Source: a virus
IMG/VR virus record: IMGVR_UViG_3300025112_000037
Location: 1 to 44,024 of that record
Direction: 5' to 3' (one strand)
DNA length: 44,024 nucleotides
A model generated the notes under the pieces. The model was not told the DNA's origin, did not search any database, and was given only the letters and a program-made list of their open reading frames with translations. Numbering within the stretch: the first letter of the stretch is position 1; every line of letters starts with the position of its first letter. Both the position numbers and the translations under genes were made by a program. Shown piece by piece: positions 1-44,024 of the stretch.

Positions 1-178
1 GAGTCGTAGGAGAATTGCTTAAAGTACTCGCCTGAGCAAATAATGGCAATAAATCTGGATTGGTCTTCTCAATCTGATTTATAACCCACTTAACTCCAGC
101 CCTTAGGAACGAAGTAATAGCTGCGTCTTTGCCAGTTACACTTCCCGCATAATAACTTATATCTGTACTAAAAGCCAT
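1..178 (-). CDS. N-terminal part of a small head/connector-region protein, cut by the window edge
   Basis: The first 59 codons of a gene read leftward and run off position 1. The start ATG (178-176) overlaps the stop of the preceding basic protein as TAATG, a coupling layout used repeatedly in this unit. The protein begins MAFSTDISYYAGSVTG and has a helix-like stretch after residue 20. One base of a codon is left at position 1 and two bases are left at 44024. Joining the ends gives CGT and an open frame that continues into 43894-44024, for a total of 102 residues. Its place after capsid and before tail genes suggests a head-completion or connector role, but no family was recognised. The coding call is firm; the function is inference from position only. 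Confidence 0.75.
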   Translation of the reverse strand, partial: MAFSTDISYYAGSVTGKDAAITSFLRAGVKWVINQIEKTNPDLLPLFAQASTLSNSPTT

Positions 179-369
179 TAACTTTGACCTGCCCTAGCTC
201 TAGCTACACGTTCTCTTTTTAGAGTCTGTTTACTTTTACGCTTAGCTTTTTTTGCTTGAGACAATAACTTACCCGGAGACATTCTTTGTCGTTGAGCAAG
301 TGCTTTTATCCTAGCTATATTATTAGCTTTGATAGCCTTCATTACTGCTTTTATTAAAGCTGGACTCAT
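178..369 (-). CDS. Small very basic protein downstream of capsid
   Basis: This 63-residue protein is dominated by Lys, Arg and Ala, for example KAKRKSKQTLKRERVARAR near the C terminus. It has no membrane segment or cysteine. The start ATG overlaps the stop of the 44-residue gene upstream (ATGA), and its own stop overlaps the next start (TAATG), so it is translationally coupled on both sides. The charge suggests nucleic-acid binding, perhaps DNA condensation in the head or a minor virion component. I do not recognise a family. Confidence 0.7.
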   Translation of the reverse strand: MSPALIKAVMKAIKANNIARIKALAQRQRMSPGKLLSQAKKAKRKSKQTLKRERVARARAGQS

Positions 370-500
370 TTCTTCCTCTTTTTGGTAATCTTTATTTTAC
401 CACGATTTTTTATATTCTGTTGTCGACGGCTATTATCATTGACTTCTTCTTTGCCAGACTGCCAAGGGCCACCGATATCATTACTAGTTACTATTTTCAT
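366..500 (-). CDS. 44-residue basic hypothetical protein
   Basis: A short gene beginning MKIVTSNDIGGPWQSG and ending in a Lys/Arg-rich tail (KIKITKKRKK). A very strong Shine-Dalgarno (AAAGGAGGAG) lies just upstream of the ATG, which supports the gene despite its size. It follows the GC-rich hairpin after the capsid gene and overlaps the next gene by the ATGA arrangement. The function is unknown. The position in the head module and the basic tail suggest a small virion or head-assembly protein. Confidence 0.65.
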   Translation of the reverse strand: MKIVTSNDIGGPWQSGKEEVNDNSRRQQNIKNRGKIKITKKRKK

Positions 501-517
501 ACTCCTCCTTTAGTCGA

Positions 518-537
518 GGGGGGCAAAAAAGCCCCCC
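518..537 (-). terminator. GC-rich hairpin just after the major capsid gene
   Basis: A perfect 7-bp stem (GGGGGGC / GCCCCCC) with a six-base A/T loop lies 14 bases beyond the capsid stop. No U-run follows on the minus strand; a strong ribosome-binding site does. It is therefore more likely an attenuator or mRNA-stabilising hairpin that sets capsid output above downstream genes than a full terminator. Confidence 0.6.
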
Positions 538-550
538 CTAACTTAGACAT

Positions 551-1978
551 TTATGCCCATTTTAACAAGGTATGAGTTTCAGGTAAAGAAATTTCAAGAC
601 CTGCTTCGGTCAATACTTGATCTTTCCGTCCGTCAACATTGTTATTCTGTACATTGGTAATAATGTGCGTATCACGGGATACACCATTAGCAGCCAATGG
701 GCGGTAAGCGACATTCTTAAGGTCTATCATAATAGCATAGTCTTCCCACATACCTCTAAATAGAGGCTGTTCGACTAGATGCAGATCACCATATAGAGTA
801 TTAACTCTAGTTACATGATGACCAAAAGCACCTTTAACGCCTTGGATATCTAAGCCATAACCATTTGATCCACCACTAGTTGTAGCGGTATGACCAAGTG
901 CCATAGTATTACCTAAGAAAGAACTACTGCCGAGTTTGTTAAAGTAAGACAAGACCTTACGTGAAGCAAGAACGAGTTTATTACCGCTGTTGCCTGACTC
1001 CGGTGAAAAGACATCTTCCATCGCATCAATTATGTCGTCATAAGATGATCCAGAATAGGTAAAAGTTTTGATTTTACCATAAGCTTCTGTATAGGGTACA
1101 ATACCCCATGACCGTCTTATTGGGCCAGTTGATGTGGAATCGTCAGTACCAATGCCAAACATCATTGCGTGCTCTAAATCCATCTTGTGTTCCATTAACT
1201 TCTCTTGCCATACTCGCTTGTATTCATTAGACACACCACGATACCGGGTTGCTAATGTAGTCCCACTAAACAAAGAGATTGCAGTTTTAAAAATCTGACA
1301 ATATCCTTCCCTATCATAGAACTCGTCTTTCCATCCTTCAGGATCAGTTGATCCTTCAGCAAAAGCTGAACCAGTTACCTGACCTTTGCCATCGGCACGG
1401 AAGATCAATTTAGAAGCAGAAGCTTCCGTGATCTCACCGTTGACTGAACCTGTAGGCTTATAAACAACTTTTATAAAAGTACCATCAATTTCAGCATAAG
1501 CAGCATTGCTTACATCTGGAGTTGCGTTAATTTTATAATATGCTTTAGCTGCAGTTTCAGAACCGACACCTGCGTCAGAACCGTTTGCATCGTATTCACA
1601 TTCAATTACAACAATCTGCCCTTCAAGAATGAAGTTCGGAAGTGTTGCTGCGGTTACGACCCTGCCATATTTATCATATAGACAATCAACCTGCAAGTTG
1701 GTAAGATTAAAGTTAGCATCACTACCGCTGTGAGCAGAGGTAGTCATTGCAGTTTTTACTTCAAAATTACGACGTTGCCATTGATGACGCTGTTCTAAGA
1801 ATTTAAAAACAGGATCATCTGTAGGTTTCTTCGCTACTTTAGATAAATAAGTGAAGAATGGAGACTGTTTCGGAGCGAGTTCAGCAACTTTTTCGCCAAA
1901 ATTGTACATTCGTCTTGAATGATCAATCGAGCTTGACTGCATACCTGCACCTGAACTGATGCTATATACGTTTGCCAT
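551..1978 (-). CDS. Major capsid protein
   Basis: This 475-residue protein lies directly downstream of portal and scaffold, the normal place for a major capsid protein. The N-terminal segment (about residues 24-60, MYNFGEKVAELAPKQSPFF onward) resembles the N-terminal arm of HK97-fold capsid proteins that start with a 'sites are close to target' type helix and TPFF/SPFF motif. The remaining sequence is mixed alpha/beta with an insertion-like Gly/Ser/Thr region at about 80-210. The start follows a good RBS (TAGGAG). A strong GC hairpin follows the gene. Family membership within HK97-type capsids (SU10/N4-like group) is a guess; the role as capsid protein is well supported by context and size. 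Confidence 0.8.
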   Translation of the reverse strand: MANVYSISSGAGMQSSSIDHSRRMYNFGEKVAELAPKQSPFFTYLSKVAKKPTDDPVFKFLEQRHQWQRRNFEVKTAMTTSAHSGSDANFNLTNLQVDCLYDKYGRVVTAATLPNFILEGQIVVIECEYDANGSDAGVGSETAAKAYYKINATPDVSNAAYAEIDGTFIKVVYKPTGSVNGEITEASASKLIFRADGKGQVTGSAFAEGSTDPEGWKDEFYDREGYCQIFKTAISLFSGTTLATRYRGVSNEYKRVWQEKLMEHKMDLEHAMMFGIGTDDSTSTGPIRRSWGIVPYTEAYGKIKTFTYSGSSYDDIIDAMEDVFSPESGNSGNKLVLASRKVLSYFNKLGSSSFLGNTMALGHTATTSGGSNGYGLDIQGVKGAFGHHVTRVNTLYGDLHLVEQPLFRGMWEDYAIMIDLKNVAYRPLAANGVSRDTHIITNVQNNNVDGRKDQVLTEAGLEISLPETHTLLKWA

Positions 1979-1997
1979 AGTTAACTCCTATTAATTT

Positions 1998-2924
1998 TTA
2001 ACTCCAAGGATTCTGTTTATCATAGTCAGCAATCATGCTATCTATGATCTTATCTTCTATAGAACCCTCATTCTGTCTACTTTGAGAAGGCATAACCCCC
2101 ATCGATGCAGGTACTTGCTGTGCCCTCTTCACTTGCTGAAAATCTCCCGAAGGAGCTGCTTGTGTTTGAGGGGAGCCATAGCCCTTATCAGTGGCATATA
2201 ATTTCCAAAGATTTTCAATACTGATAGAAGACGGGTCAGACATAACTCGAATAAAGTCATCTGCAGTATTCTGATCAACTTTATAGTTGCTCATTACTTG
2301 CTGTCTTACTCCATTAAGTTGTTCTGCTTGCTTCTGTTCTGCATCACGACGCTGAATATCTTCTGTGCGTGTTTTTCTCAACTGATCACGTTCATCTTGC
2401 ATCATAGCCATTTGGTACTCAAACTGTAAGTTCTTGTACTCATCCATGTCATCACGCCATGATTGTTCCTGTTGAACAAATTTTGCACTTTCAGAAGAAG
2501 GATCAGACATCGCTTCATCCATTGAATAATTATAAGGTTTCTGCGGTTTCTCTGGTGGAGCTGGAAATTCTGGTTCAGATTCAACTTCAGGTTCTTGCTG
2601 CGGTTGTTGAGGTGCCTGTTGAGTAACCATTGTATTAAATTGCTGCTGCAACTGATCACGCTCATTACGCATCTTATCGGCCTGAGATTGCCAATACTGA
2701 TACCGAACTTCATCATTGCCCATTTCTGGTGGGCTTGAAGGTTCTTCTTGAATTGGAACTGGAGCAGCTTCTGCTACAGGCTCCTTATCCTCAAAGGCTT
2801 CCGAGACACTACCTTGTTCTCCACCGAATATGACATCATCAACTAAAGAACCCTCTTGTTCTTGTAGATCAACTGAATGAGTTTCTACTAGAGGGGTATC
2901 TACTATCTGTTGTGTTTCAGCCAT
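1998..2924 (-). CDS. Scaffolding protein
   Basis: This 308-residue protein is acidic in its first 70 residues. It then has long Gln/Glu/Arg-rich helical stretches (about 80-210) typical of coiled coil, and a short C-terminal helix ending NPWS. It sits between portal and major capsid, the usual scaffold position, and has low-complexity Pro/Glu/Gln segments (for example QQAPQQPQQEPEVE). The RBS before the ATG is TAGGAG. No protease catalytic residues were recognised, so it is probably a pure scaffold without a maturation protease domain. Scaffold sequences are poorly conserved, so the call rests on composition and neighbours. Confidence 0.7.
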   Translation of the reverse strand: MAETQQIVDTPLVETHSVDLQEQEGSLVDDVIFGGEQGSVSEAFEDKEPVAEAAPVPIQEEPSSPPEMGNDEVRYQYWQSQADKMRNERDQLQQQFNTMVTQQAPQQPQQEPEVESEPEFPAPPEKPQKPYNYSMDEAMSDPSSESAKFVQQEQSWRDDMDEYKNLQFEYQMAMMQDERDQLRKTRTEDIQRRDAEQKQAEQLNGVRQQVMSNYKVDQNTADDFIRVMSDPSSISIENLWKLYATDKGYGSPQTQAAPSGDFQQVKRAQQVPASMGVMPSQSRQNEGSIEDKIIDSMIADYDKQNPWS

Positions 2925-2933
2925 AATATTCTC

Positions 2934-5123
2934 CTATTTTTTAGACTGCCTCTTCTTAGGGCTTGAAGAAGGTGAGCCTGTTTTTGAAGCAGCTTCTGCT
3001 ACTTCTTTTTTAGTTTGCCCTAAAGCGTCATCTAGGCGTTTCTCAAATAGAGTGCCAGACATTTTTGCTCGATTTGAAGTTGCCTTCAGATCGGACTTTG
3101 TTTTTTCGACTTCGGCTTTCATCTTGGCGTGATATACTTCACGCTCTCTTGTTTGCAGGTCTCCCTGCATTTGTTTGATTGTTTCAGTTGCCTGCTGTAA
3201 TTGCGATTGCAACTGTTGTATCAAATCTGTTCTCTGCAAGACGCCTTCCATATCAAAGACTTCTGTCTTCTTTAAGACTTCTTGCTTATCAATGATACCT
3301 TTCTCATAAGCATCCATGTACATCTCAAGTTGTGCCATCCTATTTGTAGGCATGGTAGAACCTGTGACTACTACTACATCATACTTTCCAACAGTTATAT
3401 CATTTAAAACTTTTATTTCACCAGAGTGATCGTCATATAGCCTTTTATTGACAGTATACTCACTTAATGAGTTATTGGGCTGGATAAGCCTGACAATCTT
3501 CTGTGTAGTGTATAATTGCTGCATCATAGGTATTGCTACCTGTCCTATTCTATTTAGACCAGCCTCTATATCAGCAAGTTTACTTTTCATTTTTCTTTGA
3601 CCAAACTCATCAAGGCTTACTGTAGCCTTATATGTATGAGGAGCGACTGCAGAATTACCCATCTGCATCTCGTATAATCCTAACTGATGATCAATATCAT
3701 TCTTTGCTGTATTTTCATTAGAGTATAATTCATTCGGTAGGGGAGTTGGCTGAACTGGGGTTGGTTGGCCCTGATCAAAGTCTACTTCGATGGCTACTCC
3801 GGGCTGGGCCCACTTCTGCTCAAACTCCCTCATATCTACCGAACCTGATGGTATCAAAATTTTTGTATTAGTACTAGTGGTCGCATGGGCAATAATCAAA
3901 CTTCTCGTTTTATTGATATACTCTTGCATACCTTTTACCATGCGAACATCCGACATAGGGTAGGGGGTACGAGTATGCTGATTCATAAAGAATACTAGAG
4001 GATATTGATCAATAGGAAGGACACGAGAATACAAATGTTTATCGCCCATTATGACACATTGCTTAATTCTTTTTGTTGGGACAACGACTACTTCTATTTG
4101 TCCCTTATCTATCAACTCTTTGAAAGTAATTTCTTCTATTTCTGGCTCATCAGGTAAGTCCAGTTTACCTTGTTGACGACTTGCCTCAACTTTCTGTGAG
4201 TACATTTCTTGTAATTGCTGCATAACTTTCTGTGCCTGCTCTGGCTCTACAATAACCTGTCCCTGTACAATCCAAGCTGGCTGTTGAATATATTTCTCAT
4301 ATTCTTTTTCAGTAAGTAAATCTTCATCCCCAGTCATACTCTCGAATACACGATAATGATCTACCATCAAATAATAGTACCTCTCGTATCCTCTAACATA
4401 TTCATCGCTATCACCGAAACTAACTAATGTTTGAGTCTCTGGAGTCTCAGGCCAAGTAGTCTCTCCATCATCTTCTCTTCCTGTCGTTGGTCTATCGGAT
4501 AAAAAATTATCTGTAGTAGCATTACTTATCGCTTTTTTATACATTGGATAAAGTGCTTTTGCCTGATCCTTTGTATAAAGCCTTGAAATAATAACATTCT
4601 GTGCATCATCACAATGAGGGCTCCTAGAATTAGGATCGATATAAACATCAAGCGGGTCTATATCATGTATACAAACTTCACCCTTTCCCATATCCATCAT
4701 GGGATCAATATAAACCAAAGCACATCCCATTCCAGTAACATAATAGTCATCTACAATTCGTCTAAGAACTACATTACCTTCTGATATTGACCATATATAT
4801 TCAAGTAGTCCATTAATTGCCTGAGCTACTCTATTATCACTATCTTCTCTTGGGGAAACTCTGAACGAAGGCTTATTAGCAGTAATCAGGGCTTTCGCAG
4901 CTTCTACTGCTGGATGTATCCTATTTACAACAATAGCAGCCTGTCCACGCTCTTCAAGAACACGCTTTTGGTCGGATGTCCATTGCTTTCCAAGCCTGAA
5001 TTCCTTATCTTCTTGGGCATGACTAGCCCATACTTCCCGCTTTTGTGAATATGTTTTCCACAATTGCTGAGTCTCTTCGACGAGTTTTTTGCCGGATTTT
5101 GCAGATTTTGAATTATAAGCCAT
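2934..5123 (-). CDS. Portal protein (P22-like family)
   Basis: This 729-residue protein is in the size range of P22-type podovirus portals (about 700). It follows TerL and precedes scaffold and capsid. The N-terminal part contains FRLGKQWTSDQKRVLEERG and VVNRIHPAVEAAKALI, a pattern common in P22-like portals (W..., R.P..., N.I...V), followed by a region of mixed strands around residues 100-260. The centre has the PYPMSDVRMVKGMQEYINK segment typical of the portal clip/wing. Residues from about 625 form a long charged coiled coil ending in a Ser/Lys tail. The protein would form the dodecameric DNA-entry ring that binds terminase. The start codon follows TerL closely. Confidence 0.85.
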   Translation of the reverse strand: MAYNSKSAKSGKKLVEETQQLWKTYSQKREVWASHAQEDKEFRLGKQWTSDQKRVLEERGQAAIVVNRIHPAVEAAKALITANKPSFRVSPREDSDNRVAQAINGLLEYIWSISEGNVVLRRIVDDYYVTGMGCALVYIDPMMDMGKGEVCIHDIDPLDVYIDPNSRSPHCDDAQNVIISRLYTKDQAKALYPMYKKAISNATTDNFLSDRPTTGREDDGETTWPETPETQTLVSFGDSDEYVRGYERYYYLMVDHYRVFESMTGDEDLLTEKEYEKYIQQPAWIVQGQVIVEPEQAQKVMQQLQEMYSQKVEASRQQGKLDLPDEPEIEEITFKELIDKGQIEVVVVPTKRIKQCVIMGDKHLYSRVLPIDQYPLVFFMNQHTRTPYPMSDVRMVKGMQEYINKTRSLIIAHATTSTNTKILIPSGSVDMREFEQKWAQPGVAIEVDFDQGQPTPVQPTPLPNELYSNENTAKNDIDHQLGLYEMQMGNSAVAPHTYKATVSLDEFGQRKMKSKLADIEAGLNRIGQVAIPMMQQLYTTQKIVRLIQPNNSLSEYTVNKRLYDDHSGEIKVLNDITVGKYDVVVVTGSTMPTNRMAQLEMYMDAYEKGIIDKQEVLKKTEVFDMEGVLQRTDLIQQLQSQLQQATETIKQMQGDLQTREREVYHAKMKAEVEKTKSDLKATSNRAKMSGTLFEKRLDDALGQTKKEVAEAASKTGSPSSSPKKRQSKK

Positions 5124-5139
5124 CTATTAATATTACAAC

Positions 5140-6678
5140 CTACATAGTAAGCCAGTCAAGTAGTTTATTGCGTTTTTCTTCAAGTTCTTCTTTAGGGTCA
5201 AATTCATCCTTTTTTATCCTACATGGCCTCGATCCTTCCAAAGCAGTCCAAATAGCATCCATTATATCATCATTCTTACCTTTTGGATAAGATAAGAACT
5301 CTTGTTGAGCAGTTAAATCTTGTGGTCTAAAGTGAAACTCACCCTTAGCAAGGGATGGAACCAAGGATAAGAGTCTTTCACTCTTCCTATTCCTAGGCTT
5401 CACACCCTTCTCTAGACCGGGTATATATAAATTCTTTTCTAACATGAGTGCTCTTGTCGCACTTCTTAACGCTTCTTGGTATGCAACAGTTTCAATCTTC
5501 ATTCTTTTTGGATGGTATCTCTCAAAAATATCAATAATCTTCTGAGGTTGTTTCGCAGGATCGAGTCTTTCCCTAAAAATGTCGACAATGTACTTATTAT
5601 TATCAGCATCAATAGCAACGGTAGCAATAACGAAATAGTCAGCACGGGCACTAAGACTAGATGCAGGATCAACTCCCGTATAGAGTTCAACGGGTATAAT
5701 TTTCTTCTCATCACTTATACTCCTCACCAAACATGATTGGTTATTTATCATTTCATAGTCATAATGATGAAGTTTTATATAGTCTGGCTTAAATGGAGCG
5801 TCATCTGGAGATTGAGCAATATTCATGTATTCTTGATAGAATCCATTTATATTACCCACACTCTCGAATTCACTCTTTATCTGAAGAATCCTCTTCTTAG
5901 GGAACCTCTCAGGCCAGATACTCTTCTCATCATCATCCCAGATGCTATACCATAGAACATTCCAAGCAGGGCTATCCTTAGCCCAATATAAGAAACAATC
6001 CTCAGAAATAACAGTACCAATCATAACAATTCTCCCTTCATCAGAAAGAGAAGGTATTACGGCTTCTGTCATCCACTTCCTATTCTTTGTCCGAGCTTCA
6101 GCGGTAAGTGCATTCAATTCAGATTCGAAATCGTCTACAATAATAACATTAGGTCTCGTATCACCTTCGATGAAACCACGAACCCTTTGACCAGTACCCA
6201 CAGCAATTACACGAGCACCGTTCTTTAATATAATGTCAGAACCTGTCCATCTTCTAGCAGTGCTAGAACCAAAATCACCAAATATATCGATAAAATTATC
6301 ACTATGTTCCAAATGATACTTAATACGACTCAGGAAGTTTATGGACTGAGCCTGTGATTCTGATATTATTACAATAAATAAATCTTCTTCTGGCTTCTTA
6401 TAAGCCACTTTATACATAGGATAGATGAGACTACATACAGTGCTCTTAGCTGTTCCTCTTGGTGCAGCGATCAAAACACGACTCATCTCAGAATTCCTTA
6501 GATTTTTATATATATCACGATGAAAGGGTGGTGTATCCTTAGCAAGTGCTTTTGGAAAGCAATATTTACCAAACCATCCCATATCTCGCTGAAATTCTTT
6601 CTTCTCCTTAGCGAGAGCATAGACTGCTTCGTAATCAGTGCTTGGACTTTGAAGCCCGTTTTGGCTTATAGCTTCCAC
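5140..6678 (-). CDS. terL: Terminase large subunit
   Basis: This 512-residue DNA-packaging ATPase/nuclease has all motifs visible. Walker A is AAPRGTAKST (71-80). Walker B is VIIVDDFE (178-185), with the catalytic acidic residue at its end. The coupling motif III is IGT (220-222). The C-terminal RNase H-like nuclease has TGVDPASS (334-341) and the late acidic motif NDDIMDA (469-475). The protein cuts concatemers and drives DNA into the prohead through the portal encoded next door. Length and domain order are normal for the family and I see no frameshift. Confidence 0.95.
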   Translation of the reverse strand: MEAISQNGLQSPSTDYEAVYALAKEKKEFQRDMGWFGKYCFPKALAKDTPPFHRDIYKNLRNSEMSRVLIAAPRGTAKSTVCSLIYPMYKVAYKKPEEDLFIVIISESQAQSINFLSRIKYHLEHSDNFIDIFGDFGSSTARRWTGSDIILKNGARVIAVGTGQRVRGFIEGDTRPNVIIVDDFESELNALTAEARTKNRKWMTEAVIPSLSDEGRIVMIGTVISEDCFLYWAKDSPAWNVLWYSIWDDDEKSIWPERFPKKRILQIKSEFESVGNINGFYQEYMNIAQSPDDAPFKPDYIKLHHYDYEMINNQSCLVRSISDEKKIIPVELYTGVDPASSLSARADYFVIATVAIDADNNKYIVDIFRERLDPAKQPQKIIDIFERYHPKRMKIETVAYQEALRSATRALMLEKNLYIPGLEKGVKPRNRKSERLLSLVPSLAKGEFHFRPQDLTAQQEFLSYPKGKNDDIMDAIWTALEGSRPCRIKKDEFDPKEELEEKRNKLLDWLTM

Positions 6679-6689
6679 GTTTTTTCCTA

Positions 6690-7481
6690 CTACTTACTTT
6701 CTTCTTCTTCTTCTGACGTCGATTCCACCCCATGAGTTTCCTCCGTTTGAGTTGCTTTAAACAATTTCTTCTGCTCATGAATATCAGCTAAGGTATTCTC
6801 AACAGTAGACGCCTCTATCTGTTTAGTAGTGATTATCTTATTTTTATTCTTCATACTATTCATATCCATAAGTCTATCAAGTACAGATATAGCTATCTTG
6901 GGATCACCCTCTGGGCCCATTTTTTCATCGGCATCCCAATCCATTACTTTATCTAATACTGCAGCTAATGCTCTCGCAGTATCCATCTTACCTATAGGAA
7001 ACTTATCTAGAATCTGATCTAATTCTTCCTTTACCATATCTCCAAACTCCTTTGTTCTTATTGTTCTTGTTATATGATGTTTTTTACTTCGTCTTATGGG
7101 GCCGTATACCAGTCTAATAGCCCTCTCTTTAGTCATACCCGGCTGTGCCATATAGTATGCTAACTTCTGGAAATGATATTTACTCTTTATATATTTTCCA
7201 CGATTCTCTTTTCCAGACAATGTATAATTATTTAGACGCCCCGTAGATTTGACAGAGGCATTCTCATCAGTCATAATAGCCAGTCCCCAAGGATATTTGA
7301 CCTTTACTCTTCCAGTCTTTAGCGTACCCTTCTTAAGACAGAGAGATACCTCTCCTTCTTCAGTTATACCATACTCACCCTCTTCTGCTAAGAAAGGGTG
7401 CTTATAAGACAAACCCAGCTTATCAGCCTCTTCTACTGTATAAACTGGGTATTCTCTACCTGAGGTTATCTCTATTCGCAC
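6690..7481 (-). CDS. Candidate terminase small subunit
   Basis: This 263-residue protein is encoded immediately upstream of TerL, where small terminase subunits normally lie. Residues about 100-130 (KYHFQKLAYYMAQPGMTKE and following) look like a helix-turn-helix-type segment. A helical region follows (about 150-200), and then an acidic low-complexity tail ending SEEEEESK. The N-terminal 90 residues are beta-rich with several Lys. This fits a DNA-recognition subunit with an oligomerisation helix, but the protein is longer than most TerS and no clear family motif was recognised. It could instead be an unrelated structural protein. Confidence 0.5.
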   Translation of the reverse strand: MRIEITSGREYPVYTVEEADKLGLSYKHPFLAEEGEYGITEEGEVSLCLKKGTLKTGRVKVKYPWGLAIMTDENASVKSTGRLNNYTLSGKENRGKYIKSKYHFQKLAYYMAQPGMTKERAIRLVYGPIRRSKKHHITRTIRTKEFGDMVKEELDQILDKFPIGKMDTARALAAVLDKVMDWDADEKMGPEGDPKIAISVLDRLMDMNSMKNKNKIITTKQIEASTVENTLADIHEQKKLFKATQTEETHGVESTSEEEEESK

Positions 7482-7490
7482 AAAGTACGA

Positions 7491-7622
7491 TTAAGGCTTA
7501 TCCTTACCACGCTGGGTATAAGTGCCCCTAGTTATAACTGGGGTCTTCTTTATTATAACTGGGGTCTTCTTTACTGTTGCTTTAACAGTCTTCTTAGCCG
7601 TTTTTTTCTTATCATCAGCCAT
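7491..7622 (-). CDS. 43-residue Lys/Thr-rich protein with an internal tandem repeat
   Basis: This small gene starts MADDKKKTAKKTVKATV behind a strong AAGGAG RBS and ends 10 bases before the next gene. Two perfect copies of a 21-bp unit encode KKTPVII and KKTPVIT. The sequence resembles histone-tail-like or DNA-binding basic peptides. The function is unknown. Its location in the late unit between two basic or packaging-related genes suggests a virion or DNA-condensing role. Confidence 0.6.
   Translation of the reverse strand: MADDKKKTAKKTVKATVKKTPVIIKKTPVITRGTYTQRGKDKP
7532..7573. repeat. Perfect 21-bp tandem repeat, two copies
   Basis: Two identical 21-base units (7532-7552 and 7553-7573), each reading TTATAACTGGGGTCTTCTTT plus A on the plus strand, lie inside the 43-residue basic protein. 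The unit length is a multiple of three, so copy number can change without breaking the frame. Confidence 0.9.
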
Positions 7623-7632
7623 TTTATACTCC

Positions 7633-8001
7633 TTAATATTCCCTAACTTTAGGGTCTTTTTTAACTTTAAAACCTAATCTTTTCATCTTCTGCCTCTTAC
7701 TCTCAGCCTTATTAGCTAATCTAATTTTAGGTTTCGGATTGTTTCTAGCGGCCTGTTTAACTGCCATGCCAGCTTCTTGAATTTTAATCTTTGGTAAGAC
7801 ACTGGGGACTAGATTCAAAGAATGCGATCTATTCACTTCCTGCAAAAACTCTTTTGGGGCAAGTTGAATCCACCCCTTTGCTCTAACTGAGGCTTCTAAA
7901 GCATCTTGTACTGCAGGAGCAATACCTTTTCTTAGTAATCCTGCTTTCCATAAATCCATTATTTGCTTAGAAGTTGAGACTAATACTTTTCCTATCGCCA
8001 T
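7633..8001 (-). CDS. 122-residue basic hypothetical protein
   Basis: The protein begins MAIGKVLVSTSKQIMDLWKAG and has a predicted helical N-terminal half. It ends in a strongly basic tail (KRQKMKRLGFKVKKDPKVREY). There are no membrane segments and no cysteines. It lies between the endolysin and the terminase region in the late unit, with a short spacing and a good start after the endolysin gene. The function is unknown; a DNA-associated virion protein is one possibility. Confidence 0.65.
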   Translation of the reverse strand: MAIGKVLVSTSKQIMDLWKAGLLRKGIAPAVQDALEASVRAKGWIQLAPKEFLQEVNRSHSLNLVPSVLPKIKIQEAGMAVKQAARNNPKPKIRLANKAESKRQKMKRLGFKVKKDPKVREY

Positions 8002-8013
8002 ATCTACTCCTTA

Positions 8014-8487
8014 TCATGTCTCCATTGCTCTTCTTATCCAGCCAACAATAAAGTCAGATAGTTTAGGTTTACGCTTTACTAGATCAGTATAGTATAATAT
8101 TCTATACACCTTTAATCTAGAATTGTCAATCTTTTTTGATGCTGCAATAGTATTTCTACCTATTAGACCATCTACCACCAGCTTACATCCCTTTGAATTG
8201 CAAGCCTCTTGTAAAATTTTTACAGCTCTACGCTGACCCATATTAACTACCATGTCAAAATATGTCCATCTTAAGGTTCCGGGTACTGAAATAGCCCTAG
8301 AAGGGTTCCAATAACTCTTCTTATATATCTCAATTGCCCTTTCTTCGGTAAGATTCTTTATATCCTCATCAGGATGACTACGCTTGGCTATACCATAATT
8401 AGTCTCCCCACCGGGATCATTCGGATGGTTTACATATCCACCCTCTCTTTTAAGGACATCTTCTATTAAATCTTTAAACTCCATCAA
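8014..8487 (-). CDS. Endolysin, GH108-type muramidase
   Basis: This 157-residue enzyme should cleave peptidoglycan glycan strands at the end of infection. Residues 15-18 (EGGY) followed by VNHPNDPGGETNYGI are the signature of glycoside hydrolase family 108, with Glu15 as the expected catalytic acid. The C-terminal half has the usual peptidoglycan-binding-like segment (VDGLIGRNTIAA, about 116-127). There is no signal peptide, so export depends on a holin. The gene overlaps the upstream TM/coiled-coil gene by four bases (ATGA), which supports a lysis cassette. Confidence 0.88.
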   Translation of the reverse strand: MMEFKDLIEDVLKREGGYVNHPNDPGGETNYGIAKRSHPDEDIKNLTEERAIEIYKKSYWNPSRAISVPGTLRWTYFDMVVNMGQRRAVKILQEACNSKGCKLVVDGLIGRNTIAASKKIDNSRLKVYRILYYTDLVKRKPKLSDFIVGWIRRAMET

Positions 8488-8789
8488 GTATTTCTCCCGT
8501 TTATTCTACCTTTGAGATACGCAAGATCATCAGTAACATCGTTCAGTTCTTTCACAATATCTTCCCTATGTCTTTGACTAATATCATCTGATTTATTCCA
8601 TCTTTCGATCAATTTTATTGTAATCCCCTCAACATTTTGCATTGTCGTTTCAATTTTAGAAATATGCACTCTCATATCATCTAAATCATCATTTTGTACC
8701 CTCTGGCTCTTGATCAGATTCATTATCATCATTACAAACAATGATACAATTATTCCAATCGCACCGTATTCCATGTATACTTCCATCAT
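8484..8789 (-). CDS. Holin-like membrane protein (N-terminal TM, C-terminal coiled coil)
   Basis: This 101-residue protein has a single membrane span near the N terminus (about residues 8-25, YGAIGIIVSLFVMMIMNLI). A charged helical region follows (about 30-100) with coiled-coil-like heptads. The architecture matches BhlA/UviB-type holins, and a spanin or holin modulator is the alternative. It is coupled to the GH108 endolysin by an ATGA overlap. The start could be Met1, Met2 or Met6. It lies after a palindromic terminator-like element, so the lysis genes may be expressed by readthrough or from a local promoter. Confidence 0.6.
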   Translation of the reverse strand: MMEVYMEYGAIGIIVSLFVMMIMNLIKSQRVQNDDLDDMRVHISKIETTMQNVEGITIKLIERWNKSDDISQRHREDIVKELNDVTDDLAYLKGRINGRNT

Positions 8790-8840
8790 ATAGCTCTAGC
8801 CTTGTATCCCTAGTGTTATTCATAACCCACTTAACATTAG

Positions 8841-8862
8841 GAAAAATAAGAGGGGCCCCTCT
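8841..8862 (-). terminator. Palindromic terminator-like hairpin with U-run
   Basis: A 14-base perfect palindrome (AGAGGGGCCCCTCT, 8849-8862) is followed on the minus strand by TATTTTTC. It overlaps the stop codon of the preceding gene. This is a good match to a rho-independent terminator reading leftward, placed between the first late genes and the lysis cassette. It may act as a timing or attenuation device. Confidence 0.6.
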
Positions 8863-9076
8863 AAAACGGTACTTCATCGATCTCAGCATTTACGCTCGCA
8901 TTGTGCGAGATTTCGCCATTATTAAGACTCTCGAAGAGTCCGACGACTCTGTGGTAATGATCTTCTCTTCTTGTCTGAGCCATGAAGCCCGTTATTTCTT
9001 CCATATCTCTATAAATCTTTTGATAATCCAACGATTCATCGCTCTTAATATAACTATTTATATTGAATCCTGCCAC
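8861..9076 (-). CDS. 71-residue hypothetical protein, first gene group of the late unit
   Basis: The gene starts with GTG behind a good RBS (AAGGAGAAATAA) that lies just past the stop of the small basic gene upstream. The protein begins MAGFNINSYIKSDES and is mostly helical and charged, with an acidic C terminus ending EIDEVPF. No family was recognised. The terminal acidic-plus-Phe ending resembles SSB-type C-terminal tips, but this may be chance. Confidence 0.6.
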   Translation of the reverse strand: MAGFNINSYIKSDESLDYQKIYRDMEEITGFMAQTRREDHYHRVVGLFESLNNGEISHNASVNAEIDEVPF

Positions 9077-9086
9077 TTATTTCTCC

Positions 9087-9212
9087 TTACCTGCCTTGAC
9101 CTCTATATCTCTTAATATAACGCCTTTTAGAGCCGCTATGGCCATACTTCGTGAGGGTAGAAGAACCCTGTGAGGTCTTCTTTCCCCTCTTCTGGGGTCT
9201 GTTAGTTACCAT
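9087..9212 (-). CDS. 41-residue Arg/Lys-rich protein
   Basis: A small open frame reads MVTNRPQKRGKKTSQGSSTL, then a basic and Tyr-rich tail (KRRYIKRYRGQGR). It ends exactly upstream of the RBS of the next gene and occupies otherwise empty sequence. The composition matches small virion or DNA-binding basic proteins seen elsewhere in this late unit. The ribosome-binding site before its ATG is weak, so the call is moderate. Confidence 0.45.
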   Translation of the reverse strand: MVTNRPQKRGKKTSQGSSTLTKYGHSGSKRRYIKRYRGQGR

Positions 9213-9395
9213 GTTACCAAAGACTTATCATAAAAGCGTCATACTTTCTTTTTAATCAAAATTAAATAAGAAATACTATATAATACAATAGTAAAGTATC
9301 ACTTTAACGCTCCTTAGATAAGTGCTGTAATAGCAAGGGACTAGGGGATTATCCAAAAAATAATAAAAAAATATTTTAAAATAAAGCAAGGAATC
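9213..9395. promoter_or_regulatory. Divergent control region with interrupted inverted repeat
   Basis: This region separates the only divergent gene pair. A very AT-rich core (about 9248-9290) contains TATAAT at 9279-9284 on the plus strand, with no convincing -35. It is bracketed by an inverted repeat: AGCGT (9235-9239) and ATACTTT (9241-9247) match AAAGTAT (9293-9299) and ACGCT (9307-9311). This layout suits promoters for both units, an operator or an origin. No gene longer than a few codons is seen here. Confidence 0.4.
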
Positions 9396-9543
9396 CTAGA
9401 AACTTACTCTAGAATGGGAGTACGGGATATACAGGTTGCTACTCCCCCTCGGATTTCACCGGCATGGGGTGCCTTGCCCGTTGAAATCTATCGAGGTCGA
9501 GCTTAACGCAATGTATTGCCCCCTGCCAACATCTCGGGATGTT
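9396..9543 (+). ncRNA. Hairpin-rich leader upstream of the first early gene
   Basis: Four hairpins lie in series: CTAGA/TCTAG (9396-9412), GGGAGTA/TACTCCC (9416-9446), a long bulged stem at 9447-9496 (CCTCG, GATTTCA and CGG pairing with CCG, TGAAATC and CGAGG), and AACATC/GATGTT closing a TCGG loop (9528-9543). A short palindrome GCAATGTATTGC sits at 9508-9519. The series lies 70-200 bases upstream of the first early start codon, so it may be a structured 5' leader, a small RNA or a hairpin-type promoter. Its identity is unknown. Confidence 0.5.
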
Positions 9544-9610
9544 TAGATGTGTCTTATGTGGATACTATGGCATCCATCTTCTTATAACCCATAACCACGG
9601 AGTACGTGAT

Positions 9611-9973
9611 ATGGCTGATAAAAAGACTGACAACTTCGTCTCTGACGCAGTTTTCAGCAACACATCAGCAGGTCGTACCTTCAGGGGAGAGTTCGAACCA
9701 GAACGAGATAGAGATGGTAGAATCATCTACACCTCTAATCTCAAGGTTCGTACACTCCAAGTAACCAAGCAGTTTAGACTGGTCATACCAGCCAAAACTG
9801 TTGCAAAGATAGCCAAAGCTTCAGAGAAGCTTAAGCAACCATTGCAAGTTACTGAAGGTGTCGACTACCGATTGGTAGGAGAGCCCACAGAGTTCAAGGG
9901 AACTGATGAGCTTCCTCCATCGGCAGTAGCCTACTACAAGCCTGTTGTCCTCAGGGACAGCATTAGCTGGTAG
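9611..9973 (+). CDS. First early gene: 120-residue hypothetical protein
   Basis: The chosen start ATG (MADKKTDNFVSD) has a GGAG 10 bases upstream. An in-frame extension upstream to 9539 would run through the leader hairpins and is rejected. The protein is soluble and mixed alpha/beta with a basic centre (KVRTLQVTKQFRLVIPAKTV), and it ends in SISW. No family was recognised. It is the only sizeable gene before the structured RNA region and is followed by a strong terminator, so it probably has its own transcript, possibly highly expressed very early as a host-takeover protein. Confidence 0.75.
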   Translation: MADKKTDNFVSDAVFSNTSAGRTFRGEFEPERDRDGRIIYTSNLKVRTLQVTKQFRLVIPAKTVAKIAKASEKLKQPLQVTEGVDYRLVGEPTEFKGTDELPPSAVAYYKPVVLRDSISW

Positions 9974-9987
9974 TAGTCCACCTGCAC

Positions 9988-10038
9988 GGATAGTACATAC
10001 TGTTGAGCAAGCAACAGTTGGTATGTACTATCCTTTTT
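9988..10038 (+). terminator. Strong rho-independent terminator after the first early gene
   Basis: A 13-bp perfect stem (GGATAGTACATAC, 9988-10000, with GTATGTACTATCC, 10021-10033) is extended inside by TGTTG/CAACA. It is followed directly by TTTTT. It lies 14 bases after the stop of the 120-residue gene and just before the structured non-coding region. Confidence 0.85.
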
Positions 10039-10040
10039 AG

Positions 10041-10570
10041 TGTGTTACTATTACGATGAGCAGGACGCTATAATAGTAACACAGGGTTGGTACAGGTATG
10101 TATCAACTAAAGACTTATCCCAAAAGATACATTTGTACACAACTTAAATGTATCGTATGCTAAGAAAGCAGGGACAATTGTGGATTGTGTTAACGCTTAG
10201 AAGCTGGAGATTCTAAGTATCAAGTAACAGAGCGTCCATGGAGGAGAGATGGATACTATGGGTTATACCATAGTATTATAACCTATCTCTCAAATCTTTA
10301 ACAATCAAATGTGGGATAACAAGGCAAGTTCATAGGGAAAATAGTCGTAGATGATACAGCCCTTATTTGAACTCTTGATGAAACACATTACTCGGATTAT
10401 GAGAGAATATAAGGGTACCATACCCCTCGAAGTTGAGCTTAATGAAGCAGTGGTCATGTGAAGCCCAATAGGGATGTAAAGCATGCAATATTGGGAAGTG
10501 TCCTGCACTCTGTAAGGAGGACATCCGTAACAGATGATGTGAAGGAGCCCAGCGACTATATTCTCTCATA
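10041..10570 (+). ncRNA. Candidate large structured RNA, module A
   Basis: This 530-base stretch has no convincing gene but many long specific inverted repeats. They are TGTGTTACTATTA/TAATAGTAACACA (10041-10053, 10071-10083), GATACATTT/AAATGTATC (10126-10134, 10146-10154), CTTAGAA/TTCTAAG (10196-10217), GAGAGAT plus ATACTATGG with their complements (10244-10291), and AGTTCA/TGAACT enclosing AGGG/CCCT (10327-10373). A perfect 14-bp helix (10398-10411 with 10557-10570) closes a multi-branch domain holding GGGTA/TACCC, CCCAATA/TATTGGG and TGTCCT/AGGACA. Such nested helices suggest a conserved RNA fold. Size and phage context recall large ornate RNAs such as GOLLD or ROOL, but identity is not shown. 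Confidence 0.6.
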
Positions 10571-10595
10571 TTTCCTTAATAAAGAGGTAATAATA

Positions 10596-10760
10596 ATGAA
10601 TGATGAATATCCATATAATATTGAATTTGGTAATGGAAGAACCAAAGAAGAGATGGATAAGATGCAATTAGCCCAAATAAAGGCTAAGCTTGAAGCTAAA
10701 ATAGCTGAAGCAGATGAATATGGGAAATTAATAGAGAAGAGAATGAAGGGATTAATATAG
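10596..10760 (+). CDS. 54-residue charged helical protein
   Basis: The chosen ATG follows AGAGG and starts MNDEYPYNIEFGNGRTKEEM. An upstream in-frame start at 10458 would read through the structured RNA and lacks a good RBS. The C-terminal 35 residues are a highly charged Ala/Lys/Glu helix, probably coiled coil. It lies between the two structured RNA modules and two bases before another tiny gene. No family was recognised. Confidence 0.6.
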   Translation: MNDEYPYNIEFGNGRTKEEMDKMQLAQIKAKLEAKIAEADEYGKLIEKRMKGLI

Positions 10761-10761
10761 T

Positions 10762-10884
10762 ATGTATCTTGAGTATTTATTAAACATCGGGCTTATAGTG
10801 TGCCTGATTAATATCTTGGTATTAATAAAACACTACCGGGCATGCGGTGCAAGGAGCTTAGGTTCTGGTAAGAATCATGACTAA
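10762..10884 (+). CDS. 40-residue single-span membrane peptide
   Basis: The gene reads MYLEYLLNIGLIVCLINILV, then a short polar tail with Lys, His and Arg. Its ATG lies one base after the preceding stop, with GAAGGG upstream. About residues 5-24 form one hydrophobic span, so the product is probably an inner-membrane micropeptide with its basic tail in the cytoplasm. It is too short for family recognition. Alternatively the stretch is part of the flanking structured RNA. Confidence 0.45.
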   Translation: MYLEYLLNIGLIVCLINILVLIKHYRACGARSLGSGKNHD

Positions 10885-11515
10885 AGATAGTATAAAGCAG
10901 AGTGTCCACACACTTTATAAAAACGTGGTTCTATCAAATTTAGGGTTATTTGTAGCTTACAACGTAGATATTATAGGTAAGCCGACTTAAGTGTAACGGT
11001 CTTTTGATACATTTCAAATACAGATAGCCCTATAATTAGGAGAGAAGCAACAGAAAGTCAGTATAATGTTGTGGTAATATGATACGGTAGCCCCGTGAAT
11101 CTTTGGTAAATCTAAAGTGGCGTTCCATATGCCTAAGTGGTTCTGACAAGACTTCTTAAAGTTAATGCCAACACCTTTGATGTGGTACAGAAGGAAATAG
11201 CAAAAACGGCTTCCCTAGTTTTGAGAGATTGAATCACTTTGACTGATAATACCTACCATCTAAGAAGCCTAGTCGTGCTTTTTATCTAAGACCATATAGA
11301 GATTTGGTCGGTTTGGCTATCAGTCATTGAGGTTCATTATCATGTGGTTTAAACTGTCTTAAATATTGGTGAGTGGCGGGAGCCATGACTATAGTTATAA
11401 GTTTAATTATTTGTAGATGAGTTAAAATTCCCGCTAAATTTTCCTTAACTCCTACAACGAAGTGTAAGATAAGCTTGCATGTAGATGTATTCTTTATTAT
11501 ATTTTTAATGAACAT
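10885..11515 (+). ncRNA. Candidate large structured RNA, module B, with two apparent pseudoknots
   Basis: No supported gene lies in this 630-base stretch. A 14-bp helix (10941-10954 with 11019-11032, two G-U pairs) stacks directly on GCTTAC/GTAAGC (10955-10960, 10977-10982). TATCAAA (10932-10938) outside it pairs with TTTGATA (11003-11009) inside, making a pseudoknot. TGACTGATA/TATCAGTCA (11240-11248, 11318-11326) encloses GACCA/TGGTC. TTGTAG and GAGTTAA (11411-11425) pair with TTAACTC and CTACAA (11445-11457), and the loop base run TCCCGC (11429-11434) matches GCGGGA (11376-11381), a second pseudoknot. The family is unknown. Confidence 0.6.
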
Positions 11516-11560
11516 TTGACAATTAATATTATATTTGGACGTATGCTAATAATGCCCTTG
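11516..11560 (+). promoter_or_regulatory. Weak candidate promoter before the third RNA module
   Basis: A perfect TTGACA (11516-11521) stands in AT-rich sequence. The best -10-like choices downstream (TATGCT at 11542, TAATAAT at 11547) are spaced 20 bases or more away. A small hairpin ATGCCC/GGGCAT follows. It would serve the three-way-junction RNA and the downstream small-gene operon. Confidence 0.25.
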
Positions 11561-11647
11561 GAATGGGGGCATAAGCAACATTAATACTGTAAAAAATCAT
11601 TGACGGGCGAGTGCCTGAGATGAAGCCTGTGTGCCAAGCTGAGCATA

Positions 11648-11771
11648 GGACAGAACACCCGCAGGGGTTTATTAATGGTATGAGAAGTGAAACAATGGAT
11701 CAGATACTGTTTCAGAACCTCACTCATTGCAGGTGGCCCGAGTACAGGCCAACATCTGAACCCTGTCGTCC
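11648..11771 (+). ncRNA. Three-way-junction RNA element before the small-gene operon
   Basis: GGAC (11648-11651) pairs with GTCC (11768-11771), and CAGGG (11662-11666) with CCCTG (11761-11765), closing a junction. One arm is AATG, TGAG and TGAAACA pairing with TGTTTCA, CTCA and CATT (11674-11728). The other arm is TGGCC/GGCCA (11734-11751). An AATAATTTTTC run follows the closing stem, like a terminator tail. The element ends 26 bases before the next start codon, so it may be a small RNA or a 5' regulatory element. It matches no riboswitch that I recognise. Confidence 0.5.
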
Positions 11772-11796
11772 AATAATTTTTCAAAAAGGATGAGTA

Positions 11797-11982
11797 ATGA
11801 CTACAAAGAAAAATCATAACAAAGACAATCGATATAGATTGCAAGAAATCTCTATTAAAGAGATAATCAATAAGTACCCAGATAAGTATGTAGGTACTTA
11901 TCAAAGAGGTAAACATACTGTATTAACATTGGATACTTGTAAAATAGTATTCAGAAATGATCAAAAGGAGGGCAAATTATGA
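11797..11982 (+). CDS. 61-residue basic hypothetical protein
   Basis: The protein begins MTTKKNHNKDNRYRLQEISI and is rich in Lys, Asn and Thr, with a short beta-like segment (HTVLTLDTCKIVF). AAAGGA lies seven bases before the ATG. Its end overlaps the next gene by ATGA, showing that a coupled small-gene operon begins here. A long frame on the opposite strand is a shadow. The function is unknown. Confidence 0.65.
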   Translation: MTTKKNHNKDNRYRLQEISIKEIINKYPDKYVGTYQRGKHTVLTLDTCKIVFRNDQKEGKL

Positions 11983-12368
11983 GTAGCCCAGTATTTTACT
12001 CATTCGTATTACTCGTATCATTAATGGGCATATTTGTCGTAATGACAGCCCATAAAATACATGAGATATGCGACAAAATGAATAAGTTAGATTATAGAAT
12101 GAATTGTCTTGATGAAGCTCATCGTATAGATGAAGACAATACAATAAATTTTATGATAAAGACTGATATGAGAATTGATGCTCTTGAGGCAAAGAATAAA
12201 ATCTTACTTAAGTTTTTAAATACTTCTTGGACAGAGGTATTAAAGGAAACAGCCCCAAAAATATCAATTCAAGATGCTATTGATGCTCATTTTACTGAAA
12301 ATGAGGCAGAATCACCTAATGATACTAAAAATCGTGAATATTGGTTCAAAAAAGGATTTATGGACTGA
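11979..12368 (+). CDS. 129-residue membrane-anchored helical protein
   Basis: The N-terminal span (about residues 6-24, FYSFVLLVSLMGIFVVMTA) is followed by a long charged helix with heptad-like spacing (30-80) and an acidic C-terminal part. This predicts a single-pass inner-membrane protein with a cytoplasmic coiled coil. It is coupled upstream by ATGA, and its stop overlaps the next start as TGATG. It might be involved in superinfection exclusion or in membrane attachment of replication, but nothing in the sequence decides this. Confidence 0.7.
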   Translation: MSSPVFYSFVLLVSLMGIFVVMTAHKIHEICDKMNKLDYRMNCLDEAHRIDEDNTINFMIKTDMRIDALEAKNKILLKFLNTSWTEVLKETAPKISIQDAIDAHFTENEAESPNDTKNREYWFKKGFMD

Positions 12369-12610
12369 TGGATATTACAGATGGTAGTATTGAGTCAATT
12401 GAAAACTCTATTGAATGCTGGATAGAAACGCAGATAAAGCAAGCAAAAGAAGACGCAGCAATACAACTTATTCAAACTGAAATGAATGCGAAGAAAGAAT
12501 TACTTAAAAAGATAACAAATGTTAACCCCCCAAGCCCAAAGCGAAGGGGAAAGAGTATGTCGTTGGTTAAAAAGACAACAGGTCAACAGGCTGACTCTTT
12601 AAAAAAGTGA
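12368..12610 (+). CDS. 80-residue helical protein with basic C terminus
   Basis: The chosen ATG overlaps the preceding stop (TGATG) and gives MDITDGSIESIENSIECWIE. An earlier in-frame ATG lies inside the upstream gene and is less likely. The first 55 residues are an amphipathic helix, followed by NPPSPKRRGKSMSLVKK, a Pro/Lys/Arg-rich tail that could bind nucleic acid. No family was recognised. Confidence 0.6.
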   Translation: MDITDGSIESIENSIECWIETQIKQAKEDAAIQLIQTEMNAKKELLKKITNVNPPSPKRRGKSMSLVKKTTGQQADSLKK

Positions 12611-12614
12611 TACT

Positions 12615-12706
12615 TGGTATGGCAACCACTTCGCAGAATTTCATCGAAAAGAGCCGTGTTAAAGGGAAGCGAAAGCTACACAGAGTTTTAGAAACTTGCA
12701 CGGCTC
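12615..12706 (+). ncRNA. Closed-stem RNA element in an intergenic gap
   Basis: TGGT/ACCA (12615-12628) is followed by an 8-bp perfect closing stem GAGCCGTG/CACGGCTC (12651-12658, 12699-12706). Inside are AGC-GAAA-GCT (a GNRA-type loop) and GTTT/AAAC. It ends 22 bases before the next ATG. It could be an RNA processing site, a regulatory leader or a small RNA. Confidence 0.5.
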
Positions 12707-12727
12707 ATTAATTAAAAAGGAAAACAA

Positions 12728-12958
12728 ATGACAATTAAAAAAATTAGTAAAAATGTTATATCTATTAAAGACTCTAATAATAAAAAGATAATATATGTTA
12801 CACAGTCTTATTGTTCTCATAAAAACAGAAAAGAACGTAATCGTATTAATCAATGGTTTAAAGAATTTTATGGAAAAGACAAAGAAATTCTAAGATTAAA
12901 TAAGATTATAGAAAAACAACACGAAGATATAATTAAATTAAAGAAAGGAAGAAGATGA
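12728..12958 (+). CDS. 76-residue basic protein
   Basis: The protein starts MTIKKISKNVISIKDSNNKK behind AAAAAGGAAAAC. A beta-hairpin-like N terminus is followed by a basic region containing CSHKNRKERNRINQWF and a C-terminal charged helix. The Lys/Arg content suggests nucleic-acid binding. It overlaps the next gene by ATGA. No family was recognised. Confidence 0.65.
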   Translation: MTIKKISKNVISIKDSNNKKIIYVTQSYCSHKNRKERNRINQWFKEFYGKDKEILRLNKIIEKQHEDIIKLKKGRR

Positions 12959-13149
12959 ATCAACCAGAAGGAATCGCACAAAGAAGACTCTTGAGAATTA
13001 TAAATTTTTATAAAAGTCTCATCGATGATGGTAAATTAAAAGAAGGTGGAGCAGGACATACCAGATATAACGAGTTGAGAGATAGATACAATAGTATCAG
13101 GTGGCAAAAAGCCATGAGAAATGGGCAGGGCAACAGCCCTATTGTATGA
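12955..13149 (+). CDS. 64-residue hypothetical protein
   Basis: The gene begins MNQPEGIAQRRLLRIINFYK and is coupled to both neighbours by ATGA overlaps. The protein is helical and basic with a Gly-rich bend (KEGGAGHTRYNELRDRYN). It has no cysteines and no membrane span. The function is unknown. Confidence 0.6.
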   Translation: MNQPEGIAQRRLLRIINFYKSLIDDGKLKEGGAGHTRYNELRDRYNSIRWQKAMRNGQGNSPIV

Positions 13150-13421
13150 GTATGTCAATACAGATGGATGAAGATGACCCAAAAGTAGATGCATTCTATG
13201 AAACGAATCATCTAAAGAAAACAAGCTTTGAAGGAAGGGTAAGTAAAGGAGATGGCGATGGCTATGTATTTGCTTACTTTATTCCAGATAAGTCCGTCAA
13301 AAGAGATCAGGAACTGATAGTATGGGATATTAAAGCACCTTTTGACGAGCCTTTTAAACAAAGAGCTTTAGCTAAGATAAGACAATTAGTTAAAGTAATA
13401 CTTGAAAAGGAGAAAAAATGA
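13146..13421 (+). CDS. 91-residue hypothetical protein
   Basis: The start is placed at the ATG that overlaps the upstream stop (ATGA), giving MSMSIQMDEDDPKVDAFYET. A longer frame beginning at 13101 would lie inside the upstream gene. The middle part (GRVSKGDGDGYVFAYFIPD and KRDQELIVWDIK) looks like beta strands, followed by a C-terminal basic helix. No family was recognised. It is coupled to the AT-hook membrane protein downstream. Confidence 0.6.
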   Translation: MSMSIQMDEDDPKVDAFYETNHLKKTSFEGRVSKGDGDGYVFAYFIPDKSVKRDQELIVWDIKAPFDEPFKQRALAKIRQLVKVILEKEKK

Positions 13422-13621
13422 CTATATTTGAAGTAGTTATATTACTCGGTGGATTCGCAACAGGCGTAATTCTTATGTCCTTGTATTATATTTTACCCCT
13501 AAGGAGACTCAGATATCAAATGAAGAGACTTAGAGGACAAGTATATTACTGGTCAAAGCAAATTCCTGTTAAACGGAAACCCGGTAGACCTAAAAAAAAA
13601 CATAGTTGCATACGTATGTAA
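13418..13621 (+). CDS. Membrane-anchored AT-hook protein
   Basis: This 67-residue protein has one N-terminal membrane span (about residues 4-27, FEVVILLGGFATGVILMSLY) and then a strongly basic cytoplasmic part (RRLRYQMKRLRGQ). It ends with VKRKPGRPKKKH, a good match to the AT-hook core (GRP flanked by Lys/Arg) that binds the minor groove of AT-rich DNA. A single-span protein with an AT-hook could tether the AT-rich phage genome to the inner membrane. The ATGA overlap couples it to the gene before, and it directly precedes the Ubl gene. Confidence 0.7.
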   Translation: MTIFEVVILLGGFATGVILMSLYYILPLRRLRYQMKRLRGQVYYWSKQIPVKRKPGRPKKKHSCIRM

Positions 13622-13644
13622 TAATGATCCGAGTGGTGTGCAGA

Positions 13645-13665
13645 GTTTCAAATAAAATAAGAAAC
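13645..13665 (+). promoter_or_regulatory. Small hairpin between the AT-hook gene and the Ubl gene
   Basis: GTTTC and GAAAC form a short stem in the 110-base gap before the Ubl gene, flanked by TGTGCA and TGTACA that extend it imperfectly. The rest of the gap ends in AAGGAGG, a strong ribosome-binding site for the Ubl. No promoter is convincing. Confidence 0.3.
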
Positions 13666-13731
13666 GTGTACAATGTTAAAGAGTGACACTTTTAATTGAT
13701 CAACCTAAACCTTAATTAAGGAGGTGCTACC

Positions 13732-13941
13732 ATGGCTAATGTCACAGTAGTTTCATATCACAACGGTGGTATGCCCAGAGAAATGGAAGGAAATACTCCA
13801 GCTGAATTAGCTAGGATTATGGATATTTCATTAACTGGGGTAAAAGTGTATGTCGATGATGATGAGGTTAAAACCTCAAAACACCTAGCTGACGATGATA
13901 TTGTATCATTTCAGCGAAGTAAAGTATCCTCTGGATGCTAA
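13732..13941 (+). CDS. Ubiquitin-like (ThiS/MoaD-type beta-grasp) protein
   Basis: This 69-residue protein follows one of the best ribosome-binding sites in the window (AAGGAGG). The order of elements fits the small beta-grasp fold: strand VTVVSYH, strand around MPREMEG, helix TPAELARIMD (22-31), strand GVKVYVDDDEV, then LADDDIVSFQRSKVSSGC. The acidic L.DDD-V turn before the last strand and the Gly near the end are typical of ThiS/MoaD and bacterial Ubls. It ends Gly68-Cys69 rather than Gly-Gly, so C-terminal trimming to Gly68 or direct use of the Cys is possible. E2-like, JAMM and E1-like genes follow immediately, which strongly supports a conjugation or sulfur-carrier role. The target is unknown. 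Confidence 0.8.
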   Translation: MANVTVVSYHNGGMPREMEGNTPAELARIMDISLTGVKVYVDDDEVKTSKHLADDDIVSFQRSKVSSGC

Positions 13942-13953
13942 TCGTCTGAGACA

Positions 13954-14000
13954 GCAGTAAGCTGGTGGAGTACTATTTATAGTATAAAGCCAGCTTCTGC
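13954..14000 (+). promoter_or_regulatory. Strong hairpin between the Ubl and E2-like genes
   Basis: GCAG (13954-13957) and AAGCTGG (13959-13965) pair with CCAGCTT (13990-13996) and CTGC (13997-14000) with one bulged base. TACTAT/ATAGTA forms an inner stem. No U-run follows. The hairpin could protect the Ubl mRNA end or reduce readthrough, giving more Ubl than enzyme. Confidence 0.65.
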
Positions 14001-14047
14001 CACTTTAAGTGAATTTAATAACTTAAATAATAATAGGAGATAGAGTA

Positions 14048-15856
14048 ATGACAAAAGTATACAATGCATTACCAAAAGCCTTATCACCTGTTGTAGACAT
14101 AAATGATATGCCAATTGAGCATACTTCTGTGGGATACAAAGAAAGAATTCTTAAATTAATTAATAAAATGTTTAAAATAGATGAACAGACTGAAATCTAT
14201 GAAAATTTAGACAAATATTATGATATGATTTGGAACAAGATTAAAGACCCTAATAAAAAATATGGCGTTGTTGCCATAGATGGGTACAAAAATGATCCAG
14301 AGGGAAATGATGATAGAGCTTTAGTATTTTATATGGGAATACCCAAACTAAGAGGTCGTAGAATAACATACCTTGAAAAGGTATACATGAAGTTGACATA
14401 TTCTTATGGTCAACATCCTATGATATCTTATTTCAATTCAGTTATAGAAAAAGGTGATAAGCCTTCTTTCAATTTTCGCCAAGCAGTAGAATGTTGGCAT
14501 CCACATATCTCGGGACATAATCCTTGTACAGGTGCATTTGGCCCTGATTATGTGAAATTGTGGCGACTGGGCAACTTCTTAATGTTTCTTATGACTTGTA
14601 ACCAATTCTTAAATACTTGGAATGGTAGATCAGCATACTGGAATATTAATAGGCGTCAAATAAAGACAGAACTTGGCAATGAAGAGATTACTATTGGTAG
14701 AATCAAAAATCTGAAAAATAGAGTCTTACGAAGAGATATACCAGAAGAAGTCTGTATAGAGTTTATTAGAAGTTGGCTTCCTTTAATAAAATATGAAAAT
14801 ATTGAAGATGCTATAAATTTCTTAGTACAAATAAAGTCTGAGATGATATTAGCTGAAGAGTTGATATTTAATAGAGACAACATAAGAAATAATGGACTCT
14901 CTATATCTAATGAAATAGCTGAAGCATGTCTTGAAGCTGGTGCTAATATAAATAGTGATCATCATAAATCATGGACTATTAGTGGAAATCATAGATTCAG
15001 AAATAATATGAACCATATTATTCTTGAAATTAATAATGATGGAGAGTTTGAACAGAATAATTACTCATTTAGTTTTCAAAGAGTTCTGACTCATTTTGAT
15101 GATACTGGACAAAGTTGGACTAATTATACAAAGATGAAAGGAATCTTAGCATGTATGTCAGAAACTATAAATGCTGCTTGGTTTTCTACATCTGATATTA
15201 GTTCTTATAGAACTTTGATAAGAGAGGATGATATAGTTCCTTGGTTTATTAAACTTTGGGGTAAGTATTATCATTTTCATGATGTAGCATTACAAAATTT
15301 CTGTGATAACTATACTGAATCAAATATTAAAAGATTAGTTCACAGAGCTCAACCTTATAGTGGTACTATTACTGCTAAAAGTTTAAAAGAACCAATTGAA
15401 AGAAAACTACATAACAGAAGATTAAGAGTAAGACGATGTTTAAGAACAAGATACCAAAGAATATTAAATAAAATAGATTTTAATAATGCTATGAATGATC
15501 TTGTGCAAGAACATTTTCATTATGAACTAATGGATGAAGAAGTTTATCTAAGTACTGTAGATAATGTTACAGATAGAATACCAGTAATAGATAAGGGTCT
15601 CTTTTGGAGAGATATTGGTGCAACATATGATAGTAAACGTATAAATAATGTTATCAATCTATTTGTAGACCAACGTGTTCCTAAAGATATGAAAGAACTA
15701 GTGGTAGCATATCATAAGTTAAAAGAAAAATTGCTACATATTGAACGTGAATGCTTAGCATTCCATTACAGAATGAACCTAAGGAGGTTAGAGAAAAATG
15801 TGCAAACTAATAATACCGAAGAAAATACACAACAAATACCTCTATTTTTTGACTAA
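14048..15856 (+). CDS. E2-like (UBC-fold) protein with large C-terminal extension
   Basis: This 602-residue protein sits between a Ubl and JAMM plus E1 genes. Residues 151-160 read HPHISGHNPC, followed by TG and then LWRLGNFLMFLMTCNQFLNT, WNGRSAYW (about 171-198). This matches the E2 signature: the HPN-type flap motif (here HPH), a catalytic Cys nine residues further on (Cys160), and the L...LL..N...spl helix that follows it. Preceding residues 72-150 are strand-rich as expected of a UBC sheet. The remaining 400 residues are helical, with a basic segment around 440-470 (KLHNRRLRVRRCLRTRYQR), and match no family I know. They may choose the target or act as a ligase-like module. The C terminus overlaps the JAMM gene by 59 bases. 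The E2 assignment is motif-based. Confidence 0.6.
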   Translation: MTKVYNALPKALSPVVDINDMPIEHTSVGYKERILKLINKMFKIDEQTEIYENLDKYYDMIWNKIKDPNKKYGVVAIDGYKNDPEGNDDRALVFYMGIPKLRGRRITYLEKVYMKLTYSYGQHPMISYFNSVIEKGDKPSFNFRQAVECWHPHISGHNPCTGAFGPDYVKLWRLGNFLMFLMTCNQFLNTWNGRSAYWNINRRQIKTELGNEEITIGRIKNLKNRVLRRDIPEEVCIEFIRSWLPLIKYENIEDAINFLVQIKSEMILAEELIFNRDNIRNNGLSISNEIAEACLEAGANINSDHHKSWTISGNHRFRNNMNHIILEINNDGEFEQNNYSFSFQRVLTHFDDTGQSWTNYTKMKGILACMSETINAAWFSTSDISSYRTLIREDDIVPWFIKLWGKYYHFHDVALQNFCDNYTESNIKRLVHRAQPYSGTITAKSLKEPIERKLHNRRLRVRRCLRTRYQRILNKIDFNNAMNDLVQEHFHYELMDEEVYLSTVDNVTDRIPVIDKGLFWRDIGATYDSKRINNVINLFVDQRVPKDMKELVVAYHKLKEKLLHIERECLAFHYRMNLRRLEKNVQTNNTEENTQQIPLFFD

Positions 15857-16619
15857 GTTCAAGAAATTAGAGTGGTCTGGCCCTGCTTGGTACAAGGTTA
15901 AGACTGATGAAGATGGATATCCTAAAGAGTGGAAAATAATACATTTCCATCCTTTGAATTTAGGTAGTGCTGCATCAACTGAGTTTGAATCAGATGATAT
16001 GGCTAAAATTCTAAAGAAAACATTCACGGAGTGTCCAGCTACTAAAAAAGCTAATATTGGACTAATTCATAGCCATAATACTATGGGAGCTTTCTTATCT
16101 AGTACAGATCAAAGTACTATAGAAGATATGGCACCAAATGAAGGATTCTATGGTAGTTTAGTAGTGGCAAGTTCAGGTAAAGCTACTGAAGCTTTTGGAT
16201 TTGGATATAAAGATCAATATAAAGCTTCTCATTGTGTTCTAATAGATGAGAGTGATATAGATATCCAAAATAATATCAAAATTCTAGAAGAATGGGAATT
16301 GATAGCAAAAGAGATTGAGAATAATAAAGTTCCAGTATCTACTCAAATTAAAACATATGCAGGTACTCAAGTTTACAATGGTCAGAATAATTGGATTAAT
16401 CAACATCAATCTAATCATAATCAGACAAGACTGTTTCAAGATAGTAAAGTTACCAGTGTACAACAACAAAAGATAGATACTATTGTTGAATTACACTTTC
16501 AAGGTAAGTTAACTGATATTGATGCAGAAAATAAATTATGTAAACTTGGTATTGATGCGTTAACTGCAATGAAGTTATTATATCCTTATGATCCCTATCA
16601 AACTGGTTATCTTGTATGA
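15798..16619 (+). CDS. JAB/JAMM (MPN+) metalloprotease, deubiquitinase-like
   Basis: This 273-residue protein has a complete JAMM metal site: Glu25 (LEWSG), His91 and His93 (IHSH), and Ser101 and Asp104 in HSHNTMGAFLSSTD, which is exactly H-x-H-x7-S-x2-D. Such enzymes cleave after the terminal Gly of ubiquitin-like proteins, either to mature the Ubl or to remove it from targets. The enzymatic domain fills about residues 1-155. The C-terminal 110 residues are Gln/Asn-rich and then helical (FQGKLTDIDAENKLCKLGI), possibly a targeting region. The start codon lies inside the E2-like gene behind a very strong RBS (AAGGAGG), which fixes it. Its stop overlaps the E1 start (ATGA). Confidence 0.88.
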   Translation: MCKLIIPKKIHNKYLYFLTKFKKLEWSGPAWYKVKTDEDGYPKEWKIIHFHPLNLGSAASTEFESDDMAKILKKTFTECPATKKANIGLIHSHNTMGAFLSSTDQSTIEDMAPNEGFYGSLVVASSGKATEAFGFGYKDQYKASHCVLIDESDIDIQNNIKILEEWELIAKEIENNKVPVSTQIKTYAGTQVYNGQNNWINQHQSNHNQTRLFQDSKVTSVQQQKIDTIVELHFQGKLTDIDAENKLCKLGIDALTAMKLLYPYDPYQTGYLV

Positions 16620-17284
16620 CCAATCAAAATAGGTTTCTAAGAAATAAGGATTTAATCCCACAGAAAAAACTAGATCAAATTGGTTTAGTTGGATTAGGAG
16701 GTATCGGTTCACAGCTGGTACCTCTGTTGTCCATTATGGGTTTTAGGAAAATAATAGGTTATGATCATGATACTCTTGAAGAGCATAATTTATCAACCAC
16801 ATTATATCCTCAAGCCTTTAGTGGTAGATATAAGTCTACTGCTGCGAATGCTATAGGATACTCATATATGGATGATACACAGAGTATTGACTGTAAAGAT
16901 GAACTCTATGATGAAGATAGTCCTACGTTCCCTAAAATGATTGTTTGTTTAGACAATATGGAGGGTAGATTAATTGCCTATAATAAATGGTTAGAACAAC
17001 CTAATAGGCAGTTCTTTATAGATTTGCGTATGGGTGCTATGGCTATGGAAATTGTAACAGCTACTAAGAAATTTGATAAGTATCTTGATAGTTGGTTACC
17101 TACAAATGAGATAGCAGAAGAGCCTTGTACAATGAAGCATACTATCTTTACTGCAGCTATAGTTGGAGGTTTTGGTGTTGACCAAGTCTTTAATGTAGTT
17201 GCAAAAAGACCTTATTACTTGTACATTTGGATAGGCTTAATGCCATTAAAAATGCGAACTGAACAGTTAATAATTAATACATAG
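16616..17284 (+). CDS. ThiF/E1-like adenylyltransferase
   Basis: This 222-residue enzyme of the E1/ThiF/MoeB family should adenylate the Ubl C terminus and may then hold it as a thioester. The nucleotide loop GLGGIGS (26-32) and the Asp at the end of the next strand (IIGYD, Asp50) are clear. The DxxEHNLS segment (52-60) carries the conserved Glu/Asn, Lys73 lies in RYKSTAA, and the second acidic residue is CLDN (Asp113). Cys171 in EEPCTMKHT corresponds to the catalytic cysteine position. The zinc CxxC pairs of ThiF/MoeB are absent and the protein is shorter than housekeeping enzymes, as seen in bacterial conjugation cassettes. It is coupled to the JAMM gene by ATGA. Confidence 0.88.
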   Translation: MTNQNRFLRNKDLIPQKKLDQIGLVGLGGIGSQLVPLLSIMGFRKIIGYDHDTLEEHNLSTTLYPQAFSGRYKSTAANAIGYSYMDDTQSIDCKDELYDEDSPTFPKMIVCLDNMEGRLIAYNKWLEQPNRQFFIDLRMGAMAMEIVTATKKFDKYLDSWLPTNEIAEEPCTMKHTIFTAAIVGGFGVDQVFNVVAKRPYYLYIWIGLMPLKMRTEQLIINT

Positions 17285-17292
17285 GATGGTAT

Positions 17293-18159
17293 ATGGATAT
17301 TAAAGTTAGGAAAATATCTACTGATTGGAAAGTGTTGCCCAATGGGTTGACTTGGTATTTTATCGGTCAACCCAAAACGGGTAAATCAACACAAGCTAGT
17401 CAATGGAGTAAAAATGGAGCAGACGGATGTCTCTTAATAGATACAGACTTAGGCTCAGATTTTGTTGATAAAGCAAATACAGTTACAGTAACATGCCTAA
17501 ATACACCTACTAGACCTCAAATGTTTGAAGGAAAACAAATTGTTGAAAAGGGAACCCCTTTGACAGAAGTTATTCCTAATGACGAAAGAGATCATTATCA
17601 CAGAACTGGTGATAGTGTAGGTGAACCAATGGAAGTATATTCCATGGTAGAGGTATATTACTGGCTTAAGGAAAACTTGAAAAAGCTTCCTTATGATACA
17701 ATTGCTATTGATACTCTTGATCACATAAATAGATGGATAGAAGACGAAGTATGTGATGAAAGAGGTCAAGTAGCAATGGGTGATGCAAGCTCATGGGGAC
17801 AAGACTGGGCACAAGCTAGAAAGAAAAATCTTGATATAATCAGGAAATTTCAACGGCTGTGCAAATCTTTAAATAAGAATCTTGTTCTAGTAAGTCATGC
17901 AAAACCAACATCAGTCACAGACGGCAAGAGTCAGCTGGGGCCACAACTGCCGGGAGGTCTGGCAATTGGAGTAACTGCTTCAGCAGATGTAATTGGATAC
18001 ACTACCGCAAGTAAAGAAGATGGAAAGTTCTATATTTCTTTCCAATCTTATGATGAAAGAGCTGTGGGCAGCAGATTGAAACCGCTTGCCCAAAAAGTTC
18101 TTGATTTCGATTACGATAGTGTAATGAACGAAATCCTTAAATTCAAAGAAAAGGAGTAG
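17293..18159 (+). CDS. Sak4-like RecA-fold ATPase (phage single-strand annealing/recombination)
   Basis: This 288-residue P-loop protein has Walker A GQPKTGKST (25-33) and Walker B TIAIDTLD (136-143), followed by a RecA-like core ending around LVLVSHAKP and ADVIGYTT. This pattern and length fit the AAA_24/Sak4 group, RecA-core proteins of phages that work with an SSB in annealing and recombination-dependent replication. The next gene is SSB-like, as often found for Sak4. It starts nine bases after the E1 gene, so the conjugation and replication genes share a transcript. Confidence 0.75.
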   Translation: MDIKVRKISTDWKVLPNGLTWYFIGQPKTGKSTQASQWSKNGADGCLLIDTDLGSDFVDKANTVTVTCLNTPTRPQMFEGKQIVEKGTPLTEVIPNDERDHYHRTGDSVGEPMEVYSMVEVYYWLKENLKKLPYDTIAIDTLDHINRWIEDEVCDERGQVAMGDASSWGQDWAQARKKNLDIIRKFQRLCKSLNKNLVLVSHAKPTSVTDGKSQLGPQLPGGLAIGVTASADVIGYTTASKEDGKFYISFQSYDERAVGSRLKPLAQKVLDFDYDSVMNEILKFKEKE

Positions 18160-18162
18160 CGT

Positions 18163-18798
18163 ATGCCGTATAGAGGTTCTTACGAAGCTAAAAGAACAAA
18201 TTCAGGTAAAAGCCCTTGGTTAGGATTCCAAGATGTTGCTTTAACTGATTTTGTTAATAAATCAGATCAATATGAAAATCTGGATGTGTACATAGAGGTA
18301 CATTTCAGGAATGAGAATAGTCAATTTCCTACTAAATATAATTTATTGGGAAGTTTTGATTATGAATCAGATGGGACTATTTCTGGTGATAGTAGCTTGT
18401 TAAAAAAGATACTCTACTTAACAGATGCTCTCGGATGGGACGGTGGTATAAATACCAAAGGAGAATGGGTTGATGGTGATGATAATGTCTTAGAAGACGA
18501 TGTCGCACTAACATTAAATGCTCATTTTACACAAGCCAATTATGGAATAGACAACCATGATACACCTTATTATATTTTTGTTTACAGCAAATGGGATGAT
18601 AAGGCAAAAAGAGCTTACCCAACCGTATGCCCTAAGGTAGTTAAAAATGACGAAAAAGGTCGGACTGATCTTGAAAGTTATATTAACTTCATGAAGGCTA
18701 AAAAGTATATTGTTGAGCACGACGCAAATGAGAAAGTTGTTAATAGTGTATCACCTAGAAGTACCACTGCTTCTGGTGGAACACAAACTTCTTTTTAG
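18163..18798 (+). CDS. Probable single-stranded-DNA-binding-like protein
   Basis: This 211-residue protein is encoded between the Sak4-like ATPase and the primase-helicase. The first 170 residues are strand-rich with many aromatic residues (YIEVHFRN, YNLLGSFDYES, YYIFVYSKWDD), consistent with an OB-like single-strand-binding fold. The C terminus is a flexible Ser/Thr/Gly tail ending in Phe (GGTQTSF), reminiscent of SSB tips. No named family motif was found, so the call rests on composition and on its typical pairing with Sak4. The stop overlaps the next start by one base (TAGTG). Confidence 0.45.
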   Translation: MPYRGSYEAKRTNSGKSPWLGFQDVALTDFVNKSDQYENLDVYIEVHFRNENSQFPTKYNLLGSFDYESDGTISGDSSLLKKILYLTDALGWDGGINTKGEWVDGDDNVLEDDVALTLNAHFTQANYGIDNHDTPYYIFVYSKWDDKAKRAYPTVCPKVVKNDEKGRTDLESYINFMKAKKYIVEHDANEKVVNSVSPRSTTASGGTQTSF

Positions 18799-20627
18799 TG
18801 TCATTCTTTAACGAAGTAGCAATAGGGAGCCCTCGTAATAGAGGGCTTCTTATTCCTGAAGAACAAGTTATAGATGTTATTATTGAACATGGTGAGAATA
18901 ATGCTGTATATAAAAGCTTATATCTATATGATGAAGAGGCCAAAGAATATTTTAAGATAAGAAAAACTCTTAAAGATTTTATTGGTAAAAGATACATAAA
19001 AAATGTATTAATTGATATAGATAAAGGACAAGATTCAGATCAACATACACTAAATAAAACAAAAGGTGTATTATTTGAATTAGAAGAGCTGAATGTATCC
19101 CCAGAATCTTATCAAGTTTTCTTTAGTGGTACTGGATATCATATAATGATAAGTGGGGAAGTATTTAATTTTCCGTCAGGAAATAAAGACTTACCATTTA
19201 TTGTTAAAGAAACTATGAACAATTTATTCAGTGAAATAGATTTAGCAGTCTATAACAGAACTTCGATCTACAGGTGCAGAGACACTCTAAACCAAAAATC
19301 ATCTCTATATAAAATTCCACTTTCATATTCTGAAATACAAAATCTATCATTTGAAGATATACATAGAATGGCTGCGAGTCGTAGACATTATTTTGTTGAA
19401 AATATCTGGGGTGATGGAGAATTAGAAGATAAGATCGCTATGACTGTTCCAAAGATTAGAACAATGGAATCAAGCGTAGAACCTAAGAATATTGTACCAT
19501 GCGTACAGAAGATGTATTCACTTGGCCCAGAAAAGGGATCAAGAAATAATACTATGATGCGAATAGCATCCCATTTCTTCAGACATGGTATACCAAGTGT
19601 TGCAACAAAAGCATCACTTCTTGAATGGAATAATAATCAACTAAGGGAAGATTTAGTTTTAAAGAAGGTAGAAGATACTTATCGTGGTGGATACAAATAT
19701 GGTTGTCAAGATGAACTAATGATGAAATATTGTAAACCAAATTGTATTTACTATAAAAGAAAAGACTATCTTGTAGACATAAAGAATAGTGAAGATTTAC
19801 AATCGGACTTAGCTGCAAGGCTAGAAACCGATTTTACGGGCAGAACTATAGACCTAGCTAGGCAGTTAGGCGTATATATGACAGATGCGACTATATACCC
19901 CGGTGAATTAGTCACTATATTCGGTTCGACAGGGGCTAACAAAACAGCGTTAGCACAAAACATAGTGTTAGGATATAATGCAAACCTCGACATAATAGAG
20001 AGTGAGCTGCAAATTCCAACACTGTTCTTATCATTAGAACTATCTGGATTTGTAATGCATCGAAGAAATTTACAAATTGTATCAGGTGGGAGTAAAGACA
20101 ATGTAATTAAAAACTATAAAGAACTTTATCAGCATCATAAAGATGACTTAAGTCATATAGCAATTCAGTCTATTAGTCCTAGTGTACAACAGGTACAAGA
20201 AAAGATAAGAAAATTTCAACCTAAATGTGTAGTCGTGGACTATATAGATTTAATTGATGTTCCCTACAATGTAAGAGGAGAATATGAGAAATTAAATTAT
20301 ATTAGTCATTCATTTTCCAATATGGCTGTGAACGAAGATATAATAATTATCCAAATTTCACAGGTAAGCAGAGAATATTCCAGAAGTCAAACTATGGATT
20401 TGTATGCTGCAAAAGGAAGTGGAGCAATTGAAAATGCATCTAGAAAAGTACTTGGAATCACTGGTAAGTCAGATGACCCAGAGAAAAAGGTATCTTTATT
20501 TAAGAACAGTGATGGTGATCTATTTGATGTAGAACTCGAATGGCAACCATCATTCAGATTAAAAAAGAAGAATATCTTCAATGGTGGTAATGGTAAATTC
20601 CAAATGGTAGATGAAAGAGGAGTATAA
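18798..20627 (+). CDS. AEP-type primase fused to DnaB/RecA-type helicase
   Basis: This 609-residue replication protein starts with GTG overlapping the upstream stop. The N-terminal half has archaeo-eukaryotic primase motifs: the acidic LIDIDKG (71-77), SGTGYH (110-115, the SxH-like motif) and LAVYNRTSIYRCRDT (149-163). A cysteine cluster Cys303, Cys312, Cys316 follows in the PriCT-like linker, possibly a metal or Fe-S site. The C-terminal half has Walker A GSTGANKT (376-383), FLSLE (410-414) and Walker B VVVDYIDLI (478-486) with QISQVSRE downstream, the arrangement of DnaB-family helicases. One polypeptide could therefore unwind and prime. The Lys precedes Thr as required, though the loop is unusual (GANKT). 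Confidence 0.85.
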   Translation: MSFFNEVAIGSPRNRGLLIPEEQVIDVIIEHGENNAVYKSLYLYDEEAKEYFKIRKTLKDFIGKRYIKNVLIDIDKGQDSDQHTLNKTKGVLFELEELNVSPESYQVFFSGTGYHIMISGEVFNFPSGNKDLPFIVKETMNNLFSEIDLAVYNRTSIYRCRDTLNQKSSLYKIPLSYSEIQNLSFEDIHRMAASRRHYFVENIWGDGELEDKIAMTVPKIRTMESSVEPKNIVPCVQKMYSLGPEKGSRNNTMMRIASHFFRHGIPSVATKASLLEWNNNQLREDLVLKKVEDTYRGGYKYGCQDELMMKYCKPNCIYYKRKDYLVDIKNSEDLQSDLAARLETDFTGRTIDLARQLGVYMTDATIYPGELVTIFGSTGANKTALAQNIVLGYNANLDIIESELQIPTLFLSLELSGFVMHRRNLQIVSGGSKDNVIKNYKELYQHHKDDLSHIAIQSISPSVQQVQEKIRKFQPKCVVVDYIDLIDVPYNVRGEYEKLNYISHSFSNMAVNEDIIIIQISQVSREYSRSQTMDLYAAKGSGAIENASRKVLGITGKSDDPEKKVSLFKNSDGDLFDVELEWQPSFRLKKKNIFNGGNGKFQMVDERGV

Positions 20628-21182
20628 ATGGCTACTACAAAAGAACTAGTTGGTGAACTTATCGATGTTAATCAAGAAATCGAGTGGCTTGGACAGTTAC
20701 CCGATCTTGATATGGATAGTTTGAAAAAGCTTGAAGAACATCGTATGACACTTCATCGGCAAGTAAGAAACAAACTCGATAATGTTGATTATTTTATGGT
20801 TGAGCTTAGCAAGAGAGAACATCTCATTGATGCTGAGGTAGAGGCTTTGAAAGAAGAGATTGATAGATTAAAATCTCGTCGTAGAGGCCTTGAAAAGACT
20901 ATGGATTACTTTAATAAAACGCTTCTTCCTGCTGTTATTCTAGAAATTGGCAATGATGATGGTGTTTATGAAACTAATACTGCAAGATACAAACTCTATG
21001 AAACCTATGGTGGAGTAGAAGTTGATCCACATGCAGTATCAGATGATTTTAAGAAAGTTCATTTTACTGAGAAACTAGATAAAGTGAAAGCTAGAAAGGC
21101 AGCAATATCAGCTCATAAAGCTGGTGATGATATGCCTGAAGGTATCAATATCTCTCGAGTCAAAAGAGTAAAGCGTACATAA
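20628..21182 (+). CDS. Siphovirus Gp157-like protein
   Basis: This 184-residue protein has a long N-terminal coiled coil (about 1-100, for example AEVEALKEEIDRLKSRRRGLEK). A short beta-rich C-terminal part follows, with ARYKLYETYGGVEVDP and a LDKVKARKAAISAHKAGDDM segment. This organisation and the late VPxG-like turn (PEGINISR) are typical of the Gp157 family found in phage replication/recombination clusters next to Sak4-like or Erf genes. The molecular role is poorly known, and a link to recombination or phage resistance is reported for relatives. The ATG follows the helicase stop without a gap and a good GAGGAG lies upstream. Confidence 0.7.
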   Translation: MATTKELVGELIDVNQEIEWLGQLPDLDMDSLKKLEEHRMTLHRQVRNKLDNVDYFMVELSKREHLIDAEVEALKEEIDRLKSRRRGLEKTMDYFNKTLLPAVILEIGNDDGVYETNTARYKLYETYGGVEVDPHAVSDDFKKVHFTEKLDKVKARKAAISAHKAGDDMPEGINISRVKRVKRT

Positions 21183-21220
21183 TGGTTGTATAATGCATTC
21201 TTTTGTTCATAAATTATATA

Positions 21221-21322
21221 GGGCTCAGTTGATTGAAAGGGGGAGGACAAAGACCTCTTACACGCCCAGCGATGTATCATAAGCCTTTTAACAAGCGAAG
21301 TAATGCAAAAAACGCTGAGCCC
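21221..21322 (+). ncRNA. Closed-stem RNA element before the HNH gene
   Basis: An 8-bp perfect stem GGGCTCAG/CTGAGCCC (21221-21228, 21315-21322) closes a 86-base loop. The loop contains GAGG/CCTC (21243-21256) and further short pairings. It ends eight bases before the HNH start codon. It has an acceptor-stem look, but no T-arm and no anticodon arm, so it is not a tRNA. It may be a regulatory leader or a small RNA linked to the endonuclease. Confidence 0.5.
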
Positions 21323-21330
21323 TTATAATT

Positions 21331-21771
21331 ATGAAATATGATAAGAAAGCATTTAAAGAGGTATTAGAACCTCATCATCGTACTTATTGGAAGATTGCTT
21401 ACACAAAGCTACAGAGAAAGATGCAAAGTCTCAAATCCTCCCTTAAAAAACGATCAGAAGATTCAAATGTAATATTTATGATTGAAATGGATGATCTTCG
21501 TGAAATGTTTTATGTTAACTATGGTGACGGCTGCAAATATTGTAAAAGAAAGATGACATTAAGAAATATGGTATGTGATCATATTATTCCACTTTCAAAA
21601 GGTGGAGATTCCATCATTGATAATCTACAATTAATTTGCAAATCATGTAACACCAGAAAAGGCCCATTAGAGGAAGATGAATTTGAATATCTTATGAAAT
21701 GGGTAGAAAATCTAGAAGACGAAACAAAAGAATATGTGCTACGAAAGCTAGCAAAAGGAGGAAGATATTGA
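21331..21771 (+). CDS. HNH endonuclease
   Basis: This 146-residue protein has a full HNH (beta-beta-alpha metal) motif. Zinc-knuckle cysteines 68 and 71 (CKYC) and 103 and 106 (CKSC) bracket CDHIIPLSKGGDSIIDNLQL. The catalytic His84 follows Asp83, Asn98 lies mid-motif, and the final N/H position is Asn107 in CNTRKG. The N-terminal 50 residues are basic and helical and could bind DNA. It could be a homing-type free-standing nuclease, or a packaging or replication nuclease. The position far from terminase argues against the packaging type. A structured RNA element precedes it. Confidence 0.85.
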   Translation: MKYDKKAFKEVLEPHHRTYWKIAYTKLQRKMQSLKSSLKKRSEDSNVIFMIEMDDLREMFYVNYGDGCKYCKRKMTLRNMVCDHIIPLSKGGDSIIDNLQLICKSCNTRKGPLEEDEFEYLMKWVENLEDETKEYVLRKLAKGGRY

Positions 21772-22040
21772 ACTTAACTAGAGAACAGACAGAAATGCTT
21801 ATGACAGCATTAAGTAATCATCGGGCTAATCTTTATATAAATGATAATGATATCGAAGAATTAGATAGGTGTTCTGATCTTATCAGAGACATTGAAGATG
21901 AAATGGAATCTAAGGACATTGGACAAAAAAGGATTCCAGTCCAAGATGGACAAACAGAAGTTGGCTCTGAAACAGGTATTGAAGAAGATTATAATAAATT
22001 AACTCCATATTCTGAATCAATATGTGATGAATATGATTGA
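21768..22040 (+). CDS. 90-residue acidic helical protein, probable TTG start
   Basis: The best start is TTG overlapping the HNH stop (TTGA), with AGGAGG eight bases upstream, giving MNLTREQTEMLMTALSNHRA. The frame could start earlier, but that region is inside the HNH gene. The first 50 residues are helical (LTREQTEMLMTALSNHRANL and following) and the rest is Glu/Asp-rich. No family was recognised. Its end overlaps the PD-(D/E)XK gene. Confidence 0.6.
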   Translation: MNLTREQTEMLMTALSNHRANLYINDNDIEELDRCSDLIRDIEDEMESKDIGQKRIPVQDGQTEVGSETGIEEDYNKLTPYSESICDEYD

Positions 22041-22542
22041 TAATATTATTGAAGCACCATTTACAAAAGAAATGGTATCAAATGCTAAGAAAAAAGCCAA
22101 AAATTTAGGAAAAATTAGTAATTCTATTTTAGGTGGAGAAGGTAATTTTGCTGGTTATCTTGGTGAAGAAATTGTAGCAGATTATATGAAAGCCTTACAA
22201 ATTAGTACCGATGAAGGTGATGAAAAATATAGTTACGATTTAGTAAAAGATAATCAGAAGATAGAAGTAAAAACTAAGCGTAGAACAGTTCCCCCAAAAG
22301 GTTTCTATGATGCAAGTGTTGCTGATTATAGTAGACATCAAAATCCAGACATATATGTATTTGTTAGTATACAATTCAACGATAATACACCAATTAAATC
22401 ATGGATATGTGGTAAAAAAGATGCGAAAGAATATTTCAAACAAGCCACATTTTATTCTAGAGGAGATATAGACTCTTCAAATAATTGGAAAGTTTCTGTA
22501 GATTGTTATAACTTACCATACAATAAATTAGATAGAATTTAA
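22024..22542 (+). CDS. PD-(D/E)XK-type nuclease
   Basis: This 172-residue protein carries a likely restriction-fold active site. Glu48/Glu49 lie in YLGEEIVADYM, Asp72 in YSYDLVKDN, and IEVKTK gives Glu81-x-Lys83. This is the E...D...ExK arrangement of small PD-(D/E)XK nucleases (RecB/Vsr/Hjc-like core). It could process recombination intermediates or degrade host DNA, and the neighbours (HNH, Sak4-like, primase-helicase) favour replication/recombination. Several alternative ATGs are clustered at the start. The stop overlaps the next ATG. Confidence 0.65.
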   Translation: MMNMIDNIIEAPFTKEMVSNAKKKAKNLGKISNSILGGEGNFAGYLGEEIVADYMKALQISTDEGDEKYSYDLVKDNQKIEVKTKRRTVPPKGFYDASVADYSRHQNPDIYVFVSIQFNDNTPIKSWICGKKDAKEYFKQATFYSRGDIDSSNNWKVSVDCYNLPYNKLDRI

Positions 22543-22976
22543 TGAACAATAAACAAATACTAAAGAACAAGGTCGGCTTTCTAGAACAATCATTGCTGGA
22601 AGCCGACTGGACTATAAAACAAATGGCTCTTAGAATAGATGCAATGCAAGAACAAATAGATAAGTATAAGAAATCAGGTGATAAAAAAGACCTTGAGCAA
22701 AACAATGACTTAATTATTGATTTAATCAAAAAAAGATTAGATATAGGTGCAGAGCAATATCATCAAAATGTACCAATAATGCCTAGAGATGATATAACAA
22801 GAGATAATTTCTATGAAGCTGTTGAAGAAGCACTTGATTTGTCCGTATATTTATCAGCGTATATGTTAAGGCTGATGGAGGAGAAAGAACGCAGGGAATT
22901 CGAACCGACGACAGCAGACGAACATAATCATAAAGAAAAAGATGAAAACAGAGAAGAAGAGGAAAGCTCAGCTTAA
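22542..22976 (+). CDS. MazG-like all-alpha nucleotide pyrophosphohydrolase candidate
   Basis: This 144-residue protein has an N-terminal coiled coil (residues 5-55). A segment at about 63-112 (KRLDIGAEQYHQNVPI ... NFYEAVEEALDLSVYLSAYM) then resembles phage all-alpha NTP-PPase domains, with the conserved EE..D..VYL pattern. Such enzymes hydrolyse (d)NTPs to monophosphates and can adjust nucleotide pools or blunt starvation signalling. The C terminus is acidic low complexity. The metal-binding residues are only partly visible, so this is a moderate call. It overlaps the next gene by 35 bases. Confidence 0.45.
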   Translation: MNNKQILKNKVGFLEQSLLEADWTIKQMALRIDAMQEQIDKYKKSGDKKDLEQNNDLIIDLIKKRLDIGAEQYHQNVPIMPRDDITRDNFYEAVEEALDLSVYLSAYMLRLMEEKERREFEPTTADEHNHKEKDENREEEESSA

Positions 22977-23157
22977 GTGTGCCAATTGGTACTTAGGTAA
23001 CTGTCTTGGCTGCATGATCCACATAGACAGAGCTTATCTTAAAAGAAATAATTGTGCCCCAGTATTTTTACACATTGATGACAAGTTAGAAAATAAACCA
23101 TGTGTTGTAGATACAAAAGAAGGGTGTCAATATTTTAAGAATTTCTTGCAAAGATAG
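22942..23157 (+). CDS. 71-residue cysteine-rich protein, last gene of the early unit
   Basis: Six cysteines (about residues 13, 21, 24, 38, 54 and 62) lie in KCANWYLGNCLGCMIHI, NNCAPVF, KPCVV and GCQYF, suggesting one or two metal sites or a compact disulfide-type fold. The N terminus is basic (MKTEKKRKAQLK). The start lies within the previous gene. It ends just before the bidirectional terminator. No family was recognised. Confidence 0.6.
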   Translation: MKTEKKRKAQLKCANWYLGNCLGCMIHIDRAYLKRNNCAPVFLHIDDKLENKPCVVDTKEGCQYFKNFLQR

Positions 23158-23170
23158 AACTACGCTAAAC

Positions 23171-23254
23171 GACTAGGTTTTCCTTTATTTCCCTAGTCCA
23201 GTAGTCTATCCCTTCCACAAGAGGGGAGATCGTTTACTGTTTTCGGTCTCCCCT
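23171..23254. terminator. Double hairpin at the convergence of the two transcription units
   Basis: Two stems lie in the 100-base gap between convergent genes: GACTAGG/CCTAGTC (23171-23177, 23192-23198) and AGGGGAGA/TCTCCCCT (23222-23229, 23247-23254). The second is followed by ATCTTTATC on the plus strand. Together they probably terminate both the rightward early and the leftward late transcripts. Confidence 0.75.
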
Positions 23255-23258
23255 ATCT

Positions 23259-24635
23259 TTATCTCATATATCTTCCAATTCTTGTTAACTTTATCAAACC
23301 TTTTGTGCCAAGCCTAAGAGCTTTCTCCATAGCTTTTTCCCATTTACCAGCTTTTATAGCAGTTTTTAATTGTTCTCTAGTACTAATTCTTGCTACATCT
23401 CGTGAGGTAACAACATTAAAGTGAACCTTTCTTTGAAAGGGATCATTATTAGTAAGCACATCATACTTATCTGATATTAAAATATCAGTTTTTATATTCT
23501 TACTTGGTATACCGCCTTTTATATGTTGTCTAAAAACACGACCCTTTGATTTTCTCAAATTAACACTGGCATTAACTCCGCCAACAAGATAATGTGGTTT
23601 ATATTGTGGGGATAAAACAATATTTGCTATCCCAGTATTTTTATTATATTTAAAAGATTGCATAAATTTTCTAACTTCTAAATCTAAATCATCTATATGT
23701 TCATGAAGAACATTAGCTGAAGCAACTCTAAATCCCTTTATACTTCTTTTTTGCATACTATAAATTCTTTCCCTAGCATATTTCTCAATACTTTTAGGAT
23801 CATCTAAATCTGCATACTTCATGACATATTCACCCATTTGATATTGAGCATCTCTTTTTACTGACTTAACAATAGCTTTCTTATCACCGCCTACGTCAAG
23901 AATTTTTGAAATTGATATTTTAGAATCAGGATGCAATGTTCTTCCATGTTGTGTTAAAACTCTTGAATGATCAGAAAGTCCTTCACCAGTACCAAATGCA
24001 GTTTTCATATCTGTTAATATAGGCTCACTTAATCCATTAGCTCTTAACCTATCTACATTAACTTTACCAGTTTCTGTCCAATCTATCATTTCTTGTGCAA
24101 GTTTTTCATGTCTATGAGCTCTTTTTAGAGTTGTATATTTATAACCGCCAGAATCACGACCTCTTATATTTGCTGTTCTTTCATGCTTCTCAACATCTAA
24201 TCTAGCCCTATGTTCAGCAAAAGTTTTCTCACCATACTTATTCATTTCATCTTGGATAATCTGTCTTTGCATCTTTGGATATTCATTTTTTAGCATAGGA
24301 GCATGGCGTTTAACTATTTTTTGTATCTCATCCTTCTCATTGTTCATCATATGCTGAGCCATTAATTTTTGCTTATCTCTTTTTGTCCTACCCTTATCAT
24401 AAAAAGTTTCTACTACTGTACTCATTTTACCAGCTCTTTTACCTATAGCAGTTCCAGCACCACTATATTTTAACCCTTGATATCCTAAGGCACTAATTCC
24501 CCACCCAGCACCACCTACGGTAGCTGCCTTAGCCAATACTTCTTTAGTTCTTCTGTAATTATCATCATTCTCTTCATTCAGTTCACGAATAGGTATCTGA
24601 TTCTTTCTTAATATATAATCTAATTCATTTTTCAT
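23259..24635 (-). CDS. 458-residue virion/ejection-type protein, last late gene
   Basis: The gene overlaps the giant protein gene by four bases (ATGA) and ends the leftward unit. A Gly/Ala-rich amphipathic segment (about 37-66, AATVGGAGWGISALGYQGLKYSG) is followed by long charged helices and a basic C terminus ending RIGRYMR. The composition resembles internal virion proteins ejected with the DNA in podoviruses. No enzymatic motif was recognised. Confidence 0.6.
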   Translation of the reverse strand: MKNELDYILRKNQIPIRELNEENDDNYRRTKEVLAKAATVGGAGWGISALGYQGLKYSGAGTAIGKRAGKMSTVVETFYDKGRTKRDKQKLMAQHMMNNEKDEIQKIVKRHAPMLKNEYPKMQRQIIQDEMNKYGEKTFAEHRARLDVEKHERTANIRGRDSGGYKYTTLKRAHRHEKLAQEMIDWTETGKVNVDRLRANGLSEPILTDMKTAFGTGEGLSDHSRVLTQHGRTLHPDSKISISKILDVGGDKKAIVKSVKRDAQYQMGEYVMKYADLDDPKSIEKYARERIYSMQKRSIKGFRVASANVLHEHIDDLDLEVRKFMQSFKYNKNTGIANIVLSPQYKPHYLVGGVNASVNLRKSKGRVFRQHIKGGIPSKNIKTDILISDKYDVLTNNDPFQRKVHFNVVTSRDVARISTREQLKTAIKAGKWEKAMEKALRLGTKGLIKLTRIGRYMR

Positions 24636-27600
24636 GATGGTGCATTCCCAACTAAGCTTAAAAATCCTTTAGGCTTTATTATTTCTTTTTCTTTTTGATA
24701 TTCTCTAGCAAATTGCATATAGGGTAAGCCAGTTATCTTTTCTACTGACCTCATTGGATTGTCTATTAGTCCACCTTCTCCAAATACATCCCATCCCATT
24801 CTTCCAAAAGGAAACATACTAGCAACATAATATCCAGCTAATCTATCATAATCCCCTGTTACCATACCTTTAAATAAAGGTGGAAGCAGCCTTGCAATAG
24901 GAGGGGTAATCACTTGTAAAGGAGCCAACGCAGTAGGATAAGTTCCAAAAAACGCCCTACTTTTCTCTTTCTCATTTCCAAAAGCCCAGTCAGCTAAATC
25001 TTGGAGCCAGTTCCAAGGAGCAGGTAGAGCATTTTCGAATAGTGAATACATAAATACAGAGGATAAGCCCAGCATCATCATATCTAGAGTAGCCAACCTC
25101 TTGAATCTTTCAAACTCTTCTGTACCCTCTTTCCAGCCTCTTAAGGCTGCTTCACTTATAACTTGATTTCTAAATCTTACAGAATTCCATGACCAGAGCT
25201 GGAATCTTGTCATAACCTTACCCATGGTAGACCTAGCAAAAGCTGGTCTAAATGGAGCTGAATATAAGAACTGGGTAGACTTGACACCTTCCTTAGCTAA
25301 TTTAATAAGGACAGGGTCATCAAATCTTGTTATAGCACCCTCAAAGTTATTCCTAGCTTGCAGATAATGGGCCATAAAGGCATCTCTACGGAGAGTTCTC
25401 TCTGGTCTTCGCATGAACCATGCAGCTTTATTAAAGATTGTATCTGCGATACCATGTTTCTTAGCAATAGACCTTAGTTCTACGTCTTCTAATTTAGGGT
25501 CTTTTCTAATCTTACCAGAGGCTTCAGCAAAAAACTCTTGCCATTTCTTACCTTTAAATTTTGGATTTAACCCAGCCTCATAAATAAGAAAGTCTTCTAC
25601 TACACCTAATTTATACACCCAGTCCTGAACATCAGTTAAGTTCTTCCACTCTGGATTAACATTTGATTGTAGATATCTAACATTACGACCATTTAGGTAA
25701 TTTTCCATACCAGTAGAGGCTAACGTGTGCACAGTACCACCATAAAGATTGGCTACAGCACTCTTTGGATGAGCGAGTAATGATGCAAGTTGATATTTAG
25801 CTTCTAAATTACCCCATTTTGCCAATACACCAAAATCAATACCCTTTAATTCTTCAGGAAGGCCAGCTTCTTTTTCAGCTCCAATGCCAAGCTTCTTACG
25901 AATATCATTTACTCTTCGTTTAACATTACTATCATTCCACCAAGCATATGGAGTACCTTTTATTTTCATACTATCATTATTAAGGACACGATCAGGTATT
26001 TTTTGTGGATAACCAAGGGCATCTTGAGCATATAGATTAAAGAAATCAACCCAATCAAATGTATGTGCCCAATCACCAGTCTTCTTATGATGTTCTCCTG
26101 CAAATCTATATATATCTGATCTCACCTTGATTTGTGCAGCATGCTTATGCATATTATCAATAACACCCTTCATATAATTAGAATATACCTCAGGCTCTAT
26201 ACTCCATCCGGGTATATGTGCATTACGAGAATGTTGAGAACCTACTTTTCTTATACTGGTAAACCAAGATACACCCTCACCTTTCTTTTGCTGCTTAGTA
26301 TTTATCTCTCTCAGTACATTAAAAGCTTGTTCATATGGCTCATTGATTTCACTATTTGGCATCCAATCACCAGTTACCTGTTTATAATGATATATAGCCT
26401 TTGTTAGCTCTTTTAATTTTGTTCTCTTATCCATGAATGGATCAGCTTCAAGAGTTTTTATCAAATCTTTTATACCATTTGCAGCAAGTTTCCTATCACC
26501 AGCAACATGAGGCCAATATCCTTCAGGGCCCAGATCACCAGTTTCTTCTATTTCTAATTTTAAGTTTATATTTTCTTTTATAGCCGAGTGTCTCTTAGGG
26601 GTTTCAGCAATCATTTGACTTTTTGCAATCTCTCTAAGCCCATCAATGCCTTCAGATAAGTCAACTCTCTCACCCTTTACTACAGCTTCGTTGAATTTCT
26701 TCAAAAACTTTTCAACAATGTGATAATCACCAGCATAATTTTTATACTTACCTCTTAATGAGCTATATGATCTTTGCCATTCATTCTGACCAAACATATC
26801 CCTTTCTCCAGTCATCCATCCATGAACTCTTTTATTCCATTTAGTAATTATATTATTAATATTTGTCACTATTTGATTACCAGTTAACTTGATTACTCTC
26901 CCACCTTCAACTGGTACATCATATATCTTATCTTTTAAAGCTTCCCAACCATATTCTTTTTGAATTTCGTTCCATTTATTAATATACTCCTTTGAAAAAG
27001 CATTAAAGGTAGCTGTATCAGCTTTATATCTTTTTCTAAATTCTGGAGAAGTCGCATATTTAAACTCTCTAAGTCTTACAGCAACTCTAAATAATTCAGC
27101 TCCATCAGGAATACCCTCAAGATATGGTCGCATATCAGCATCAAATAAATCTTTTTCTTGTTCATACATCTGGGTAGACTGCTGCTGCATAGTGTGCACA
27201 GCACCTTGCATCTTTGTCATCATATTATCAGGCTGGACTACTCTGCCATGAACCCAACCATACTTATCTTTATATGGAGCACGAGCTTCGACTAACTTTA
27301 AATCAAACCTCATCAAATCTTGTCCAATAGCCTTCGGAAACATAAGATGATGCCAAGGGCTTATTTTTGCAGACTTATCTTTCACTGGTCTCATCATCTT
27401 CTGCCACCAACTACCATCTCTAGTTTGAGAAAACCATCTATCTAAAGTCTTAAAATCTTCTAATGACGCCTGATTTATATCTTTTTTGATAAGCCATCTC
27501 ATAACACCATTTAAATCTTTTCCAACTATATTATTATAATGCTCTAGATGATCTTTTATTCTATAAGCTAACTCACTAGCCTCTTTTGATAACTCCCCCT

Positions 27601-30600
27601 TATGTAGTCCTATAAATGGAGCATACTCATCGAAGTATAACTGCGTTTCAGCGTCCTTCTCTGGATTTTCTACTACCATTCCTTCAATTCTATTGCCATC
27701 AGAATCAAAAAATGGTTTAGGTCTGTCTAATTCCTCTGCACTCTTTACAAGAATTTCAGCAGTTTTAACGTCTGGAATATCAATAGTATAATCAAATAAC
27801 TTAGAGTATTCCTTTAACATATTACGAACAGAGGCATCAGATATTGCCGAAGATGCAAATCCTATCCTAGAAAGAGAAGTCTTCTTTGAATCACCTATCA
27901 TATTCTCTATATCTTTAGCAACTCTCTCAGTTCTAGGAGGGCCATGCTCTTTAAAAAAAGCTTTCTTATCAAACTTTCTTCCACGCCATAAGGTACCAAG
28001 CATAAAAGCATCAAATAAATCAGCTTCTTCAGGTGTAATAAGTTCTTTGTACTGCTCTATTCTCTTATCGATTTGCATCTGATTCAAAGCTGCAGACTGC
28101 TTATCACCATATATCTTATCATGAGCAGCCTCTAAAAATGATACCTCATACTGGTCAAGCGATGAATTCTCTTTATCTATCTTCTTAGCTTTATTGGCAA
28201 GTATATAACTATTCTTTTTCAAGAAATCTGCTTGTTCAGCAATCTCTTTTATCCTAGAATTAGAAATATTCTTTGCTTTCTTTACTATATATTTTATACT
28301 AGCCATATCAGATAAGTCATTAATAATAAAGTCTTCTGCCTTTTTAACAATATCAGTTAAATGTCTAGTACGCTGCTCTATATTATCTGGATCAAACTTA
28401 TCAAATTTATTTTTATTATAATATTTAAATTTATCCCCACCTAAAATATCCCTTTTGTATCTTGGATGCTGCTTATCTAATTGAGATTCCATACCTTCTT
28501 TTGTATAAAGCTTATACTTCATAGCTAATTTATAATATGCACTCATAGGAACAGCCATAGTTTCACGACCAAGAGCATCTCTCAACCAATCATAAGCTTT
28601 TAAACTACCCTGATGTTCTTCATATAATCTATCTAAGTTTGTTTCTTTTAATCTTTGAAGAACACCATCACTCCAATCAAGACCCTGTATATCAGTTGCT
28701 AACTTAGGGAGAAATGTATTTCTTTGTTCTGGAGCTAATCCTTTTTCAGGATCATTTATCCCTTCTAGTCTCTCATGGATTTCCCACATATGAAATCTTC
28801 TATTCTCAGCAAAATTCCTACTATATAATCCTTGATTAATATCTTTCATTAAATTTATTACAGCACTTCTTTTATGATGAGGTTTAATTAGTCTGTCATA
28901 TTTATGAACTGGCTTACCAAAATTAGGATTCTGTTTATTACCTACCATATGCCTATTATCTATAATTTTATATTCAAATAGAGCATCAGTCTGCTTTTCT
29001 AACAGCTCTTCACCACGCTTACCAAATTTTAATCCAGCTTCATCCATAGGGTCTGATGCTAATCCAACAGCAGCCCTAGTTAATCCTCTGAATGCCCTCA
29101 AACTAGTATCACCCTTTTTAGCTCTTACCCTCAATGTTAAATCTTCTGTAAAGTCTTTCACTTTTATCTTCACGAAAACAGTAGAATCTTCAGCAGCTCT
29201 TATTGCAGCATAAGCTGATCTTATAGTCCCAGACTGAACAACAGCAACTTTTAATTGTCCCCTACCCTCAGAAGCTGCATTAGATGCAGTCTGTCTGGAC
29301 ACAGGATCATATTGCAATGCTTTATTCTTCCCAAGATCATAAACAATATCTTCTCCAGTTGCCTTATCAGGCTGAACTGTTAATTCTGAATGATAAGTCT
29401 TACCCGTAAATGGGTTTATAGCTCGCTTATTATCTGCCTCTATAGGCTTACCATCTGCAGATTCTACTACATACTCATTCTTAGACCAGTCATACGCATC
29501 TTTCCAATCTTTCTTAAAACCTTCTCCAGTACCATCAGTAGCTCTACCACCAAAGAACACAAAAGCTTTATCCCCATCTAGATCAGCACCTCCAAGAGCC
29601 TTCATAGTTCTCCCATGAAGTAATGATCCATATCCACGAATTCCTGTAAATCCTTTAAAATGAAGAGCGTGAGCACCACTCATAGAATCCATAGGTACAC
29701 GAACAAGAACAGCCCTAAACAATTCTTCTAGTTGCTTATCTCTCTTAGCACCCTTTATCTTCACATACTTCTTAGCCTTTTCATCCCATTTCTTTAAAGA
29801 TACTTGGTAATCATCCCATAATTTTCCAAGTTTACGTTTACGTTTCTTACCTATACCAGTAACATCAACATCTAATTCTCTAAATCCCTCATCTAAGAAA
29901 AATATATCATCTCTCTTTTCCAAATCAGCAGTAATCCCTTCCTTAGACATACCTATCTCATAAGGTCTCATCCTAGTAGAACCACTATTGCCTATTTTGG
30001 GTCTCGTTATACCATTAACAATATAGTTTCTTATTACTGACATCCTATAATCACGACTGTATTTATGCAAAAATCCAGCTATACTTCTTGGGATAAGCTT
30101 CTGTATCCTATCATGAACAATGACATAATTAGCCATTTCATCTTTCATGCTCTTCAATTCTGTATCAGTATATTCACCATCAGCACGCATATCTTCAATG
30201 ATATCTCGATTATATTTCTGTATCTTAGCATAAACTTGATTAGCAAATAACTCATTACCCGGCTTCTTTATAGCACCGAGTAGTTCATGTACACCAACCT
30301 TATCTAAATTATTTAGAATTTTTGGGATATCATCCTCATAAGCAGTTGGATTCTCAGCTAATTTTTTTACTATAGTATTATACTCTTCTTCACCTGCAGC
30401 ACGACTCCCGCTAAGAGTTTGATACATATCATCCATAATCTTACCCATAGCTTCATTATATTGATTTGCATTCTTAAAAGGAGCACGACTAGGGTCGAAG
30501 AAAGAATATGGAGTAAAATTCATAAACATCTGTTTTGGCATATGCTGAGATTCAATACTATGCTTATCTGTCTTTTCAGACATTACTATTTTTATATCTC

Positions 30601-33343
30601 TAATTGGTAATTCATATATCTCAGCATCAACCTTAGGCTTCTTACGAACCCATGAAATATTACCTACTTTTCTTTCCCCTATCTGCTTCGCTGCTGATCT
30701 GGGGATTATTAAATGAATATTGTTATCATGCATATACTTTTCAAGCTTTGGAGAAGCTGAATGTATCATGTACTTACCCAATAGAGCTCCATATTGGGCA
30801 CTAGGAGACACTATAAAGGATTTATTGACCCCACCTTCCAAAGGAAGCCCTGCCCCGTAATTTAAGCCATCTATGGCGTCAGAACGCCCTATTATGCCAC
30901 CATCAGAAACTTCATAGTGTTTACTGCTAGCTGTACCTACTACATGATTTATCTCATCTCCCAAATCTTCGATTAATTGTATATTTAAACTATCATTTTC
31001 TATCGCCTTCTTACCTCGTCTAGCTTTCTCAACATGGAGAGCAACAGCTTCAGGATCAGCAGAGTAACCAGATGTGAGCCAGATTTGAGCACGTTTGTTA
31101 AAACCTTTCGCATTATTTACATACCCCTTCTTTAGTACCTTACTAAAATCGCTAAGACTTTTATATCCATTCAGTCTTATATCGTATATTACATTTGATA
31201 TGTATGATCTATCAAATATCTCACCAGCTAAAGTATCTTCACCGCCAATACCCTTTCCATATCTTTTTATGAAGGCTTCTCTACTCTTATCTATTGCTTT
31301 TAAATCTTTTTCCTTTACCCCAGCCTTTTTCAAAGTGGCTTTTATAAATGCCAAGTCTTTTTTTATAACCTTTTTATTTCTTGATACATCTGGGTGATAT
31401 TTCATAAAATACATTCTTTCAGCATCACCCCTACCACCATAATAATACATATCATGCTTATAATATTGCTTTTTACCATGACGATCAAGGACTGGTGTAC
31501 CATCTTTATAAGTTATTAACTTCTTTCTATAATTCATAAATTTCATTAATCTGCCAATTTCTTTGTCATATTCATTTTTAGCAGCATTTATATCCTCATC
31601 ATTAGCGTATTCTCTATGATTCTTTGTTGCATTACGCTTAGCTAAATAATCTTCATACTTTCCAAGATCGAATTCTCTCATACCAGTAGGAGTACTCCTG
31701 ACCATATGATCTAATATTGCATATACACCATATGCTTCAGTCTCTTCCCCACCTACCTTACGATTCCAATCTTCAAGCCAAACTTTCTCTATAGATTTAG
31801 GCTCTTGACTTAACTGTTTTTTATTTCCAGCATCATTTTGAGCAAGACCGTTCTTATCTAGAGTCATTATCCTAGCCTTACCATTAGTAATAGTAATCAT
31901 ATTAACAGGTCTTTGTCTTGTCCTCATATAACCAAGGCCACGCCAATATGAATAATCTTCTTCTAACTGAGAAAATTTAGGATGTTTCTCCAGAATATAT
32001 TTGGACATAGCTTCACCGGGATTTATTCCTGTTTTCTCAGACTTTTCAGTCTTTAAAAGCCTAGTCCATTCATCGTTTAAATCCTTTGCTATAAGTAACT
32101 TTTCTCCTATAGGTCTTCCTTCAAGATAACCCTCCATATTCCTATCAACAAAAGTTTTGGCATTTATAGAAAGTTGAGCTGGTTTTATTTGAGCATCAAC
32201 ATCTTCCCCACTCAAATCCATTTCTCTAAACTCTTCTTCAGTATAATTTCTTACTGGTTCACCTTCGGTACTAAACTGTATAGATTCCTTCTCTTCCTGA
32301 GACTTTATAAATTCACTAGCTCTTTTCTGAGCCTCCTCTGCGTTAATACCCGGTACTGCTGACATTATCTCAGCAGCTAAGGCGTTCACGGGCTCATGTA
32401 ATTCTTTTACCTTCTTTATAACCCAATCTTGGCCCGGCTTATCTATTTTATCCCATCCAACTACAAGTTCTGGGTCTCTTACTCCTTGTTTCATCATCTT
32501 TGATAAGTGTTGTTGACCCATACGCCTATGAACAGGCATTTCATTATACCCAAAATATCCACCTAATAGATATTGATATATTTGCATTGGAGTTGTTTCT
32601 CCCCTAGCAGTAGAAGGTAACCCAGTGTATAATGAAGCAGATAATGTTCTTAAAGACTTATCAGCAGCAGGTGATCCAGTTTGTATCAGATTTCCTATAC
32701 CTCTGAACACTGCACCAGTCTCAGCACCGTGTATAAAAGAATCTAACATCTCATCAACACCACCCTGCCAAGAGCTAACAGCACTAGCAACACCAAGATG
32801 AAATCCTCCAGATGCCATATCTTTTACAACATTATTCTGTAAAAAGCCAACTGCAGTCTTAGCAGCATCAGCCCTTGCACCAATAGCCTTACCATATATA
32901 TTATTAGTTAATTTACCAGCCTTTTTAGTAGCAAAATTAGCAATCCTCATCGGGACAGAAGTCCCTCTAGCTGCCTTTGCTGCTTGGGCTAATTTATAAG
33001 CACCCATTAACTTAAATGGCATTGAAGGAATATATCCAACAAACCCAGCTAAGTGTCCTATATTACGACCAATAGCCTCTGCATCATCCTTAGGAGGATC
33101 ACCGACGTTAAAAGTAGTAAATCCGCTAAAAAATCCAGCACCCGCCTGTTTCATAACCTCTCCAGTTTTACCTAGAAATGATTCTTGATTTTCTGCAAAA
33201 GGAAGTTTATAATATTCAGCGTGTTGTTCTAACGCTTCTAGAGTTTGATCATCGAATTTATCTGGCTGCTGATCATACAGCCGTCTATAATTAGTTACCT
33301 GCTGAGGAGTTAAGCTAGGTTTAAATTGTTGAGGAACAGCCAC
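24632..33343 (-). CDS. Giant 2903-residue virion protein, candidate double-psi-beta-barrel RNA polymerase
   Basis: This is the largest gene, starting with GTG four bases past the preceding stop. Residues 1254-1258 are DLDGD within ALGGADLDGDKAFVFFGG, preceded by RVPMDSMSGAHALHF and GYGSLLHGRTMKALGG. This matches the D-x-D-G-D metal loop and its approach in double-psi-beta-barrel RNA polymerases, including QDE-1-like enzymes and the giant crAss-like virion polymerases. Gly/Ala-rich helices at the N terminus (about 60-280) and a hydrophobic segment near 2740-2765 (LDMMMLGLSSVFMYSLFENA) suggest membrane-active ejection regions. Much of the rest is charged helix. The neighbours are ejection-type proteins, so it is probably packaged and injected. 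The second barrel was not located, so polymerase activity is inference. Confidence 0.6.
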   Translation of the reverse strand: MAVPQQFKPSLTPQQVTNYRRLYDQQPDKFDDQTLEALEQHAEYYKLPFAENQESFLGKTGEVMKQAGAGFFSGFTTFNVGDPPKDDAEAIGRNIGHLAGFVGYIPSMPFKLMGAYKLAQAAKAARGTSVPMRIANFATKKAGKLTNNIYGKAIGARADAAKTAVGFLQNNVVKDMASGGFHLGVASAVSSWQGGVDEMLDSFIHGAETGAVFRGIGNLIQTGSPAADKSLRTLSASLYTGLPSTARGETTPMQIYQYLLGGYFGYNEMPVHRRMGQQHLSKMMKQGVRDPELVVGWDKIDKPGQDWVIKKVKELHEPVNALAAEIMSAVPGINAEEAQKRASEFIKSQEEKESIQFSTEGEPVRNYTEEEFREMDLSGEDVDAQIKPAQLSINAKTFVDRNMEGYLEGRPIGEKLLIAKDLNDEWTRLLKTEKSEKTGINPGEAMSKYILEKHPKFSQLEEDYSYWRGLGYMRTRQRPVNMITITNGKARIMTLDKNGLAQNDAGNKKQLSQEPKSIEKVWLEDWNRKVGGEETEAYGVYAILDHMVRSTPTGMREFDLGKYEDYLAKRNATKNHREYANDEDINAAKNEYDKEIGRLMKFMNYRKKLITYKDGTPVLDRHGKKQYYKHDMYYYGGRGDAERMYFMKYHPDVSRNKKVIKKDLAFIKATLKKAGVKEKDLKAIDKSREAFIKRYGKGIGGEDTLAGEIFDRSYISNVIYDIRLNGYKSLSDFSKVLKKGYVNNAKGFNKRAQIWLTSGYSADPEAVALHVEKARRGKKAIENDSLNIQLIEDLGDEINHVVGTASSKHYEVSDGGIIGRSDAIDGLNYGAGLPLEGGVNKSFIVSPSAQYGALLGKYMIHSASPKLEKYMHDNNIHLIIPRSAAKQIGERKVGNISWVRKKPKVDAEIYELPIRDIKIVMSEKTDKHSIESQHMPKQMFMNFTPYSFFDPSRAPFKNANQYNEAMGKIMDDMYQTLSGSRAAGEEEYNTIVKKLAENPTAYEDDIPKILNNLDKVGVHELLGAIKKPGNELFANQVYAKIQKYNRDIIEDMRADGEYTDTELKSMKDEMANYVIVHDRIQKLIPRSIAGFLHKYSRDYRMSVIRNYIVNGITRPKIGNSGSTRMRPYEIGMSKEGITADLEKRDDIFFLDEGFRELDVDVTGIGKKRKRKLGKLWDDYQVSLKKWDEKAKKYVKIKGAKRDKQLEELFRAVLVRVPMDSMSGAHALHFKGFTGIRGYGSLLHGRTMKALGGADLDGDKAFVFFGGRATDGTGEGFKKDWKDAYDWSKNEYVVESADGKPIEADNKRAINPFTGKTYHSELTVQPDKATGEDIVYDLGKNKALQYDPVSRQTASNAASEGRGQLKVAVVQSGTIRSAYAAIRAAEDSTVFVKIKVKDFTEDLTLRVRAKKGDTSLRAFRGLTRAAVGLASDPMDEAGLKFGKRGEELLEKQTDALFEYKIIDNRHMVGNKQNPNFGKPVHKYDRLIKPHHKRSAVINLMKDINQGLYSRNFAENRRFHMWEIHERLEGINDPEKGLAPEQRNTFLPKLATDIQGLDWSDGVLQRLKETNLDRLYEEHQGSLKAYDWLRDALGRETMAVPMSAYYKLAMKYKLYTKEGMESQLDKQHPRYKRDILGGDKFKYYNKNKFDKFDPDNIEQRTRHLTDIVKKAEDFIINDLSDMASIKYIVKKAKNISNSRIKEIAEQADFLKKNSYILANKAKKIDKENSSLDQYEVSFLEAAHDKIYGDKQSAALNQMQIDKRIEQYKELITPEEADLFDAFMLGTLWRGRKFDKKAFFKEHGPPRTERVAKDIENMIGDSKKTSLSRIGFASSAISDASVRNMLKEYSKLFDYTIDIPDVKTAEILVKSAEELDRPKPFFDSDGNRIEGMVVENPEKDAETQLYFDEYAPFIGLHKGELSKEASELAYRIKDHLEHYNNIVGKDLNGVMRWLIKKDINQASLEDFKTLDRWFSQTRDGSWWQKMMRPVKDKSAKISPWHHLMFPKAIGQDLMRFDLKLVEARAPYKDKYGWVHGRVVQPDNMMTKMQGAVHTMQQQSTQMYEQEKDLFDADMRPYLEGIPDGAELFRVAVRLREFKYATSPEFRKRYKADTATFNAFSKEYINKWNEIQKEYGWEALKDKIYDVPVEGGRVIKLTGNQIVTNINNIITKWNKRVHGWMTGERDMFGQNEWQRSYSSLRGKYKNYAGDYHIVEKFLKKFNEAVVKGERVDLSEGIDGLREIAKSQMIAETPKRHSAIKENINLKLEIEETGDLGPEGYWPHVAGDRKLAANGIKDLIKTLEADPFMDKRTKLKELTKAIYHYKQVTGDWMPNSEINEPYEQAFNVLREINTKQQKKGEGVSWFTSIRKVGSQHSRNAHIPGWSIEPEVYSNYMKGVIDNMHKHAAQIKVRSDIYRFAGEHHKKTGDWAHTFDWVDFFNLYAQDALGYPQKIPDRVLNNDSMKIKGTPYAWWNDSNVKRRVNDIRKKLGIGAEKEAGLPEELKGIDFGVLAKWGNLEAKYQLASLLAHPKSAVANLYGGTVHTLASTGMENYLNGRNVRYLQSNVNPEWKNLTDVQDWVYKLGVVEDFLIYEAGLNPKFKGKKWQEFFAEASGKIRKDPKLEDVELRSIAKKHGIADTIFNKAAWFMRRPERTLRRDAFMAHYLQARNNFEGAITRFDDPVLIKLAKEGVKSTQFLYSAPFRPAFARSTMGKVMTRFQLWSWNSVRFRNQVISEAALRGWKEGTEEFERFKRLATLDMMMLGLSSVFMYSLFENALPAPWNWLQDLADWAFGNEKEKSRAFFGTYPTALAPLQVITPPIARLLPPLFKGMVTGDYDRLAGYYVASMFPFGRMGWDVFGEGGLIDNPMRSVEKITGLPYMQFAREYQKEKEIIKPKGFLSLVGNAPS

Positions 33344-33346
33344 ACG

Positions 33347-34288
33347 CTAATCCTCACCAATAGCATCTAATAGTTGCCCTATTCCCCACATTCCACCTTC
33401 AAATAAGGCAAGGCCAGCTAACCCGGGTAAAAAGCCTCCACCTGTACCCATAGCAGCAACAGAACCAAGACGTCCAATCCTAGCAGCTTTCTGACCTCTT
33501 AATAACCATTTAGTTACAAGACGTCCAGTCTTACCTTTTTGTCCAGCAACTTTAGGAAGGATACCTTTACTTCTATTACTAACAATTTTTTCAGCCTGTG
33601 TCTTTGTAAATTTATAAGGCCCAGTTGGATCGCTTAATTCTCTTACAGTTAAATTTCTTACTGAGCCTACTCCTTTACCGGGAACTCTCAATCTATTACC
33701 AACATTATCATACCCACGCATTTTCACACCCTGATCACCAAGTAATTTTACAATTTCTTTTCCCTGAGGAACAAATTTTCTTAATCTATTTGCATAAGTT
33801 ACAGCACCATATCCACCTGCTGCTATTAATGCTTTTGTTATATCCATGTCAAAAGAAGATTTAGGCTCTATTAATTGATTGTCCAACATATAACCGAGCA
33901 TTCCCGGATTACCCTTAAAAGCTTTTCTTAGATCATCATCGTCATATCCAGCTTGTCTCGCAGTAGCAACCTGATTAGCTAAGTTCATATCATAATTTTG
34001 CTTACCATATCCATACATCTCTTGAAACATTTGTTGATCAATGCCCTTTGAATTAGGCATATCTTCTCTTAATTGTTGATAGTGAGCATTAGCACTACCC
34101 ATTGGTCTCATATTGCCAATAGAAGCTTTATCTAGTTTACCGCCAGCCATCATTCGCTGAATAGGCAATGCCTCAGACATAATTCTATCTTGGAATCCAG
34201 TAGTTGCTGTCTGTGCATCCCTCTCAGCTGCTTCTTTAGGACTCCCCATCCAACTATATGCTGCGTTAAAATCTGGTATATATGCCAT
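33347..34288 (-). CDS. 313-residue internal virion/ejection-type protein
   Basis: This helical, Met/Gln-rich N-terminal half (MAYIPDFNAAYSWMGSPKEA and following) is followed by a basic region and then a Gly/Leu-rich hydrophobic C terminus (about 275-310, GTGGGFLPGLAGLALFEGGM). It looks like a membrane-interacting ejection protein. It lies directly upstream of the giant gene in the late unit. No family was recognised. Confidence 0.6.
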   Translation of the reverse strand: MAYIPDFNAAYSWMGSPKEAAERDAQTATTGFQDRIMSEALPIQRMMAGGKLDKASIGNMRPMGSANAHYQQLREDMPNSKGIDQQMFQEMYGYGKQNYDMNLANQVATARQAGYDDDDLRKAFKGNPGMLGYMLDNQLIEPKSSFDMDITKALIAAGGYGAVTYANRLRKFVPQGKEIVKLLGDQGVKMRGYDNVGNRLRVPGKGVGSVRNLTVRELSDPTGPYKFTKTQAEKIVSNRSKGILPKVAGQKGKTGRLVTKWLLRGQKAARIGRLGSVAAMGTGGGFLPGLAGLALFEGGMWGIGQLLDAIGED

Positions 34289-34297
34289 AATTAATTC

Positions 34298-34921
34298 CTA
34301 CCAAGGTTGTTGTTGGTACCACTTAGGTGGTGGCCCCTGTTGTTGTCTTTGAGGTGGTGCAGGGCCCCATGTCCCTGTCTCTTCATCGTATACTTCTTGT
34401 GAAGTCGTTCCATCTTTATTATTAAACACTCCTGTTTTTGGCCCTTGTCCAGCCTGCTCAGCACCTTCTAAAAATTTTCCTATCCCAGATTCCCCAAATT
34501 TCTTACTTTGATCATCCACAAATTGTTTATTACTTTCCTTATCTCCCCAAATTCTTTGCCATATATTAGGAGATTGAGGTGCAGGCGACCCTTGAGCCTG
34601 AGACTGAGCTCCACCTGCTGCACCCTTAAAGGGATTAAACATACCTAATAAACCTCTTATATCTCCACCTAATGATCTATCCATTTGAGCAGGAGCACCC
34701 ATAGATATGCCACCCCAATTCTGTGCAGCTTGTGCATACGGATCATCAGAGCCTTCAGTCCCTCGATAAGCTTGATTTATATCAGATTGGATTGATTTAT
34801 AACGATCACTGTCTTGACCATATTGCTCTTTCATCTGATTTCTATAATCAACAGCTCCACCTAAATCTGTATAGGCAGGAGTTTGAGCACCTTTACCAGT
34901 TATATAATCCCAAACACCCAT
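34298..34921 (-). CDS. 207-residue Gln/Gly/Pro-rich virion protein
   Basis: The protein begins MGVWDYITGKGAQTPAYTDL and ends in a Pro/Gln-rich tail (PPQRQQQGPPPKWYQQQPW). The middle is Gly/Ala/Gln-rich and probably disordered or amphipathic. Composition and position among ejection-type genes suggest a small internal virion protein. The start overlaps the stop of the preceding gene. Confidence 0.6.
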   Translation of the reverse strand: MGVWDYITGKGAQTPAYTDLGGAVDYRNQMKEQYGQDSDRYKSIQSDINQAYRGTEGSDDPYAQAAQNWGGISMGAPAQMDRSLGGDIRGLLGMFNPFKGAAGGAQSQAQGSPAPQSPNIWQRIWGDKESNKQFVDDQSKKFGESGIGKFLEGAEQAGQGPKTGVFNNKDGTTSQEVYDEETGTWGPAPPQRQQQGPPPKWYQQQPW

Positions 34922-35514
34922 TATCTATTGGCCCAGCCCTTTAAACCGCCACCAATCTTACTTAGCAACCCAGTTTTTCCAAACATATCAGGCATCATCA
35001 TCCCACCTTGTTCTTGCATAGCTTGCCCCTGAGCTAATCGAAGGTCACGTTGGTGTTCCAATTGTTTTGACATTTCTCCAGAGACACCCTGATCTATATT
35101 CATTTGCATTGCACCAGCTTGACCTAATCCTTTATTAAAAGCACCATATGCTTCAGCCATACCACCTTGCTTTAAACGATTTTTTATAGCATTCGCTTGA
35201 CTACCACCTTGGCCCATCTGCATAGCAGTTTCTACACCTTGATTACCTTTTTGACTAGCTAAATCCATAGCAGCACCAGAATACTGACCAAAATTAGTCA
35301 TTTTGCCGACTATACCCTGTGACTGATCCCAGACACCCCTTATCTTATCTTCATCCCCTAAACCACTAATGACTTTATTCTGCTGACCGATACCTTGCTG
35401 TATCTTCTGGTTACCCATTATACTGCCTATAACATTCTGACCAAACTCGCTTCCGAGCATACTTCCGATTTTGTCTGCACCTATTCCTAATAAACCAGTT
35501 AAACCAAACGCCAT
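34921..35514 (-). CDS. 197-residue Gly/Gln/Met-rich ejection-type protein
   Basis: The N terminus MAFGLTGLLGIGADKIGSML is a Gly-rich amphipathic helix. The body is Gln/Gly/Met-rich helix (for example MQEQGGMMMPDMFG) and the C terminus is GGGLKGWANR. This is the usual make-up of small podovirus DNA-ejection proteins that insert in or cross the envelope. It is preceded by TAGGAG, which overlaps the stop of the 20-codon gene upstream. Confidence 0.6.
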   Translation of the reverse strand: MAFGLTGLLGIGADKIGSMLGSEFGQNVIGSIMGNQKIQQGIGQQNKVISGLGDEDKIRGVWDQSQGIVGKMTNFGQYSGAAMDLASQKGNQGVETAMQMGQGGSQANAIKNRLKQGGMAEAYGAFNKGLGQAGAMQMNIDQGVSGEMSKQLEHQRDLRLAQGQAMQEQGGMMMPDMFGKTGLLSKIGGGLKGWANR

Positions 35515-35526
35515 ATTATATATCTC

Positions 35527-35589
35527 CTAAGATAGTTTTTTCCCTTGCAATTTACGAAGGTAATTGTTATTTACAAATAGTTTTTTCAT
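35527..35589 (-). CDS. 20-residue micropeptide with a perfect ribosome-binding site
   Basis: The frame begins MKKLFVNNNY and ends KKLS. It starts directly after the stop of the upstream gene (TAAATG) behind AGGAGG, and its stop lies in the RBS of the next gene (TTAGGAG). It is basic and probably helical. It is either a real tiny protein or a coupling leader that carries ribosomes to the ejection gene. Confidence 0.45.
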   Translation of the reverse strand: MKKLFVNNNYLRKLQGKKLS

Positions 35590-36219
35590 TTAAAATCCTC
35601 CTCCATCTTGGTCATAGACTGTGAGAGTCCCATTCGCATTAGACTCACTCGTAACATGAACATTGCCAGCAGCACTCCCACCAGAAGTATTACAATAAAA
35701 CCTTTCCCAACAATTGTTTGCCTCTACCACTTGCATCATTTCCATAAAATCTGTACCAGCAGGGCTTCCGGGTGTTACTGAGAAAGATTGTGAAGTAGCA
35801 GTCCCATTACCATTACTCCAAGAGATACTGTCATTTCCAGAAAGACTCGCACTAGCAGTGGAAGTTCCACTGTTATTTAACTGCCACTTAGAACCTAAAT
35901 TACTACTATTTTGATTTAAACACCTTGAAGCAAAGTATGTCCCACCCCCTGACCAAGTAAGCGTACCAGTAAGAGTACTGGTTGAGCTATGAGGTAATAC
36001 AAAAAAAGCATCATTTACTCTACCGGGGCCAGCTATTGTTAATGTTCTTGTCCCGGGCCAGAATGAAACTGTCATTTTAACATTAGTAGCACTACTGCTA
36101 TTAGCACAGTTAGCTCTTAATTTAGTTTCAGAAGTGCTGCCAGAAGCATCATATCCGCTACCATCAGTTATCTTTCTTAGGTCGCTAAGTTTACAATCAC
36201 TGACAACTGCAAACGCCAT
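35590..36219 (-). CDS. 209-residue Ser/Gly/Asn-rich beta protein, probable tail-tip or fibre accessory
   Basis: The sequence is strand-rich with Ser/Thr/Asn/Gly repeats (SGTSTASASLSGNDSISWSN) and several cysteines (about 9, 33, 99, 170 and 176). Such proteins often form surface decorations, adhesins or receptor-binding tips. It overlaps the fibre gene by 23 bases and is the only other surface-like protein near the fibre, so a role in adsorption is plausible. No family was recognised. Confidence 0.55.
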   Translation of the reverse strand: MAFAVVSDCKLSDLRKITDGSGYDASGSTSETKLRANCANSSSATNVKMTVSFWPGTRTLTIAGPGRVNDAFFVLPHSSTSTLTGTLTWSGGGTYFASRCLNQNSSNLGSKWQLNNSGTSTASASLSGNDSISWSNGNGTATSQSFSVTPGSPAGTDFMEMMQVVEANNCWERFYCNTSGGSAAGNVHVTSESNANGTLTVYDQDGGGF

Positions 36220-38536
36220 TACTCACCTCATTTTTTAATTCTTTTATAGCTTCGATAAGCAATGGAATTATACCATCATATCTTACTGCCTTTATACCAT
36301 TATCTCTTGTAGTAACAAGTTCTGGCATTACAGATTCTATTTCATTAGCCATTATACCATAATCATGACCCTTCAAATGGCTTGCTGCTTTACTGTTCCA
36401 ATCAAAAGAATATCCACCAATTTTAGATATCATATCTAATGGGCTTTCTATTAACTTTCTATTATCTTTTAAAGAAACATCAGAAGAAGTGTACGCCCAA
36501 ACATCTGCCCTAGCCTTTAAATTCAAACAATCGACATCTCCATTTTCATAAATATTTATACGTCCACCACTAACATTATGATTCATCGTAACCGATATAT
36601 TATCATAACTTCCTGAAGTTGGCCCCCCATCTGGAGATAAGTGTAGTGTGGATATTGCTCCATTATTACGAGCAATAAGCTCATTATTGTCGATTGCAAA
36701 ATTATAACTATTAGTTGGCCCAATTTGAAGACCGTGACCTGTGGAAGTAGCACTAACATCAGTATCACTAGACAACCTTATCACCTCACAAGTCACTGTA
36801 CCTGTAAAAGTAGGACTAGATAGGTTTGCTTTTAAGGCTAATGATGTATCGACTTCCGTTTCTGTATAATAGGTTGAATCATGGTTATGACTCGATGCAG
36901 CATAACTCGTATTAGCTCCGCAATCAGAAGGTAATCGAGCATCGGCTACAGTGCCAGATGTTATTTCAGTAGCACCGTGGTTGTGACTAGGCAGAGCGAA
37001 TGATGGAGTTACGGTTGTAACATTACTTCCGGGTCTTCCTAATGCCCAAGTAATTCCCCCATTGTCTATAAATCTTATGTCTGCTGAGTCCCAAGTAAAA
37101 TAGCCCCCGACAGGATTAACCTCTGAAGCACTTATTGTAGCGTTAGACAAACTAGCAGCTATTGTAATATAACCATCTCCATCTACTCCATCATCCGTAG
37201 ATGAAATAGTAATATTTGAACCCTGTTTAAAACCTCTAAGTTTCCCAGCAGTACCAGTATTAACAGTTACTAAAGTTGCCTGTTGACCACTAGAACTAGA
37301 ATTTGTTAGAGCATAACTAGTAGTATTATTAGCAGCTATAGTCATATCAGCACCACTAGGGGTCAAATATATATTAGAGCCAGCCACTAGTTTTATGTCT
37401 TGTGTCCCAGAACTTGCACCACTTTTTGTTAATCTTAAAAGAACATCATCTGAATCATCAACCCATGAACTTGCAAATATATTTTGAGTATTAGTATCGG
37501 TGTTAGTATCTACTGGGACTTGCCAACTGCCATCCTTACGCAAAAAGGAATTGGCATGAGTGTTACTCCCTGCTAATACAAGACCAGCAGCATAAGAGTT
37601 TCCTGAACCCATAGCTGTATAGGTTGTATTAGTATCAGTAAGGGCACCAACAATATTTGGAGTTACAATAGTATCATTACCTGAATCTGTTACTTCAAAG
37701 AATATTCCTGTACTACTACCAGTATCATAGTCATCATTAAATTTTAAAGAAGTATTCCCAGTTACAGCAGAACCATATCCATCACTGACTACATCATATC
37801 CCGTTACACTTGTTATGCCAGTTGGTGAGGCTACATTAAATTTTAGGTATGCCCCACTCTCTAGGCTCTCCTCTAATGTAATTGTCATATTACTATTTGC
37901 ACTTCTTACCCCACGAATAGTAGTAACACTGCTTGTACCAGTTTGTTTTAACCCAAATACTGTAGGATTAAGACTACTCCCTGTATAAGAATCATTAACA
38001 GCGTACGAAGGAAGAAAATTAGCAGCAAAATTTATCCATGTATTAGTACCAGTATCATATTTCAACATGTTACCATTAGCAACACTAGTAATAGTAGTAT
38101 CATTTAACTCGGATAAAGTATCTTCAGTTTCTAATAAATTATCAACATAACCCTTAGTAGCTAAATCAGCATTATTAGATGGACTAACCCCAGCTTGAGT
38201 AGCTGTAAACGGGACAGAACCATCTGGTTTAATAAATCCTGCAATAGCAGAATATGATATTACTTCGTCCTGTGTTGTTTCATCCTTATCTGTAAAAATC
38301 ATTTGACGCTTAGCCCAACCGTCTTTAAACTTTCCTTCTATAAAATATTTACTATCATCAGTATCTTTATATAATCTAATATCCCCATCATTTCCAGAAG
38401 TACCTTTTGTTCTTGATTCGCCAGAAGATTTGTTATTAACAGCATTAACAATATCATTTATATCATCGTATACTTGAGTCCACGCCCTATCATTTGATGT
38501 TACAGCTGGTGCTCTTTTTACTTTTAAATCAGACAT
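36197..38536 (-). CDS. Tail fibre/spike with C-terminal S74 self-cleaving chaperone domain
   Basis: This 779-residue protein is an adhesin-like trimeric fibre. The body (about 60-670) is Gly/Ser/Thr/Asn-rich with many short strands (DGYGSAVTGNTSLKFNDDYD). The C-terminal domain from Ser685 reads SDVSLKDNRKLI, then YSFDWNS, HDYGIMANEIESVMPELV and YDGIIPLLIEAIKELK. This is the peptidase S74 intramolecular chaperone seen in endosialidase-type spikes, which folds the trimer and then cuts itself off. Ser685 and Lys690 have the S-x4-K spacing of the catalytic dyad. The start is coupled to the upstream tail gene (ATG over stop). Confidence 0.85.
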   Translation of the reverse strand: MSDLKVKRAPAVTSNDRAWTQVYDDINDIVNAVNNKSSGESRTKGTSGNDGDIRLYKDTDDSKYFIEGKFKDGWAKRQMIFTDKDETTQDEVISYSAIAGFIKPDGSVPFTATQAGVSPSNNADLATKGYVDNLLETEDTLSELNDTTITSVANGNMLKYDTGTNTWINFAANFLPSYAVNDSYTGSSLNPTVFGLKQTGTSSVTTIRGVRSANSNMTITLEESLESGAYLKFNVASPTGITSVTGYDVVSDGYGSAVTGNTSLKFNDDYDTGSSTGIFFEVTDSGNDTIVTPNIVGALTDTNTTYTAMGSGNSYAAGLVLAGSNTHANSFLRKDGSWQVPVDTNTDTNTQNIFASSWVDDSDDVLLRLTKSGASSGTQDIKLVAGSNIYLTPSGADMTIAANNTTSYALTNSSSSGQQATLVTVNTGTAGKLRGFKQGSNITISSTDDGVDGDGYITIAASLSNATISASEVNPVGGYFTWDSADIRFIDNGGITWALGRPGSNVTTVTPSFALPSHNHGATEITSGTVADARLPSDCGANTSYAASSHNHDSTYYTETEVDTSLALKANLSSPTFTGTVTCEVIRLSSDTDVSATSTGHGLQIGPTNSYNFAIDNNELIARNNGAISTLHLSPDGGPTSGSYDNISVTMNHNVSGGRINIYENGDVDCLNLKARADVWAYTSSDVSLKDNRKLIESPLDMISKIGGYSFDWNSKAASHLKGHDYGIMANEIESVMPELVTTRDNGIKAVRYDGIIPLLIEAIKELKNEVSNGVCSCQ

Positions 38537-41500
38537 TATCTAGGACTTCTCTTAGTCTTAAACAACACTCCAACTGCACCACACTCATCTCCAGCAGCAT
38601 TAGAATCCAATCTTACCTTCAGATTAGTAGTTTTTCTGTCTGCAGACTCAATATCCATACGATAAGTACCCCTTACTTTAGCAGCACCGAGCTGATCCCC
38701 AGCTGCAGGTTTAGCACTATTTACAGTATAATTTGCCTTTATTCGAGTAGGCACTAATATTGACCTCACATTCTTTTCTTGGGTGTCATTCCCCATAGTT
38801 AAATCTTTTGATACCCATTCCCATTGTCTTTTTGTACTTGCATGACCAAGAAAATTCACCACTCCAGAACCAGTACTAACATTAATACTAGAATCATTCA
38901 AAGTATAGAATCCTTTTGGCTGAGTTGTAGTTTCTGTGTCAGCAAAGGACAGCATATCCCATCTTTTTCTAGGAATATTCCAAGCCCAAGCATAGTAATT
39001 ATTTGCAACTGATGTACCAGCAGCACCCCTAAATGTAAAATATACACTTCTTCTAGAAGCATCATACATAGCCCTTGTATGATAAGTCTTATCTCTATTC
39101 TGCCAAGAATATAAACTATCTCCCCTTACAATAGGTTCTCCTATAGGCTCTGCTGACTTACCATTATGTTGGTATATATTTTGATTATCAGCAAAGAATA
39201 GACCAAAATCAGTAGCTACTATAGCATCGTCATTTAAACATCCAACTCCCTCAAATATATCTTCTATATAAAGACCCGGAGAACCAACTATCTTATATGT
39301 ATTAGTATCATCAAATGCAAATATACGCCCATTGAATCCTATTAAAGCAGTAGGAACAGTAGGTAGCTTAACAAAATCCACTACCCAATCAAATACATCA
39401 AACTTACCTACCTTAGAGGCAAAAACATAAGAAGTAGCATCTTCTATATAACCGGGATGATAACAATTACCAATATAATGCTGATTATTTAACTGTGCCG
39501 ATACACCATATTTAGGCAAAGTAGCTTCAATCGACTCTGGTAATCCAGATGCTGCCTCATATGACGCTCCCTTTATTCCCTTATCTGAAATATCCTTATA
39601 AAAAGTAACACCAGATTCAGTCCATCCAGAGGCTAAAGAAATAGTATCTACAAGTCTAAATAATGATACAGGGGTAGTTGCAGAAGAAGATGTAGCTTCT
39701 GCTCTATAAATTTTAATACTAGAGGCTCTACTTGGAATCTGATCTTTATCATTTATAACAATCCTGCTAAGCCTGTTAGCTGTTGCTAAGGAATTGCCAG
39801 AATCAGCCTGATCAAATGCAAAACTCTCCGTACAAAGAGGTGTCTCTTGATAGCCATCAAATAACATAGAAAATTTATACCAATAACCATAACCAGCCTG
39901 TAAATCCCCATTATTACTACCATCGCCCTGTGAATTTGTTAGACTAATCACACTATGATCTTTTAACAAGGTCTGAGTAGCTCCAGCTGCAAAATCATTT
40001 GCAATTGTATCTATACCAGCAGTACCACTTGCCCTTAATAAGGCAAGAACAGAAGTATTACCAGAATAAGTTCCACTTCCATCAGCGTCTGGTTGATACC
40101 CAAGCATAACTTTAACATCAGTTCTAGGGTCTTGACCAGAAGGAGTAACGCTATAAGTAGTCTCATAAACTCCACCTAATGTATAAATATTATAATTTCC
40201 TGATGTCTCTGGAGTTGTCCACGATGTAGTTACTGCACTTGCCAATCTCTGTATCTTATCATCAGCAGAAATAAATAACCTATCAGTTTGCGGCTCCATC
40301 ATAGCACTATTAATATCACAAGTTGAGAAAACAGAATTTCTATTATCTGCATTATTAGGATGATAGACATGATGTAAAGGAACAAAATCAGTAACATCAG
40401 TATGATCATTCTTTATCCTATGAAGACATAGGGTTCTTTTTTCTGTTACACTATTAACCCTATCTAATACATTACTCCCACTAATATCAGCTGTAGTCCT
40501 ATTTAACCATAATGGAGTAAAAGTAGTTATATCATCAGATACACTACTATAGTTTGGATATCTTGCTAACCAATAGATAGCAGCATCATCAGAGTCATGT
40601 TTAACAAGACTTCTCTTAAAAGTCTCTGCAATATATACTTGATTGTCAGACATAACAGAAAAGTCTGCAGCAGTTATTGTCCCATCCATATCAAGTACCG
40701 TTACCCAAGAACCCGGAGTTGTAACATTAGCATAACCAGTTAACTTAGGCATCTTAGGGTCTAGAGTTACAGTAGCACTTGAACCAGCAGTAAAATTCCA
40801 TAACAATTTAGCAGTTGAAGATTGTGTTACTGGGGTACCCCCGTCATAAGAAGCAGCTACCCATAGTTTAGTATTAGTTGAAGTATATTCTATATCTGTA
40901 TAATTACTACCAGTTGGGCCAGCATAAGTACTTGGGAGAGTATAAGTAACATCCTTCTGAGATAAGTCATCAGTCCCTACTTTAAAAATCTTACCAGTCC
41001 CAATCCTGTCTAACACAAATATATCAGTACCATCAGTACAAATAGATTGTAGATTGGAAAAAGTACCAGCATCTGATTTTGCTACAAATGCTCCTGTAGT
41101 TCCATTTATCTTCCATATTCTAGTACCACCTAATTTTATACCATACATATAAAAATCATTACCAGATCGTACAGTTTTATAAAGATGTGGTACAGAGGAA
41201 GGATACTTCACCTCAGCTTCTTCAGCTATCAATATCCCGCTTCCCCTACCTAGAGACTTATGATTAGTATACCCTACCCACATGGGTAAGTTCGCATTAC
41301 CAAAACCTATGTGGACTTCTTTATTATGCGTCTCCATCGCAACATCTTTCAATGGAGTAGTAGTTAAACCTATACCATCATTATCAGCAAAAGTTGGATA
41401 ATCATCATGATCTAAACGTGTTGTAGTATCAGCAGCATGTACATTTTTTATTAAATGTAACTTGTTATTATTGTCTTCCCAATATACTACGTCTTCCTCT

Positions 41501-41757
41501 ACTATTCCAGTAGATTTAGATACTTTTTTTAGGACTACAGATTTATCTATATCTGGAGCAGCTGCAGGACTGACAGTCCCATCGCCCTCAGCTATAGTAA
41601 CAGAAGTATTAATTGGAGCACCCTGTAATGCACCATCCTTGTTAACACAGTCCAGATTAAGCGAATGACTAGCAGACTGCTCAGGGGTATCAGTAGCATC
41701 AGGAGTAGTTACTGTCCCGTTCATAAACTTGTTTATTTCAAGCAGTTGTTTTGCCAT
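38536..41757 (-). CDS. Large tail protein (stabilisation/nozzle-like)
   Basis: This 1073-residue protein is almost wholly beta strand with repeated short blades, for example ALIGFNGRIFAFDDTNTYKI, VGCLNDDAIVATDFGLFFAD and NIPRKRWDMLSF. This suggests beta-propeller-like modules. The last 350 residues resemble podovirus tail-stabilisation or nozzle proteins (the P22 gp10 / T7 gp12 functional class), which close the tail below the portal. It directly precedes the fibre gene, as expected of a fibre-binding tail hub. The name is by architecture and position, not by a diagnostic motif. Confidence 0.6.
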   Translation of the reverse strand: MAKQLLEINKFMNGTVTTPDATDTPEQSASHSLNLDCVNKDGALQGAPINTSVTIAEGDGTVSPAAAPDIDKSVVLKKVSKSTGIVEEDVVYWEDNNNKLHLIKNVHAADTTTRLDHDDYPTFADNDGIGLTTTPLKDVAMETHNKEVHIGFGNANLPMWVGYTNHKSLGRGSGILIAEEAEVKYPSSVPHLYKTVRSGNDFYMYGIKLGGTRIWKINGTTGAFVAKSDAGTFSNLQSICTDGTDIFVLDRIGTGKIFKVGTDDLSQKDVTYTLPSTYAGPTGSNYTDIEYTSTNTKLWVAASYDGGTPVTQSSTAKLLWNFTAGSSATVTLDPKMPKLTGYANVTTPGSWVTVLDMDGTITAADFSVMSDNQVYIAETFKRSLVKHDSDDAAIYWLARYPNYSSVSDDITTFTPLWLNRTTADISGSNVLDRVNSVTEKRTLCLHRIKNDHTDVTDFVPLHHVYHPNNADNRNSVFSTCDINSAMMEPQTDRLFISADDKIQRLASAVTTSWTTPETSGNYNIYTLGGVYETTYSVTPSGQDPRTDVKVMLGYQPDADGSGTYSGNTSVLALLRASGTAGIDTIANDFAAGATQTLLKDHSVISLTNSQGDGSNNGDLQAGYGYWYKFSMLFDGYQETPLCTESFAFDQADSGNSLATANRLSRIVINDKDQIPSRASSIKIYRAEATSSSATTPVSLFRLVDTISLASGWTESGVTFYKDISDKGIKGASYEAASGLPESIEATLPKYGVSAQLNNQHYIGNCYHPGYIEDATSYVFASKVGKFDVFDWVVDFVKLPTVPTALIGFNGRIFAFDDTNTYKIVGSPGLYIEDIFEGVGCLNDDAIVATDFGLFFADNQNIYQHNGKSAEPIGEPIVRGDSLYSWQNRDKTYHTRAMYDASRRSVYFTFRGAAGTSVANNYYAWAWNIPRKRWDMLSFADTETTTQPKGFYTLNDSSINVSTGSGVVNFLGHASTKRQWEWVSKDLTMGNDTQEKNVRSILVPTRIKANYTVNSAKPAAGDQLGAAKVRGTYRMDIESADRKTTNLKVRLDSNAAGDECGAVGVLFKTKRSPR

Positions 41758-41759
41758 AT

Positions 41760-42548
41760 TTAACCTTCTATAAGCTTACCCCACAGTGAAGTTCTACCTT
41801 CTATAATGTTTATTACATGAACTGTAAATAAACCACCACTGAAGTAATCTACCACTGCAAAGGCATGAGCCCAATTATGTTGTCTATTACCAAGCCATGC
41901 ATTCTTCTCAGATGTCATATCTTTTAAACATCCTATAGACCAAGCAGACTTTACTCCATCTAAGTGAGTAACACTACTTTGCTGTAAGTCATGATGATGT
42001 CCGTACATCAAATTGGCACCTAATCTTAGCAAGTGATTCCTCGTATGAGTCATCCCTGCAAAGTGATGTCCATGGTAGTAATTCATTCTACCTATCTTTA
42101 GATATTTACCAGCAGGATAACATTTATATCCTCTTTCGTCAAGCTTAATAGCCTTCTTGAAAGTATAATCAGTTAAATATGGATTCTCCATAACAAACCG
42201 ATCAAGCCATTCATCATGGTTGCCTTGAGTAAGATATTTCTCCTTACAACCAACCTTGTCTAATGCCTCGTCTACCATATCCATCCCAGCATTGACATCT
42301 TTAATATCCTTATCCACATACGGAATTTGGTACTCTAAAGGTGGACGTTTTTTCTTTTTCCACTGCCAGTGACTTACAGACTGAAACTCACCGACATCTC
42401 CCAAATCCAAGTAGAAATCAGGTTTTATTATCTTTATTGCCTTCAAGAGGCAATTCATAGCACGAACATCGTGCAAAGGAAAATGCTTATCAGGGGTTAT
42501 AATACCCCTTTTAGTCACTCCTTTATCTAATTTGGTAATCCCTCGCAT
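41760..42548 (-). CDS. Calcineurin-like metallophosphoesterase
   Basis: This 262-residue enzyme has all the usual metal ligands. Asp20-x-His22 lies in TPDKHF, Gly50-Asp51 in LDLGD, Asn110-His111-Asp112 in GNHDEW, His159-Gly-His161 in YYHGHH, and His184-186 in MYGHHHD. It should form a two-metal phosphatase or nuclease site. The gene is inside the virion-structure module, which is unusual; possible roles are DNA-end processing or phosphatase activity on host molecules. It overlaps the zinc-ribbon gene and is preceded by GAGGAG. Confidence 0.85.
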   Translation of the reverse strand: MRGITKLDKGVTKRGIITPDKHFPLHDVRAMNCLLKAIKIIKPDFYLDLGDVGEFQSVSHWQWKKKKRPPLEYQIPYVDKDIKDVNAGMDMVDEALDKVGCKEKYLTQGNHDEWLDRFVMENPYLTDYTFKKAIKLDERGYKCYPAGKYLKIGRMNYYHGHHFAGMTHTRNHLLRLGANLMYGHHHDLQQSSVTHLDGVKSAWSIGCLKDMTSEKNAWLGNRQHNWAHAFAVVDYFSGGLFTVHVINIIEGRTSLWGKLIEG

Positions 42549-42808
42549 ACTGTATCCATCTCCTCTAAATCAAAGTGTAATTCCTTTAACTTGCTAAGAT
42601 GCTTGTCAGTAATTCTCTTACTGAACCTTAGCAACTGAACGCCACAAGTTTCACATTCCCAAAATAAGGCACCATCATAGGCACCTAATACCTCAACATC
42701 CTTCATTGTCGCATTATGACAATGTGGACATATCTCAGGCTTATCTGGGAAGAATTTTGTACCATATACTTGGTCAAAATCAGAAACGGTTATGGTTATT
42801 GTTGCGAT
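42527..42808 (-). CDS. 93-residue zinc-ribbon protein with apparent ATC start
   Basis: A frame with no ATG, GTG or TTG near its 5' end encodes (M)ATITITVSDFDQVYG, then CPHC (Cys27, Cys30) and CETC (Cys52, Cys55), a classical zinc ribbon, and a charged helix. An in-frame stop lies 15 bases upstream of the ATC, and TAGGAG sits nine bases before it. The ATC immediately follows the preceding gene stop, which makes it the best start. The first ATG would remove half the metal site. Either a rare start codon is used or the sequence has a base change. The function is unknown. Confidence 0.6.
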   Translation of the reverse strand: MATITITVSDFDQVYGTKFFPDKPEICPHCHNATMKDVEVLGAYDGALFWECETCGVQLLRFSKRITDKHLSKLKELHFDLEEMDTVCEGLPN

Positions 42809-42809
42809 A

Positions 42810-42992
42810 CTACTTTGCTCCTAGAACCTTTTTCATTACATCCTCTACTACATCATATATAGCAGTAAGAATCTTTTCCTCAGTTCTCTCATTGATTATT
42901 GGAATGTCAATCTTTTCATTCAAACCGTCAATGATTGCCTTTTTTGTATCGTCATTAAACAAATGATCAGATACTATATCTACTAAGCTCAT
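42810..42992 (-). CDS. 60-residue acidic helical protein
   Basis: The protein begins MSLVDIVSDHLFNDDTKKAI and is almost wholly helical with alternating charges (NERTEEKILTAIYDVVEDVM). An AATAGGAG site lies upstream. The TAG stop is one base before the ATC start of the zinc-ribbon gene. No family was recognised; a small head or tail assembly factor is possible. Confidence 0.6.
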   Translation of the reverse strand: MSLVDIVSDHLFNDDTKKAIIDGLNEKIDIPIINERTEEKILTAIYDVVEDVMKKVLGAK

Positions 42993-43003
42993 ATTAACTC
43001 CTA

Positions 43004-43186
43004 TTAAATTTGACTAAACAAATATCCAAATCCAGACATTAGGATAGTTCCTACCACTATTACGGCTCCCTGCAATCGATAAAAGTCTTTTGCTGGAACC
43101 ATATTGGCCCTGATATGTTTGACATCAGTTTTGATCTCTTTTATATCGAGCTGGTTCTGTCTAGATACGCTGGTTGTATTAGCCAT
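43004..43186 (-). CDS. 60-residue tail-anchored membrane protein (XhlA/holin-like)
   Basis: A charged helical N-terminal part (about 1-35, with DIKEIKTDVKHIRANM) is followed by one C-terminal membrane span (GAVIVVGTILMSGFGYLF). This is the layout of XhlA-type hemolysin/holin partners. The start overlaps the stop of the upstream gene (TAATG). It is far from the endolysin on a linear reading but in the same leftward unit. A second holin or a membrane-anchored injection factor is possible. Confidence 0.55.
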   Translation of the reverse strand: MANTTSVSRQNQLDIKEIKTDVKHIRANMVPAKDFYRLQGAVIVVGTILMSGFGYLFSQI

Positions 43187-43362
43187 TATTTTTTACTTTT
43201 CTTTTCTTCGCTATCCTTAGCTTTGGATTCTTCTTCCTTAGCTTTATCAAGCAATTGTTGCGTTATTGCAACGGCTCCAGTTACTTGGTGAAAATTCACC
43301 TCAGCTTGTTTCTGCTGATCAGTTAATTGCTGTAACTGATCTTCTAGTTCGACTACAGTCAT
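43186..43362 (-). CDS. 58-residue coiled-coil protein
   Basis: The protein MTVVELEDQLQQLTDQQKQA continues as Gln/Glu/Lys-rich helix to a Lys-rich end (SEEKKSKK). GGAGATAATAAA precedes the ATG. The heptad pattern predicts a coiled coil. It is coupled to the tail-anchored membrane gene by TAATG, which suggests that the two products act together. Confidence 0.6.
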   Translation of the reverse strand: MTVVELEDQLQQLTDQQKQAEVNFHQVTGAVAITQQLLDKAKEEESKAKDSEEKKSKK

Positions 43363-43452
43363 TTTATTATCTCCTATTTTGACTATTTGAAATTAAGAAT
43401 ATATTTTGTTTGTTCATAGTATTTTATATACCCCATTTAGTAGACCGTTCCC

Positions 43453-43560
43453 TTAGCATTTCGTTCCCCAAGTTTTCTTTCTATCATAATAATCAACAAT
43501 TACGGCTGTTGGCCCTATCAAAAGGGTAGTCCAAAAAAGGATGATTATAAATTCTAACAT
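43453..43560 (-). CDS. 35-residue membrane peptide
   Basis: One hydrophobic span (LEFIIILFWTTLLIGPTAVI) is followed by VDYYDRKKTWGTKC. The start overlaps the stop of the gene upstream (TAATG), which also ends in RKKTWGNKY, so the two tails are repeated. The function is unknown. Confidence 0.5.
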   Translation of the reverse strand: MLEFIIILFWTTLLIGPTAVIVDYYDRKKTWGTKC

Positions 43561-43589
43561 TAATACTTATTCCCCCAAGTTTTCTTTCT
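43466..43589. repeat. 17-bp direct repeat in neighbouring gene ends
   Basis: CCCCAAGTTTTCTTTCT occurs at 43466-43482 and 43573-43589. In each copy it encodes the RKKTWG-type C terminus of a small membrane protein, implying a duplicated gene end. Confidence 0.85.
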
Positions 43590-43877
43590 CTCTGGTGTAT
43601 CTTTTCTCACAGTTCCTGTGTGGGTAGTCCCACTAACCTCTTTACCGCCACCACCACTTCCACCTTTAACTGGCGTATATTGACGAACTTCTAAAGGTCT
43701 GTAACCATATATCATTCTGCTATCATTTCTATATCTATAATAGTGAGGATAATTGTACCGCACTATATACCCATCATAGATAGCTATCTTTTCTATGGGA
43801 TTAACATCCTTCATCAGTTCAGCGACTGTTAGCCCTGCGAATAGACCAATGGCGAAGTATCCTATTGCTTTTAACAT
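43560..43877 (-). CDS. 105-residue membrane-anchored Tyr/Gly-rich protein
   Basis: The N terminus (MLKAIGYFAIGLFAGLTVAE) is a signal anchor or membrane span. Next come Tyr-rich repeats (YNYPHYYRYRNDSRMIYGYR), a Gly-rich linker and a basic tail ending RKKTWGNKY. It lies between the head-connector gene and a related small membrane peptide. No family was recognised; a structural or envelope-interacting role is possible. Confidence 0.55.
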   Translation of the reverse strand: MLKAIGYFAIGLFAGLTVAELMKDVNPIEKIAIYDGYIVRYNYPHYYRYRNDSRMIYGYRPLEVRQYTPVKGGSGGGGKEVSGTTHTGTVRKDTPERKKTWGNKY

Positions 43878-43893
43878 ATGCGTAGTATTTTAC

Positions 43894-44024
43894 TCACTTG
43901 CGTAGTAATGTCTTTTCAACATCTTTGATTGTAGCTCCCAATGCCGCATCATAAGCGGTTAGAATAGCATACATCTTAGAATTTTGAGAAGTATGAATAA
44001 TAGAAGATATGTTATCTTCAATAC
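43894..44024 (-). CDS. C-terminal part of the head/connector gene cut by the window edge
   Basis: An open frame enters from 44024 and stops with TGA at 43896-43894. It reads IEDNISSIIHTSQNS and then KMYAILTAYDAALGATIKDV, and ends LLRK. Joined to the gene fragment at 1-178 it gives one continuous 102-residue frame, with a codon (CGT) split exactly by the window ends. The role is probably head completion or connector, by position only. Confidence 0.7.
   Translation of the reverse strand, partial: IEDNISSIIHTSQNSKMYAILTAYDAALGATIKDVEKTLLRK

Follow-up and report, generated by a model that had tools for sequence, protein, structure and literature searches.

Bacterial cassettes for conjugating ubiquitin-like proteins (Ubls) have so far been discussed mainly as anti-phage defences; here what appears to be the full set of parts is found on the phage side, and several described systems resemble it. 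The PRTRC or type 6d operons of mobile elements, reportedly described by Iyer et al. in 2006, place a small Ubl with a C-terminal Gly, an E2-like protein, a JAB peptidase and an E1 side by side. In type 6d, the E2 has no His before its Cys, and the operon encodes an extra helical protein (PMC1779556). The Bil operon (BilA–D) shares the parts list of Ubl, E2, JAB and E1; BilA comprises two Ubl domains, BilD two adenylation domains, and the C/E/H/H motif of BilB runs from the Cys onward (PMC11354881). Type II CBASS (Cap2/Cap3) and the related 6A-MBL systems likewise combine an E1, E2-type chemistry and a JAMM peptidase. A phage-encoded Ubl and JAB also occur together as TAPI–TAPK of lambda/T1, which are tail assembly genes that lack an E1 or E2 (PMC1779556).

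The window, a 44,024-nt stretch from an uncultured phage, carries four coupled ORFs at 13732–17284, all on the + strand. The features of the locus are as follows:

13732..13941, + strand: Ubl ORF, a 69-aa beta-grasp modifier precursor
13954..14000, + strand: stable RNA hairpin in the gap separating the Ubl ORF from the E2-like ORF (z −4.4)
14048..15856, + strand: E2-like ORF, 602 aa
15798..16619, + strand: JAB/JAMM metallopeptidase ORF, 273 aa
15833..15850, + strand: QIPLFF tail (residues 596–601, QxxLxF) of the E2-like protein, dual-coding with the JAB start
16616..17284, + strand: E1-like adenylating enzyme ORF, 222 aa with a single ThiF domain
17293..18159, + strand: neighbouring Sak4-like annealing/RecA-type ATPase (PHROG 124, 1.7e-26)
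18163..20627, + strand: neighbouring 211-aa protein and primase/DnaB-type helicase (PHROG 19, 1.7e-29; PriCT_1; DnaB_C)

The preliminary description had placed four adjacent, coupled genes here, and we recovered both this layout and the features described (HPHISGHNPC, GLGGIGS, and PCTMK, with the JAMM residues as HSHx7SxxD and the upstream Glu of EWSG). The JAB ORF overlaps the E2-like ORF by 59 nt and meets the E1 ORF in an ATGA overlap, while purine-rich Shine-Dalgarno sequences precede the first three ORFs. All four genes are under purifying selection (dN/dS 0.08–0.37 among the close relatives compared); given these values and the open frames, we rejected decay into pseudogenes. The hairpin occupies the same place in L008, L016, L057, L064, and L075 (z −4.1 to −5.8), with differing sequences, and is weak or absent in L023 (z −2.5) and L027 (z 0.3). 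It is possibly a 3′-end protection element or an attenuator that would favour the Ubl over the enzymes.

The Ubl–E2-like–JAB–E1 order recurs across ~100 phages of diverse kinds, among them crAss-like gut phages that have been cultured. The fixed order was seen in 28/28 marine-type and 71/71 crAss-like E1 clusters, counting those for which the four genes could all be located; among E1 clusters with at least 5.2 kb upstream, the complete set was present in 13/13 and 64/64, respectively. Anchoring the scan on the Ubl instead placed E2-like, JAB, and E1 genes behind it at all 39 loci with room for them. Among annotated phages, the same organisms account for 74, 71, and 74 records with crAss-type E1, JAB, and E2-like proteins, respectively. 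Linkage of the four genes, on which the preliminary description had staked its reading, thus holds without exception in two diverged branches. The proposed setting in a replication operon is likewise supported by the primase/DnaB-type helicase and Sak4-like neighbours: the 211-aa/primase-helicase module is conserved in all 16 marine-type loci compared, and the Sak4-like gene directly follows the E1 in most of the marine-type loci, although L061/L064/L085-type loci keep the cassette without it. Across relatives, the cassettes adjoin primase, helicase, Sak4, or UDG genes. This context says little about substrates, for which the preliminary description had suggested host, rival-phage, or virion proteins as candidates.

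The closest known gene sets are gp79-gp78-gp77-gp76 of Bacteroides phage crAss001, with counterparts in other Steigviridae and DAC15/17, and those of the Fpv phages of Flavobacterium (e.g., FpV4 gp53-gp50). The crAss001 and FpV4 sets share the gene order, the key motifs (HSH...C-x-G in the E2-like protein, C[ST][YM]KQT in the E1), the overlap of the E2-like and JAB ORFs (~62 nt in crAss001, 125 nt in FpV4), and a replication/recombination neighbourhood. Their E1 is 28–35% identical to that of the window and their JAB ~30%. These sets differ in having HSH in place of HPH, gp75-UDG rather than Sak4 downstream, and a Ubl that is usually fused after its SG to a tail of ~100–200 aa. Between these sets and the window, the E2-like proteins show only remote similarity (hhalign E 1.5e-4, probability 52%), with BFVD matches to crAss-like proteins. 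Searching 50,697 phage records with the 602-aa protein by tblastn gave zero matches, so its tie to known phage proteins runs only via E1/JAB synteny. Similarly, since hhalign connects the Ubls of the two branches weakly (E 0.019), it is synteny and the SG terminus that argue for their common descent. The crAss001 and FpV4 genes are currently annotated as ThiF/thiamine biosynthesis, metalloprotease, or hypothetical. The preliminary view that the set is undescribed stands in part: in the literature searched, mostly freely accessible papers, we found no account of the crAss001-type or window set as a Ubl system, but the cultured, sequenced crAss-like phages crAss001 and DAC15/17, as well as Fpv phages, carry it in mis-annotated form.

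This lineage of E1 seems to be restricted to phages. There was no plasmid match, and of two matches in genome collections, one (L098) comes from a piece of a crAss-like phage within a MAG and the other (L099) from a short contig. Within 398 genomes of the phylum of L099, the only full-length match to the crAss-type E1 was the L099 contig itself. On these grounds we rejected a bacterial origin as far as tested.

Structure prediction and conservation bear out most of the proposed parts list, with the claimed catalytic residues invariant in 27–32 diverged relatives of the marine-type branch. AlphaFold modelled the Ubl as a beta-grasp (pLDDT 85.4; strands 2–8, 16–20, 37–41, 44–46, and 56–62, helix 23–29), and Foldseek against the PDB matched the model to SUMO2 (3.4e-4), TtuB (TM 0.74), and Caldiarchaeum Ub, so the beta-grasp assignment survived the test set for it. 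Pfam, PHROG, NCBIfam, and PADLOC scans of the window's Ubl returned nothing specific; 4/27 relatives matched Pfam ThiS (best 4.6e-4), and TGS was also matched. The protein ends ...FQRSKVSSG-C. Its family has the conserved C-terminal Gly that is a hallmark of Ubl modifiers: S67-G68 is invariant across 27 sequences, followed by 0–10 variable residues, and the L071 Ubl stops exactly at SG. The mature end is accordingly predicted at Gly68. In the crAss-like branch, the Ubl–tail junction reads ...K[IV]xSG, while L144 (cr106_1; also L095), L207, and L211 encode free Ubls ending in SGKF, SGEVV, and SGNKN; such coexistence of fused and free forms is what JAMM processing would predict.

The JAB protein matched Pfam Prok-JAB at 8e-4, under the family's curated cut-off, and contains the complete JAMM/MPN+ signature (E + HxH + S-x2-D). 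Its E25, H91, S92, H93, S101, and D104 are invariant in 28 sequences, in agreement with the description of a protease whose metal-binding and catalytic residues are complete; its predicted role is Ubl processing and deconjugation. The E1 matched Pfam ThiF (PF00899, 9.7e-11), and its profile matched SUMO E1 UBA2 (3.5e-9), NEDD8 E1 (8.8e-8), MccB (2.8e-7), and ThiF (1.8e-6), as well as PaaA. The ThiF-like enzyme had been recognized by GLGGIGS, two Asp residues, and the PCTMK Cys, and the key residues proved invariant: R9, G26, G28, G29, G31, D50, D52, K73, and D113 of the ATP site do not vary, nor does C171-TMKH in 28 sequences. From this conservation, Cys171 is predicted to be the thioester Cys. 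One correction is that the Arg-Gln following "NL" in MoeB is missing from the window E1, which has NLSTT.

The E2-like protein is the hardest part to place. H151, P152, H153, C160, G162, and S195 are invariant in 32 sequences, most of which are 14–27% identical, and HPH151–153...C160 matches the E2 hallmark of a catalytic-type Cys ~10 residues past an HPN-like motif. The full-length AlphaFold model (pLDDT 83.5, pTM 0.75) has a helix at 54–65, strands at 74–78, 91–95, 113–117, and 125–131, then HPH151–153 and C160, and helices at 164–173/177–188. This order around HPH...C is compatible with an E2, although its fold as a UBC domain is the weak link of the reading. The catalytic part is predicted to span residues ~54–190 (nt 14207–14617). 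Pfam profile searches with the family gave no E2/UBC match, PDB sequence and profile searches no E2, and core-only E2-like profiles run against the PDB nothing. With the full-length, mostly helical query, Foldseek against the PDB returned chiefly helical proteins and no E2 among the 50 matches listed. PHROG, NCBIfam, and PADLOC scans gave nothing specific, and Prok-E2_B homologues amounted to one sub-threshold match among 398 genomes. The C-terminal ~400 aa are helical in the model and the least constrained part of the cassette, and by dN/dS the protein diverges fastest of the four. At its tail, Q596 and L599 are at least 90% conserved. We first suspected the QxxLxF-type motif to be a mere by-product of the JAB frame; it nonetheless occurs in 21/24 tails versus 10.2 expected from synonymous resampling with the JAB protein fixed, a comparison that ignores relatedness. 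The tail is perhaps a sliding-clamp-binding-like motif and is offered as a candidate lead.

We propose that the four genes probably encode a self-contained, reversible system for protein conjugation by a Ubl. The JAMM peptidase would trim the residue or tail past Ser-Gly to expose Gly68. Judging from fold and invariant residues, the ThiF-type E1 would then adenylate this Gly and hold the Ubl as a thioester on Cys171, from which it would pass to Cys160 of the E2-like protein, with the HPH histidines possibly taking the role of the E2 HPN. As the operon faintly hints, the E2-like protein might attach the Ubl to phage or host proteins located at the replication fork or close to it, by way of the large C-terminal part, which evolves fast, and perhaps of the clamp-binding-like tail; the JAMM peptidase could later remove it. 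A more specific version, in which a phage-exclusive pathway docks on the host sliding clamp through the QxxLxF/QxxLF peptide and tags fork proteins (clamp, polymerase, phage annealing factors), is speculative and on the doubtful side. Against conjugation stand the lack of any E2/UBC match in the searches with the 602-aa family, the missing E3, and the occurrence of ThiF, Ubl, and JAB in sulfur-carrier pathways too.

CysO-Mec illustrates the latter point, as a Ubl and JAB can serve sulfur transfer. By this precedent, the E1 would activate a ThiS/CysO/TtuB-like thiocarboxylate carrier, the JAB would cleave Ubl adducts, and the 602-aa protein would be a sulfurtransferase or acceptor enzyme, e.g., in nucleotide or cofactor thiolation. 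The Ubl's closeness in TM-score to TtuB, its matches to ThiS/Urm-type proteins, and the minimal ThiF-type E1 agree with such a carrier, but its SG end departs from the usual GG, and a dedicated fourth protein that has no enzyme match and bears an E2-type HPH...C is always there. Rhodanese (PF00581) and class V cysteine desulfurase (PF00266) were absent from 11 phage records in which controls were detected, though the host could supply sulfur. We therefore regard sulfur transfer as unlikely. Much the same can be said of the proposal that the E1 attaches the Ubl directly to the 602-aa protein as substrate or scaffold, JAMM reversing the switch on a replication accessory factor. The failure of every library searched to yield a UBC match, the large, mostly helical, fast-evolving body, and the overlap with the JAB ORF speak for it, yet H-x-H and C are invariant in both branches despite very low overall identity, and the element order in the model is E2-like; on balance it seems improbable.

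Host Ubl systems that act against phages, such as CBASS (PMC10097602) and the Bil operon with its E1, E2, JAB, and ISG15-like protein (PMC11354881), suggest a further role, in which the cassette would compete with or sabotage this immunity (CBASS Cap2/Cap3, Bil), e.g., through a decoy Ubl or modification of a host sensor. Rapid divergence of the E2-like protein fits such a role, but anti-defence genes are not usually so deeply conserved, or so fixed within the replication module across entire groups of phages, and sequence kinship to Cap2/Bil ends at the ThiF core, making counter-defence an unlikely function. Very improbable is an MccB-type reaction, in which the E1 would adenylate a ribosomal peptide or the Ubl to yield a small toxic conjugate matured by the JAB: the E1 profile does match MccB and PaaA, but it matches eukaryotic E1s more strongly, the enzyme carries an invariant extra Cys, and the Ubl is a folded beta-grasp domain rather than a short peptide.

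If protein is indeed conjugated, these phages would have a viral Ubl system with all its own parts, genetically tractable for asking what phages tag and why. The set keeps a constant position within the replication modules of marine-type phages and of cultivable crAss-like phages (crAss001) and seems to be restricted to phages. Our reading also offers a concrete function for human-gut phage genes labelled "thiamine biosynthesis". The clamp-docking version, if true, would give viruses an equivalent of the SUMO/ubiquitin modification of PCNA.

Compared with the known systems, the likeness in parts noted in the preliminary description does not extend to membership of Bil, type II CBASS, or PRTRC. 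In contrast to Bil, the window has one Ubl domain (69 aa), a 222-aa single-domain E1, and an HPH that precedes the Cys; the PADLOC BilD match to the E1 is confined to the ThiF core (17.7 bits). The PRTRC ThiF model TIGR03736 scored 17.9 bits against a cut-off of 144.75, and none of the other PRTRC family models matched the window's proteins. Cap2 is an E1–E2 fusion, whereas the window encodes E1 and E2-like proteins in separate ORFs together with a free Ubl, and Cap2/6A-MBL models aligned only with the ThiF core (10–25 bits). For Bub (BubABCD), the E1 profile matched BubCD weakly, again in the ThiF core (E 9e-4); the window E1 is a separate 222-aa protein and not of the BubCD type. Unlike the lambda/T1 tail genes, to whose type it does not belong, the window's set lies among replication genes and comprises all four parts.

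The sequence analyzed is the whole of one IMG/VR virus record (44,024 bases), in which the minus strand carries tail-fiber, terminase, portal, and capsid genes and the plus strand carries replication genes. The preliminary description had placed four ORFs at 13732–17284, and these were borne out at the same positions:

13732–13941, plus strand, 69-residue putative ubiquitin-like (Ubl) modifier precursor
14048–15856, plus strand, 602-residue E2-like protein
15798–16619, plus strand, 273-residue JAB/JAMM metallopeptidase (JAB)
16616–17284, plus strand, 222-residue ThiF-type enzyme (E1)

The four ORFs are tightly coupled: the E2-like ORF shares 59 nt with JAB, JAB and E1 meet in an ATGA overlap, and strong ribosome-binding sites precede Ubl, E2-like, and JAB. 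Directly 3′ of E1 lie a Sak4-like ATPase, a 211-residue protein, a primase/DnaB-type helicase, and a Gam-like protein. A strong RNA hairpin (13954–14000) separates the Ubl and E2-like ORFs; five related loci (L008, L016, L057, L064, L075) keep a hairpin of differing sequence in this gap, where it may set a high Ubl:enzyme ratio.

An E1-profile scan of 2.9 million viral contigs returned 254 relatives (80 kept), and a further scan, based on the crAss-type E1, returned 89 (79 loci kept). Clustering of E1 at 90% gave 36 marine-type clusters, our label for the window's branch irrespective of where samples came from, and 77 crAss-type clusters. All four genes were found in 28/36 and 71/77 of these, respectively, and their order is Ubl, E2-like, JAB, E1 without exception; among clusters with at least 5.2 kb upstream, the set is complete in 13/13 and 64/64. 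Because both scans start from E1, a Ubl-anchored scan was also run, and E2-like, JAB, and E1 followed Ubl in all 39 loci with enough room. Among annotated phages, records of the same organisms were recovered with E1 (74), JAB (71), and the crAss-type E2-like protein (74).

The window's E1 contains a ThiF domain (9.7e-11), matches profiles of UBA2, UBA3, UBA5, MccB, ThiF, and MoeB, and shares GxGGxG, D50, D52, K73, D113, R9, and C171-TMKH invariantly with 28 relatives. JAB matches Prok-JAB at a sub-threshold 8e-4, with E25, H91, H93, S101, and D104 invariant among relatives. The AlphaFold model of Ubl (mean pLDDT 85; strand-strand-helix-strand-strand-strand) retrieved SUMO, an Mth1743/Urm-type protein, TtuB, and Caldiarchaeum ubiquitin in complex with its Rpn11-like JAMM in Foldseek, and Ubl relatives match ThiS. 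A Ser-Gly near the Ubl C-terminus is invariant, with 0–10 variable residues beyond. In gp79 of crAss-like phages, an N-terminal Ubl-like domain extends to K[IV]xSG and is followed by a tail, and free Ubl ORFs in cr106_1, L207, and L211 end a few residues past SG, as cleavage at SG by the adjacent JAMM would predict. In cr106_1 (L095, 2405–3608), an HNH endonuclease gene lies between the Ubl ORF and the counterpart of the relatives' fused tail.

The E2-like protein retains H151-P-H153, C160, G162, and S195 across 32 rows, most 14–27% identical to the window. Its AlphaFold model (pLDDT 83.5) has an E2-compatible order of elements and retrieved crAss-like proteins from a viral structure library; the two E2-like families align at H-x-H...C-x-G and the next helix (hhalign E 1.5e-4, probability 52%). 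A UBC fold was not recovered among the 50 matches listed by full-length Foldseek against the PDB or by profile searches of PDB sequences, so "E2" denotes a proposed function rather than demonstrated membership. dN/dS is 0.33–0.41 in the C-terminal part versus 0.21–0.27 in the catalytic part, as expected were the former substrate-facing. With ORF starts picked mechanically, E2-like and JAB overlap in 28/28 marine-type and 68/71 crAss-type clusters (median 68 nt).

E2-like proteins of the window's branch end in QxxLxF or QxxLF (QIPLFF in the window; QTDLF, QAELF, and QSELF in others), which resembles bacterial clamp-binding peptides. The motif overlies the JAB frame and was observed in 21/24 loci versus ~10/24 expected from that frame alone, counting loci irrespective of relatedness; L075, L081, L138, and L143 carry it in a different JAB register. 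Since relatedness is uncorrected and crAss-type proteins mostly lack the motif, a clamp-binding-like tail is a lead only. Many crAss-type C-termini (e.g., L009, L180, L186) instead bear a short hydrophobic [VI]xY[IL] (QTVCYI, VRYL, KVKYI), possibly a distinct docking peptide.

crAss001 and further Steigviridae encode the set as gp79-gp78-gp77-gp76, adjoining primase and UDG; it likewise occurs in Flavobacterium phage FpV4, bajarodcaudo virus 1, and Dulem virus 41. In four crAss-like loci (L146, L167, L173, L190), the JAB match stops after ~107–117 codons and E1 starts ~2–3 kb beyond, which suggests that an intron or homing gene has inserted into JAB. A genome-collection scan yielded two relatives: L098, by the same synteny a crAss-like fragment inside a Clostridium MAG, and L099, a short contig. 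Across 398 genomes of that phylum, only the same contig matched the crAss-type E1 at full length (2.8e-110), the remaining matches being partial and ThiF-level (~1e-16 to 1e-19); a plasmid scan gave no match. Within the limits of these scans, the E1 lineage appears phage-confined.

The window's terminase large subunit (5140–6678, minus strand) reaches at most ~28% identity among the best matches listed from 50,697 phage records, so the phage's group has no close cultured members in those records. A 2903-residue protein (24632–33343, minus strand), with no useful Pfam or PHROG match, contains ALGGADLDGDKAFVFF near residue 1254, which looks like the metal-binding DxDGD motif found in RNA polymerases of the crAss/YonO type; the protein is possibly a giant virion RNA polymerase.

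The cassette is real, functional-looking, and widespread. Beyond the observed folds, residues, linkage, and selection, we infer the chemistry of a Ubl pathway, which would proceed from Ubl processing through activation, thioester transfer, and conjugation to removal. No phage-encoded sulfur donor (rhodanese or class-V desulfurase) was found in 11 phage records, which weighs against Ubl being a sulfur carrier. Conjugation is the likely role. Published phage genomes already contain the set, but their annotations read thiamine biosynthesis, metalloprotease, or hypothetical protein; nowhere in the literature searched is it identified as a Ubl system, although such an account may exist elsewhere. 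Ubl and JAB have been described together in lambda-type tail clusters (Iyer et al. 2006, PMC1779556). The cassette has the same parts list as Bil, PRTRC, and CBASS (PMC1779556, PMC11354881), but differs from each of the three in the defining features tested.
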